From NCBI RefSeq assembly GCF_000787575.1, contig NW_012236525.1, positions 821,686 to 885,685 of the forward strand: a DNA stretch of 64,000 bases, given 5' to 3'. The first letter of the stretch is position 1, and each line of letters opens with the position of its first letter. The position numbers and the translations under genes are program-made. The notes beneath the pieces are model-generated. The model did no database searches, was not told the DNA's origin, and was given only the letters and a program-made list of their open reading frames with translations. This document shows positions 1-64,000 of the stretch, in pieces. This DNA comes from Acytostelium subglobosum LB1. Its lineage: Eukaryota > Evosea > Eumycetozoa > Acytosteliales > Acytosteliaceae.

Positions 1-386
1 TCCTTTGTCTGCTGTCGCTGGAAGTGATACTGTATCTTCTTCTTTATCAAGTTGATTGGGTGATCAGTCGTCAAATGTAAGTTCTTTCCCATCTTCTCCA
101 TTATTGTGTTTGGTATATTGCCTGATTCAGGTATCAGTTTAGTGTAATCTGTTGTCGTTTGAGTTGTCTGTGTTGTCTGTGTTGTCTGTGTTGTAGTTGT
201 TGTAGTTGAGTACATGTTATATGATGATGTTGATGGTGATGAGTTGTTGAATGATGTCAATGAGCTGGTTGATGACCATGATGATGGTGATTTGATTGAA
301 TGACCAAGTACAGCACTTGACAATCCCCTACTGCTAGTGTATCTTGTCGCCCTAGAGACGACATATAATGAATGTCTCAACAACAT
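1..386 (-). CDS. mpheS: Phenylalanyl-tRNA synthetase, mitochondrial (5' part, runs off the window)
   Basis: The minus strand is open from an ATG at 386 to the window edge (128 codons). The N-terminus is Arg/Ser/Leu-rich without acidic residues, as in a mitochondrial targeting peptide (starts MLLRHSLYVVSRATRY). It is followed by a Ser/Asn-rich and Thr/Gln-rich spacer (CAGACAACA-type repeat, about residues 30-85). From about residue 90 the sequence reads IPNTIMEKMGKNLH, then DHPINLIKKKIQYHF. This matches the start of the catalytic domain of mitochondrial/FARS2-type class II PheRS, where a GRNLH element precedes HHPLWLIK. The enzyme charges mitochondrial tRNA-Phe and acts as a monomer in this family. 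The catalytic core and anticodon-binding domain lie outside the window. The spacer between presequence and enzyme is longer than in the animal proteins. Confidence 0.8.
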   Translation of the reverse strand, partial: MLLRHSLYVVSRATRYTSSRGLSSAVLGHSIKSPSSWSSTSSLTSFNNSSPSTSSYNMYSTTTTTTQTTQTTQTTQTTTDYTKLIPESGNIPNTIMEKMGKNLHLTTDHPINLIKKKIQYHFQRQQTK

Positions 387-574
387 CCTTTGTATCTATC
401 TGTTGTTCGACTCGATGTGATTGATTGATTGAATGAATGATGTCAGATCAAAGTCTTAAGTTATCTGAAAAGTCCTTCGTTTTTTTTGGCCTGGGGCTGA
501 TCAGTGTCCTGGGTTGTTTGTCGGTAGATCATTGTCAACACAAATCAGAGTATCTCGCTCACCTGTTTATCAAC

Positions 575-1070
575 TTAACTATAACTATCATGCCACCCAT
601 TTATTTGGTTACCATGGTGCTTGGACTTGTGTTTCTTCTTTCGATGAGAGTCTGTGGATGTTTGGTTATCCATACCTGATTGTTGATGATTGTCTTGTTT
701 CCATGACTGCTTCTCATTCTTCTTCTTCATCCACTTTGGTCTTTCTTGATAACTATGACTATGGCCATGATGGTCAGAATTGGAACTATTCCATTTCCTC
801 TTTTTGTTGTCATCTACATCCAACTGATCATCTTCGTTATTCTTCTTCGCCGGCTTCCTTTTCTTCTTCTTCGACTTTTTGATAGCAACAATGTCATTAT
901 TGTTGTCATTGTCATCGGCATCCAAATCTATTATCTGTTGGAGTGGAGTATCTTTGTTCCTCTTTCTGTTTCTCTTCTTCTTCTTGTTCTTGTTCTTGAT
1001 ATGGATTAGTGAGTGAGAGAAGATAAGAGAGTATTAGACAAGGTATATCATCAAACATATGTGCCACCAT
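575..1070 (-). CDS. Small Lys/Asp/Asn-rich hypothetical protein
   Basis: A minus-strand open frame (575-951 and further upstream) encodes a very charged protein: Asp/Asn-rich, then KKSKKKKRKPAKK, an acidic patch, and a His/Lys/Ser-rich tail. It has no fold I recognise. The basic clusters would suit a nuclear or nucleolar protein. The frame has no ATG of its own before a stop near 1035. A consistent model starts at the ATG at 1070 and removes an intron 952-1039 (weak donor GTCTAA, acceptor AAAG), giving exons 1040-1070 and 575-951 and 135 aa. The start is therefore uncertain. The gene begins only about 45 bases after the stop of the upstream minus-strand gene, a tight tandem arrangement. Function unknown. 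Confidence 0.4.
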
Positions 1071-1114
1071 ATTTATTATTATTTGTTGCCGTTGTTGATG
1101 GATGATGATGGTGA

Positions 1115-2919
1115 TTACTGAGTGGTGGCTGCTGCTGGTGTCTCATTCAATGATAGACCCTTAATGTACTGCTCGAGCTTATCAACGTCCTGACAGTTGT
1201 CATTTTCCGTTACCCATGTACGTACAGTTTGCACGGCCTTGCTAAAGTTCTTCTTGTCCAACGATGGATGGTGCTTCTTCAACAGATCTGGGATGCCAGC
1301 TGCCGAACCTTGCTTGTTGTTGTTGTTGTTGCCTCTGTTGTTACCTCCACGTCCAGAGTCCTTTCCACCATTCACGCTCTCATAAGTGATTGGTCCAATC
1401 TCCTTGATTGTTGCATTGAGCACAAGTCCATCCTTATGAATCAATGTCTTGATAGACACGGCTGGATACTCGAATGGCTGCTTGCCAGGGGTGGATGGTG
1501 CAGCAGCAGGGATGGATGGTGTAGCTGGTGTCTCCTCGGTTGTTGTTGTTGTTGTGGTGGTAGTTGGTGCTGGGACAGGGGCTGGAACATACTCCAACAC
1601 ATGACCATGCTCAATCATCTCGATTGGTGTCCAGTTGATGATGTTGTTGCTCTCAACTGGCTTGGCACGTGGATGATGGGCAACCGTGATGTGGACCAAC
1701 TTGTTGTTGGATGGCACGCCAGACACCTTAAGAGCCAAAGCTGCACCAGAGAGACCGACGGCCACAACCTTCAATTGCGCCTGCTGTCCAACGGCATACA
1801 TCTGTGTGTACTCCTCCACCTTGTTCTTCTTATCCTCGTCGCTGAGCACCACAGTGTCATCGTCGGTGAGTCTCCAGAGTGCAGGGTTATGCGCACCCAA
1901 GTTCATTGTGGTATGGTGGCACTTGAGCTCCCAGCCCTCTGGCAACTCAAACCATGACTTGGCCAAGTGATGCGAGTCGTGATCGAGCAGGGCGCATGTG
2001 TAGCTGACCATCTTGCGCATCTTGAACTTGTCCGTGCCATTCTTGGTCACGAGACGGTTGACGAGCTCGGTCTCGAGCTCCTCGGTCAGGTATCTGGGCG
2101 GCTCGAGCACCAGCACGACCTCGCCCGACTCGACGTTGTGTGTGGTCCTGAGCTTCTCCAACAGCTTCTCAAACTTCTCGGCGTGCTTCTTCCTGTCCTC
2201 GTATATTACAACTCTGTTGACGCGTCCGCCGTACATCTCCAACAGCTCGGTGATAAACTCCTCCTTGAATTGGAAGGTCGTGTCGATTGGCTTGTCGCCC
2301 TGTCTAATTGGCTTCAATCCAATATGATTCATATTCAATGATACAGACTTTAATATTCTCTTGATAATATCTTGATACAATGCAGTTCTTCCAGTTAACA
2401 GAACTACACACGTGATGTGATTGTTTGTATGAGTGAGTGGAATAGTCCCATAGTGGACTTGACTAGCTAACGAATGCAATACATACCTGTAATGTTGTTC
2501 TTTGTGTTTGATGAGAGCAAGGCAGCATCGAGGATCTTCTTGTTGAACCAGTCGAGCTCTGGTGCCTCGGGTACGTATGGATGGTCGAGTGTGACGGTCT
2601 CTTGGAACCAACCAAGTCCACCGGGTTCGGTGACCAATGCCTTGAGCTTACCAAGCATTGTTGTATGCCACATTGCTGGATTTGGCTCTGGCGATCTGAA
2701 CAGAGTACCATCGAAATCAAAGATATTCAATGTCAACTTTGTCGACTCATCCGCATCAATCTGTCTCAAATATTGAATATTATAACTCTTCTTCACTGTT
2801 GTTGTCTTTGTTGTTGTTGGTGTAGATTCTGTTGTTGTTGATGTTGATGTTGTTGTACATGTCACCTCTTCTTGGGATGACAACACTTCAACTACTTCTG
2901 TTGTTGTTGAGGATATCAT
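1115..2919 (-). CDS. HAD-type phosphatase with 2H-like motifs (Swiss Army Knife RNA repair-like protein)
   Basis: Exons 2487-2919 and 1115-2403 join in phase 1 to give 573 aa. After a Thr-rich N-terminus, residues 66-72 read IFDFDGT, the HAD nucleophile motif (D68, D70). Residues 146-151 read LLTGRT, HAD motif II. These are the hallmarks of the fungal/protist Swiss Army Knife RNA repair-like HAD family. Further on there are two H-x-T-x motifs about 75 residues apart (HHTTM at 307-311 and HITV at 382-385), the pattern of 2H cyclic phosphodiesterases. If both are active, the protein could remove phosphate and open 2',3'-cyclic phosphate at RNA ends; this is inference. The C-terminus has a poly-Thr/Pro linker, a Gly/Asn-rich stretch and a small helical tail. 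The single intron (2404-2486) contains a near copy of the intronic hairpin described in the findings. Confidence 0.72.
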
Positions 2920-3249
2920 TTTGTTTGATTGTTTGATTGATTGATATTGATAATTTGATGTAATTGATCAATACCAAAATATATATTATATATGTAGTAG
3001 TAATAATAAAGTTGTTAATACAATGAGGAGTTGATGATGTGAATGAAATTATTAATATCCTTTGGTGCATCCCATTTATTTTCATTCTAAACAATCTAAG
3101 ATTTTTCTTCATTCGTCGATTCCTCAACGTCATTTCGATCAAACTGTGTGTGTTTGTGTTTGTGTCAATTCCAAATTTGATCAGATCCAAGGTCATCAAG
3201 TCTTTGACACACAATAATATAATGTGATATTGTATTATACTAGTATAAC
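2920..3249. promoter_or_regulatory. Divergent intergenic region
   Basis: About 330 AT-rich bases lie between the start of the HAD/2H gene (minus) and the F-box/FNIP gene (plus). They must hold both promoters. Small open frames on either strand look like chance: low complexity, and no start context or splice signals. No other feature is visible. Confidence 0.5.
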
Positions 3250-4697
3250 ATGGACTCACTACCAGTGATTGTACTTCAATATATATTTGATCAACTTAAT
3301 GAAGTTGATTCGTGTTGTTTAATATTGACTTGTAAGAGGTATTATGATAAATTACGTGTTTTATTAGCCAGAACTCCAATCAAATGTTATTGTGATGATG
3401 ATCATCACTTTGACCCAAACTTCAACAATCTAACAATCTTTCATAGATGTAATCCTAAATGTAACTAGTTTGTCCTTTAACTAATCCTTAACCTTCGACC
3501 CTTGCCCTTACCCTAACCCTAACCCTTACCCTTACCCTCGCCCTAGATGGTGTATATTTATTAAGATATCATATGGCTGACCTACCTATTGTATTGGAGA
3601 CGAAAGGAAATGATAATGTTAATGTGACAGAGGCATCATTTGATCAAACAACAACAGATATTAGTATAAGGAACACTATTATCACATTGCCATCACATGT
3701 CAGAAGTATTGTCAATCTACCAGTGTTACCTGTTGGTGACAAGAGTGTACATTTATCATTACCAGAAAGTATCACGAGTATTGTGATGTGTGACAGATTC
3801 AACCAATGTCTTAAACCTGGCTCGATACCTCCTACTGTCACCTCATTCACTCTAGGACTCAATTATAATCAATCGATTGAACTTGGTGTCCTACCCTCAT
3901 CCATGACCAAGTTAAAGTTTGTCTCGGGATCCGAGTACAACAAACCATTCATCACTGGGGCATTGCCGTCATCACTCAGATCACTCAAACTTGGACGAGC
4001 GTTCAACCAGGGGATCATGGCTGGTGTGCTCCCCGAGTCATTGATCAAACTGGTGTTTGGTATTGACTTCAACGAGATACTTATTCCAGGTGTGCTACCA
4101 AGGAAACTACAATCATTGAACTTGGGATATTATTACAATCATCCATGGTCGAAGGATGTATTGCCACATTCGCTCACGTCATTGGTGCTCAGTGAGGAGT
4201 ACACGCATAAACTCTTTCCAACAATACTGCCACCATCACTCACACATCTATCGTTTGGACCATACTTTGATCATCCATTGATCAATAGTGATATGTTGCC
4301 ATCATCACTCACACATCTATCATTTCGAACAAACTATAACAACTTGGTAACACAGGATACAACAACGATGTTCCAAAGTGTGTCATTGGAACTGGCACAT
4401 CCACCAATGATCAAATATGTTTCGGTCAGACATTATCATAGTTTTCCACAAAACTCAGAGTTTGGTGGACATCTACATACATTGATCCTGGACAGTTTGG
4501 TTCATTATTATGATTGGGATTGTACTATTCACAAATATCTCAAAACAGACATACCAAATATGGTATATCATAACTCACCCATCAAGATCAGACAATTGGA
4601 CACATCATACTTCTTGTTAATCAATCGTCGATCAAGAGTCCTCATCGTTACAAGAGATCAACTACTTATCAAGGGAGCCAAAATACTCTATTATTGA
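3250..4697 (+). CDS. F-box and FNIP-repeat protein
   Basis: Exons 3250-3460 and 3547-4697 join in phase 1 (KYGVYLLRYH across the junction) to give 453 aa. Residues 1-45 are F-box-like (LPVIVLQYIFDQL, then CCLILTCKRYYDKL). The middle (about 140-300) has at least seven FNIP repeats of the form FNxxLxxGxLPxSLxxLxLG, a leucine-rich-repeat-like unit expanded in dictyostelids. F-box proteins of this kind are thought to select targets for SCF ubiquitin ligases; the target is unknown. The intron (3461-3546) is largely a CCCTAA/CCCTTA/CCCTCG array. Without that splice the two parts would look like separate genes, but the frame, the phase and the common F-box + FNIP pairing in dictyostelids favour one gene. 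Confidence 0.8.
3480..3546 (+). repeat. Telomere-like CCCTAA/CCCTTA array inside an intron
   Basis: Most of the intron of the F-box/FNIP gene consists of hexamer-like units CCCTTR/CCCTAA/CCCTCG, ending directly at the acceptor CCCTAG. A similar array fills an intron at 39183-39410. Confidence 0.8.
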
Positions 4698-5101
4698 TTT
4701 ATTATTATTAAATGAACTTCATGCTTCATGTGGACATGCAAAGGTCTCAACGACGAGACCCTGGTATATGGGCCCCCATTATTGGACCCGAGATTATCAT
4801 GCAAATGGGGTGAATCTGGACCAAAAACAGATATTTGCTGCATGAATGCTTGTGGCAATGAACATTCCGAATGAATCAACACTGGGTTGGATGGTGTGGG
4901 GTGAATGGTATTAGTATCGTATGGTATGGTGCAAATGAGGTTGTTTTGTTGATGTCGAAGCAGTGCTGGAACAATGAATCTTTAAATGCATGAACAGTAC
5001 ATGTAAGTTGGTAGGTCATAAGTGTTATCACTCAGCCTTTCTATCAAGCAAAGATAATAATAATAATAAGTAGTTATACATGAATACACAATATACTTGA
5101 A
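4698..5101. other. Intergenic region with a small inverted repeat
   Basis: This stretch holds the 3' flank of the FNIP gene and the promoter of the sulfotransferase gene. At 4743-4760 there is a perfect 6-bp inverted repeat (GGTCTC, 6-nt loop, GAGACC), followed by GGGCCCCC-containing sequence that is more GC-rich than its surroundings. No open frame looks genuine. Confidence 0.4.
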
Positions 5102-6874
5102 ATGAATAATCAATTAAGGAGGAGACCGAACAATGTTGTTTGGTTCATTATGTTGATTGCAATATCATCTATTGTATTATTGTTAACTTCCAATCAAAGA
5201 GGTGTTGAGACGAATGCTAGTACCAGTACATCAACAGCAACAACAACATCAATACATATTATTAGTACTCCACAACAAGATCAAGAACAACAAGACAAAA
5301 TAATATCCAGCAGTAGTACAAGTAGCACCAACAATAATAATAATAATAATAATAATAATAAGGAATATGATATAGAGGGTGATGATCAAGATGACTTGTA
5401 CTTTGGAGGTGCAGGTATAGATGGTGATCAGAACAAAAAACAGGATATGGATGAAGAAGATGAGGAAACTGGATTAGATGGTGGTCAACAATATGATACT
5501 CCAAACGATATCCAACCGCCAACTACACAACCTGGTGATGGTTCCAAGAAAGTGGATGAGCAAGAGGTGGAAGAAGAGAGTGACCAAGTTGGAATGGACA
5601 ATGTGGAGGATGACGAGTCCAAACAGCAGCAAGATGCTAAACAAGGTGCACCTGTATATATGGACCAGGACCAGGATGAGGATGATGGTACGGCTCAATC
5701 ACTTGACAAAGAAGATGACTCGGCCAAGTCCAGGGAGGAGAGCTCAATTGAAAAGTTGAAACAAAGGTTGGCAAGAGACAAGATAAATAGAGAGGAGGAG
5801 TCAGAGTTGTATAAAAAGGTTGTGAAGCAATTTAGACAAGAGAGGATTATTGTGGAGAATCTATCATTGGCCAAGGACTCGTGGAAGACTGATTATGGAT
5901 ATGCTGCTACACCTTGGCATCCTGGCTACGTCCCACCCCACCCATCAAAGTGGGACAACCTATTCCTCAACAACACGTGGAAGAGCGATCCCCGTAGCAA
6001 TCCATTCCTGTTGCCCAAGCCACACATCTTTATACATATTCCCAAGACTGGCGGCACATCACTCATCGAGATATTCCGCATGAATGAGGACCCTGATCGC
6101 TTCTTCCACATCGATGGACATCCTGCAGTGCGCGACCTGGACACAGTCAAGCGATCAGATACGATATTTGGTCATATTCATTATGGACTACATCATTACT
6201 TCCATGAGATGGACCCTGATAGGATACCAGACAACGCATTTGGTTTAAACAAGTACTCATATATGACGATGTTCCGTGAGCCAGTCGATCGTATCATCTC
6301 ACACTACTTCTACCTACGAGACAATGTCCAACATCCACTTCATTCCATCGCCAACGCCTTCAACATCACCGATTGGGTAAAACGAACACCCATCGCTGAC
6401 AACGAACAAACTCGTCGTATCCTTGGACTCAGCCGCACCGATTCATTCGACGAAGAGTCACTCGAGATCGTCCTTCATCACATGAAATAGTAAGTCAATC
6501 ACTCGCTGGAATCATTCAAATCAATCAATCACTAACTCGATCAATCAATCAAATATAGTGCCATCAAGTTTGTTGGATTGACTGAACGATTTGAAGAGTC
6601 GATGGTATTGATGTCCCATTACACTGGATTCAAGGATATTAAGTATGTGAGGGAGAACATTGGTGTCCAACGTAATAAGGTTGTTGTGGAGGAGTGGGTA
6701 CGCGAGTACATCCGCCAAAAGAACTGGATGGATATGATCATCTATCAAAAGGCCAAAGAGATCTTTGAGAAACAAGTAGAGACCATCGGCTACGATTACA
6801 TCCAAGCAGAACTAGCTCATTTCCGGAAGACCAATAACTTGGATACCACCACCTCAACCTCGTCCAACAAGTGA
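5102..6874 (+). CDS. Type II membrane sulfotransferase (Sulfotransfer_2-like)
   Basis: Exons 5102-6489 and 6559-6874 join in phase 2 to give 567 aa. A short basic N-terminus is followed by one membrane segment (about residues 13-33), as in Golgi type II glycosyl- and sulfotransferases. A long low-complexity stem follows (poly-Asn, acidic, Gln-rich, to about residue 250). The catalytic domain starts near residue 260. IHIPKTGGTS (P314, K315, G317, G318) is the 5'-phosphosulfate-binding loop for PAPS. MFREPVDRIISHYFYLRD is the 3'-phosphate-binding element typical of heparan-sulfate/uronyl-type sulfotransferases. The likely role is transfer of sulfate to a glycan in the secretory pathway; the acceptor cannot be read from sequence. 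Its 3' end faces the convergent hexosaminidase gene only about 100 bases away. Confidence 0.82.
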
Positions 6875-6944
6875 TTGATAGATTGAGTGGCCGAGGCTGT
6901 GTCGACACGCCAAAGATGTGTATCATGTTAATGTAATGTAAACC

Positions 6945-6950
6945 AATAAA
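6945..6950 (+). terminator. Poly(A) signal of the sulfotransferase gene
   Basis: AATAAA lies about 70 bases after the stop codon, just before the convergent hexosaminidase gene's stop at 6976. Confidence 0.5.
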
Positions 6951-6975
6951 CGACCCTAGGGAGGAGTATTTATAT

Positions 6976-8668
6976 TTAGTTGGCTCTGAGGATGGACAAG
7001 ACCTCCTCTCTGGACAAGACAGAGCGTGGAGTCTCGAGGTAGTCGGCAACGTCGTCTGGCATAAGACAGAAGTCGGGGAAGAGTGGACCAGAGGCGATGC
7101 CACGCTGGGAAATGCGGCAAGAGAGGGCACCAATACGGGTGAGAGCGGACTGGACGTCGGTGAGGCTCTCGTCTGACCAGAGACGCTCAGAGATACCGAG
7201 AGCACGGGGGAAGACACGAACATCGACGGCGAACTGATCGGCTTGCTCGCCCCAGATGCAGCCCTCACCTCCAATGACGAGGTGGCCGTTGGAGCTGATG
7301 CCGGCCAGAGGGTCGGCACCGTAGAAGTCCTGCCAGGTGTCCTGCCACTCGTAGTGAGTCTGGCCAGAGACGGGGATCTGGTCGTTGAGGTAGTAGTCAA
7401 AGGAGGCGATGGCGCGGTAGCCGTCGTTGACGATTGATTGCATCAGCGAGGTGCTGTCCCAGACGTGCACGACGGTGTCCTTGGCGAGGGCGACTCCGTT
7501 GCTGTACGGGTCGTTCCAGACGACCTTGGTGCGGTTGAGCGACTGCAACACGGTGGTGAAGTAGTCCTCAAAGTACTGCTCGGTCTGGACGGTGGAGAAG
7601 CCCTTCTGGGCCATCCATGCCTTGACGGCGGGGTCCTCATTCCAGCAGTCGAGTGCAAGCTCGTCACCTCCGGTGTGGAAGAATGAGTCGACAAACAATG
7701 AGGACATCTCGGTGAACACCGACTTGACGACGTCCAAAGCATTGTCCGAAGCTGGCGACATTGGAACCTGATCCATCCAGTTGTAGTAGCTTGGGCAGTT
7801 GGTGAACATATCTGGTGCACCATATCTCCAGCTGTATGAGTGAGCGGGGACTATATGTTTGTGTGATTAGTGGATTGATGAATGATTGATTGATTGAGTG
7901 ATGATTGAGTGAGCGAGTGATCATACCATCAAACTCTGGGACGACACGGACTCCGTAGGACTTGCCATGGGCAACGATGGCCTGGATGTCAGCGGTTGAC
8001 CAGACTGCAACTGAGTTGTATGGGTTGGTGACGTTGGAGTTTGGTACCTCAGCGCCGAACGACTCGGTGTCGGTGACGTGCCAATGGAGGGTGTTGAACT
8101 TGCTGTAAGACAATCCCTCGATCAAGTGCATGATGTAGCTGGCGGGCTGGAAGTGACGGCCAGTGTCGATCATGATTCCTCTCCATGGGAAACGGGGATA
8201 GTCGTTGATGACGATGGGGAGGAAGGGGATGCTGTAGCTGTTGGACGACTGGGTGTAGGCGATCAGCTGGGAGAAGGTCTCGAGACCGCGCATGGCACCG
8301 TAGATGGTGTCGGCGGTGATGGTGTACGATGAGGTGGTGGCCGAGATGGTGTAGTTCTCGCTGACGCCAAAGTCAAGGGTCTCGGAGGCCGAGGCAACCT
8401 TGATGTTGAGGGTGGCGGCTGGGGCCGAGCTGGCGGCGCCGTTGCCAAAGGGGAAGAAAAGGGAGGAGTAGCGCTGGATGGCGCCGGCCAGGATGCTGGA
8501 CGAGGAGCTGGTAGTGATCTTGAACTTCTGTGGGTTGAGCAATCCTGTTGTTGAGCCGAATGTAACTGATCGGGGATAAGGTGTGATCAGGGGGCCTGCC
8601 ACCTGGCTCTGAGCCTCGATGGCTGCCAACACTGCAACAAGTACAAACAATGTCGCGAGTAACTTCAT
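6976..8668 (-). CDS. Secreted/lysosomal beta-N-acetylhexosaminidase (GH20), copy 1
   Basis: Exons 7927-8668 and 6976-7850 join in phase 1 to give 538 aa. Residues 1-19 are a clear signal peptide (MKLLATLFVLVAVLAAIEA). An N-terminal GH20b-like domain is followed by the catalytic barrel. Markers are WRGIMIDTGRHF, LHWHVTDTESF, VVPEFDVPAHSYSW across the splice, the catalytic pair D310-E311 in FFHTGGDE, GGEGCIWGEQAD and RLWSDE near the end. The enzyme removes terminal N-acetylglucosamine or N-acetylgalactosamine; in dictyostelids such enzymes are lysosomal and secreted. It forms a head-to-head pair with copy 2 (9061) across 392 bases. A third GH20 gene lies at 52.8 kb. Confidence 0.93.
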
Positions 8669-9060
8669 TGTATCTGTCTGTCTGTCTGTATATCTGTGTT
8701 TAGTTTATGTTTGATGTTTGATTGGACCTGTTGTTGAGTTGTTTGTGCGTAAAGGAAATTGAAGGTCTCCGCCGAAACCAGCACTGGTCCCCACACAAGG
8801 CAAGGATCATGATTATGAGTGCAAATTTGATAAAAATTCAAAAAAGAAATATCTTTGGCCCCAATGAAGACCCGACCCCCTTTTTCGAATATTTGAAATA
8901 TCCTAAACCAGGATAGAGGTGTGATGAGTGATGGTGTGATTCGTCGAGCTCATACAAAGGTCCACAAGATTGATCAACATGTCTTCATCTTAACTCATAT
9001 CTCTCTCACCTTCACTCATTCAATCATTCAATCATTCAATCAATCAAACAGATACACACA
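8669..9060. promoter_or_regulatory. Shared divergent promoter of two hexosaminidase genes
   Basis: These 392 bases separate the two divergent GH20 start codons. The centre (about 8840-8890) is AT-rich with a run of T after CCC. Near both start codons are short repeats (TCTG on one side, TCAATCATTCAA on the other). No specific factor site is recognised. Confidence 0.5.
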
Positions 9061-10864
9061 ATGAGACAAACATTTGTGATTGTTTTTGCATTGTTGGTTG
9101 GTGTGACCTTGGCCCAAGGACCTGGGTCTGGACCTTTTGTCCTACCCCAACCTGTATCCTTGACATGGGGCTCACAGGTAGTGCCAATAAGCGATGCCAG
9201 TACATTTATTATTCAATCAAATGTTAACTCTGTCACTTTGAACGTGGCCACCAAGAGATATTCAACACTATTCTTCCCATTTGGCAATGGTACATCTACA
9301 AGTGGAGCACCAACTCAATCATTATCCATCCAAGTTCAATCAAGTAATGAGGATTTGGCACTAGGTGTTGATGAATCATACAAGATTGCAGTTGACTCTG
9401 CATCATCCTTGACCATCACTGCCAATACAATCTATGGTGCCATGCGTGGATTGGAAACATTCTCCCAACTCCTCACCTACAACCCCAAATCCAACTCCTA
9501 CAGCATCCCATTCGCTCCAATCTCCATCTCAGACTCTCCTCGCTTCCAATGGCGTGGATTCATGATTGACACTGGTATGTATATTCCTGGAACCATTCCA
9601 ATCACTCAATCGATCAATCAATCAAATCCCATATCAATCCTGGAATCATTCCAATCACTCAATCACATACTCACTTGTCATCTTGGTATCATTCCATAAA
9701 CTAACATGACCCTGATACTCACATGATCAATCAATCAAATATTTAGCCCGACACTATGAACCAGTTAACTTCATATTGCATATTATTGATGCACTTGGAT
9801 ATAATAAGTTCAATGTGTTGCATTGGCATATGGTTGATGCAGAGTCGTTCCCAGTCGTGTCAACAACATATCCTGAATTGTCAGCAAAGGGTGCATTCAA
9901 TCCATTGGCAATCTACACTCATGATGACATTGAGGAGGTGGTGGCCTATGCCAAGACCTACGGTATTCGCGTGATCCCCGAGTTTGACATCCCAGGCCAT
10001 GCCTACGGCTGGGGTTTTGGATATCCCCAACTCCTAGCTCAATGCCCCGGCTATGCCTACAACATCAACAACATTGCCCTCAACATCGCCGAGCCCTTCA
10101 CATACCAGGTGATCACTGGCTTGTTCACCGAGATGGCGGCACTGTTCCCCGATCAGTACTTCCACACTGGTGGCGACGAAGTGATCTTTGGCTGCTGGCT
10201 GCAGGACCCATCGATCGTGTCCTGGATGAACAAGATGGGCTTTGACTCCGTGCATGCCGAGACCTACTTTGAGAACCAGCTCACCTACATTCTGGACGGA
10301 CTCAATCGTACCAAGATCGTTTGGAATGATCCCTTCCAGAATGGTGTCACTCTGGCACCAGGCACAGTCGTTCAGATTTGGAACAGTGCAGACATTACTC
10401 AACAGGTGGTGGACGCAGGCTTCAAGGCCATCGCATCATACGCATGGTACTTTGACAAGCAACAACCAATGGGCGTGTCGACAGGAGAGTTTGAGAACAC
10501 TTGGGAGGTGTTCTACACGAGTGATCCAGCAAGCGGGGTAACATCCAATGTGGATAGTGTGATTGGAGGCGAGGCGACAATGTGGAGCGAGCAAGTCGAT
10601 CAGATGAGCTGGGACACGAGAGTGTTCCCAAGAGCACTGGCTGTTGCCGAGCGTCTTTGGTCTGCTGCATACATCAACGATACCAACTCTGCTCTGCCAA
10701 GGCTTGAGCAACAATCATGCAACATTGCAAGACGTGGTGTCAACTCTGGACCACTTGAGCCAGACTTCTGTCTCATCCAGACCTACCTTGGCATGAGCCG
10801 ACCCAACCGTCTCCGTCCAATCATCAAGTTGGATCGCGACACAATCAAGTCCATTCTCAGTTAA
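9061..10864 (+). CDS. Secreted/lysosomal beta-N-acetylhexosaminidase (GH20), copy 2
   Basis: Exons 9061-9574 and 9747-10864 join in phase 1 to give 543 aa. The signal peptide is MRQTFVIVFALLVGVTLAQG. The barrel shows WRGFMIDTARHYEPV across the splice, LHWHMVDAESF, VIPEFDIPGHAYGWGFG, the catalytic D315-E316 in YFHTGGDE, GGEATMWSEQVD and AERLWS. It is complete and looks active. The layout matches copy 1, but the protein is clearly diverged, so the head-to-head pair is an old duplication. Its 172-base intron carries three copies of the intronic hairpin motif, two strict and one degenerate. Confidence 0.93.
9588..9696 (+). repeat. Tandem intronic hairpin modules
   Basis: Copies of TGGAA-NNN-TTCCA stand at 9588-9600, 9641-9653 and (one mismatch) 9684-9696. 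The first two are each preceded by CC and followed by ATCACTCAATC, so a module of about 50 bases is duplicated inside the intron. Confidence 0.8.
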
Positions 10865-10964
10865 ATACATTAATGGTTAGTGGAAGAATATTATAATGCG
10901 AGGGTTGTAGATTACAAGGCCATGTTGCCAATGTTTATTGTTTAGATGAACGAATGATCGTTAC

Positions 10965-12202
10965 TTAGACGCGGAACTTGGAGTAGTAGTCCTTGAGGAA
11001 CTGGCGAGAGACTTGGTCGGCGATGAAAGTGGGCTCTGGGATGGGTCGCTTGTTCATTGTGGCCTGTACCAGTTCCAGTGCTCGGTGGCTGTCCATTTGA
11101 TGACCTGGCGAGATGTAGATTTGCTCGCCGTCAGAGTTTTTGATGGCAAAGCCCATGAGCTTGCCAGAGTATGGCGCGACCATGGGTATTGGGTTGTTGG
11201 TCTTGGTTTGGAGCGACTCGTGAGTGATGCCATGGCACACCAACAGTTGCTTGGCAACGCCAATCGTTGGACGATCCATTAGGATGCCCAGATGGCATGC
11301 GGCACCCATGCCACGCATGTGATTGATGCCATTGCCGTCGACAATGACCACGTCTGGAATGAACTGTGGATGCAGGCGCTTGAGGTCCTCCCATAGGGGC
11401 ATCAAGTGGGGAGCCTCGCGGAATGCCAGATAGCCAGCGATGTACGGCTGTGTGAGCTTGACCATCTTGTAGGACTCGTAGACGACCTTGAGCGAGGGGT
11501 ACTCAATCACGACGAGGCTGGCACATGCGTCGATCTTGTTGTTTTTGGCGAATGAGATGTCGACGCCGCCAATGTATTTATAGCTGTTCATGCTGAGGAA
11601 CTTGACGTTGCCCTCGACCAGGCGAGTGTGGAGGTTAGCCTGCTCGGTTTTCCATTTGGTAATGGTATCTGGGGTGGGCTCGTCTGGACGGCCATAGTTA
11701 TTGAGCTCCTTGGTCCAGTTGTGGAGAACGACGCGGAGCACTGATCCTGGATACTGGGCAGTAAACAGGTAGTCCCTGCCATTGTGGGAGACTATCTGGG
11801 TATCCTTGCGAGGTGGTGGAGCTGGAGCTGTGTTTGGCGACGATGTGAACAGCATCGATCCAAATGTTTGTGTTGAGGATGATGCTGGGGCTGGGGCTGG
11901 TGTAGCCTTTGCCTTTGTCGGTGGTGTGGCAACCTTTGGAGTGCCAGCAGGTGTAGAGGAGAAGAAGTCGGAGAATGCAGGACCTCCAGTGTCACCTTTG
12001 AATTTGGGTGTATTGTTGTTGTTGGATTTGGACTTGGAGTTGTTGTTGTTGTTGGAGTTGGTGCGCTTGGTTGGAGCTGGTGCAGGAGCATCATACTCCA
12101 TATCAGAGTGATCATTGTCACTATCAGAGTCACTATCATTGTCACTAACACAATCACTATCATGTTCAAATGTATAATTATGGTTCAGATAATTGTTGTT
12201 AC

Positions 12203-12236
<34 letters not shown>

Positions 12237-12623
12237 GATGTTTATGTTTGAGAATGATTCATTCAATATTGGTATGTCATTGTTGTATAGATCAACGTTT
12301 GAATTGAATGTTATTTGCATTGAGTAGATGTTGGCATCTTTGGGAACTGGAACTGGATTATAATAAGGTATATCACCAGCATCGTCATTGGATGTTGGTG
12401 TTGATGTTGCTGTTGCAGCATATGGATTATAACATGTAGGTGGTGGAGTTGAAGGTGGAGTTGTTGGAATATCTGTGTTTGTATTATTGTTTGTATTATT
12501 GTCATTGTCATTGATACCCAACAATTCACGTTTACGACGATGATACTCGTCAAGTGTAATATAACAAGCATTGAACAAGTCATTCAATTTTTGTAATTGT
12601 TGCTTAGTCTCAGATGATGTCAT
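10965..12623 (-). CDS. Endonuclease V (inosine-specific) with a long N-terminal extension
   Basis: A single exon of 552 aa. The C-terminal part (about 300-552) is endonuclease V. IGGVDISF contains the first metal-binding Asp (D355). PYIAGYLAFREAP is the family's substrate-side element. DVVIVDGNGINHMRGMG contains D429, with ACHLGILMDRPTIGVAKQLL after it. YISPGHQMD lies near 505. In eukaryotes this enzyme cuts inosine-containing RNA; in bacteria it acts in DNA repair. The first about 280 residues are not part of the usual 250-340 aa enzyme. Residues 8-37 resemble a SHOCT-type helical pair (LNDLFNACYITLDEYHRRKRELL). A poly-Asn, Asp/Ser and Pro/Ala-rich disordered stretch follows. Confidence 0.9.
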
Positions 12624-13137
12624 TGTTATTAATAATAGTTTGTATAATAGTTTGATTGTTTGATATTGTATTGTATTATATCTATATGATTAGATATTGT
12701 ATTGTATTGTATTGTTATCAAACACAACAACAACCTCAATCCTTTTATCTCTTGTTGTCTCAGATGGGTGGACAAGGCAATAGGAATCAAATAAAGTTCT
12801 GTTCTGTGTCTTTTCCAAAAGTTGATTTCAATTGGGATCTTAGCTGTGTGAGTAGTGTGGGTCAAGATTACTTTTGAACTTGCAAGAATGACAACAAACA
12901 CTTTGGAGCTCAAGATTGTCCTAAGATTCATCAATAGCATAAGACATCATATGATATGATGTAGATTCAATTCAATCAAAATCATCAATCAACCTATCAT
13001 TCCTCGGATTATATAAAATCTAAAGATATATTTCTGAAAACGTTACATGATGGACAGTAACTCAGGGGACCAAGAATACAGAAACGAAGAAAAATGCGAA
13101 AGTTAAAGACTTGAGGGGTTAATTGAGTTTGGCGTAC
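12624..13137. promoter_or_regulatory. Divergent intergenic region
   Basis: About 510 AT-rich bases lie between the endonuclease V start (minus) and the F-box/LRR-like start (plus). They contain TATTGTATTGTATT-type runs near 12660-12715. The small open frames here are not convincing. Confidence 0.5.
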
Positions 13138-14811
13138 ATGTCTCAAGAACAACAACAACAGATAGAGGAAGAGGTAGAGATACAGATAAACATACATTTA
13201 TGGCAAACAATATTGTCAATGGTATGGGATGAAGCATTTAGGAGAAAGAGTGAATGGGATTTGATTGGTTTTGAGAATATCCACGATGTAAGACAGAGAG
13301 TACTACCATTGCTCGAATGGAGATTCATATCAAAGAAGTTCTACAACATAGTCCAATCACTCAATTGTCATCTATTTTGGGTGTACAACACAGAGCTACC
13401 GTTCCTCAATCACTATCCTCTCAGATTCGTCATTGATCAACATCAAAGGTCGACCTGCCTGGAGAAGACGAAGCCGTATCGTCCACTGTTCAGCCACCTA
13501 CGTACACTTCATCTTTCACGCGATGAAGATATACCTTACTTCCAGTCAATTGACTCACAACTTCAAAGTGCACTTCATAGTATGTTCAGACAACGACGCG
13601 ACGATCAGTTGTATCTGGATGCTCTCTCCGTCGACTCATTTTCTAACACCACAGGACAATACATGTTGGTCGATCTCAAACTTGCCGTTGGTCACTTGGA
13701 TATTGATGTGTTGGACCCAATCGGTGACAATCAAAGATACTTTAATGAGGTGCGCTCAGCTGCCTCGCATGCCTACGGCGAGGAGCCACCAGAGTCCAGA
13801 GGCATGATCTTCTCCATGCTCAATTCGATTGGCAACGCACGCACCCTGCGCCACTTGAGACTTAAGTTCTTCATGAAATTCTTTGACAATGTTACCAATC
13901 CCGATCTCTACTCGCTCTTCCTCAAGTTATGCTCGCCACGCTTCGACACACTCACACACCTCGAACTGTACTCGACTGGCTTCCTTAACAATATGGACAA
14001 TCCAATCGCCAACTTCATGTGCAATTCGTCGACCTTCTTCTTTGAACGTATCTCACTCCTACCAGCACTACGCGAACTGTTACTCGATGTAGACATAACT
14101 GGATTAGAGTTGGGGCAGTATGATCTTGACCTGCTCACTTACCTCATGGATGCCAAGTGCAGACAGCCACATCTCAAGTCAATCGCCCTCAAGCGGCCGT
14201 CATCTCAGCGTGTCGCTGAATACCTCTTGCAAGACCCTCGCTGCAAGTTTACTCACATACGCATTTATGTTGGACAGCCGGTCAATGTGTGTCGTCCTCT
14301 CACCTTTCTCGGTCTTCATAAACCCTTGAGAGACGATGCAGACTGGAGTTCGATGATCCAGTCACTAAAGTGTGTTTCCAAGATGGATCTATGCGAGGTA
14401 TCCGCCTACGATGTCATGCCTCTGCTCAGGACTCATCCCAATCTGGAGGGACTTGGAATGGTGGTGATCGATGTTAGCGATGAACTCATTGATGCCATCA
14501 GAGGATGCTTGTCATTGCAACGCCTAATCATGTATATCATCAAACCTAAGAGTTTTCAACCGGATGGATGGTATACCAAGCTCAAGCAGGTCATTGATCA
14601 ACATCCAAACATTGGCAACAAGACAACATTCATATTCACGAGTCACCTACACAATCATTCATGTCCAAGTGACCTGTGCCGAGCGTTTCAAGAGTCTGGC
14701 AATGGCGTCTGGCAATCAATCCAACGAGCCACCTACGACAAGTACTACAAACACAAGGAGCCAAAGGAAGGAGTGAGTGCCCCTGATCAGGAAGTACTTC
14801 ACTTTGATTGA
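13138..14811 (+). CDS. F-box/LRR-like protein
   Basis: A single exon of 557 aa; I use the ATG at 13138 because the frame upstream has no other ATG. After a Gln/Glu-rich start, residues about 20-75 have the pattern of a degenerate F-box (a helix with LWQTILSMVWDE, then VLPLLEWRFISKKFYNIVQ). The rest shows irregularly spaced leucine-rich segments such as LRHLRLKFF, LTHLELYSTGF, LPALRELLLDVD and LEGLGMVVIDVS. This is like the many dictyostelid F-box proteins with non-canonical LRR arrays. I cannot assign a substrate. The 3' end is convergent with, and only 84 bases from, the end of the giant TIG gene. Confidence 0.65.
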   Translation: MSQEQQQQIEEEVEIQINIHLWQTILSMVWDEAFRRKSEWDLIGFENIHDVRQRVLPLLEWRFISKKFYNIVQSLNCHLFWVYNTELPFLNHYPLRFVIDQHQRSTCLEKTKPYRPLFSHLRTLHLSRDEDIPYFQSIDSQLQSALHSMFRQRRDDQLYLDALSVDSFSNTTGQYMLVDLKLAVGHLDIDVLDPIGDNQRYFNEVRSAASHAYGEEPPESRGMIFSMLNSIGNARTLRHLRLKFFMKFFDNVTNPDLYSLFLKLCSPRFDTLTHLELYSTGFLNNMDNPIANFMCNSSTFFFERISLLPALRELLLDVDITGLELGQYDLDLLTYLMDAKCRQPHLKSIALKRPSSQRVAEYLLQDPRCKFTHIRIYVGQPVNVCRPLTFLGLHKPLRDDADWSSMIQSLKCVSKMDLCEVSAYDVMPLLRTHPNLEGLGMVVIDVSDELIDAIRGCLSLQRLIMYIIKPKSFQPDGWYTKLKQVIDQHPNIGNKTTFIFTSHLHNHSCPSDLCRAFQESGNGVWQSIQRATYDKYYKHKEPKEGVSAPDQEVLHFD

Positions 14812-14895
14812 TGATGATTGAACGATAAACAATGTTATGTTATTTTATTATAATGTTGGTGATGATGGTTCAAGTTGGAATCATCATGGGTTGGT

Positions 14896-17800
14896 TTAGT
14901 TTGTGATTGTTCCAGTTCCGGCATCAGTGGTAGTTGTGTCGCCAGATGATGAGGTTGTGGACGAGGTCGTAGAGGTAGTGGAGGTGGTGGATGATCCTGA
15001 GGTAGTGCTGGTCTCTCCACCTGTTATGGTTGGTTGAGCTGAGGTAGTAGTAGATGTGGTCGAGGTAGTGGCACCGCTAGATGATGATATTGTGCTGTCA
15101 CCTGATCCAATGATTGTCGAGGTCGTGCCGCTGGTTGTGGTCGATGTTGAGTTGGTTCCATTCACTGCCAATGTTGTCACAGTGATTGAGCCTGTGGACA
15201 ATGTGGCCTCGCCTGTGGTCGAGGTAGTTGAGGATGTCTCGCCAGTAGTCGATGATGTTGATCCGACAGTTGACGACTCATCAGCCGTTGTTGATGTGCT
15301 CACGGTTGTACCAACAGATGATGTGGTGGAGGTGGTAGATGATCCAACAACAGCTGAGATCACATCACCAGAAGATGTGGTGGACGTGGTTGTCGAGGTG
15401 GTCGATGGGCCAGTGGTGGATGATGTGGAGGACTCGCCTGAGGTGGTCGAAGTGGTTGGGCTGACTGTGGACGTCTCACCAGTGGTGCTGCTTGATGTTG
15501 GCCCAACAGTGGTGGTAGAGGTTGACGTGCCAGATGATGTGGTCGAATCAGAGATGGTGGAACCAGTCGACGATGCTCCAGATGTGGTGCTAGAGGATGT
15601 GGTCGAGGTGCTCACTGTGGTGCCCGACAGTCCAGAGGTTGACGAGGACTCTCCAGATGTTATGGATGTACTGGATGTCGTTGGCTCAGCAGTTGTGGAT
15701 GAGGTCGTACCTGTTGTCACTATTGTATGTTTGTTAGTATGGTTATGGGTCTTAAATTGAGACATCTTTGAATGCTTACCAGTGCTGTCAGATGTGGTGG
15801 ACGTAGTTGAGGTCTCGGCTGAGGTTGTGGTCGAAGTAGTCGAGGTGGTCGAGGTGGTTCCAACAGTTGACGACTCACCAGTGGTGGATGTGGATGACTC
15901 ACCTGATGAAGTAGTCGAGGTGGTCGAGGTGGTACCAACAGTTGACGACTCACCGGATGAAGTGGTCGAAGTGGTCGAAGTGGTCGAGGCTGTTCCAACA
16001 GTTGACGACTCGCCAGTGGTGGATGTTGTTGGCTGAGCAGTAGTTGATGTTGAGCCCGAGACAGATTGACCAGATGTTGTGGTGCCAATGGTTGACGACT
16101 CGCCAGTTGTAGTACCCGATTGTCCAGATGTGCTGCCCGAATCACTAGTTGTGGTGCCAACTGTCGATGACTCTCCAGAGGTGCTGGTGGATGTCGTTGG
16201 CACCGAAGTGGTGGTTGTGGTGCTCACCGTGGTGCTCGAAGGGCCGGAGGTGGTGGATGTTGTGGTCGAACCAGAGGTGGTACCGTCTGTTGATGACTCT
16301 ACGGTTGTGCTGCCGGAGGTTGTTGGCAGAGCAGTTGTAGTGCTCGACTGGCCTGATGTGGCGGACGTTGTTGAGGACTCACCTGATGATGTTGTCGAAG
16401 TGGTGCCAGCTGTTGACGACTCACCAGTGCTAGATGTCGCGCTGTTGGTTGTGGATGACTCGCCTGATGAAGTGGTCAAGGTGGAGGTAGTGCCAACGGT
16501 TGACGACTCTCCAGTGGTGGACAAGGTAGTAGAGGAGACTGTTGTTGGCTCAGCGGTGGTAGTCGATCCAGATGAAGTTGTTGAGGTTACTGTCGAGGAT
16601 TCGCCTGTTGGAGAGACGGTAGTGCCTGATTGTCCAGTTGAGGTTATACCAACTGTTGTCGAGCCACCAGTGGTTGAGGTGCTACCAGAGCTGGACTCTC
16701 CTGAGGTAGTGGATGCATCACCAGTTGTTGTGCTCAATGTAGTTGTCGAGGTTGAGGTAGTGCCAACCGTCGATGACTCGCCTGTTGATGATGTGGTCGT
16801 GGAGGAGATGGTTGGCTCAGCAGTAGTTGAGGTCGTTGATGAGGTTGTTGAGCCCGATTGTCCAGATGAAGTGGTCGATGTTGTGCCTGACTCTCCAGTG
16901 ATGGTTGAAGTTCCCGTAGAGGTTGTCGAGGAGATGGTAGTTGGCTCAGCAGAGGTCGAGGATGAAGTTGAAGAGCCAGACTGTCCTGATGTAGTGGACT
17001 CACCGGATGAGGTGCTGGATGTCGTTGATACTGTGGACGAGGATGTCGAGGTGGTACCAACTGTAGTTGATTCACCAGAAGTGGTGCTGGATGTAGTTGG
17101 CTCAGCGGTGGTGGTGGTAGAGGTACTAACTGTTGTGCTCGACTCTCCAGAGGTAATGGACGTCGTTGTGCTGGTTGAGGATGTTGTTGGCTCAGCTGTG
17201 GTGGATGTGCCGACGGTGGTACTAGCATCTCCAGTGATGGTGCTCGATGTTGTCGTTGTACCAACAGTGGATGACTCGCCTCCAGAGGTTGTTGATGTGG
17301 CAGAGGACACTCCAGAGTCACCTGTTCATTATAAAAGTTAGTATTTAGACTTGGTCTTCTCGTGTTTCATGTTAACTTACCTGAACCTGAGCTGGTGGAG
17401 GATGTTGTGCCAGATGTGCTACCAGATGTTGTCGATGTGGATGTGGAGATAGTTGGGGATGAGGTGGTCGTCGAGGTGCCAACAGTTGATGATGACTCGC
17501 CAGATGTGGTAGTGGATGAAGTTGTCGAGGTTGAGGTGGAAGTTGTGCTTGACTCTCCAGTCGATGTAGTTGATGTGGAGGTACTACCTGATCCAGATGT
17601 GGTTGTCGAGGTGCCAACTGTTGACGACTGTCCAATGGTAGATGATGTCGATGAGGTGCTGATCGTAGTGCCAGACTGTCCTGATGTTGTACCAACAGTT
17701 GATGATGACTCACCTGATGTTGTCGATGAGGTGGTCGATGTGGAGGACTCACCTGATGTTGTTGGAGCTTGAGTCGTGGAGGTGGTCGAGGTTGTCGTTG

Positions 17801-20800
17801 GCTCAGCACTGGTGGATGATGTGCTTGTGGATGTTGTCGTACCAACTGTTGAGGACTCACCTGATGTTGTTGGAGCTTGAGTAGTGGAGGTGGTCGATGT
17901 GGAGGACTCGCCTGATGTTGTTGGGGCTTGAGTCGTGGAGGTGGTCGAGGTTGTCGTTGGCTCAGCACTGGTGGATGTGCTGGTAGATGTTGTTGTGCCA
18001 ACTGTCGAAGACTCGCCTGTTGTGGAGCTGGAGGTGGAGGAATCACCAGATGTTGTTGAGGTAGATGATGTGGTGCCGACTGTTGTTGGGGTCTGGGTCG
18101 TGGAGGTAGTCGATGTTGTCGAGGAGGAGTCGCCAGTTGTGGATGTGGATGCCTCACCTGATGTTGAGATGGGTGACAGGGTTGTCGAGGTTGTCGAGGA
18201 GTCTCCAGTAACCGCGGTGGTCGAGGTGGTCGAGGTGGTTGAGTCTCCTGATGTTGTGGTGCCGCTGGTGGTTGATGTTGTGGAGGTGGTTGAGACGTCA
18301 GATGTGCTTGAGGTGGTCGATGTAGTTGAAGATGTTGTTTGTGAACCAGTGGTAGATGATGAGTCGCCAGTGATGGTACCAGATGTGGTCGATGTTGAGG
18401 TAGACGATGTGGTGCCGACTGTTGTTGGGGTCTGTGTCGTGGAGGTAGTCGAAGATGAGTCGCCAGTGGTAGTACCAGATGTGGTCGATGTTGATGTAGA
18501 AGATGTGGTACCGACTGTTGTTGGTGTCTGGGTAGTCGAAGTTGTCGATGTTGTTGAAGACTCGCCTGAAGTTGAGGTTGGTGACTGGGTGGTGGATGTC
18601 GAGGTTGTCGAGGACTCGCCAGTGGTGGAGGTTGTAGATGAAGTTGTGGAGGTAGTGCTATCTGTGGTCGATGTTGATCCTGAGGTCGAGGTTGTCGAAG
18701 ACTCACCAGTAGTGGAGGTTGAGGTTGGCTCACTAGAGGTGGACGAGGTAGTTGAGGTGGTACCACCGGTGGTAGAGGTAGTCGAGGTTGTCGAAGTAGA
18801 GGACTCACCTGAGGTTGTGGTCGACGAGGTGGTGGATGTAGTCGGCTCATTGGTAGTGGAGGTGGTACCATCTGTGGTCGATGTTGTCGAGGACTCGCCA
18901 GTGGTAGAGGTGGAGGTTGGCTCACTTGTAGTGGTCGAGGTTGTTGTCGACGAGATGGTGGAAGTGGTTGTTGGCTCACTTGTGGTCGTTGATGATGTAG
19001 TTGATACAGTTGAGCCAGTGCCAGATGTGGTCGAGGTAGTCGAGGATGTAGAGGATGTGGTGGTTGGCTCACTTGTGGTCGTCGACGAGGTTGTGGAAGT
19101 GGTGCCATCTATTGTCGATGAGGTAGAGGACTCACCCGTGGTCGAGGTTGTCGAGGAAGACGATGTTGTTGGCTCACTTGTGGTTGTCGATGATGAAGAT
19201 GTAGTACCATCTGTGGTCGAGGTTGTTGACGAGGTGGATGATGTAGATGTTGTACCGTCAGTTGTCGATGAAGTGGTGGATGTGGATGTTGGCTCACTTG
19301 TGGTCGTAGATGAAGTTGTGGAGGTTGTGGAAGTGGTACCATCTGTAGTCGAGGACTCGCCAGTGGTGGAGGTGGAGGTTGGCTCACTTGTGGTCGTCGA
19401 CGATGTAGTGGAGGTGGTACCGTCTGTGGTCGAAATTGTCGAGGACTCTCCAGTAGTCGAGGTTGTTGATGAGGTGGTAGATGTAGTTGGCTCACTTGTG
19501 GTCGCCGATGATGTAGTGGAAGTGGTGCCATCTGTGGTAGATGTTGTTGATGAGGTTGTCGATGAGGTGGTCGATGAGGTGGTGGAGGTTGTTGTTGTGC
19601 CTGTGGAGGTGGTACCATCAGTAGTCGATGTTGTCGAGGACTCTCCAGTGGTTGAGGTTGTTGACGAGGAAGTGGAGGTTGGCTCACTTGTGGTCGTCGA
19701 TGAGGTAGTGGAAGTAGAGGTGGTACCGTCGGTTGTCGAAGTTGTCGAGGACTCACCCGTGGTCGAGGTTGTTGAAGAGGTGGTAGATGTTGTTGGCTCA
19801 CTTGTGGTCGTCAACGATGTAGTGGAAGTGGTGCCATCTGTGGTCGATGTTGTCGATGAGGTGGTAGATGTTGTTGGCTCGCTTGTGGTTGATGTCGTTG
19901 TACCTGTGGAAGTAGTACCATCTGTAGTCGATGTTGTCGAGGACTCGCCAGTTGTCGAAGTTGTAGACGAAGTGGAAGTGGTAGTTGGCTCACTTGTGGT
20001 CGTGGGTGATGTTGTGGATGTGGTACCATCTGTTGTCGATGTGGTCGAGGTCTCGCCAGTTGTCGACGACGTGGTAGTTGTAGTTGGATCACTTGTAGTC
20101 GTTGACGATGTTGTGGATGTGGTACCATCTGTAGTCGAAGTGGTCGAAGACGTGGAAGCGGTAGTTGGCTCACTTGTGGTCGTCGATGAAGTTGTGGATG
20201 TTGAGATAGTAGTAGTTGTCGGATCATTGGTCGTTGAAGTTGTCGTTTGAGTCGAACTACCTGAAATGGTAGGCTGGTCATTGGTTGTCGATGATGTTGT
20301 GGACACGGTTGATGATGTGGTCGAAGTGGATGTGGATGTGGATGTTGACGATGTTTGCATTGTGGTAGTTAGGAAGCCGCCTGTTGTGAGGGGTGATCCA
20401 TCCCCGCCGCCACCGCCATCGCCACCATTTCCGCCATCATCATCATCGCCGCCGCCGCCGCCGCTTCCGCCGCCGCCATTACCGCCTCCACTGCCGTGGC
20501 TGCTACCATGGTGAGTTGAAACTACGCCACCCAAGATTGCAATCACTGCGCCTGCACCTGCACCGCCACCGCCGCCGCCTGCGCCAGCGCCGCCTCCAAC
20601 AACTCCTGCGCCGCCTGGTCCGGCTGCGCCACCAATATCACCACCGCCCGTAGTCTGTTGCGAGGATGATGAAGTTGATGTGGATGATGTTGTGGACGTT
20701 GACTCGGTGGTGTCATGCTCCTCACTTGGGTCCTCATGACTCATACTGTTGCTGTCCTCGTGGCTGTTGCTGTCCTGGCTGTTGCTGTTGCTGTCGCTGT

Positions 20801-20880
20801 TGCTGTCACTGTTGCTGCTGTCGGAGCTGTCAGAGCTGTCACTGCTGCTGCTGTCCTCCTCCTCGTGCTTGAAGGTGCCG
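14896..20880 (-). repeat. Mucin-like Ser/Thr repeat region of the giant gene
   Basis: About 1,800 codons are almost only Thr, Ser, Gly, Glu and Pro, in units such as GESSTTSTTDGTTSTT and TTTSEPTTSTTSSTTS (a unit of roughly 33-36 residues in the 18.8-20.2 kb part). Two small introns interrupt it (17322-17380 and 15720-15779). The complementary strand therefore shows long Val/Glu/Asp-rich open frames that are not genes. Such tails are usually heavily O-glycosylated. Confidence 0.85.
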
Positions 20881-23800
20881 GTTGCAGTCTGGAAGTAGAA
20901 TGTGAGCGTGACGGTCTTCTCGCCCTCCTCCTCGCTGGGCTCCACAGTGCATCCGACGCTTGAAGATGAGTAGACGATGATGTTGGAGCACTCCTCGCCG
21001 CCGACGTCAATCTCTGGCGACTCGTCCGACAGACCCAGGTTGCTACCCGAGATCATGATCTGGGTGGGGTTGTCCTTGTTGCCCTCGCTTGGACTGATCG
21101 AGTCAATTGACGGTCCGTCATACGAGAAGTCAGTGTTGATGTCACTGATCTGGTCGCCCAGGGTCACGAACAATGGGATGTTCTGGCCTCCACCGGATGG
21201 TGCAGTGAACACGATCTGATCACTTGAGTGTGAGTCCACAGAGACATCGTCCACGTTGAAGTTGACAGATGGCTCATTGTCGTCCTCCTCCAAGTTCTTG
21301 CCGCTGATCGTTATCGAGAAACGACCATCGATTGATCCGGAGCTTGGTGAGATCGAGTCAATCTTTGGCGCACCATAATATTCAAATGACACGCTGTCTG
21401 ATGATTGCTGGCCGTCGACCTCCACCTGGACATCGACGTCGCCCTCCTCTGACGAGGTTGGAGTGCTGCATGTCAATCGTTCGTCGTCGCCCGATCCAGG
21501 GATCACGCTCACACCCGAGCAGTCACCCGAGCCAATCTTGACTGATGGACTATCACCAAAGTTCTTTCCAGTGATCGTGACCAGAGTGTTCCTGCTCATC
21601 CTGCCCTTCTCTGGTGAGATGCTGGATACAGATGGTGCTGATTGATTGATTGGGTGAGTGAGGGTTAGTATGTGATCATGATAATGTGAGTGGAATGATT
21701 CCAAACAACAACATACCATCGTATGAGAAGTAGTCGTTGGAGTCTGATGATTGAGTGCCGACTGTGACTTGGACGTTCTTGTTGGCGCCAGTACCCTTGG
21801 GTACCTTGCAGAGTACTTGGTTGTAGTCACTCCATGTGATCTCATCACATTCATTATCGCCAATGGATACGGTGTTGTTGGATGAGTCGCTGCCTGCTTG
21901 GTTGACCTCATCAGCCCAGTCTGCTGGCACAAAGTTGTCACCAGTGATCGTTATCCACTTGTCGCCCTTGGTTGGTGCCGAATAAGAGTTGGAGTCGACC
22001 ACGGGCTTGGAGTACTTGATCGTTGACGACACTGATTGGTTGCCAATGAATACCACCAAGTCCACGTCAGCGCCCACGCCCGATGGCGCGGTACATGTGA
22101 TCTGAGTGGAGCTGATCCAGTCGATGGTCTCACAATCCTGGTTGTTGATGGTGATGTTGGAGTCTGCGGGTGAGACACCGGCGGGCACAAAGTTGGTGCC
22201 AGTCAATGTGATTGACGATCCCTTGGTGTCGCTGTCTGAGACACTTGAGATGGTCGGTGCATTGTATGAGAATGTGTTGTCGTCTGTGTTCTCTTGGTCG
22301 CCGACAACGAGGCTGAGGGACAAGTCGCGTCCAATGCCAGGGGCGATCGAACATGAAACGTGAGTGTCGTCAATCCACGAGACAGAGTCGCATGAGTCGC
22401 CGTTGATTGTTAGGCTCGAGTCATCAGCGTCCACTCCACTTGGTACAAAGTTGGTGCCAACTATTGTGATGACCTCACCATCAGTCGCGGACTTGGGCAC
22501 GCTGGACACCTTTGGTGCATTGTATGAGTAGGTGACGTTGTCGCGCTCGGTGGCCTGGTCGCCAACCACGAGCTTGATTGAGATGTCCTTGCCAATGCCC
22601 TTGGGAGCCTGGGCCACGATCGTGTTGGAGTCCTTCCAAGTCGCATCCACCTCGTCATCTTTGATCTTCACGCTCGAGTCCTTGGCCTCGACATTGTTGG
22701 GCACAAAGTTGTATCCGGACAATGTGATCGAAGTGCCCTTGGTGTCACTCTTGGTGACCTTGGACACGGCTGGTGCCTTGTAGGTGAAGGTAATGTCGTC
22801 TGTGTTGGCCTGATCGCCCACCACCACTGCCATGCTCAGGTCCTTGCCGATGCCAGCTGGCGCCTTGCACGAGACATGAGTGTCGTCAATCCATGAAACA
22901 GAGGTACATGACGAGTTGTTGATGGTGACGTTGGAGTTTGATCCAGGGTCGACGCCACTTGGCACAAAGTTGGTTCCTTGGATTGTAATGGTGTCACCGT
23001 CTGTCGATGATTTGGGTGCCGAGGTGATAGTTGGCGCGGTGTATGAGTAGGTGACATTATCGCGATCAGTTGTCTGATTGCCCACAATCAATGTGATTGT
23101 GATGTTCTTGCCAATGCCTGCGGGAGCCTGTGACACAAGCGACTTGGAGTCGATCCATTGTGTGGTGGCTGCCGTAGTTGAGTCGCCGATGGTGACGTTG
23201 GAGTCTGCTGGGGAGACGCCCTGTGGCACAAAGTTGGTACCAGTGAATGTGATCTGGCCGCCTGGTGTGCCACACGAGGACACATTGGAGACTGATGGCG
23301 CCAAGTATGAGAACAAACTTGATGTCTGTGGACGCTGGCCGCCGATAACTATGTCGAGAGTCAGGTTCTTGCCAATGCCTGCGCGAGGACGGCATGCAAC
23401 CTGGGTGGAGCTAATCCACTGTACGTCTGGACAGAGTGTGTTGGCGATCGACACGTTTGAGCGCGTGCCAGGGTCGACTGCGTTTGGAACAAAGTTGGTT
23501 CCAATCATGGTGATGGTCGCATCGCCGTCTGTGGGTGCTTGTGGAACGGTTGTGATGTTGGGTGGCGCGTACGAGAATGTGATGTCGCTGTCGTTGTGCA
23601 AAGAGTGCTGTGTGCCGACCGAGAGGTCGATGGTCATGTTGGCACCAATGCCTGGAGCGACTGTGCATGACAGGTTGCCGGATGACGTCCAACTAATGTT
23701 CGCGCACTGTGTTCCATTGATCAACATGTAGCTTGTGGTCGAGTTGATTGTGATGTTGGCGTTGGCTGGGATGAAGTTGGTGCCGTACACCGTCAGTCGT

Positions 23801-26800
23801 CCACCATCTGTGCTCATATTGCCTGACGCAAGTGAGGTGATGTTGGGTGGCATGTAGGACATGTTGAATGACAACATGTTTGTTTGATTGGTCTGACCAC
23901 CAATATACACCATGTATGTGATGTTGGCGCCAATGCCAGCTGGGATGGCTCCAGTGATTAATGTTGAGTTTGTGAATGTGATGTTGTTCAACAAATGTTG
24001 GCCCAGTGTCACGTTGCTGTACTCGAGGCTGCCCTCGTATCGCGCTGTGTTCGTGTCATTGCCCAACAACTCATTTGGAGCAAAGTTGTAACCTGTGATG
24101 GTAACCTGGTCTCCACCATCAGTGCTGCTGGTGTTTGAACTTCCCGAGCTCTTCGAGATGGACAGCACAGTGGGTGGCTGGAAGGTGAGGGCGTCGGACG
24201 AGACGTTGGAGGACTGCTGGGAGACTGATCCATTGACTGAGATTGACTTGCCAATGCCGGGCAACATCCTGCAGACGATGCAGTCAAAGTCCACGGTCTC
24301 GCGGTATGACGTGTTCATCAGGACGTATGGGTCAAAGATCGCCACGCCATCCTCATCCACCTCGTGGTAGGGGTCGGTGGGGGTGGGGATGAGCCCGCCA
24401 TCGTCGTCCACGTATGTCTTGTTGTAGTAACAGTCCACCTCTTCGAAGCACACCACGTCGGTCGTGAAGTTGTTGATGGGGAGACCGATCGAGGCGTTGA
24501 ATACGAGCAGACCCTTGGGTCCGAGGTCTTGTCCAATGATCCAGAATGAGCCGCCAGCAGAGGTGTTGAATGGCTCTTGGATGACCTGGAAGATGATGGG
24601 CGGGTCATACTTGAATTCGGGTCCGTCTGTGAATGATTGCTTGTCCACACTGATGCCCACGCGACTTATGCCTGCGGCGGGGGGCACGACACATGTGGCG
24701 GTATTGTCGTCAATACGCTCAGAAATGCTGCATGGAGTGTCGCCAATGTTTACCTGTATCACCTCATTGTTGTCCTCGCCTGCCAGACCAAATGATGATC
24801 CGTACACAGTCATGATGTCGCCTCCGACTGTGGCCGAACGTGTAAGTGACACGCTCGTGATGACTGGCGTGGTGAAGTTGAGCGAGTGTTGCTGGGCTCC
24901 GGGAGTCAAAGTTGACTGGCCGGCGACCTCGACAGCGATAACCTTGTTGTAGCCAGTGCCGCTTGGTGAGATGATAAGGTACTCATTCGAGCTGTATTGG
25001 TAGGCGCGGTCCACGCTGAACAAGGTGTCGTCGACAGAGACAAGTATGTCGCTTTCGGACGTGGTGGACGAGACGAAGTTGTGTCCGGCGATTGTCACAC
25101 GACCACCTCCAATCGTTGGCAATGGCCATGTGCTAGTGGTGACTGATTGGATCACTGGCGCATCATAGACGAATTGGTAATCCAACAATGGAGTCTCCTG
25201 AGGCAGGTTACTAAGCGTGTTTGAATATGTGATTGGAACTATTCCAACACCTGAGCCAACTACACATGTGAGCACCTGACTACCATCAGATTGATCGACA
25301 ACTGATTGAGTCTGGCATGTTCTCGAAGATGGGTCCTGTCCAACAATGACCTGCACGCCTGGCTCGCTGAGCTTCCAACCTGCGACCGTGATCACATTGG
25401 TTGTGGAGACGGTGGGGCCAGAGAGTCCGGTGATAGACGAGACGATGGGGCCGGATGGACAGAGTGCGAGGATGTCCGCACCATGCTGGAACACGGTCAG
25501 GTTGGTCTTGGTGATCGCGCAGAGTTGACCTTGGTATGTTACGATGGCCAGTCCGTCCTGAGCGGTGCTCGCCTGGTCTTGGACAAAGTATGTCGAGTGT
25601 TGGTTGTACTTGTTAACGAGTGTGGCTGTCACAAGTGCGTTGTTGAGCACCTTGGTGATGAGCTGGATGCCGCGTGGAGTGATTGGGTATCCGTCTTCCA
25701 TGAGGAACTCGCACAGGTTAGGGTCATCCAAACGCAACAGCGACTGAAGCAATGGAGTGTTGATAAACAACTCCTTGAACTGTGTTGAGAAGAGGTATTG
25801 GATTGCCTGGTTGTGTGTCCAGTCTGTTGGGGTGGATGTTGATGACACCCATAGGCTGGCCATGACCTCTGTAGCGGTCATGTTTGTCGAGGACGAGTTG
25901 ATCGTGCTTTGGCATATGCCCAAGGACAGAAGGACAGCCTCCAGCGAGGATGAGTTGGTCAAGGCTGCGGGGAGGAGGTCAACGCATCGCTCGGAGCAGT
26001 TGTAGATGTGGTTGTATATCATGATCTCCTTGATTCCTTGTGTGGTCAGTGGGCTGGTTTCGTTCGAGGCTGCGAGCTTCGCAATCAAGTTGTTGGTAAA
26101 GGTCAACACATCGGTGAAGCCATTCTCGCGAACCACCGTGCTGATCGTCGACAAGTCGACTGTGTTGTCCGAGTTGCCATCAGTGTATGCAGTGCGCTGG
26201 CAATACTCCTCCTGGCAATCATCGTCATCTTCATCAATCAGATCCCACAAGTATGCTGTGATCCAGCCTTCGGACTTGGGTCCATTGCGCTGTTGAGTGC
26301 GTGTCGATGTAAAGTGCTCGATGTCTGTGCGCGAGGTGGTGGCGGTATTGGCATCGATGCCAATGATAACTGAGGCCTCGCTCTTGGGCAGGGTGGGGAA
26401 GACTGTGTCACGCAATGCCATTGAGAGCATGTTGATGTACGCGCCCTTCATAGCCACCTGCTCGTTCTCGACGATCTGTTCGAGTTGTGCCGAGACGGGC
26501 ACGGCAACATTCGCGGCCTGGGGCATGTTGGCATCGACGAATCCAAGCACGGCAGTTCGCACAGCCAGCTCAACGCATAGTCTACGGAAGTCCAACGAAT
26601 ACGCATTGGGGTCATTGTTGTTGTTTACGATTGATGCGATGTGGGAGTTCATGTCCGCGACGATAGTCATTGCTGGCATGGGTTCGGCAACTGCTGGCAC
26701 GCCAATGTATGATTCCTGTGAGGCGGCGGCGAGCACTTCCTGGACGGTCTTGAAAAGGAGCAAGAGGTTGGCGTCCGAGTCAGAGGTGTACAGGGGATGG

Positions 26801-29800
26801 AATGTGCCATTGACCTGCGCCATCTCGTATTCAATGGGCTTGCCATCAGTGTCCACAATCTTGAGGTCAGTGTGCGTATCGTGGAGCTGCAGCTTGATGC
26901 TTGCGTTGTTCCAGTTACCAGTGTATGTGAAGAGACCAAGGGCGTCAGTCTGGATGGTCATAGCGCCAGGTGTAGTGTCACAGAAGGGGCCAGTGCATCC
27001 GGGGTCGGCCACATAGAGCGTGGTGTTCACGAACCAAGGGTTGACCAATGCTTCCTGGTATGGCGTGACGTCGAAGCCGCTAGTACTTGTTGGCGATCCG
27101 CCAGGGGTAGTCGTCGATTTGAGAAGTCGCTGATGGGGGACATTTCGAGGCGTTGTGTCAAGAATAACGCGGCCACTGATGGTGGTTGGTGCGATCACCT
27201 TGGTCTGGTTGCATGCGCCAGACGTGCAGTTGTCCGACATATACCTGAAGGCCATCTCCTTGAGCATAAGTGAGCCAGCAGAGGGGACGCCTGGAACACA
27301 GGCAACAAGTCCACCGCCTGCCACCGACTTGGTGTTGAAGGCACCAAGACACAATAGGCTATCCTTGAAGCCAATCCTGCTGCGATCAATATCTGAACGC
27401 CATTGACGCAGGCCGATGGGCACGTCATGAGTCGTGGCAAAGTCGGTTGTCAATCGTTGCTCGGTGATTGCGTAGGTGTTGGGGATGATCACTGACTTGG
27501 CGGGCAGGGTGATGGACAAGGGGACACCGAGTGGCGTCCATACATCAGATTGATAGCCTGCGGACAAGATCACGCCGGAGCCACCACTGGGTACGCTAGT
27601 GAGTGAGTTGGCGTTGGGTGAGGGATCACTGAGTAGTGTGGCGAGGGTGGCAAAGGCAGAGGGGATGGGCTGGAGGTTGGTCTTGTAGATGAAGGGGTAG
27701 GTGGCTTGGACGGACGCGATCAACTCTGATGCGTTGGCGAACGAGTGGCAGAGGAATGAGTGGCCGAACGACAGGTCTTGGTCTTGTTTGACGCGAAGAT
27801 GGTAGTCGTTGGGGAACCACGAGTCGGGGTGAGAGGCCGGCGTCTTGTACAGGGCCAGGTCACCAGTGAGTGGCACTGGGAAGCCCTCAAGGGTGTGGAC
27901 GATGTGGAATCCTGCGCTCTGGTTGGTGTCCAGGCGGAATGATGCAAAGCCCTTGCCGAGTGTATTGTGCACGTTGTTCTTACCATTGATCGACTTTGAT
28001 TGAGTGCCAGACAGGTCATCATACCATGGGCGGTCATTGTACATGAAGAATCCAGTCTGTGAGTACTGTGCATTCTGCTCGAGCTGCATCAATGTGCGGC
28101 CAAGACAGCTGCTTGAGTTGGATATCGATGCCTCCAAATCAAATGATGACGAGCTTGAGCTCAAGTACATGTAGCTTTGGGAGAATGGCAACTTGCGGGC
28201 GAACCACCAGCTCACGCGATCTCCATTGGGTGCGACACATCCTGGTACTGGCGCGATGTGATCAAACTTCAAACCATTGGATGTCTGGTCTCCATTGCTC
28301 ACTGTGAGTGTCGCGCTGCCACTAGCATTGACCGCGGGTATCGTTGCGATCAGCTGTGTGTCGGTCAATGATGTGATTGGGATGGTGATGGCAGTGTTGG
28401 TCGAGCCGAGGCGGAGCGAGGTGATGTTGGAGTAGAAGTTGGTGCCGATGATGGTCACCTCCACGGACTGGCTGTAGATGACAGAAGTCGGGGAGACTGA
28501 GGTGAGGGTTGGCGTGGGGTAGACATAGGTCAACTGAGTGGCGATGGACATTGTGGCACCATTGATGGCAGTGACAGAGACTTGTTGTGGCACGCTCAAT
28601 GATGGAGCGACACATGTCAACATGGATGAGCTGATCACCGTGATGTTGCCACATGATTGTGATCCAATGAACACGACTGTCAAGCCTTGAACAAATCCTG
28701 AGCCTGTCAATGTGATTGATGTTGACGTGTTGATGAGGACAGTCGAGGGCGAGATGGTGTTGATGATTGGCGACGGGTCGATGTAGGCAAAGGACACGTG
28801 GTTGGAGGCTTTGACATCGTTGATCACATACAGGTCCTGGTTGCCCAGTGCTGATTGAACAGATGGTGCAGTAAACACGATCGTAGTGTTGGTAATCGAG
28901 ACGATGGTGTAGTTGGTCGCGCCATTGGTCACCGCGGACAGCCATCCAAAGAAGTTAGTGCCTGTTAATGTGATCGAGGTGGACTCAGTGAACACTGCTG
29001 TTGTGGGCGTAATCGATGTGATTGATGGTGTGGGTGCGATGTACACCAGGTCGACGCTATTGGACGACATATACTCGTTGTAGAGCAAGACCATCTTGGG
29101 TCCAAGCGAAGGGATCATAGGGGTTTGGACGACCATCCATGTGGAGTTGGACGCGAGTACTGGAGCTGCCATACCGCCAATGACGACGGTGGACACGCCT
29201 GGCACAAACGCAAAGCCGACCAGGGTGACCTGGGCTGGCTCGCTAAAGACCACGGACAATGGTGTGATTGAGGTGATGCCGGCGAGTGGTGGAATGTAGT
29301 TCAGTGGCTGGGCGTTGGACATGGTGGCCTCGTTGGTGACAGTGACATTGAGTGTGGCACTGGATGAGCGGACTGGCGCCAAACACACCATCATAGTACT
29401 GTTGACAAACTGTGTGATTGGGCAGACGATGCCGCCAACGAGTACCAAGGACATGCCACTCACGAATCCTGATCCGGCCACGGTGAGGACTGGGGCGGGG
29501 TCATTGAACATGATAACTGAGGGGTTGAGCGAGTTGATGGCTGGCACTGGGGCGATGTAGCTGATGGCCTTGGAGTTGGACGTGATGTACTCGTTGGACA
29601 CGATCACAAGTCGCACGCCAGTGGATGACATGGGCGGGGCATTGCACCAGATCACCGTTGGCGACACGCTGGTCGTTGGACAATACGTTCCATTGATGCG
29701 CACTTGCGACATGCCATTGATGAAACCACTTCCATCTATCTCGAGTGTGGTCGTCTCCGTGAATGTGGCGACGGTCGGGCTGATCGATGTGATTGATGGC

Positions 29801-32800
29801 GTGGGTGGCACATACTCAAAAGACACATTGTTGGACTTGTAGACATCGTTGGCCACCCAGATAGTCTGCGCACCAGAGTAGCTACGCATGGGTGCCGTGA
29901 ACATGATGTTTGTCGAGTTGATCGATGTGATGGTGAAGTTCATCGCGCCGACCGTGACGACCGTAAGCCAGTTGTAGAAGCCTGTGCCGGTCAGCGTCAT
30001 TTGGGAGGACTGCGTGACGATGGCGGTCGCTGGGGTGATGGAGGTGATCACGGGCGCGGCCGGGATGTACTTGATCATCCAGACGTTGGACCACAGGTAA
30101 TCATTAGACACGCTCACTGATCTGTTTCCAAATGATGTCGAGACCACAGGTGATTGGACTATGAGCGAGGACGAGGTGCCAGACACGTATGTGGCGTACA
30201 CACCACCGATGAGCACTCGCGAGCCGGTGCCTGCCATGAAGTTGGCGCCATACACGGTGATCAGGGTCGGTTGATCGATCAGAACGACGTCGGGCTGGAC
30301 CGAGCTGATCGAGGGCTGGGGTGGGACATAGGACAGGTACACAGAGTTGGACGATACATTTTGATTGAGTACGGTCACTTGTTGCTGGAATGGTATGGTG
30401 GCGATGGGAGGAGTGAAGATGAGTGTGGTCGAGTTGACAATGGTGGTTGGACAACTGAATGCGCCGACCATGGCCACGGACATGTTTGTTACGAAGTTCG
30501 CACCATTGATTGTCACGCTTGATGGACTGAAGTAAATGACGCTCCATGGTGTGAGCGAGGTGATGTTGGGCGTTGGCGGGATGAAGTTGATCGACAATGT
30601 GTTAGACACGGTGCCATCGTTGGTGACGGTGACCGCGCGCGAGCCGGTAGTCGACACGGCACTGGCTGTACATCTGATCGAGGTGGACGTCACACTGATC
30701 GTTGGACAGAGTGTCGTGTCGATCCTGACCGTGGACATTCCGTTGGAGAAGTTGGTTCCATTGACCTGCAACACAAAGTCCTGATTGATCACGGGCGTCG
30801 ATGGACTGATCGCTGTGATGGCGGGCACGGGTGGGCTGTAGACCACAAACATCGCGTTTGATCGCACGCCCTCGTTGACAACCGTGACGTTCTCGGTGCC
30901 TGAGTGGGAGAATATGGGCGCCACAAACTGGATGCTGGACGCGGTGACCAAGTTGACAGTGCAATTGATGTTGTTGGACATCTGCACGTAGGACATGCCG
31001 GGGACAAAGCCCGATCCAGACATCGTGACAATGGTTGTGGTGGTGTAGGTCAAACGCGACGGATAGACCGATGTGAGTACGGGTGTTGGTGGCGCAAATG
31101 TCACCTGCAACACGTTGGCGGACCATCCCTCGGTTGTGATGGCCACGTCCTTGGCACCAGTGGTCGACGACGCGGCTGGCTGACAAATGATCGTGGTGTA
31201 GTTCTGGAAACTTATTGGACATAATGCTGCCCCAACTGTGACCTGGGTCGAGCCGACAAACTCCCAGCCTGTCAAAGTGAGCTTGGCTGGTGCGTTGAAG
31301 GTTGTGGACAGTGGCTGCACGGATGTGAGCGAGGGGACGGGAGCGACATATGTCTCCTGCATGCTGCCAGTCTTGTCCTCATTGATCACCATCACGGTCT
31401 TGCTTCCGGACGTTTTGAGCACGGGCGAGTAACAAGTGATCCTGTTGGCCGACACAACATAGACATCGGTACAGTTGATGCCGTCCACGGTCACGTAGGA
31501 CATACCACTGGCGTAGCCGGTACCGTTGATGGTCAGCTGAGTCATGTGAGTGAATGTCACACTGGGTGGATAGATGCTGGTGATGGTAGGGGTTGGCGCA
31601 ACATATGTAATGTTCAAGTTTGATGATTTAATCATCTCGTTCATCACATAAAGTTGCTTGATACCGGTAGTTGTCAATGCTGGAACATTCACAAATAGCT
31701 GGCTGGATGTGTAGCCGGTCACAGCTGCAACACGACCATCGACCATCACCTGAGTTACTCCACTAACAAAGTTATTGCCAGTCACTACAACCTTGGTGAC
31801 CTCATTGAATATCACTGTGTTTGGAGTGACCGAGACAATAGTTGGCACGGGGACTAGGGTGGGGTGGGATAGTTCCAGTGATGGGGTGTGTTAGACATGA
31901 TTGATTGATTGATTGATTGAATGGATGAATGAGACATACCAACATAGTTGAAGGGCATTTCATTTGAGGCTTGGTTCTCGTTGTAGACGATGACGGGCTT
32001 GGTGCCACTGGTGGTGAATATTGGAGGCTGGCAAGAGACCTGAGTGGTACTGACCACTTGTACTGCAGTACAATCTTGTCCATTAATCTTTACTGTTGTG
32101 ATACCAGTCATATACTTTGTACCAGTCATTGTTATCCTAGAGTTCTGATTCAACAACATAACAGGTGGATTGATGTTTGTGATCGTTGGTGTTGGGGCTG
32201 GATATGTTTGATCAAGTTGTGTCAGATTGATTGATCGAGAGAGTGATTGAATGATTGAATGAGTGATACATACGGACATAGGATAAGGTGACGGCAGAGT
32301 TGGAGTTCTTGTTCTCATTGTATATGATGAGGGTCATGGTGGTGCTGGCTGATTGAGTGGGCGCAACACAAATGATTGATGTGGCAGTCATTGTTGTGAC
32401 ACTGCATGACCAACCTGATAATGAAGACTTGACCGATGTCAATGCAATCGAAACAAAGTTGGTTCCAATGATTGTTATATTGTTAGTCTTAGTATAGTCC
32501 AAACTTGATGGTGTAACAGATGTCACAGTTGGAGTTGGTGCTAAGGTGATTGGATGATTGATTGAGTGAGTAAGTGTGATCGGAATAGTTCCAGTCAGTG
32601 AGGATGGGACTAAATAACTTACGTATGTAGTTGAGTGCAAAGGTGTTGGAGGATACACCTTGGTTGAGTACTACAATGTTGGTCGTGCCTTGGGAGGTAC
32701 GGGTAGGTGCGGCAAAGATGATGGTGTTGGGCATAACGAGGATGGCTGGGAATGTGTTGGTGCCAGACATAAGTATGGACATGCCAGGGATGAAGTTGAG

Positions 32801-34361
32801 TCCAGTGATGGTGAGATTGGTCGCAACAGTGTATATAATAGGCATTGGACTGATATTGTTGATCACTGGTGTTGGTGCGACGAATGTCACCGTGACCTGA
32901 TTGGACGATGGTGTCGTAGGATTGTTTACAACGACCAATTTGGGACCGGTTGTGATCTGAGGTGGTAGATCACATGTGATCAAAGTATAGTTCACGAATG
33001 TCATTGAGCAGAACTGACCAGCAACAGTGACCGTCGAGTTGGGATTGACAAATCCAGTTCCACTGATACTCAATGTATTAAGTCGATTGTATATCAAGCC
33101 AGAGTTGGGTGTGATCGATGTGATTGATGGGGTTGGCACTGTATTGGGGGTCAGGGGTCAGGGTCAAGGGTCAGGGGTCAGGGGATGGGGATGGGATAGT
33201 TCCAGCCTCAATATAGTACATACTCTTGAAGGTCAATGGGAGGAGTGCGGACTTGTACTGTTTGACATTGACAACTTGTACATTTTGGGTTCCTGGCGCA
33301 GAGACAGCCTGTGCCGTGCACTCCAAGTATGTCCTGTTGACTGTTCCATCGATAATTGGGCAGTCAACTCCATTGATGTTCACAACAGAGATTGGTGTCT
33401 TGGTGAAGTCTGAAGTGATCACAACATGTTAGTTTATGGGATGAATGAATGAGCGAATGATACATACTTGTTCCAATGAGAGTGATCACGGAGTCGATGT
33501 TGAATGGGATACTGGTTGGCTGGAGGGAGTAGAGGACGGGGGTGGGCTCGAGGAAGAGGAGACCAACTTGGTTGGAGTTGATGACGTCGTTGCTGACAAA
33601 GACTGGCTTGATGCCATCGGCTGACGCGTCTTGGGTGGCACAGATGATCTGAGTGGATGTGGTCGAGATCACAGGACAGTCCTTCGTGCCAATGGTCACC
33701 GTGGAGAGACCAGAGTAGAAGTTGTTGCCCTTGATCGTCAACAGTGGGGGATCGACTCGCACCACCGTACTGGGCGTCAACAACTGGATGGTTGGCATGG
33801 TGTACTGGATGTACTGTGTGGACGTTGAGCCGAATGGCGCCGCGGACACTGTCAATGTTTTGACACCCGGTGTCGATGTGGACTGCAGCGCACAGATGAT
33901 CCTTGTCGTTGACAATGATTGAGGTTGACATCTGACGCCACCCACCGTCACTATTGAAGGTGGAATGAATCCACTACCCTGTATCGTTATGGTCGTGTCC
34001 ACATTGAATGGGGCATAAGGCGGAGTTATTGAAGATATTGATGGAGCACCTAGTTATTATATGATTGTGATTGATTGAGTGATTGAGTGATTGAGTGATT
34101 GAATGAGTGAGTGAGTGATCATCATATCATGTATGTCTTCAATCATATTCCAAAAGTAAGAGTGTGTGTTTGATTGATCAATCAAACACCCCACATCAAT
34201 CAATCACTCGTTTAAACGAACGGTCGTTCGGCATTTTGATGATCATTACCATAAGTAGGTTGTAATAATAATAACAAAGATAACATAACCAATAGGATAT
34301 TGATATACCCTGGTTTGCTACCAAACATGGTATGACTACCATGCAGTATGTGTGTCTTCAT
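14896..34361 (-). CDS. Giant secreted TIG-repeat protein with degenerate DNase II domain and mucin-like tail
   Basis: Ten exons: 34250-34361, 33468-34049, 33224-33409, 32623-33138, 32274-32540, 31940-32197, 21717-31853, 17381-21637, 15780-17321 and 14896-15719. All nine introns are phase 1 and the total is about 6,226 aa. The order is a signal peptide with a long hydrophobic run (about residues 18-36), about 21 TIG/IPT repeats (40-1845), a DNase II-like domain (about 1845-2190), a linker (to about 2770), about 16 more TIG repeats (to about 4270), an Asp/Ser and a Gly-rich patch, then Ser/Thr-rich repeats to the end. TIG domains are beta-sandwich adhesion modules. In the DNase II part the HxK motifs read LGK (1939-1941) and RSR (2131-2133), so activity seems lost. 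No membrane or GPI signal is seen at the C-terminus, so secretion is inferred. It is paralogous to the gene at 36004. Confidence 0.85.
22261..23302 (-). repeat. Duplicated two-TIG unit in the giant gene
   Basis: Two adjacent units of about 520 bases (22776-23302 and 22261-22775) each encode a pair of TIG domains, A then B. Both A copies carry a VTYSY end and PxGIGK(N/D)I. Both B copies carry SWIDDTHVSC and VVGDQxNTDD. The pairs are more alike than neighbouring domains, which points to duplication of a two-domain block. Confidence 0.7.
27255..28240 (-). other. DNase II-like domain, active-site motifs lost
   Basis: The segment begins GCVAPNGDRVSWWFARKLP, like the DNase II start (PVDWW-x-YKLP). 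It continues with LGRTLMQLEQN, FFMYNDRPW, GFHIVHTLEGFPVPL and HSFLCHSF, all in DNase II order. The first HxK site reads LGK in TLGKGFASF. The second reads DRSR where the family has DHSK. The later GDxNR element reads LGAFNT. Confidence 0.8.
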
Positions 34362-36003
34362 CGCTCGATGTGCTGTGATGACGCTCAATATCTGCAAGAT
34401 GGTCTCGAGTGTATGATTGATTGATATAAATGTATGAATGGATATGAATAAGGATAAGTGTAAGTATACTTGTTTGATGTGATGGTGATGGGTAAGTTGA
34501 CTAATCGATTCCCAATGCGGATGTGGATGTAAGTAAGTTCGCGCAAAGACCCTTTGACAATGACACTCTCCACCAATCATTGGGGCAAACAAGGTAGATT
34601 CTACCCGACAGACGTCATTGATTAACTGACTGGCTGCCCCATTAAAGCCGAAGTAAATCCTGACACCAAGTTGATCTTGACAAGGTAGGTCTGGTCAGTC
34701 GAGGTCCAGTTCCAACAATATGTGGAGGTATGTGGTTGTGGTGGGCACAAACGTAATTCCAACTCAAACGGCAAAGACGACGAATTGATGGAAGGGCATG
34801 GCCAGCCCTCCAACCACCCTCTGACATTGATGATGCCTTGAACAAGGTGTGACCCTTTACCATATCACCTGACTGACTGACTCCTCGAACAAGTCGAATA
34901 ATTAATCATTCTTCAAATTAATGTATCTTTGCTGAAGTTGGTTGTTTGCCCCAACGCTGAAAGTCCTCGAGAGGTTGCTGGGAGGCAAAGGGCCATTTGA
35001 TTGATATCCAATGGTTGCGATCGTCTAACCTATCGATAGTCGTTCAGTGGTATGGTACCCCATAATCGACAAATCGCAGGACCTCAGATTCCAATCGAAT
35101 GTACCTTGCACATGCTCTGGCGATCACCCCTTCCGCGTCTATTTTTAAAAACTGACACCTTTGATCAGAACTTGTGGAGCTCACTCTCACACATCCATCC
35201 AATCAAGCAATCAAAGGGAGACCCAAGGGGTGTGTTCATGACCACCCACCAACCCATCACAAGTTCTGCGTGTCCAAGTCTACTATCTCTCTTACTTACT
35301 TAAACCAAACACACATGTGATGATGATGAACATGGTGTAGCAGAATCAACGAACTAAACTCAACTGATAAATGAGTGGCGACGCGACTATACAGTGGACC
35401 ACTTCCTCGACGACGACGTTTGGAATCGACCCAATGCATGGATTGGAGGGCCATGTGATGTGGTGGTCCCGTCAGTTCTTTGGTTCAAGGTAGTATCAGA
35501 GGTTGATAGGCATTTGCTGCTTATGATGGGATGAGAGCAGACTACGCGCGAGTCTTCGGCTACTAAGTGGTCTTGGATTGCCTTGCCTCAAAGCTCGCTG
35601 GCTCGATCAATCAATCAATCAATCACATCAAACATCAAATCAAACAGGCAATCAAAGACAAGACAAGACAAGACAGCAGAAGGCAACAGTAGCATCAATC
35701 TCCCCGAGTTGTAGCTTCCCTGTCAACCTCGTTCTTTGCCTCAAGCCCTAGGCTTCCCTGACACGCGATCCAGACTTCCAACCTTGAACAACCTCGAGCT
35801 TACTTGGCAACACGCCCAGGCCAAACTCCTAGACATACTCCCAATCGCCGCGACAATACCCAATCCCATTCATTCAATCAATCAATCCATCAAGGGTCAC
35901 TCAATCACTCAATCACTCACTCACTCACAAAGATACAACTTGTCATCAACATCCATCATCAACTTCAACAACATCAACAACATATTAACAACTTCAACAA
36001 AGT
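34362..36003. promoter_or_regulatory. Divergent promoter region between the two TIG-DNase II genes
   Basis: About 1.64 kb separate the two start codons. Near 35130-35170 is a TATTTTTAAAAA stretch, and near 35850-35990 are TCAATCAATC and CATCAACA runs that look like the 5' leader of the plus-strand gene. Short open frames on both strands (for example minus 34622-34813) show no family match or splice support. A sequence CCCATAA at 35057 resembles the Dictyostelium snRNA upstream element but stands alone. Confidence 0.45.
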
Positions 36004-39000
36004 ATGTGGCAGCGACACCACAACACTAATCAGTTGCTATGGAAAGCAATGATTGTTGTTGGCGCCATATGCGTATTGGTGTTGCCAGGCTGCTACGCCG
36101 AACCCACCATCACTGCAATGTCGCCACTCACCTCTTGGATAGGAGGCAATACAAGATTCATGATAGCCGGTGACGAGTTTCCCTCCGACCCCAGAATATA
36201 CATTCGCTCAATTGCTGGCGTCAGAGTACGAATGGACACCAAGGGCACGGGCACCAACCCCTGGACCTTTGTTGTGCCCGACTATCCCGGCACCACGCCC
36301 CACAACCGACCCAACATGCAAGCCTGTCGTCTCGAGATCTACTTTGGCGATGACGACGACGAACAATTATTCAAATGGTTCGATGGTTTCCGTTACCTTG
36401 GTATGTTGTTATTTTTGATTGATTGAGTGGAACCGTTCCGTCCCATAACATTTGTTTAACATTTTCCCCACCCACACTCACCCCACTTGATCAATCAATC
36501 AATCAAAGTTCCAACACTGGATACGATTGGCCCTGATCGTGGATTCTTGAACAGTGGAGGATACTTAATCCGAATGACTGGAAACAACCTTAGACTTGCC
36601 AACAATGACTTCACTCCATCGTTAACAATTGCCGGACACACCATCAATGCCCATGCATTCACAAGTACAACCGTTGACTTCTACTTGCCAGACCACGACT
36701 CCATTGGAAACTACAACGTTGAGCTTGAGTTGTACAGTGGACGACGAGTCACATGTCGTGATCAATTTGCTTATGGAGGTAGGTTGTAGTGGACTTGGAC
36801 TTGGCGCAGACAATAACTAACCACACTCAATTGCGCATGATATGTAGTACCATCGATCAATAACTTCACACCAAAGATTGGAACATCTGGCACGGGTCAT
36901 TTGGTAACGTTCACATTGATTAATATGATTGGTGGAGCAACTGATTATACAGTGTCCATCACAGTCGATGGTAATCAATGTAATAATATCAATGTAATAA
37001 GTAATACTCAAGTATCATGTAATGTTCCAAGCGTGAACTTGGCCCCAGGTGAGCTCCGTGAAGTCTCATTCCAAATCCGAGTCGGCAACCAACTAGTGAT
37101 GGGAACGCCAAAGTTCACTCACTATCGTAAGTCATCTCACCCATTCAATCAATCAATCACACCGGGGAATCATCCCACTCACTCAACCAATCAATCAATC
37201 ATCACTGAACCAATCACTCACCCACTCAATCAATAATAGACCCAAAGGTAGTCACAGTATCACCTGATCGTGGCCTCGTGATTGGAGGCACATTGATGCG
37301 CATCACTGGAACATACTTGCACAAGGCACATTCTGTGCTGATTGGTGGCGTGGCTTGTCAGATCAAGAAACAGGTATCTAATGAAATCCGCTGTCTGACT
37401 GGCGCCTTGACCTTTGCCGATGGCGTCTGGGAGGTCACGAGCAATGTCCAGGTGATCTACAATGGTGGAGCGACCTACTACCCGCCCGTGGACCAGACCT
37501 TCCTCTATGCCGCACCCTACCTCACCAGCCTCAGCCCATCAGTGATCACCGACAAAGGCGACTACTACATCACGATGAAGGGACACCATCTGGACCTGGC
37601 CGGCGCGTGGAAGATTGGAACAGAAATGGATTGGAACACCGTGGGCAATGTCGTCCAGCGTGTCTCGCTGCACATTAAGCTGGACTCCCGTCAGTTCAAG
37701 AACGCAGGACTTGTGGACGTGCAAGTGGCCGCCAAGGGCTACAGCTCCAACAAGATTCAGCTCATGATTGGCCAGCCCACTCTCACGGCCGACGTTACAC
37801 CCAGCACCGGCTACATGCACCTTGCCACACCCATCCGCATCACCACGCACAACTTCCCTCTGGTTCCCACCACCACCAACCTTGACTCGATCGTCAAGTT
37901 CTTCATCGACGGCCGTCCCTGCACCACCCTGGTCCAAGTCGATCAGAACACATTCACTTGTGTGGCGCCAAAGGGCCTCAACGCCATCGCCGCACCCATC
38001 TCATTCACGCTCTACAATGGCCTATACACGTTCACATCGGACAAGAGGTTCACGTACTGGGTGCCAGCCATCACGAGTCTGGAGCAGTCCAATCGCGTCC
38101 CCAAGGGCACCGGCCGATTCCGTCTGCTTGGCACGCATCTGGACATCGCGACCGGCGTCACGGTCAACGAAGTGGACATTGCCAACTTTTTGGTGGCGTG
38201 CACGGTCGAGGCCACCAAGATCGAGTGCCCCATGCCCTCCAACTCACCAGGCGGCTACAACGTCCAGTTGATGGTCAATGATGTAGGGTTCTCCGCGCCC
38301 ACCAACCTCGTCTATGAAGGCCCGCACATCGACGCCATCAGGCCACACCAGGGCACATACAACAAGAACATCCTGGTCACGATCACTGGCACGGGCTTTG
38401 GCACGGACAACAGCAAGGTGCGCGTGGAGATCGGCATCGACACGTGCCTAAACGCGCGCATACTGCCGGCCGTCGGTCTGGTCGAGCGCATCGAGTGCCA
38501 GCGCGTGGCCAATGGCGGCCAATCGTCCGACGGCGTCACGGTCTACGTGACCAACCCGACGACCAATCTCGAGGTCGAGTCAATCGAGAACTTGCAGTTC
38601 ATGGCCAACGCGATCTCGTGTCTTGGACGCCGCGAGGACGACGGCTCGCACTCGCCCGTCGACTGGTGGTTCATCTACAAGATACGCGGCCACGGCAACT
38701 ACTACCTCTACATCGACAGCACAATGGACCGCCTCCAGCGCTACACGCCCCTGCAGCCCATCAACGCCAACGACCCGCTGAGCCCGCTGGTCGCCACGTA
38801 TGACCAGTACCGCAACTACTACTACATGTTCTTCAATGATCAGACGGGCAAGCGCACGGACCTTGGTGGACGTCATGCTGAGAAGTCACACGGCACATAT
38901 GGACATGTGAAGGGCTTCATCATATACGACAGTGATCTGACGGGCATCCATGTCACACATTCCAATCCATTGTTCCCATCGACTTCCGACCTATCGGCCA

Positions 39001-42000
39001 ATGCATTCAATGGCATTGGCAGTGGTCTCAAGCTATTGGGTGCGGCTGACCTCAACCAACACTTCTTCTGCTACCAATACCCTGATATGGATACCATCAT
39101 GAGTACCCTCGTTCGCTCCAGACCATTCCTAATGAAGCCCTACCGAGTTTTCAACCCATCTGGATGGACTCAACCAGAAATTGTAAGTGTTAGTTACCCT
39201 CATCACTTTAACCAAACCCTTGTACTAACCCTACCCTTACCCTTGCCCTCGCCCTCGCCCTAACCCTCGCCCTCGACCCTTACCCTAACCCTCGCACTAT
39301 CACTCGTTTCTTCATCTTAACCTTGCCTCACCCTTACCCTTGCCCTCGCCCCAACCCCCGCGCTAATCCTCAACCCTACCCTTAACCCTTGCCCTCACCC
39401 TAATATTTAGTTAGCCAACTGGAGATACTATGACTATGTCTATAGCATGTTTGGCTTGGCTCAGAGGACAGTCACTGGTACAAACCCAGCCATTGAAACT
39501 GAAAAGACTATCCGCCGCGCTTGTATGAACAGCATCGCCGACACTGCCAACTTGGACAACATCTGCCATTGGAGTACCAACTTTAACATCCAAGGACTGG
39601 GCCCCGCCATCTACTTCCAAAAGACCAACACCAAGGTCTCGGGAGACTACCCTGCCGCCGACATCCCGCGACCAGTCACACTCTCGCCCTACATCCTTGC
39701 CAACGCCAGGGACACGACCTTGTACGAGGGCATCGACCTGTGGATGGTGGCCGCCGCCACAATCGGCCGCAAGATGTTTGTCGAAACTTTCTTCAACGGA
39801 GGCGTCCTACAGGTGGAGACCAACGAGTACCTTATCAACGTGGGTGTGCTCGACCTGCCACCCTACCTCTCCACGCAGACCCCGGGCATTGGCGGCGTCA
39901 CCTACAGCGACTGCGAGTTCAGCTCCAAGAGCGGCCACGAGCACGCCAAGCTCGGCTTCCCCGTGTACCCGGCGTACGACGGCGCAGCCTACAACGCCAA
40001 CGAGAACATGTTCTGTGTGGGCGACCTCAACCGCCACAATGGCCAGTTGAAGCGTGGTGGTGGCATCCTGTGCTTCCAGCACCCAACCCTCGCCTACCAG
40101 TTCAACCGCATGGTGCGAGTCTACAACTCAAAGAACGCACTTGGCATCGTACACCAGCGCCCCGTCGACGGCATGTTCCTGTTCATGCCCATCGTGCAGC
40201 CGATCCAGCTGACGCGCGCTCTGGGCTGGGCCGACGACATTGTGGTCGAGCTCAAGGACTCGATTAATGGCGCGCACGTCACTCGCATGCCCCAGGACAT
40301 CCTGACCATCACGTCGGCCACCGCCACCCACCCCTTTGATGTGATTGCTAAGTTCTCGGCCTTGAGGACGGCCCTTGTGATGACGGGCGGCAACACTGAG
40401 ATATCGCTGGTCGAGACTCCGCCCTTGTTGGCCGGCCAAGACGACATCATGAACTACGTAGCCGACGACACCTTCTCAATCCACTATATCGCCTACAACC
40501 CATCGGTATCAATCTGTGACTTTGTGTTTGGCATGACAGAGTGCACCAAGGACAATGCACGCCGCACTCACCTCGTCAACCCTGGTGGCCCGGCGGTCTT
40601 CCCCACCGCATTCCTGAGTCCATACGGCCAGCGCCAACTTGTAAGGACGTTTGATGTGGCCACGTCTGAGGATCATTTGATCATTGAATTTGTGAAGAGG
40701 ATGAGGACTGCCTTGAGCTCGGTTGCTCCAATGACTGTCGCCGTCGACACCACATTGCCCCTGAGCAAGATACGCAGTGATGGACCATTCATCATGCGAA
40801 ACAATGCCATTCTATGTGAAGATGAGTTGGCCTACCTTGTGACTGCCATGCACATCTATCAATCCTCCGGAGCCACCGATGGCAACACACTTCTCTTCAA
40901 CATTGGAGATGACGCGCCAAACTGGGCCAACGGAGTCCTTGTGGCCATCGCCAAGAAGATCTACAACGTATGTCATTCCTTCATCCTGGAACTATTCCAT
41001 CACTCAATCAATCACACTCTGGAACCATCCCAATGACTGACACAATCACTCGCGCAACATATAGTCTATCCTTGACTTGAATGACCAATCAACAGCCTTC
41101 CAGAATTGTTACTTAAACATGGTACCCAACATGGACGACATTGGAAACTACAACGAGTATGTACTGATTGATTGATCGATGGAATCATTCCACTTACTAA
41201 CCCAACCCCTCCCCAATATTCCAGGGCCGACCCATCTGTGTTGAACCCAACCCAAGTTCTACTATACCATAGGTCAGCTGCAGCAGCTTATGATTTGATG
41301 AGCAACACCTTTAGCAATGGTGGCGGCGGTAGGTCTGTAAGATTAGCCGATGATGACATGGTGCCTTGGACTGTGATGTTGAGGAAGCTGTCTCAGTTCC
41401 GCCGCTCGGATAATATCAACTCGTTGTCCGACCTTTACATGACACTCAATGATGACGACACCAGTCCCGATGACCCATGGTACCAAACCAAGACCAACAA
41501 CGACATTCTGGAGAACAACTATCTGGTCGAGCCACAGGTCTGGTGGATGGACGACGACGACGATCACTTCATGCCCGACAATGGCGGCGCTCCCGACAGC
41601 TCAGAGGCCGCCGATCCAAGTATCATCTCCCTTTTCGCCCTGTTCAGCCCGCCAACGTCCAAGTCTAAGTCCACGGTAGCTGCCGCCACGCGCAGTGAAG
41701 ACATGGCCAGGGACTCAGACACTACATCCGCGGTTTACTTGCGCCAGGATGACTTTGAGGACGTGCTCGCGATCCATGAGTTGCTCAACAAGTCGGTCAC
41801 ATTCTCGGTCAGGGACATCCTGTCCACACTGACCGAGGATCAGGTGTTGAGCATGAATGACGCAATGGAGAAGTGGGTCAACATCCAGGGCAAGAACCAG
41901 GCGATACAGGTGTTGTTGCGCGACCCCATGAACCAGACAAGCGACCAGCCAGTGCGCTTCATCTCCGAGCTCAGTGAGGATAACATTGGCAATGAGATTG

Positions 42001-43592
42001 ATCTGTGCTTCAAGAATAATGTGGCGCAGGTCTGCTCAGGTCCCTCGATCACATCGATCACATACTTCCTCGAGTCGGCCATTCGCGCACAAGCGTCATC
42101 CCGCCGCAAATTTGGCGATCTCGATGTATACTTCCTGCCGCGACCCTATGGCTATGTTGGCTCGATCTCGTCGGGCATCGATGGCATAGCCATCGCCACA
42201 TTCAATTCCAAACTCTGCGACATCCAAATGATGACGCGGGTACAGTTCAACGCTGAACAGCAATTCGAGACACTATGCTCTCGCGTCGGTCCAATCGTGA
42301 CCAATGTCAGCCCACTCTCTGGATCCACATCTGGAGGCGATAAGATCACTGTGGATGGCCTTCGCTTCAACTCGTCCGTGACCGTGAGGTTCAGCGATAT
42401 GTTCTGTGAGAGCGTCACCGTTGTCTCATCGTCCCGCCTAACATGTCTGACACCCGCACATGTCGGAACCTCGCACCCCATCCTCCTCTCCACAGCGCAG
42501 ACCATCTTCAATCTCCAGCGCACCACCTACCTCTTCTCCTACGACGCCCCCACTATCTCTTCGGTCGCCCCCTCTACAGCCGATAGCAATGGATTCCAGA
42601 TCATCACAATCACCGGCACCAACTTTGGCTCGGACAGTGATTTGGTCGAAGTCACCGTGGACAACATACACAGCTGCTGGCCAATTGTGGGCATCGACTC
42701 TCAGAACATCGCGTGCTACTCGCCAGAGGGTGTCGGCAAGTTCAAGTCGGTGCAGGTCGATGTTGATGGACAGCAGTCTAAGTACGACATGGCTACAATG
42801 GCAGCGAGCACCTTTGACTATGAGAGCCCAACGGTGAGCGAGTTTGTGCCAGCCAACGGTGACCCCAGCGACTACATTGTCATCCACGGCGATGGCTTTG
42901 GTGACCCCGACAACGGCGACCCTGAGCCCGTGCTCTACCTCGACGACAAAGTTGTGGACGTGGTCAACTTCACCAACAACTACATCATGTTCCAGCTCGA
43001 TCATGGCGTTGCACAACAGTCTCTGTCGATCCAGGTCGGTGACCAGGTGCAGGAGACCAGCTTCACGTACTACCCCCCATACGCGGCATCCCTCGTCACG
43101 CCAGACGCACTCAGCACTCTGGGTGGCCTGCTCCAGCTCAATGGATATGGATGGGGCATGTCGTCGGACGACATTGACTACGTGCGCTTGGGTGACTCCA
43201 TCGAGTTGTCTTGCAACCCATTCGATGTGTTTGTCGAATGCACCATCCCTCCAGGAATCGGCGCCAACCTGTCCATCTCGGCATCAGTCGGAGATCAAGC
43301 ACTCCAGGTGGACGCCACGCTCACCGTCTCCTACTCGGCACCAACAATCACGTCGGCCACATTGATCAATGGTACACAGGTACAGGTTATTGGAAGTAAC
43401 TTTGTTCCATTGGACATGGGAGTGACATTTGACCCATCGACCTCATACCTCAACGTCACCTACATTGATGGCAGCAACACATTGTGTCACTCATTCGTCA
43501 GCGAGAGCTATATGGCATGCAATGTCACCTTGGCACCAACCACCATCACACTCTCAGTCGCTGGACAACTCTCCAACACCATCCAACTCTGA
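36004..43592 (+). CDS. Secreted TIG-repeat protein with apparently intact DNase II domain
   Basis: Seven exons: 36004-36400, 36509-36778, 36848-37126, 37240-39182, 39411-40967, 41065-41156 and 41225-43592, giving 2,301 aa in frame. The signal peptide reads MIVVGAICVLVLPGCYA after a polar lead. About eight TIG repeats come first (to about residue 775). The DNase II domain follows (about 778-1190): VDWWFIYKI at 789, GHVKGFIIYD with H871 and K873, GHEHAKL with H1141 and K1143, then FCVGDLNRHNGQLKRGGGILCF. These are the paired HxK sites of DNase II, an acid endonuclease of the phospholipase D-like fold. A linker with acidic patches comes next, then about five more TIG repeats (from about 1865). 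No membrane anchor is visible at the end. I infer an extracellular or endolysosomal DNA-cutting, matrix-binding protein. Confidence 0.85.
38620..40100 (+). other. DNase II catalytic domain within the TIG protein
   Basis: Both HxK motifs (38904-38912 and 39942-39950) and the GDLNR/RGGG element after the second one are present with family spacing. The domain is split by a 228-base intron (39183-39410). Its length, about 400 residues, is close to that of stand-alone DNase II. Confidence 0.82.
39183..39410 (+). repeat. Telomere-like repeat intron
   Basis: The intron between exons 4 and 5 is mostly CCCTAA, CCCTTA, CCCTTG and CCCTCG units over about 180 bases, on the coding-strand sense, with donor GTAAGT and acceptor ATTTAG. 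Confidence 0.85.
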
Positions 43593-43614
43593 TCATTCCA
43601 TCAATCAATCAATC

Positions 43615-43620
43615 AATAAA
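43615..43620 (+). terminator. Poly(A) signal after the TIG-DNase II gene
   Basis: AATAAA lies 23 bases after the stop codon, in the 69-base gap to the convergent receptor gene. Confidence 0.45.
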
Positions 43621-43661
43621 TATTGATCATCAATCATTCAATCAAAGAAATTAGTATTTAT

Positions 43662-45145
43662 TTATGGTGACATGACCATCATCTTGTTGGCTCGGGCCTC
43701 TCTGCGACGTCTGATCCTGCGCTTTACCAAGATGACTGTAGTGGCAATTGTAATGATCAGGAAAATGACTGAAGCTACAGCTATGACGATAAACACCTCT
43801 ACTATTCCAAATGGTGGGTGATAGATTTCCCGATGGCATAGTTCATATGGTCTATAGTTAGAATAGTGTAACAAGGTGAACTTTGAACTGACTGAGCATC
43901 TCTGACATTGTGGCACATTGATTCCAAATAATGTTTGATTGGTAGTGCTATTCAACAATTCATTGTGAGCTCGCACTGGGAGGTCATCAGACATTGCAAT
44001 AGGTGAGAAGCGACCAAACAACTCCTGGTCCTGGCTATCAACAAAGTATTGAAGACTACCTAGATCGTCATTGGAAACCCTGACCATTCGTCCACATCCA
44101 ATGAGGGAGTCGGAAGTTGAACTATTCTTTGATAGGATGACCCTAAGTGAGTTCATATTTGATTGATAGCTCCATCCATCGACATAGACAATCATGTCAA
44201 ATGAATTTGGTGCATATGTGATGTTGTTCTTAACATTGTATTCTGACCCAGTATCCAGCTGATTGAGTTGGACAGTAATGTTGAGTCCTGGAATTAATGT
44301 TATCAAGTTGTACAATCTTGAAGTTATGTTGTAGCTAGTACTAATGATTGATGAGTTCCAAGTGAATGTTGGAAGTTGTTTGATGACATTATGATCACTA
44401 TCCAACTCTTGGATCTCCACAACATTGATGTTGTAAGCATAGGCAGGGTCTGGATTCGTATCACGTTGTGGATAGAGCCATGATATGATAGTGGATGGAG
44501 TTGAGTTTGAATATATAAGTTGGGACCAGTATGGGAAATATGTTTCACAATAAGGTCCAGCAACATTGACGTAAAATTGTGTATCATGGCAGACACATTG
44601 ACCATTTATACAATCACCACGACCATGGCACTTCTCCTGTCCTTCCCAAAAAACTCCGCAATCCTCTGTTATAACACTTGGATCTAAATAATATTAGTAT
44701 CATTTAAATGATTTAATAAAGGAATATTAATGATTGTTTACTTACATATTGCCATTGATTCTTTGGTTTGATAAGATTCATTGTTGATAACCATGTTGAG
44801 GCTGGCATATCCTGGGGATACTTTTGGTAGTGTACATATTATTGTTGATTGATTATAATCCAAAATATCACATTTGATAGTTGAGTTAAATGTCACTGAA
44901 CAATATTGAATTGGATTATTTCCAAAGTATCCATGAATTGTGATAACACCACCATCAGTTGTTATTGGAGAGTATGATGAAACTATTGGATACTCTATTA
45001 TTAAATATTAATATATATTTAATTTATTGTTTAACAAAAGTATACCATACTTACTCAATTGTGTTTGGGAACCTGTCAAAGTTTCATTGGTACTCTTTAC
45101 AACAATGGAATATATTAATATTGAATAGATTATTAATTTAAACAT
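43662..45145 (-). CDS. Cell-surface receptor with TIG, EGF-like and ComC-type domain
   Basis: Exons 45055-45145, 44746-44994 and 43662-44683 give 453 aa. A signal peptide (MFKLIIYSILIYSIVV) is followed by one TIG domain (YPIVSSYSPITTDGGVITIHG). Next is an EGF-like domain (CHGRGDCINGQCVCHD). A domain of about 200 residues then resembles the ComC 'supersandwich' domain of dictyostelid receptors (YAPNSFDMIVYVDGWSYQ, FGRFSPIAMSDD). It ends with one membrane helix (VEVFIVIAVASVIFLIITIA) and a short basic tail (KRRIRRRREARANK). Proteins of this layout act at the cell surface in dictyostelid development; the ligand is unknown. The gene and its two introns are distinctly more AT-rich than the neighbours. 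It is tail-to-tail with the TIG-DNase II gene. Confidence 0.85.
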
Positions 45146-45581
45146 TATATTTAATTATTTGATTGTTTGATTGTTTTGATTGATTGATTGATTAATCGAC
45201 TGATTGTTTAAATGACAAAGTTCGTTATTATCCTGTCTATTAATAGATTTTTGGTGCAGTAACTCCTTTTCACTCAAAAAAAACAACCAATCAAAAGCAT
45301 TCTCTGAAATCAAGGAATTGCAAATTTCTGATACCCGATCATTGTTTCGCCCCTTCGTTTGTAGTTTCCTTAACCTCCAGGATTGTGTCTTTTCAGGTCT
45401 GATACTCTAGTATGAATAAATAATATTTATTTATTTTATTTTAATATACTAGTTTATATTAATATATTATCCATCAATAAATGGAACTATCCCAATCTCT
45501 CAAACACTCAATCAAAGAATCAATAATCATCGACTCGTTTGTTGAAATGATATGTGTATTTACAATTTGTGATCACACAAG
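45146..45581. other. AT-rich intergenic region
   Basis: This region holds the promoter of the receptor gene (reading left) and the 3' flank of the beta-helix gene. It contains homopolymer A runs and, at 45482-45494, a near copy of the intronic hairpin motif outside any intron I can see. No coding frame. Confidence 0.4.
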
Positions 45582-47279
45582 CTAGCCAATGATCCTTGTG
45601 TATCCATCTCGGTCACTGACTCGTCCTCCACCTCGTCGCCACTTGAAATGGATAAAGTATGCGATAGCCAGTGCTGAGATAATGAATAGTATTATTGAGA
45701 GGAAGATGATTCCACCTCGTACTGTCTTTGGGTTTCGATGTGGTGCGTCCTCCGAACTACTATCATGTGTTGGTCCAAGACTGCACTCCACCGTGTCAAA
45801 GTCATGTCCACTCAGTTGACATGAGCCAGGCTCGCATACAACCAACAATGTATCCTTATCGAATGTGTTGTTGATGGCCATTACATCGCTGCTATAACAA
45901 TATATATCGGCTACACCGTTGTTTGAGAAGTGACTGTTGGTCACACTCATGTTGCCATCAAAGTACATATAGATGGACTGGCCAGCCACGATGCTTGGCG
46001 AGTCTATGAAGCGTGAGTGATCGATTCCAATGAAGATCGTGTCGACTGCGTACAGGTTGACGCCAAGTCCACCGCCCGAGTTGTTATGGAACAGACTGTT
46101 GTTGATCGATACCCATCCGAGCATGTCCACGTTGAGGCCCAGACCATTGATAAGTCCACCGCCACCCGTGTTGCTTGAGAACGTGCAGTCGCCAACCTCG
46201 AGATAGACTTTCGTGTCGAGATGCGCTTGATTGTTGCTGGCGGCCACCTGTGATCCATTGGCGTTGTTTGAGAATGTACAATGATCGATCTGTGCGCTGG
46301 TCCTCGTCAAGTTGACGATCGCCGACTTGTACCCCTGATCGAGCGAGTTGATTGAGTTGTTGGTGAACCTGGTGTGATGGATGTATGCGGGCTGCTGTTG
46401 AATGTACAACGAGATGATGTCGCCCACCATCGCCACATTGTTGGCGACCGAGCAGTTTGTCATACGGAAGTGGCCATCATTCATTGTGAATATCATCGAG
46501 CTGTGTGTAGCGATGTTCGATTGAAATGATGTGTTGCTGATTGAGATGTTCATGTTTGATCCATGCAGCACACTGCCATACTTGGCCATGTTGTTGTAGA
46601 ATGAAGTATTGTTCAACACTACGGAGTAGTTCACGTACTGGCCTTGTGGCTCAAAGTACAATACACCGCCTCGTCCTGATGCCACGTGATCACTCATCAC
46701 ACAGTTGTTGATGGTCAAGTTGACTCGCATTAGGTATGTGATTATGGATATGGCACCGCCATTAATGTTGGACCCGTTGGTCAGGGTCAATCCATCGAGT
46801 TCAATCAAACTGATACCATCTCCTTGATATGCGGTGGGCTCATATACCGAGATGAAGTTGACGATCTGCTCGAGATTGATGATGACTGGTCCATCCTCAG
46901 GGGCATAGTTGCGCATTGTAATGTTGATACTAAAGAGGGGAAGGTCAGAGTTGCCATCAGGTGGGTATACACCAGGTACCATCAGCAATGTCAGCAAGGT
47001 GTTTGTTGGGTAATCCTGTTGCTGTTGCTGTTGGTGTTGTTGGTTGTTGTTTGCGCTTCCAAGGAATGAATTGACAGCTTGTATGATGTTTGCGCAGGCC
47101 ATGTTTCCAGGAGCTGAGCCACAGTTTGACAAGTTGTTGGATGAGGTCGAGTCGACGAATAGTACTATGTTATCAAGTTGTTGTCCAGCTTGATGATGAT
47201 GTTGTTGTTGTCCATTTACCAACAAAGTCATCATGATGATCAAGACCATCTTTGCCATCAGATGTCCCTGATAAATCAT
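45582..47279 (-). CDS. Pectin-lyase-fold (right-handed beta-helix) membrane protein
   Basis: A single exon; with the first ATG at 47279 the product is 565 aa. It has a signal peptide (MAKMVLIIMMTLLVNG, preceded by seven residues) and a Gln/His-rich spacer. An NCGSAPGNMACANIIQAV element follows, of the type that opens many dictyostelid beta-helix proteins. About 350 residues of short parallel beta-helix coils repeat Asn-rich turns (NCVMSDHVASGRGG, NTSFYNNMAKYGS, HCTFSNNANGS). A membrane helix lies near the end (GIIFLSIILFIISALAIAYF) with a short cytosolic tail. It is probably a surface protein that binds glycans or adhesive partners; no enzymatic residues are evident. Confidence 0.75.
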   Translation of the reverse strand: MIYQGHLMAKMVLIIMMTLLVNGQQQHHHQAGQQLDNIVLFVDSTSSNNLSNCGSAPGNMACANIIQAVNSFLGSANNNQQHQQQQQQDYPTNTLLTLLMVPGVYPPDGNSDLPLFSINITMRNYAPEDGPVIINLEQIVNFISVYEPTAYQGDGISLIELDGLTLTNGSNINGGAISIITYLMRVNLTINNCVMSDHVASGRGGVLYFEPQGQYVNYSVVLNNTSFYNNMAKYGSVLHGSNMNISISNTSFQSNIATHSSMIFTMNDGHFRMTNCSVANNVAMVGDIISLYIQQQPAYIHHTRFTNNSINSLDQGYKSAIVNLTRTSAQIDHCTFSNNANGSQVAASNNQAHLDTKVYLEVGDCTFSSNTGGGGLINGLGLNVDMLGWVSINNSLFHNNSGGGLGVNLYAVDTIFIGIDHSRFIDSPSIVAGQSIYMYFDGNMSVTNSHFSNNGVADIYCYSSDVMAINNTFDKDTLLVVCEPGSCQLSGHDFDTVECSLGPTHDSSSEDAPHRNPKTVRGGIIFLSIILFIISALAIAYFIHFKWRRGGGRVSDRDGYTRIIG

Positions 47280-47441
47280 ACTTGTAACTCTTGGCTGGGT
47301 ATATATATATATGTTGTCAATCAATGTTCATTGTTGTCAATTGAATGATTGATTGATCAGTATAAAATAATATCTTTTAAGGTAGAGGACCACAAGGACT
47401 CAAGCCCTGTGTCCATCAAAAATCTGATCTTGGATTTTTAT

Positions 47442-49544
47442 TTATAGTGCCAAGGAATCAACAACCTTTTTGCAGATGATGCTGTAGCCCCAGAGGTCTC
47501 CGGTAAGACGACGGAACTTGATACCCTTCATGTCAGTGCCACTGACACGACACATCTCAATCTCGAAGCTGATTCGGATGTCATTGCACATTGAGTCCTC
47601 GATGATGGTCTCACACTCAAACACGGTGCTTCCAGTTGCTAGAGTGCCTTGGATCACGAGCATTCCCAAGGTGTCATCGATCTTCTTGGTCAACTCGTTG
47701 ACAGACATTGTGGTGGTGGTTCCAAATGTGAAGGGTCCCTTGACCGAGCGCAGCTTAAGTGCGCTCTTGGTGCGCTGCTTGCGGAGGACTCGAGAGACAA
47801 TGTCCTCCAGGTGGAACTTGAGCTTGCGGGGCGAGGTGGTCGCGCCCGCTGGGAACTCACCCGACGACGACATCGTTGGCGTCGACGGGTCGCTCATGCT
47901 CTCAGCCTGGAGGGGCATCTTCTTCTTGAACAGCTGTGAGAATCGGTGCGACTTGAGTGAGTTGGGCGCCGAGGTTGGATAGCCAGAGGGCGATCCAGGT
48001 GCAGACATTGGCGAGGATGGCGAGGTCGAGCAAGATTGAGTGCTCAGACGCGAGGTCGCCGGACTCAGCGCAGATGGCGAGGCGACGCCGGCCGGCGAGC
48101 CCATCATCGACAAGCTTCCCATCAGGTCTGGACTGCTACATCCAGCGCTGTTGTTGGAAGAAGGTGTGGAAGCGCCACAACCACCTCGTGGTGATGATGG
48201 TGTCGACATTGTTGGAGTACTGCTGCGCAATGGTATTTGAATTGGAATGGCAATGGGACGCGAGGGTACACGCTGGCTGCCGGTGGATGGTGTGGTAGTG
48301 GTGGATGATGGGTTTGAGTTTGAGGTTGAGTTTGAGTCGCCAGCTTGACCAGCTGATGTTGAAGTTGATGCACTGGCTGATGATGGATGATAATCAGCAC
48401 CATCACAAACAACATGTGATGATGAAGATGATCTCATATGCTTATGAGCATACTCATCATCTGGCTCCATATCATATCCCTTGTTGACCCATGGATGACT
48501 CTTCACCTCTGACATCTTTGCGCGATCCAAAGGATTGGCCACGATCATTCGGTTGATCAAACTCTTCACCTCTGATGTTTGATTGATTAAGTTAGTAATG
48601 TTGATTGATTGATTGATGGAAGGAGTGATGCATACCATTGGACACGAGGACTTTGGATGGGTAGGCAAAGTCACCTTTGAGTAGACGATCGATGCCCTCT
48701 ACTTGGACACCATCGGTTAGGCTCCAGGGTAGTTGTCCGGTGACCATCGCGTAGAGGATGACTCCACAACTCCAAATATCTACTTCAGTTCCAATATACT
48801 TCTTCTCCAACAATATCTCTGGTGGTGCATATACTGGTGATCCACAGAATGTTGATAACAAACTACCTGGCTTTGATATACTACTATATCCAAAGTCTAG
48901 AAATGATTGATTGATGTGAGTGGAATGATTCCAAATATTTATGATTGATTGTTTGAATGATACATACCACTGATCTTAATATTTCCATGATCGTCTATGA
49001 GTAGGTTCTCTAACTTGAGGTCGCGATGGCAAATGTTTTGTGAGTGGCAGTATATCAGACCAGCGAGGATCTGGCGGAAGAACTTGCGTGCCTCACGCTC
49101 AGATAGACGTCCACGCGCAACTATATAATCAAAGAGCTCACCACCGGTCACCAACTCAAGTACCAAGCACACTCTATTCTGCTCATCATCGTATACAGAA
49201 TCATAGAGTTGGATGATATGATCGTGGCGCAACATCTTTAGGATGGATATCTCACGGTCCACTTCACGGCGCTCTTTGGACCGGCGGGGCTTGGTGATCT
49301 TTATGGCAACCTTCTTGCCAGAGTGTATATGTGTGGCGGTCTTGACCTTGCTGGATGTGCCCGAGCCAATCGTCTTGCCCAGGACATATTCGCCCAGCAT
49401 CTTTATCTGCTTCCTTGGTGCACCTCCCGCACCATTATACATAGTGGGTGGGGCACGGACATTGGAGCAACTGCTGGACAGCATCGAATAATCTTGGATC
49501 GGCTCCAAGTTGTTAAGACAAGGGTTGGCTATCAGGGATGTCAT
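47442..49544 (-). CDS. KIN1/MARK/PAR-1-type serine/threonine kinase with KA1 domain
   Basis: Exons 48968-49544, 48636-48896 and 47442-48571 join in phase 1 to give 655 aa. The kinase domain (about 53-340) shows the Gly loop [10 protein letters not shown]82 in [15 protein letters not shown] (D175), DFG at 193-195, and an activation segment [15 protein letters not shown] whose Thr matches the LKB1-type site of AMPK-related kinases. WVNKGYD after the domain resembles fungal Kin1/Kin2. A Ser/Pro-rich disordered region follows, then a C-terminal KA1 domain (about 560-655), which binds membrane phospholipids or inhibits the kinase. Kinases of this group control polarity and microtubules. It is complete, with all motifs intact. 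I saw no UBA domain. Confidence 0.9.
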
Positions 49545-52500
49545 TGCTTGTTCTTAGGATTGATTATATATTAGATGGATGTTTGATTATGTATAATATT
49601 ACAACAGGGTCTTTGTTGGAAAGTTGGAAGTTGGAAGTTGATCAATTATTAAACTTCATGGAAATGATTGATTGATTGATTGATTGATTAATTATGTTTG
49701 ATTGAATGAGTGGAGGGATGGATGGATGAGGTGGAAGTGGAGGTTGGAATGTGGACGAGATTGAGATGGGAGATGGAAACTGGTTGGATATAAATATGGT
49801 AGACGGAAAAGAAATAACAAGAGGAGGTGGAAGCAGGAGATAGATAGAAGGATGGCGACCCAACAACAAGCTTAAGCTGTTGCTGTTTTAAACAACCAAA
49901 AACAAAAGCAAAGTCGTCAAGTTGAATGACTGAATGGAAGAATGTGTAGATATTATAACTACCTAGCTACCTCTAACCATTCGATCATTCATTCATTCAG
50001 TCCCATTCGATGAGTAGATGGTGCCCCATTGGAACACCAGCTGGATGGATTGATGGTTGGAAGTTGCAAGGGATGGTCAACACATCCTTGTCCAATCCTC
50101 CACCTCTCGTATATTGGATGATTGTTTGATTGATTGAATGAATGAATGAGTGAGTGAGAGATGTGGCGGACGATATAGGGTCGCGTTCGACCAGACCACT
50201 CGACAACTCTGAAGTTGGTGACAGGTGTTTGTTGAGTTGGTGGTATTAGTTTGAATGAATGAATGAGGTGTATAAGCATTGCATCACCTTCGACGATACA
50301 TCATTCCACATTCATTCAACTTATAAGTTGTTGTTGTAGATGTTATTGTTGTTGTTGTTGTTGTTGGTTGTTGTTGGCTGTTGTTGTCGCTGTTGCTACT
50401 GCTCATGCTACTGATATTGCCAGTGTTGAGGGAGATGGTGTAGATGAGGCCCACCTTTCAAAGGAAGATGGAAGCGATAACATCCGACTGTGTTGTTAAT
50501 GGATGGGTGATGATGATGTAGATGTGTGGGTGGGTGTGTTTGATGATGACCACACTGATCAGGTGATTGATTGTCAACAGACCCCAGGTGGCGTGGTGTG
50601 TGAGAGTGTGCGAGGGGTATTTGTTGACAAGTTAGCTGGAAACAGTTGAAATAATCCTGGGTCGTCGCTGCAGCGAGGAGCTTCCATTCTAGCCCTCCAA
50701 CTACCTATTACTTAAAAGTGATATATAGATGGATGTTTGAAATGGGTAGGTGGCTTATGACAATGTCGAAGGAGTTTCACGCGACTCCTCCATGCATGCA
50801 CAAAGTAGGTGTTGACCGCATTGGCAATACCTCCCCATTAGGATGTTTAAAGGTAGCGCATTTTGGGATATGATAATGGGTCGACTACTATTAATTCAAG
50901 ACATGTCATCATGAGGATGAGGTTATATATAGGCTCCAGAAGATGGAACATGGCAACATGGCAACAAGAGTAGATTCGAATGAATGACCCTACTCTTACA
51001 TAATATTGATGGTTATGCTGTTGGATGATTATTGTGAAGGTGAACGTGGATTGATTGAATAATAATAATAATATATACTTACTAATAATAATAATATTAT
51101 CAACTCCAGTTGAGAATATTGAGGCTGGATTATTTTGAAAGGAGGAAGAGGGAAGAGAAAAAGAGAAGGGTTGAATTATTAGGTTGTTATAAATATTGAC
51201 TGGAAGGATGGATGATTCTCCGGGTACGATTGCTAGTTGGAATCAGAAATGGATAGGATGCCTTTTACATCGAATGAATAGTTTCGCATAAGGTTGACGC
51301 CGGAGCAGATGCGGATAATGGGTGCTGATGCTGCCCTTATTATAATACAACCTCAACTCCAACTTCAAATCATTGGCAATATGTTGCCAGCCAGCCTGGT
51401 CTGGCGTGACGTGATTGCTTTAAACAACTACTCTATGAGCCGGCTTCATGACTGACTGACTGACGGGATGTGTGATATCTGAATTGACTACTAGTAAGGA
51501 TTGTGGAATTAGTTGCCATTCATTCATGTTGACGCTTCAGAACAATGTAGTGTTGATTCTGCCATAGAATGTTTGATCAAGGAGTAGTAGAGTGTGCCAC
51601 TCACCGCATTGACCGCACCACCAATCCACACTCTCCCTCCCTCACACTCTACACTACAGTCCACTCAGTTGCCAACAACCACATCAATCACATGACTTCT
51701 GGTTGTTGGTGATTGAATGTGAGTGAGTGAGTGAGTGAGTGTGAGTGATTGATTGAATGTGTAAATGAGTGTGTGTGAGATTGACGCCCGCCCTCTGACA
51801 GGTGATGGAATGTGAGAACAGGGACGGCCTGCGAAGCGACGGAGAGGGTTTGCGTATAAGCGCCAACGATTGAGGATTCCGACAGTCAAAGATATAAGAG
51901 ATGAATGGTATAATAATTGTTGGTTGAGTTTGAGGAGTTCCCACTGTTGTTGTTGTTGTTGGTGTTGATGTTGGTAATGTGTCGGTGCCTAGCATCGTCA
52001 ACTCGCCTTCCACGTAGAATGGTTGGTTCGCATTGAGATGGATGTTGCCAAGCTATACACTAGCCGGACGGCACAACAAGGTCGTACGTGATGGTGATTC
52101 CGATGTTCCAAGATGTATCTAATCTCATTCATTCTTTCTTTCTTTACCTTTGTTCCTTCATGTTGTCAAAGACGACTTGTGTATGTGATTGGTATGGTTA
52201 CCTTGCTAATGTTGCCGCGGCCTGTTGTCTGTTGTTTGTTTTGTTTGTTGTTGGAAGGTTGTACTCATTCCACAAATGTTGATGTTGGTAACAAGGTTGA
52301 AGGATGTTGGATGAAAGCTTAGATAAGATTGTAGGTCCCTGGTGCTCACAATCACGATTGGGTAATAAGATTAGACATCGATTCTCTTTGTTGTGATCAA
52401 GGTTATTAGATCCAGGTCATGTCTGCTCAAACTCTCCCTCCATCAATGGACTTCGTAGGACTACTTTAGTTAGGCAACACCAACATCAACCTTTAAGGTT

Positions 52501-52759
52501 GTGATCAAGTTTATGACATGTCTGGTCTTGTAGTACCTATGATAGTGATCTGATAAACTATAATGTATTTGTATATAGGGTATAGAGTTAGTATTACAAC
52601 TAACAACAATTACACATATGTTCAATGAGAGGTAACAAGAAACAATGCTAATGGTTGTTGTGGGTGGGTTGAAGAGACAAGTGAAGGGAGTTGATCAAAG
52701 AGACACACTGTGTCAAACATCTAATCATTCATTCATATACATACACTACATATAACAGC
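49545..52759. other. Gene-poor region (about 3.2 kb)
   Basis: This region lies between the divergent kinase and third hexosaminidase genes. It contains TGAT/TGAA runs (49660-49720, 50130-50160), a TTG repeat (50330-50400), a purine-rich block (51130-51175) and CA/TC-rich stretches. The only coding-like hint is on the minus strand at about 51900-52130 (see findings). Open frames such as 50263-50499 arise from the repeats. It presumably holds both promoters and perhaps an unrecognised RNA. Confidence 0.4.
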
Positions 52760-54532
52760 ATGTATTATAAGTCTTCATTATCATTATTATTACTATTAAT
52801 TATTACATGTACATTAGTAAAAGAGATAAGATGTTTGAATGAAGAAGTTGATAAAGTTATACCTTCGTCTTTAAAGTTATACCCTCGTCCTATATGGATG
52901 ACGGCGTCCAACAATACATTGGAATGTGTAAGGATTGAACTGGATACAAAGTTACGGTTTAATGGTAGTTGGTCATTGTTGGAAAGACAAGCTATTAGAA
53001 CATTCTATCATTCATTCTTTACCTTTCCAAAGAATGTTGTCAACAAAAGATCGGCTGAACAGACTACTGAGGTACCCTTGCCCAAACAACAATACAAAGG
53101 ACTACCAATCAGTATTAATCGAGGCTTAAGCAATGGATCTATGGATACCAGAGTACCGAATGGAAGTAATGAAGGTTATGAACTTGAGGTCAACAACAAG
53201 CATATTGTAATTACATCTTCTACTTCATTTGGAGCCATGAATGCAATCAAGTCATTGGTACAATCTGCAAATACATATACTCTGGATAATAATCAAGGTG
53301 TCCTTTGTGTGGCTAATCTGCCACTGCATATCCGTGATGAACCATGGTTGGACTACAGAGGCTTGCTGATCGACACTGGACGTTACTACTTTGATGTCGA
53401 CTTCATCAAGTCTATAATAAGAGGAATGAGCCTACTCAAATTGAATGCTCTACATTGGCATATAACAGATGATCAATCATTTCCCCTTGAAGTACCCAAG
53501 TATCCCAACCTACATGGCAATGGAGCTGGTCATCTTGGGTTCATCCACAACAACATCACCTATAATCCAAAGTTCCGCTACTACAACCATGAGGACATAA
53601 TCGACATTGTGGAGTACGCCAGAGTGCATGGAGTTCGTGTGATACCAGAGGTAGACATGCCTGCCCATGCCAGATCATGGGGATTAGGATACAACATCAC
53701 GGCTCAATGTCCAAACTATGTTAGATCACGACACAACAATCTCAATCTAGACTACACTGTCAACCTACCATTGGACATCTCCAAACAGGAGACTTACGAC
53801 GTCATCCAGCAGGTGCTATCCACCCTGGCTCTACTATTCCCTGACCCATACGTTCATATTGGTGGAGACGAGGTGCCACTCGATTGCTGGCGCGAGGATT
53901 CAAATATGTCCAAACGAATGCTAGATCTTGGATATGTTGACAGCAGTACATACCTATCATACTACTACAAACGAATGTTCCCTTTGATTCGTTCTACATT
54001 TGATACTGCCGCCTCTACTCCTGGAAAGAAGAAAGTCATCATATGGGAGGACAGTTTCCAGGATGTTGTAACAAGCTTGGACTGCAAGGAATGTGTGTAT
54101 CAAGTCTGGAAAGGACCAAAGGAGTTGGAGAACATACAGAACTCAAACAAACCTGTTATATATAGTTATGGACACTATCTGGATCCATCCTATCAGAGCT
54201 GCCGTCACTTCAAAGACTGTTATGAAGGTGCCACAATATTGGACAAAAACAAGATTATTGGCGTGGAAGCATGTGCCTGGGAGATGACCCAGAGACGCTC
54301 GCGCTCCACCGAGAAGGATGCAAGTGTTGTTGAGCGTGGCTTTGATCAGAGAGTATGGCACAGATTGATTGCCATTGCCGAACGACTCTGGTCTGGCCAA
54401 GAGCCACTCTCCAACAATACCATTGATCGTGCTGTTGCCATGGCTCGTCTACTTCAGCGCCAAGGTGTGGATACATCGTCCTCATCCCAAACAATCAAAA
54501 GGATAACAAACAACCAGAAGGAATACAACTGA
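52760..54532 (+). CDS. Beta-N-acetylhexosaminidase (GH20), copy 3, diverged
   Basis: A single exon of 590 aa from the ATG at 52760. A signal peptide (MYYKSSLSLLLLLIITCTLVKEIRC) is followed by a longer, more variable N-terminal domain than in copies 1 and 2. Barrel markers are present: YRGLLIDTGRYYF, LHWHITDDQSFPLEV, VIPEVDMPAHARSWGLGYN, the catalytic D370-E371 in YVHIGGDEVPLDCW, and IAERLWSGQE. The GGExxxW element reads GVEACAWEMTQRRSRS, with an insertion after it. It probably still cleaves amino-sugars, perhaps with different preference. It lacks the intron seen in the other two copies, so it is a distant paralogue or arose by loss of the intron. Confidence 0.9.
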   Translation: MYYKSSLSLLLLLIITCTLVKEIRCLNEEVDKVIPSSLKLYPRPIWMTASNNTLECVRIELDTKLRFNGSWSLLERQAIRTFYHSFFTFPKNVVNKRSAEQTTEVPLPKQQYKGLPISINRGLSNGSMDTRVPNGSNEGYELEVNNKHIVITSSTSFGAMNAIKSLVQSANTYTLDNNQGVLCVANLPLHIRDEPWLDYRGLLIDTGRYYFDVDFIKSIIRGMSLLKLNALHWHITDDQSFPLEVPKYPNLHGNGAGHLGFIHNNITYNPKFRYYNHEDIIDIVEYARVHGVRVIPEVDMPAHARSWGLGYNITAQCPNYVRSRHNNLNLDYTVNLPLDISKQETYDVIQQVLSTLALLFPDPYVHIGGDEVPLDCWREDSNMSKRMLDLGYVDSSTYLSYYYKRMFPLIRSTFDTAASTPGKKKVIIWEDSFQDVVTSLDCKECVYQVWKGPKELENIQNSNKPVIYSYGHYLDPSYQSCRHFKDCYEGATILDKNKIIGVEACAWEMTQRRSRSTEKDASVVERGFDQRVWHRLIAIAERLWSGQEPLSNNTIDRAVAMARLLQRQGVDTSSSSQTIKRITNNQKEYN

Positions 54533-54696
54533 TCAGTTGACTGTCCTGACTGATTGATTGATTGAATGGATCATTGACTCTAGTTGTAGTGTATGGTGTT
54601 GATACGTTCGTTTGCCATTTTTTATTACAAACCTGTCTGCTGCTTGCTGCTACATGCTGCCGCCGCTGCTGCCTGTGTTGTTGTCTGTCCTGTCCA

Positions 54697-55761
54697 TTAC
54701 TTTGAACGACCGATCTGGAAGGAGACGCAGGTGGTGTGATCCATCTTGCCAGGATACTCTCTGTAGTCGACGGGTTGCTTCTTGTTGGGGAACTTCTCCA
54801 TGTAGTCGCGCGACCTGTGCGTCACTTTTGCGCAATGGTCTATCAGCTTCTTGGTGATCTCGGACGGGGCCACGCGGCCGCTTCCAAACACAATCTCCTC
54901 GAGTAGCTTCTTCATGTACATTGACTTGGTCTTGAGGAGCTCCTCGTGGCTCAACTCCTCCCAGCCGTGTGCGTTGATGTTTAGCTCGGCCGGCAGCTTG
55001 CCCAGCATCACCGGGTCGAGGTTGTCGTGCACGCCGTCCGACACGATGACGGCAATGTCGTTCTCCTCGCAGAACGTGAAGTACAGCTTTAGGTTGCGCA
55101 GGTCGGGCCAGCCCTGGCCGATGTATGGACCGAGACGGCCGCCTGGGTCGCGCGTGTCGGTAATGTTGAATCTGTTGCCGCTGGTGACGTCGGTGGCCTC
55201 GCGCCTCTTCATCGATAGCAGGAATGCCTTGCAGTCGCCAACGCTGGCGCACAGGAAGCCCCAGCGGGGCGGAGCGCCACTGTCGTCCTCCAGCTCCATG
55301 ACCAGGCCGCCTAGCAGCGTCGTCGTGCCGGCCTCCCATATGTCTGATTTGCCCTGGATGATCTTGTTGTGCGCCTCACAAAAGGCGCGCAGCAGGTAGT
55401 GGCCTGCGTCGTGTAGTGTCTGTATCTCTGATTGTCGCTGGTCAAAGTATTGGGCAAAGGCGGCGATTGCGTCGCAGGCAGCCATCACCGGACGGCGGCC
55501 CCAGTTGCAGCCGTCGGCCACGGCCATTATAGCGCGGTTTCTGTGCACCTGTACATATAGCTTGTCGGCGATTGGGTCGCCATCCTTCTCGCCGCAGGGC
55601 AGCAGCGGATAGGTGGATATTGAGCGTGTCGAGAGGAATGCTTCGTCCGTATCGCCTTCGACCCTCAGCACCGACTGTCCACTCTTTATATTTACAACTC
55701 TGCACTGTGGCAGCTGGTCGTACTGCAACACAACGATTGGTTGTTGACTCTTTGTTGACAT
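54697..55761 (-). CDS. PP2C-family (PPM-type) protein phosphatase
   Basis: A single exon of 354 aa. PPM metal-site elements are seen: VADGCNWG (D83, G84), GTTTLLGGLV, ASVGDCKAFLLS (D176) and VIVSDGVHDNLDP (D242). The usual DGHGG reads DGCNWGRR, which is the form of a less studied PP2C-like group. Since the aspartates are kept, the protein probably still binds metal and removes phosphate from Ser/Thr. There is no membrane segment or targeting signal, so it is likely cytosolic. The codons are much more GC-rich than the flanks. Substrate unknown. Confidence 0.82.
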   Translation of the reverse strand: MSTKSQQPIVVLQYDQLPQCRVVNIKSGQSVLRVEGDTDEAFLSTRSISTYPLLPCGEKDGDPIADKLYVQVHRNRAIMAVADGCNWGRRPVMAACDAIAAFAQYFDQRQSEIQTLHDAGHYLLRAFCEAHNKIIQGKSDIWEAGTTTLLGGLVMELEDDSGAPPRWGFLCASVGDCKAFLLSMKRREATDVTSGNRFNITDTRDPGGRLGPYIGQGWPDLRNLKLYFTFCEENDIAVIVSDGVHDNLDPVMLGKLPAELNINAHGWEELSHEELLKTKSMYMKKLLEEIVFGSGRVAPSEITKKLIDHCAKVTHRSRDYMEKFPNKKQPVDYREYPGKMDHTTCVSFQIGRSK

Positions 55762-58700
55762 TATATATATATAAATCTCCTCTTTCTATCTATCTCTCTC
55801 TTTGTTCTCTCTCTATCTCTTTATCTCTTTATCTCTCTGTCTTATCTATCTCTTTGTAAGTGTATGTATGTATGTTTGAATGAATGAATGTTGTATGATA
55901 TGTATATTATAAATATGATTGATTACGCCCCTGTCTATCTACTCTTACTAATACTACTACTATTACTGTTACTACTATTATTACTACAGCAGTTTAAAAT
56001 CTAACTAATATACAATGATGTTGATTATCGCGCGATGTTATGTGATTGATTGAATGATTGAATTGATTGAATTGATTGATTGAATGAATGTTGTTGTGTG
56101 AATGAATGTTATGCTGCGTATTATCAATCAATGAATGAATGAATGTATGAAACCTGTCGTTGCAACTCGCGTTTGTGTCTTATCAAATGACGTGGCGATA
56201 TAACTGTTTGATTATAAATGATTATAAAGTAAAGTAAGTACTTCTGTTCTTTGTTCCCTGACTATCTATCCGTTGTTTATCATCAGGCTGATAAATTATT
56301 ATTATTATTATTATGTGTTATTGTTATTGTTGTTATTGTTATTGTTATGATGGGGAGAGTTATATCTCTACAAGATGTAGATGGAATGGAATGGATGATT
56401 GATGATGTGCGTGATATGACCTTGCGAACGCACTTTGTGCTTTTGGCTTTGGTCCCACCCAACCTACTTGTGTTTGTGCTTTTTTGTTCTTTGTGGATGT
56501 TGTCCGAAAATTAAAAAAAAAAAGAGTTGTTGTGATGAATGAATGACAGAGTGTGCTTCTTTGATGAGCTGTAATCTCTTCTTCTCTTTCTTTCTATCTC
56601 TCTATCTATGTTTATGTGTAGGTAAAGGTTGTTGTTGTTGATGTTGTTCTATTCTAATCACAAACACAATCACTCACAGCACATAACACACTTGGATCTT
56701 TGCGTCTGTGTCGTGTTCTGTGTATGAATGAAATGAATGAAGGAGTGGAATGAATGAATGAATGAATGGTATTATTTTGGTTGTTCACACACATACTCAA
56801 TCACACTTTTGTTCAAGCATACACACTCTCTCTTTGCTTTGTTGAGTTGGTTGATGGATGGCGTCCAAACCATGTACACCCTACCTCACATACACACACA
56901 AACAATTTAAAAAAAATGATCAAAAAACGAACGCTTTTGCTAATGAGTGTGTGTGTAGTTTGTGATCCAATAATAGGCAGGCAACCTAGATTAGATCTTG
57001 TTATGTTATGTGTAGTGTACAGGTGGTCTTTGGTCGGTGATGACTGACTTGGCTAATCTCTCTTGCACAAGTCACGCAAGGGATCAAATGAGATCGTATG
57101 GATGATGACGATGATGGTCGGAACCCAAGCAAGGGAAGGGCGCGGGTACCTTACCTAATCACGATAATGACGAGTTGCGCCACGTTGATGTTGGTGCCGA
57201 TACGAAATACACTCTCAACCTGATTGGTTTATTGTTATTGAAAGACCTGACTGACTGGCTGATTAATGATAATATATATAATACTATGTATGTATGATTG
57301 TTTGAATGTATGTATGTATGAAGGTTTGTGAAGAATGCGAATGTCGAAGTTGCGTCTGTGGGTATTCTTTCCTTCCTCACACAAATGGTAAGGGTCATGT
57401 TTGGTCAGCCAGTTTGTTTGTTAGAAATGACTAGTCCATCCATCCCATTCTCGTTGTTGTTGTTGCTGTTGTTGTGTACAACACAACACACCTCCACTCT
57501 CCCGCTAGCAAATGCACAGATATTTGCTCAGTGAGCAAGTTAACCTGTTTGTTTATTTAGCGACTTTTTTGAATGTTGGCCGATATTTTGATGTGTTGGG
57601 GTGTCTGTCCATGGGCCATGGCACACGACCTCTTGGTGGACCCTTGGGCCAAGGCCTAAATCTGTAGAGATTGGGTGGGTTCCGCCAATCGGGTACACTC
57701 TGCCAACCTATCACATCAAACTCCACATGCAGGACACGTGCACAGACAAGACAACAACATTAATGCTTTGCTTTGAAGATGCAGGCCTCCATTTCACCTC
57801 GCTATTACTTGTATCCGTCAATGGAGGTAGGTTCAACGTTGATCAAAGGTTTGATCGAATGATAAGGTTGAGGAGAAGGATGGAATGATCGACCAAATCC
57901 AAAGGAGATGGAAGGGATGATCACCTAACAATCCAATCAGTCAATCTATCAATCCACTGACCAATCAAACAATCCTGTTTCATCATTCATACTAACGACT
58001 GCCAACGAACTAACTATCTACGTAGTTTCAACAACTATTATCTTTCCCATTGGGGAATGGATTTAAAACCATTGCCTAATCAAAGCATTGATCACGACCA
58101 ATTTCACTTAAACATCGGGTTTTGGGAAATGGCATTGGAGACACCGACGATCCGGAAGTGGAGTAAACCCAGGGGCAGGGAGTGGAGTGAACCCAGGAGG
58201 CAGGCGCGAGAAATTGAATGAATTGGACGAATGATTGGTTAAAGTCGTGCGGAACACGGTCCTTTCCATCCCAAGAAAGAAGGTTTCGTCTTTCACACTT
58301 GTGACGCGTTTGTAAAGAAAGGCGAGTGATGATGGTGATCCAAAGGCAAATCCATCTTTGTGCCAATGAGTTCTCTCTTGATTGAACTTTTATCGTTGTC
58401 CTGTTGTGTGAATAAAGGGAATGAGTGCTGATGGAGGAATGAAGGTATGGATGAATGAATGGTTTCGCAGGTAGCAAAACATGCAGACAGCAGCTCGTTG
58501 TTGGTGGGAAGATAAGTGATTGGATGGATGTGCGCCAACTACTTTCCGGGTGACGGGTCTTCATCCGTCTCACTCAGACATGTCTTGATGATGATTCGAC
58601 GACCCCATTGGCTACCACTGTGAGGTGATGGGCGACCCATCATCACCAGAGCGTGTTGAATTCACTCTGAGCACCGACCCTCTCTTTCGCCCATGAACTG

Positions 58701-59526
58701 ATCAAAACACACATTCGATCACCTCTCTCTCGCAATCATCACCAACCACCATTTAAAAAAAAATAATTTGACGAGACGTTTGGTGGGCCTCAAAGCGGAA
58801 CTTTTTTGTCCTCACGGCCAACCAATCAGGGTTGCTCTTTCCTTTCCTTCCCTTCTGATCACGTACATCACATCACCGCCACCATCATATCAGATTTATA
58901 TTTATATTTACATTACACGTACATACATAAGTAACATTATACATACATACCAATACAATACATATATAACAAACAATCATTATTTATATTTCACTCAACA
59001 CATGAGTACTTGTCCCAAGTCAATTTGATCGCGAAACATTCTAGATCTAGGTCTTATCTCTTCGAACAGACAATCATCTCAATCAATCCAATCAAATCCA
59101 ATCAATCTATCAAACAATCAATCACTTATCACTGATCTGGAATAACAATCACTTATCACTGATCACTGATCTGGAACCACACATTTCCACACACCACACC
59201 ACAACTATCCAGCCAGCCAGCCAATCAATCAATCAACTTTGGTCCAAACAAAACATAACTTCGATTAGACAACTGATTGATAGATATATATATATATCAT
59301 ACATACATACAGACACATATACCTTACGCGCATGCGTGTATAGCATCCAACATCCACAGCCAATCACTATTTATTCAAACAAACCTTTTCATTGTATATA
59401 CACAAACAACTTCTAGCTTCCAGCTTCCAACTACCCAAACTACCAAACTACCAACTACCAACTTCCAAACTTCCAAACTTCCGCCCCGCCACCAAGACAA
59501 AAAAACTATATCCAAAGAAATCAAGA
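55762..59526. other. Gene-poor region (about 3.8 kb) with possible structured RNA
   Basis: This region lies between the divergent PP2C and G-alpha genes. It has microsatellite-like TCTCTATC, GAATGAATG and ATACATAC runs. At 57600-57690 several short inverted repeats cluster (see findings). Before the G-alpha ATG there are direct repeats (CAATCACTTATCACTGATC twice, about 59110-59175) and CCAAACTA/CTTCCAAA repeats (59415-59485), probably 5' leader. No convincing coding frame: the open frames at 57601-57888 and minus 58076-58573 have no recognisable domain. Confidence 0.4.
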
Positions 59527-60716
59527 ATGGTTAGATTGAGTTGTTGTGGAACGGTCGAGACAGATGCCTCGGCCAGGATAGACAGACAAATAGAGGGTGA
59601 TAGGAGAAAGACGAGGAATTTCGTCAAGCTCCTGCTACTCGGTGCCGGCGAGTCGGGCAAGTCCACAATCTTCAAACAGATGAAGATTATCCAAGAGGAT
59701 GGTGGATATTCCCGCGACGAGCTACTCGGCTTCCGCTCCTTTATATATGCCAACTGCGCCAGCCAGATGGAAGCCCTAGTGAGGGCCGCCGTACAACTAG
59801 AGATAGAGTTGGAGAAGCCAGAGAACAAGGTATGTTATGTTATACGCGCGATCTGCCGTTCTCCAACATTGTCTAACAAAGTTTACAAATACAACAGCCA
59901 AGGGCAGACAATATTAAAGGAAAGAATGGCATTGAAGAATGGTCGTCCAATCATTTGGGCGAAGATATTAAGTGTCTATGGGAGGACAAGGGTATCAAAG
60001 AGACATATGCTCAAAAGGATAAACGCTTTCAATTGAATGACTCTGCAGCATAGTAAGCATCCATCATCATCATTGTTGTTCCTCAACAGTAGCCTAACAA
60101 TCAAGCCGCATTCATTCAATCAAATAGTTTCTTTGACAACATTGACAGATACATCAAGGAGGACTTCATACCAACTGAGCAAGACGTACTGCGATGCCGT
60201 GTCAAGACGACCGGTATCCAGGAGTCGGACTTTATGTTTGAGAAGATCAGACTGAAGATCGTTGATGTTGGTGGCCAACGTTCTCAGCGTCGCAAGTGGA
60301 TCCACTGCTTTGACTGTGTCACAGCCGTGATCTTTGTGGCCGCCATGAGCGACTATGACCAGGTGCTGCGTGAGGACGAGTCAATCAACCGCACACACGA
60401 GTCCCTTGCCCTGTTCAAGGAGATCGTCAACTGCGACTACTTCAAGGACACACCCGTCGTGCTGTTCCTCAACAAGAAGGACCTGTTCAAGGAAAAGTTG
60501 AAGCGTGTTCCACTGCAGTCGTGCTTCCGCGAGTACACTGGCACCAACAAGTATAAGGACGCCGCCATCTTTATCCAGTCGCAGTACCTGGCGTGCACGC
60601 CACCCAACCGCACCGTATACACCCACGCGACCTGCGCCGTGGACACTGAGAACATCAAGTTTGTGTTCAAAGCTGTCAGACAGAGCATTCTGTCTCAAGC
60701 TGTCGAGCACTTCTAA
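59527..60716 (+). CDS. Heterotrimeric G-protein alpha subunit
   Basis: Exons 59527-59829, 59898-60052 and 60128-60716 give 348 aa. All nucleotide motifs are present: GAGESGKS (39-46), switch I RVKTTG, switch II DVGGQRSQRRKW, NKKD, and TCAVDT, where most family members have TCATDT. The helical domain sits between the P-loop and switch I. The order and wording (KIIQEDGGYS, KLLLLG, AAMSDYDQVLREDESINR) place it with the Dictyostelium chemoattractant G-alphas, perhaps nearest G-alpha-4. Residue 2 is Val rather than Gly, so N-myristoylation is not expected; Cys6-Cys7 could be palmitoylated. The C-terminus (SQAVEHF) has no Cys. It probably couples a seven-helix receptor to movement or development signalling. 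Confidence 0.93.
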
Positions 60717-61396
60717 GGAGACCATGTTTCAACATTCATTCTCCAACCATTTTCCAGTCGTTGCCAGTCGCATCTATCCCATCCAGCCTCATGCCTACCC
60801 CTGCCCAACCAACTTCAACCATTTTTCCACCTTACTTGAATGCATTGATTGTATCGATACAGTCATCCATCCATCCATCCACATCATCTTCCCCCTCCAA
60901 TCATTCCATTCATCTTCATCAGGCCTTGGTAATGGCGGCAGCAACCTCCTCTCTCTACTCTACTCTCTTTCTTTCCATCTTTTCCATCTCATCTCGTTTT
61001 CCTAAATCCTATCAACCAACTCCTTTAAACTTACTCTTAACATTATAATACTACAATAGTAAGGGATTGGTATTGCCCCAACACAATCATCACATCAACA
61101 TCATCACATCACTACCTTCTGCCAATGTTGGCAAACAACTTTTCCATCCTCCCTACCTACCTTCCTTCCTTCTTTCATTCCTTCTTTCCTTCCAATCAAT
61201 GACATAAACATAAATGTAATATATGATTTAAAGTTAATTAACTTATTTGTCTTGTTGTTCATTTGATTGATCAAGCTGGAAGTTGGACTTTGGTCTTGAC
61301 CCCAGTCATGTCGCCACTTTGTTTCCACTTTCACTTTGTTCACAATCAATCTTATTACTTGTACAAATAGATATATATAAGGAGTTGCATATATGA
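60717..61396. other. Intergenic region between G-alpha and RMND5-like genes
   Basis: About 680 bases holding the G-alpha 3' region (CATCCATCCATC run near 60866) and the promoter of the next gene (CTTCCTTCCTTC run near 61155, a TATATATAA at 61371). No other feature is seen. Confidence 0.5.
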
Positions 61397-62884
61397 ATGA
61401 TGGATACATCAGGAGGCGCCCCAACAGCAGCAACAACAGTGCCATTTGCCAATGCAGGCAAGATCGACTTTGATACTCTCGATGAGAGTATAGGTCGTAT
61501 AGCAAAGAAACAAAAGACTACACTGTCAAAGACTATAAAGGACATTGATTCTATAATAGCCACACTCAATCAATCAAAGAGTCAATTGATGTTACTCGAT
61601 ACAATGAATGATGATGCTAACAACAAGGGTATGTCTATGCTACATTCATTCACTTCACTCATTCAATCGTTCACTCATTCATTCATTCAATCATTCAAGA
61701 TACAGAGAAGATGGAAGTGGATGTAGCAGGGTTCGTACCAAAGGTAATAAGTAACCTTCACAAGACACTGTCAGAGTCAAAGTTCTGTTTAAAGGTTCAG
61801 TCTGAGCACAAGGAGTTGCATGCACCAGTGTCAAAGATTGGCAAGACAGTGGACAAGTGCTTCAGATCAGATATTGAACAAGCATCAAAGGATATAGAGT
61901 TCGATAGGGATACACTCAACAACCTGATACTCAATCATCTGTATCGTGAGGGACAATTCGATGTTGGTGATCTCTTTGCACAAGAGATGGGAATGATGGG
62001 GGAGAGTCTAGAATCACTCAAGAGTGACTTTATCGATCATCATGATATAGTAGGCTCGATTGAGAAGAAGGACCTACAGCCTGCCATCAAGTATGTTGTT
62101 GCCTTTCACTCATTCATTCACTCATACTTACACACTCACTCTACACCTCTTAGCTGGTGTAAACACAAGAGAACAGAGCTGGCGAAGCTGGATACACACT
62201 TGGAGTTCAAGCTACACAAGTTACAATTCATTCATTTGCTTGGATCAAAGAAGAACAATGAAGCGTTGATGTATGCTAAGGCTCACTTCCCCGACCACAG
62301 CAACAGCAGGCTAAAGGAGATACAGTCACTGATGGGCACGTTCCTTTACACGGACCGCCTGTCCACCTCGCCCTACCAACACATGTTTGATCCCAAGTCC
62401 ATCAGCCATCAATGGAGCGACATCAAGACATCGTTCTCACGCGACAGCTTTGCCCTGATGGGCCTGCCGCAGGAGAGTCCACTGGCAATCACAGTGACGG
62501 TTGGCGTCAAGTCGTTGCCCACATTCATCAAGCTGGCCTCATTCTCTGTGCTCAAGGATGCCAACGATGACTCGCTCACCGTTGACATTCACGTCGATCA
62601 AAAGTACAAGTTCCATTCAATCTTCTCATGTCCAGTCTCAAGAGAACAAAGCACCAAGAACAATCCACCAGTCATCCTACAATGTGGACATCTCCTTGCC
62701 AAGAACTCCATGCTCAAACTTGTCAAAGGTGCATCAGGGTATGTTTATCCTTTTCCAGCCTGGCTCACTCAATCATATTCATTCATTCATGCAACTAACT
62801 CCAACCATTACCAACAGGAAATTCAAGTGTCCATACTGTCCGATCGAACAGAATGTCCGGGATGTCAAGCAAATATATCTGTAA
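61397..62884 (+). CDS. rmnd5: RMND5/Rmd5-type subunit of the GID (CTLH) E3 ubiquitin ligase
   Basis: Exons 61397-61628, 61700-62090, 62154-62738 and 62818-62884 give 424 aa. After a helical N-terminal part, a LisH-like segment (LNNLILNHLYREGQFDVGDL), then CTLH and CRA helices (FKLHKLQFIHLL, ALMYAKAHFP). The C-terminus is the family's degenerate RING: CPVSREQSTKNNPPVILQCGH, then GKFKCPYCPIEQ and KQIYL. In yeast and animals this protein pairs with Gid9/MAEA to form the catalytic heart of the GID/CTLH complex, which degrades metabolic enzymes such as gluconeogenic ones. The RING lacks some zinc ligands, as expected for this subunit. The last exon carries the second half of the RING. Confidence 0.9.
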
Positions 62885-63789
62885 CCAATGACCAAGCCAA
62901 GCATCACTTTTCGTTGAACGCATCATCCACTCCCCAGGCCAGAGCAGCCACAGTGTTGGCAACTTGAACAAACATACTCGCGCATCATGACATCAGACTT
63001 TCTTTGGTCATCTGCCAGTTCATTGTCGAAAGGTCAATGACTATGACCAAAGGTGTCACTGTACATAGTAGGTCCCTACCACCCCTGTAATTAATTATTA
63101 TTATTATTATTATAAATCAATCTCCAACTATTAGTGAGGAGTGATCCAATCAAAGAACCACAACGCCACCTTACAGAGAAGGTGTATGTTTACTGTGGTC
63201 CTCGATCGATGCAAATAAGGTGGTCAGTAGTAGTGTGTGGTTGAAGGTTTGGACCGGTAGTGGACCAAGGCTTCCGCCCTCCCCAACTCTGCACCATTAT
63301 CGTTTGTTTGTGGTGTGTGTTTGTTTTTGGATCACCTGGTAATACTAGTATGTGTGCCCACTCCCATTGATTGATCGCCGTCTTGGAAACCCAAAACAGT
63401 GTTTAAGTTGTAGTTGTAGCGCTGAATGAAAGGAGGAGTGTTGATGCGACAACAACTGGTTGTGAGGTAGTGGTAGTGGTAGTGGTAGTGGGAAGTAGGT
63501 GTGATGTCCTGAATAAATGCGACTAAACTCACACTCCATCATTAGTAATAGTAGTAATACGTGAGAGTGTAGATGTAGTAGTAATCTTATCTTATAAATA
63601 TATTTATAAACATACTCAATCAATCTTAAGATCAACAGCATTCAGTTAGTTAGTTAGTACAAAGTCATTTTGTATTTGTATTTGTATTTGTTGAGTTGAT
63701 TGATTGATCGATTGATCAAGAGATAGTTAGGTAGATACAGACAGGCACGACTTGGTGAGTGATCACACAACAAACAAACAGATACAAGG
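62885..63789. other. Intergenic region with a 3' inverted repeat
   Basis: About 900 bases after the RMND5-like gene. A perfect 10-bp inverted repeat (CTTTGGTCAT at 63002-63011 and ATGACCAAAG at 63043-63052) lies in the probable 3' UTR. Further on are ATT repeats (63093-63113), GTAGTG repeats (63464-63490) and the promoter of the last gene. No coding frame is supported. Confidence 0.45.
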
Positions 63790-64000
63790 ATGTTGAGCAA
63801 TTTCAAGAGCTTCATTGGTATGTTGAGGAGGAGGACATCAACATCAATGTTCATGTAACATGGACATGTGTCCAACTAACATCAATGATATCACTTTACA
63901 AACATAACATAATACAACAAACAGAGAAGAATATAAGTGATAAGGACTTGGAGAAGAAGGTCAATAGTATAAAGGTCAAGATAAAGGATAGCTTGATACA
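63790..64000 (+). CDS. 5' end of an unidentified gene (runs off the window)
   Basis: The ATG at 63790 opens a short exon (63790-63817). An intron (63818-63924, GTATGT...ACAG) and a second exon from 63925 to the edge follow, joined in phase 1. The joined start reads MLSNFKSFIEKNISDKDL and continues with alternating Lys and hydrophobic residues, predicting a charged helix. It is too short to identify. Confidence 0.55.

Follow-up and report, generated by a model that had tools for sequence, protein, structure and literature searches.

A DNase II domain set between two TIG arrays in Acytostelium subglobosum, one of eleven TIG-associated DNase II loci in the genome

Canonical DNase II is a stand-alone protein of about 350-400 residues, and the dictyostelid Tgr proteins, which serve in adhesion and allorecognition, use TIG domains as their recognition modules. 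The consulted parts of the Tgr literature describe transmembrane proteins with TIG repeats, among which tgrB1 and tgrC1 form a diverging allorecognition gene pair; they contain no mention of a DNase II domain. As for DNase II itself, a schistosome enzyme is described, in the sections consulted, as located on the tegument, independent of divalent cations and highly active in acid (PMC4349608). In Trichinella spiralis, 125 DNase II-like genes were predicted, and the HKD motif was found in only one of them; neither a TIG fusion nor a pairing of active and inactive genes is mentioned in the consulted sections of that study (PMC4148230). An expansion of DNase II genes in dictyostelids is already known as a GO term, DNase II activity being enriched among lineage-specific expansions, but the consulted text stops at this term and holds no domain layout, catalytic analysis or gene pairs (PMC8535579). 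Literature searches returned nothing joining "TIG domain" with "DNase II", or "DNase II" with "dictyostelid", and no description of a TIG-DNase II fusion was found in the literature searched; InterPro, UniProt and dictyBase might list the architecture.

The gene described here, g1, lies at positions 36004..43592 (+) of the window, i.e., the whole stretch of 64,000 nucleotides that was analysed. It has seven exons (36004-36400, 36509-36778, 36848-37126, 37240-39182, 39411-40967, 41065-41156 and 41225-43592, +), separated by introns that all follow the GT-AG rule. The joined frame stays open to a single final stop and codes for 2,301 residues, and no other combination of the splice ends tried succeeded. 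This unbroken frame bears out the coordinates, exon structure and length proposed in the initial annotation. The protein starts with a signal-peptide-like N-terminus (residues 1-32, cleavage point placed by eye; 36004..36099, +), followed by an N-terminal TIG array of seven stretches in exons 1-4 (36103..38609, +), the DNase II domain (about residues 775-1210; 38616..40149, +, interrupted by the intron 39183-39410), a middle module of about 640 residues encoded in three exons (1215-1860; 40164..42266, +) and a C-terminal TIG array of three stretches (42291..43589, +).

The placing of a DNase II domain between two TIG arrays, claimed from the letters alone, was confirmed by Pfam. In the joined protein, TIG (PF01833) matched at 1.4e-87 with 288 bits over 11 stretches and DNase_II (PF03265) at 1.4e-30 with 107.1 bits against a cut-off of 23, both far above threshold. 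Scanned in pieces, the gene gave 10 TIG stretches: one above cut-off in each of exons 1, 2 and 3, four in the part of exon 4 that precedes the DNase II domain and three in exon 7, beyond it. The middle module had no match in Pfam or NCBIfam, and it shows 32-38% conservation in matches to the four closer A-type paralogues. Hydropathy gave no transmembrane stretch or membrane anchor, the C-terminal TIG array included; the six most hydrophobic 19-residue windows (Kyte-Doolittle only) all fall within the signal region.

Both catalytic motifs are present at the positions first reported. By alignment, the first HxK is H871-V-K873 (38904..38912, +) and the second H1141-A-K1143 (39942..39950, +), one in each half of the domain and in register with two stand-alone homologues of the same genome and 35 bacterial ones. 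The aspartate said to follow the first motif is D879, and the same spacing (HxK-x5-D) is found in the aligned solved DNase II chain 5i3e; the GDLNR element occupies residues 1167-1171 (40020..40034, +). With the DNase II family (PF03265; 5i3e/5unb), g1 shares the Pfam match, the two HxK motifs, GD-N, RGGG and a signal-like N-terminus, but its domain is enlarged by long insertions and forms part of a 2,301-residue TIG protein. For comparison, a canonical stand-alone paralogue of this genome matches 5i3e at 2.2e-34, and its GHTKG and DHAKW...GDINR align with the motifs of that chain.

The initial annotation had described the layout in this one gene. The polypeptide is real, but it is no single curiosity, and the reading as an orphan gene falls: g1 is one of 11 TIG-associated DNase II loci in its own genome, which form clade A (seven loci, g1 included) and clade B (four loci). 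Each clade received 100/100 support, in a tree whose program warned that several A and B rows have long branches. Searching the genome with a protein from each clade, one A and one B, added no loci to the count. All four catalytic histidines and lysines are kept in every A locus (7/7), as they are in both canonical stand-alone genes of the genome and in 35/35 aligned bacterial homologues (one partial match of the 36, L067 in a 352-aa frame, was omitted from this count and from the tree). The three named residues of the GD-N element (G, D and N) are likewise present in all seven A loci, and so is the HS-motif histidine. In clade B, the second HxK is lost in 4/4 loci and an in-register first HxK occurs in 0/4. 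Signal-like N-termini were recognised by eye at 11/11 loci, and dN was lower than dS in four of the five pairs compared, dS not being computable for the fifth (g1 and locus C44). In sum, g1 encodes one TIG-DNase II-TIG polypeptide with complete catalytic residues, a layout that is found again and again across seven paralogous loci.

Several trivial origins of this layout were considered and rejected. A chance arrangement does not fit with six further loci of the genome that have the parts in the same order as g1. A splice or assembly artefact is contradicted by the same paralogues and by two single open frames, at C44, whose 818-aa frame contains TIG together with the two halves of DNase II, and in the neighbouring gene g2, where 3,404 residues hold TIG, DNase II and TIG. 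For the same reasons, it is unlikely, judging from the genomic sequence, that the TIG and DNase II parts of g1 belong to separate transcripts. At a further locus, C37, TIG and both DNase II halves also lie in one frame of 821 aa, the TIG match being just under the cut-off. An apparent 5,950-aa frame at C45:188k was discarded, since it is created by a stretch of N letters lying at about 196.4k-204.9k of C45. Prokaryotic contamination is at odds with the seven exons of g1 and with a myosin II frame of the genome, whose match to the best solved myosin II chains, presumably those of Dictyostelium, reached 1,221 bits, compared with 676 for the next group. A TIG fusion was not found among bacterial DNase II genes either. 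At 33 of the 36 bacterial loci, the frames measure 332-468 aa and are mostly filled by the match, and the two long frames (872 and 1,017 aa) have no TIG by Pfam. In viral contigs, 151 pattern matches were obtained, none of which was a relative by tblastn.

The reading that is moderately favoured, and that is drawn from sequence comparison, takes the A proteins as secreted acid nucleases held at a surface by their TIG arrays and the B proteins as their pseudo-nuclease partners. The product of g1 would be a very large protein of the secretory pathway, with a DNase II-type phosphodiesterase module between two arrays of immunoglobulin-like TIG domains. The arrays could hold the nuclease on the organism's own cells, on the extracellular matrix or on prey bacteria; since no membrane anchor was found, surface binding of g1 would fall to the TIG domains alone. 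The nuclease would cut DNA independently of metal ions and work best in acid surroundings, for instance in the phagosome after uptake; the tegumental schistosome enzyme is a precedent. The B proteins may act as non-cutting partners, by binding DNA or by pairing with A proteins via TIG domains, and the B genes may have been kept beside A genes for co-expression. Counting against this explanation, the A-type domain has diverged from canonical DNase II, as detailed below, and a classical DNase II may need a lower pH than that outside the cell.

The immediate neighbour of g1, g2, is a catalytically degenerate B-type sister at 14896..34361 (-). Its nine exons (34361-34250, 34049-33468, 33409-33224, 33138-32623, 32540-32274, 32197-31940, 31853-21717, 21637-17381 and 17321-14896, -) code for 6,246 aa, or 6,244 aa with an alternative choice at one donor. 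Both HxK motifs of its DNase II domain (27286..28245, -) are lost, being replaced by L-G-K and R-S-R, and a structure model of this domain (mean pLDDT 50.2) lends no support for the fold. The gene ends in a Ser/Thr-rich tandem-repeat stalk of about 1,800 residues, 75% Ser+Thr overall (14896..20330, -). In another reading, the A proteins would be only secreted or lysosomal feeding enzymes, with TIG repeats as passive spacers and B genes as degenerate copies that have no partner role. Such a purely digestive or matrix role is rather improbable. It has a precedent in the large T. spiralis family, nearly all of which is reported as lacking the HKD motif in the part of the study consulted, and constraint is weaker between g2 and C45_188k (dN/dS about 0.47, 0.51/1.07) than in three A pairs (0.34, 0.16 and 0.20). 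Mere decay, however, sits poorly with the long open frames, such as that of g2, and signal-like N-termini that the B genes retain, and with a head-to-head layout at three diverged loci, where DNase II matches of the other pair members to g1 or g2 show 27-37% identity.

This layout leads to a somewhat less probable alternative, in which A and B genes form a co-regulated heterophilic pair for adhesion or self-recognition comparable to tgrB1/tgrC1, the DNase II fold serving as effector in A and as non-cutting binder in B. Three of the four B genes have an A gene as their head-to-head neighbour, with assumed start codons 1,642, 971 and 868 bp apart; the first interval is the one between g2 (-) and g1 (+) at 34362..36003. 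Like TgrB1/TgrC1, g1 and g2 combine TIG repeats with related, divergently oriented genes over a short distance. The clean division of the clades into catalytic and non-catalytic members and the fact that searches with an A and a B protein gave no more loci are also in line with such pairs. Nevertheless, Tgr proteins are transmembrane, whereas by hydropathy g1 and g2 have no stand-out transmembrane stretch: the top windows of g2 (up to 1.88) lie inside its TIG array, and none exceeds 0.74 in its last 800 residues. Moreover, 4/7 A genes and 1/4 B genes have no adjoining DNase II partner, and all three pairs may have arisen from a single ancestral pair.

Quite unlikely is an A-type module that has ceased to be a nuclease and become a DNA- or glycan-binding domain. 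The A-type domains have strongly diverged from canonical DNase II and contain long insertions: in g1, the best profile stretch runs from position 7 to 161 of the 326 in the profile, exon 5 by itself matches no more than 280-324, and an A-type paralogue reached only 7.3e-5 against the solved DNase II structure. The catalytic four, GD-N residues and HS-motif histidine are nonetheless intact throughout clade A, and it is the sister clade that lost the catalytic set.

The A and B proteins bring TIG arrays together with seven apparently intact nuclease and four pseudo-nuclease loci in one genome. As slug sentinel cells release DNA traps, TIG-DNase II proteins offer a possible route to the handling of extracellular DNA. 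The two clades also provide a natural series of active and inactive forms, suited to testing what the DNase II fold does apart from catalysis. At the speculative end, with little weight given to it, intact A and dead B proteins (g2 on its Ser/Thr-rich stalk) would pair via their TIG arrays, and DNA would be cut at the cell or matrix surface only where the matching partner is met. This would amount to a dictyostelid device for immunity or self-recognition whose effector is an enzyme. With some of these fusions placed back-to-back with sister genes that have lost the cutting residues, the idea of a tethered system for DNA degradation or recognition is open to direct testing.

The gene at window positions 36004-43592 (+), here g1, comprises seven exons with GT-AG at every splice junction. 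Among the splice-end combinations tested, only one gave a single open frame running to one final stop, and its 2,301 residues bear out the length proposed in the initial annotation. Pfam matched both expected families in the joined protein, TIG (PF01833) at 1.4e-87 in 11 stretches and DNase_II (PF03265) at 1.4e-30. When the pieces were scanned separately, seven TIG stretches were found in exons 1-4 before the nuclease and three in exon 7 after it, so the nuclease does lie between two TIG arrays, as had been described. The residues named at the same time for the HxK motifs, one per half of the DNase II domain, are all present (H871, K873, H1141 and K1143), as is GDLNR at 1167-1171; D879 is the Asp that follows the first HxK. 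The NCBIfam 'choice-of-anchor Z' repeat domain (NF058597) overlaps the TIG arrays, with 32 bits in exon 7 of g1 and 311 bits over 13 stretches in the neighbouring sister gene, g2.

In the whole genome (30.7 Mb, 56 contigs), 17 exon-level DNase_II matches were assigned to 14 loci. Three are stand-alone genes, two of them canonical (contigs C41 and C55) and one divergent (C36); the other 11 are loci with TIG, counted as such where TIG repeats shared the DNase II frame or adjoined it in the same orientation. Querying the genome with a single protein of the A type and a single one of the B type added no further loci. These types are two clades, each with 100/100 support in a 48-row tree: clade A holds seven loci (g1, C44, C47, two on C51, C45:320k and C37:319k, named by contig and approximate position), and clade B four (g2, C45:188k, C37:315k and C45:314k). 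Together they split from the bacterial and stand-alone genes at 95/87 in this tree, in which long branches are flagged and from which the C36 gene and a partial bacterial row (L067) were omitted. In the C36 gene, the third stand-alone one (positions 5072-7628 of excerpt L026, - strand), inspection by eye shows H-E-K as the second motif and an insert rich in acidic residues and Thr. Bacterial excerpts L062 (Planctomycete) and L063 (Verrucomicrobium) have their DNase II domains in frames of 872 and 1,017 aa, preceded by about 450-480 residues without a Pfam match. Lineage-specific expansions in dictyostelids are reported to be enriched in GO terms that include DNase II activity (PMC8535579), so the expansion as such was already known from that source. 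Among the non-subscription papers searched, none joined 'TIG domain' and 'DNase II', or 'DNase II' and 'dictyostelid'.

The layout of the A proteins recurs: after a signal-like start come a TIG array, DNase II, a middle module that Pfam assigns to no family (about 640 residues) and a second TIG array. In g1, this module gives matches of 32-38% to the four closer A paralogues, and weaker ones, in pieces, to the A loci of C45 and C37. At C44, one 818-aa open frame holds TIG and both DNase II halves. The larger B gene g2, which adjoins g1 outside its coordinates, runs from 34361 to 14896 (-) and encodes 6,246 residues (6,244 with an alternative donor), with a single 3,404-aa frame spanning TIG repeats, a DNase II domain with degenerate catalytic motifs and more TIG repeats, and with a C-terminal tandem-repeat stalk of about 1,800 residues, 75% Ser or Thr. 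At C37:315k and C45:314k, DNase II directly follows the signal-like start, and the TIG repeats were placed from downstream same-strand frames and matches, not full gene models (at C37:315k the nearest lie about 3.5 kb past the DNase II match). The C-terminal part of C45:188k is unreadable owing to a run of N after its TIG array (C45, ~196.4k-204.9k). Signal-like N-termini were recognised by eye at all 11 loci.

The two clades differ in their catalytic residues. In one 48-row alignment, both H and both K of the HxK pair are kept in all seven A rows, both stand-alone genes and all 35 bacterial rows; the solved DNase II structure 5i3e carries the same motifs. In contrast, the second HxK is gone from all four B rows (R-S-R, R-S-I, Q-S-H, E-A-Q). 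Three of them have the first H substituted, and two of these three retain the K. In C37:315k, the remaining row, the first H has an aligned counterpart, but the motif carries an insertion and its K is replaced by R. B rows keep part of the family signature, with the HS-motif histidine in three of four. This contrast with its own sister clade supports, at the level of sequence, the label 'apparently active' given to the g1 nuclease. The A-type domain differs greatly from the canonical enzyme, a paralogue matching 5i3e at only 7.3e-5, and the predicted structure of the g2 domain had a confidence below the useful level. Coding constraint is present and is weaker in the B pair: by Nei-Gojobori, dN/dS was 0.22/0.63 for C47 and C51:311k, 0.26/1.60 for C47 and C51:25k, 0.36/1.83 for C51:25k and C44, and 0.51/1.07 for g2 and C45:188k, while dS was not computable for g1 and C44.

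Genes g2 and g1 are divergent, with 1,642 bp between their assumed start codons, and two other divergent A/B pairs occur on C37 (971 bp) and C45 (868 bp). As raw counts, three of four B genes have an A gene as their divergent neighbour; four of seven A and one of four B genes have no adjoining DNase II partner. In compact genomes, such head-to-head arrangements are frequent. The three pairs may descend from one ancestral pair, so three independent events are not required; the notable point is that pairing is seen at loci that have diverged, the other pair members matching the DNase II of g1 or g2 at 27-37% identity. The highly polymorphic recognition genes tgrB1 and tgrC1 (PMC4448137) are reported to have a common 523-bp promoter (PMC5288501) and have been sought as paired, diverging genes (PMC12324515). 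However, Tgr proteins are described as transmembrane (PMC3188802, PMC12324515), whereas hydropathy revealed no transmembrane stretch standing out in g1 or g2, which are therefore not classed as Tgr proteins.

Other genes of the window were also noted. A convergent neighbour at 43662-45007 (-), whose frame stops 70 bp from the g1 end, has an EGF-like domain; a hydrophobic segment at the C-terminus was seen by eye, and the protein looks like a ComC/Tgr-like surface protein. ComC is a protein of Dictyostelium; of the Pfam models named after it, one was matched above and one below the cut-off in this genome. A myosin II frame of the genome scored 1,221 bits against the best solved myosin II chains, which are Dictyostelium ones, and 676 bits against the group that follows; both lines of evidence are consistent with a dictyostelid. 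A 574-aa frame at 10965-12689 (-) carries an Endonuclease V domain (7.8e-59) preceded by about 370 residues. The sole Pfam match of a 581-aa frame at 45582-47327 (-), to the RebB 'killing trait' (E 0.01, sub-threshold), is probably due to chance.

The TIG arrays would anchor the nuclease, and the A-type enzyme would cut DNA in acid, independently of metal. A precedent for a surface DNase II is offered by the schistosome enzyme, reported to lie on the tegument, to need no divalent cations and to work across a broad pH range, with high activity in acid (PMC4349608). Candidate substrates are the extracellular DNA traps that sentinel cells of Dictyostelium slugs are reported to make (PMC5758549) or, alternatively, prey DNA. 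As for the B proteins, they could act as partners or decoys, or could be remnants.
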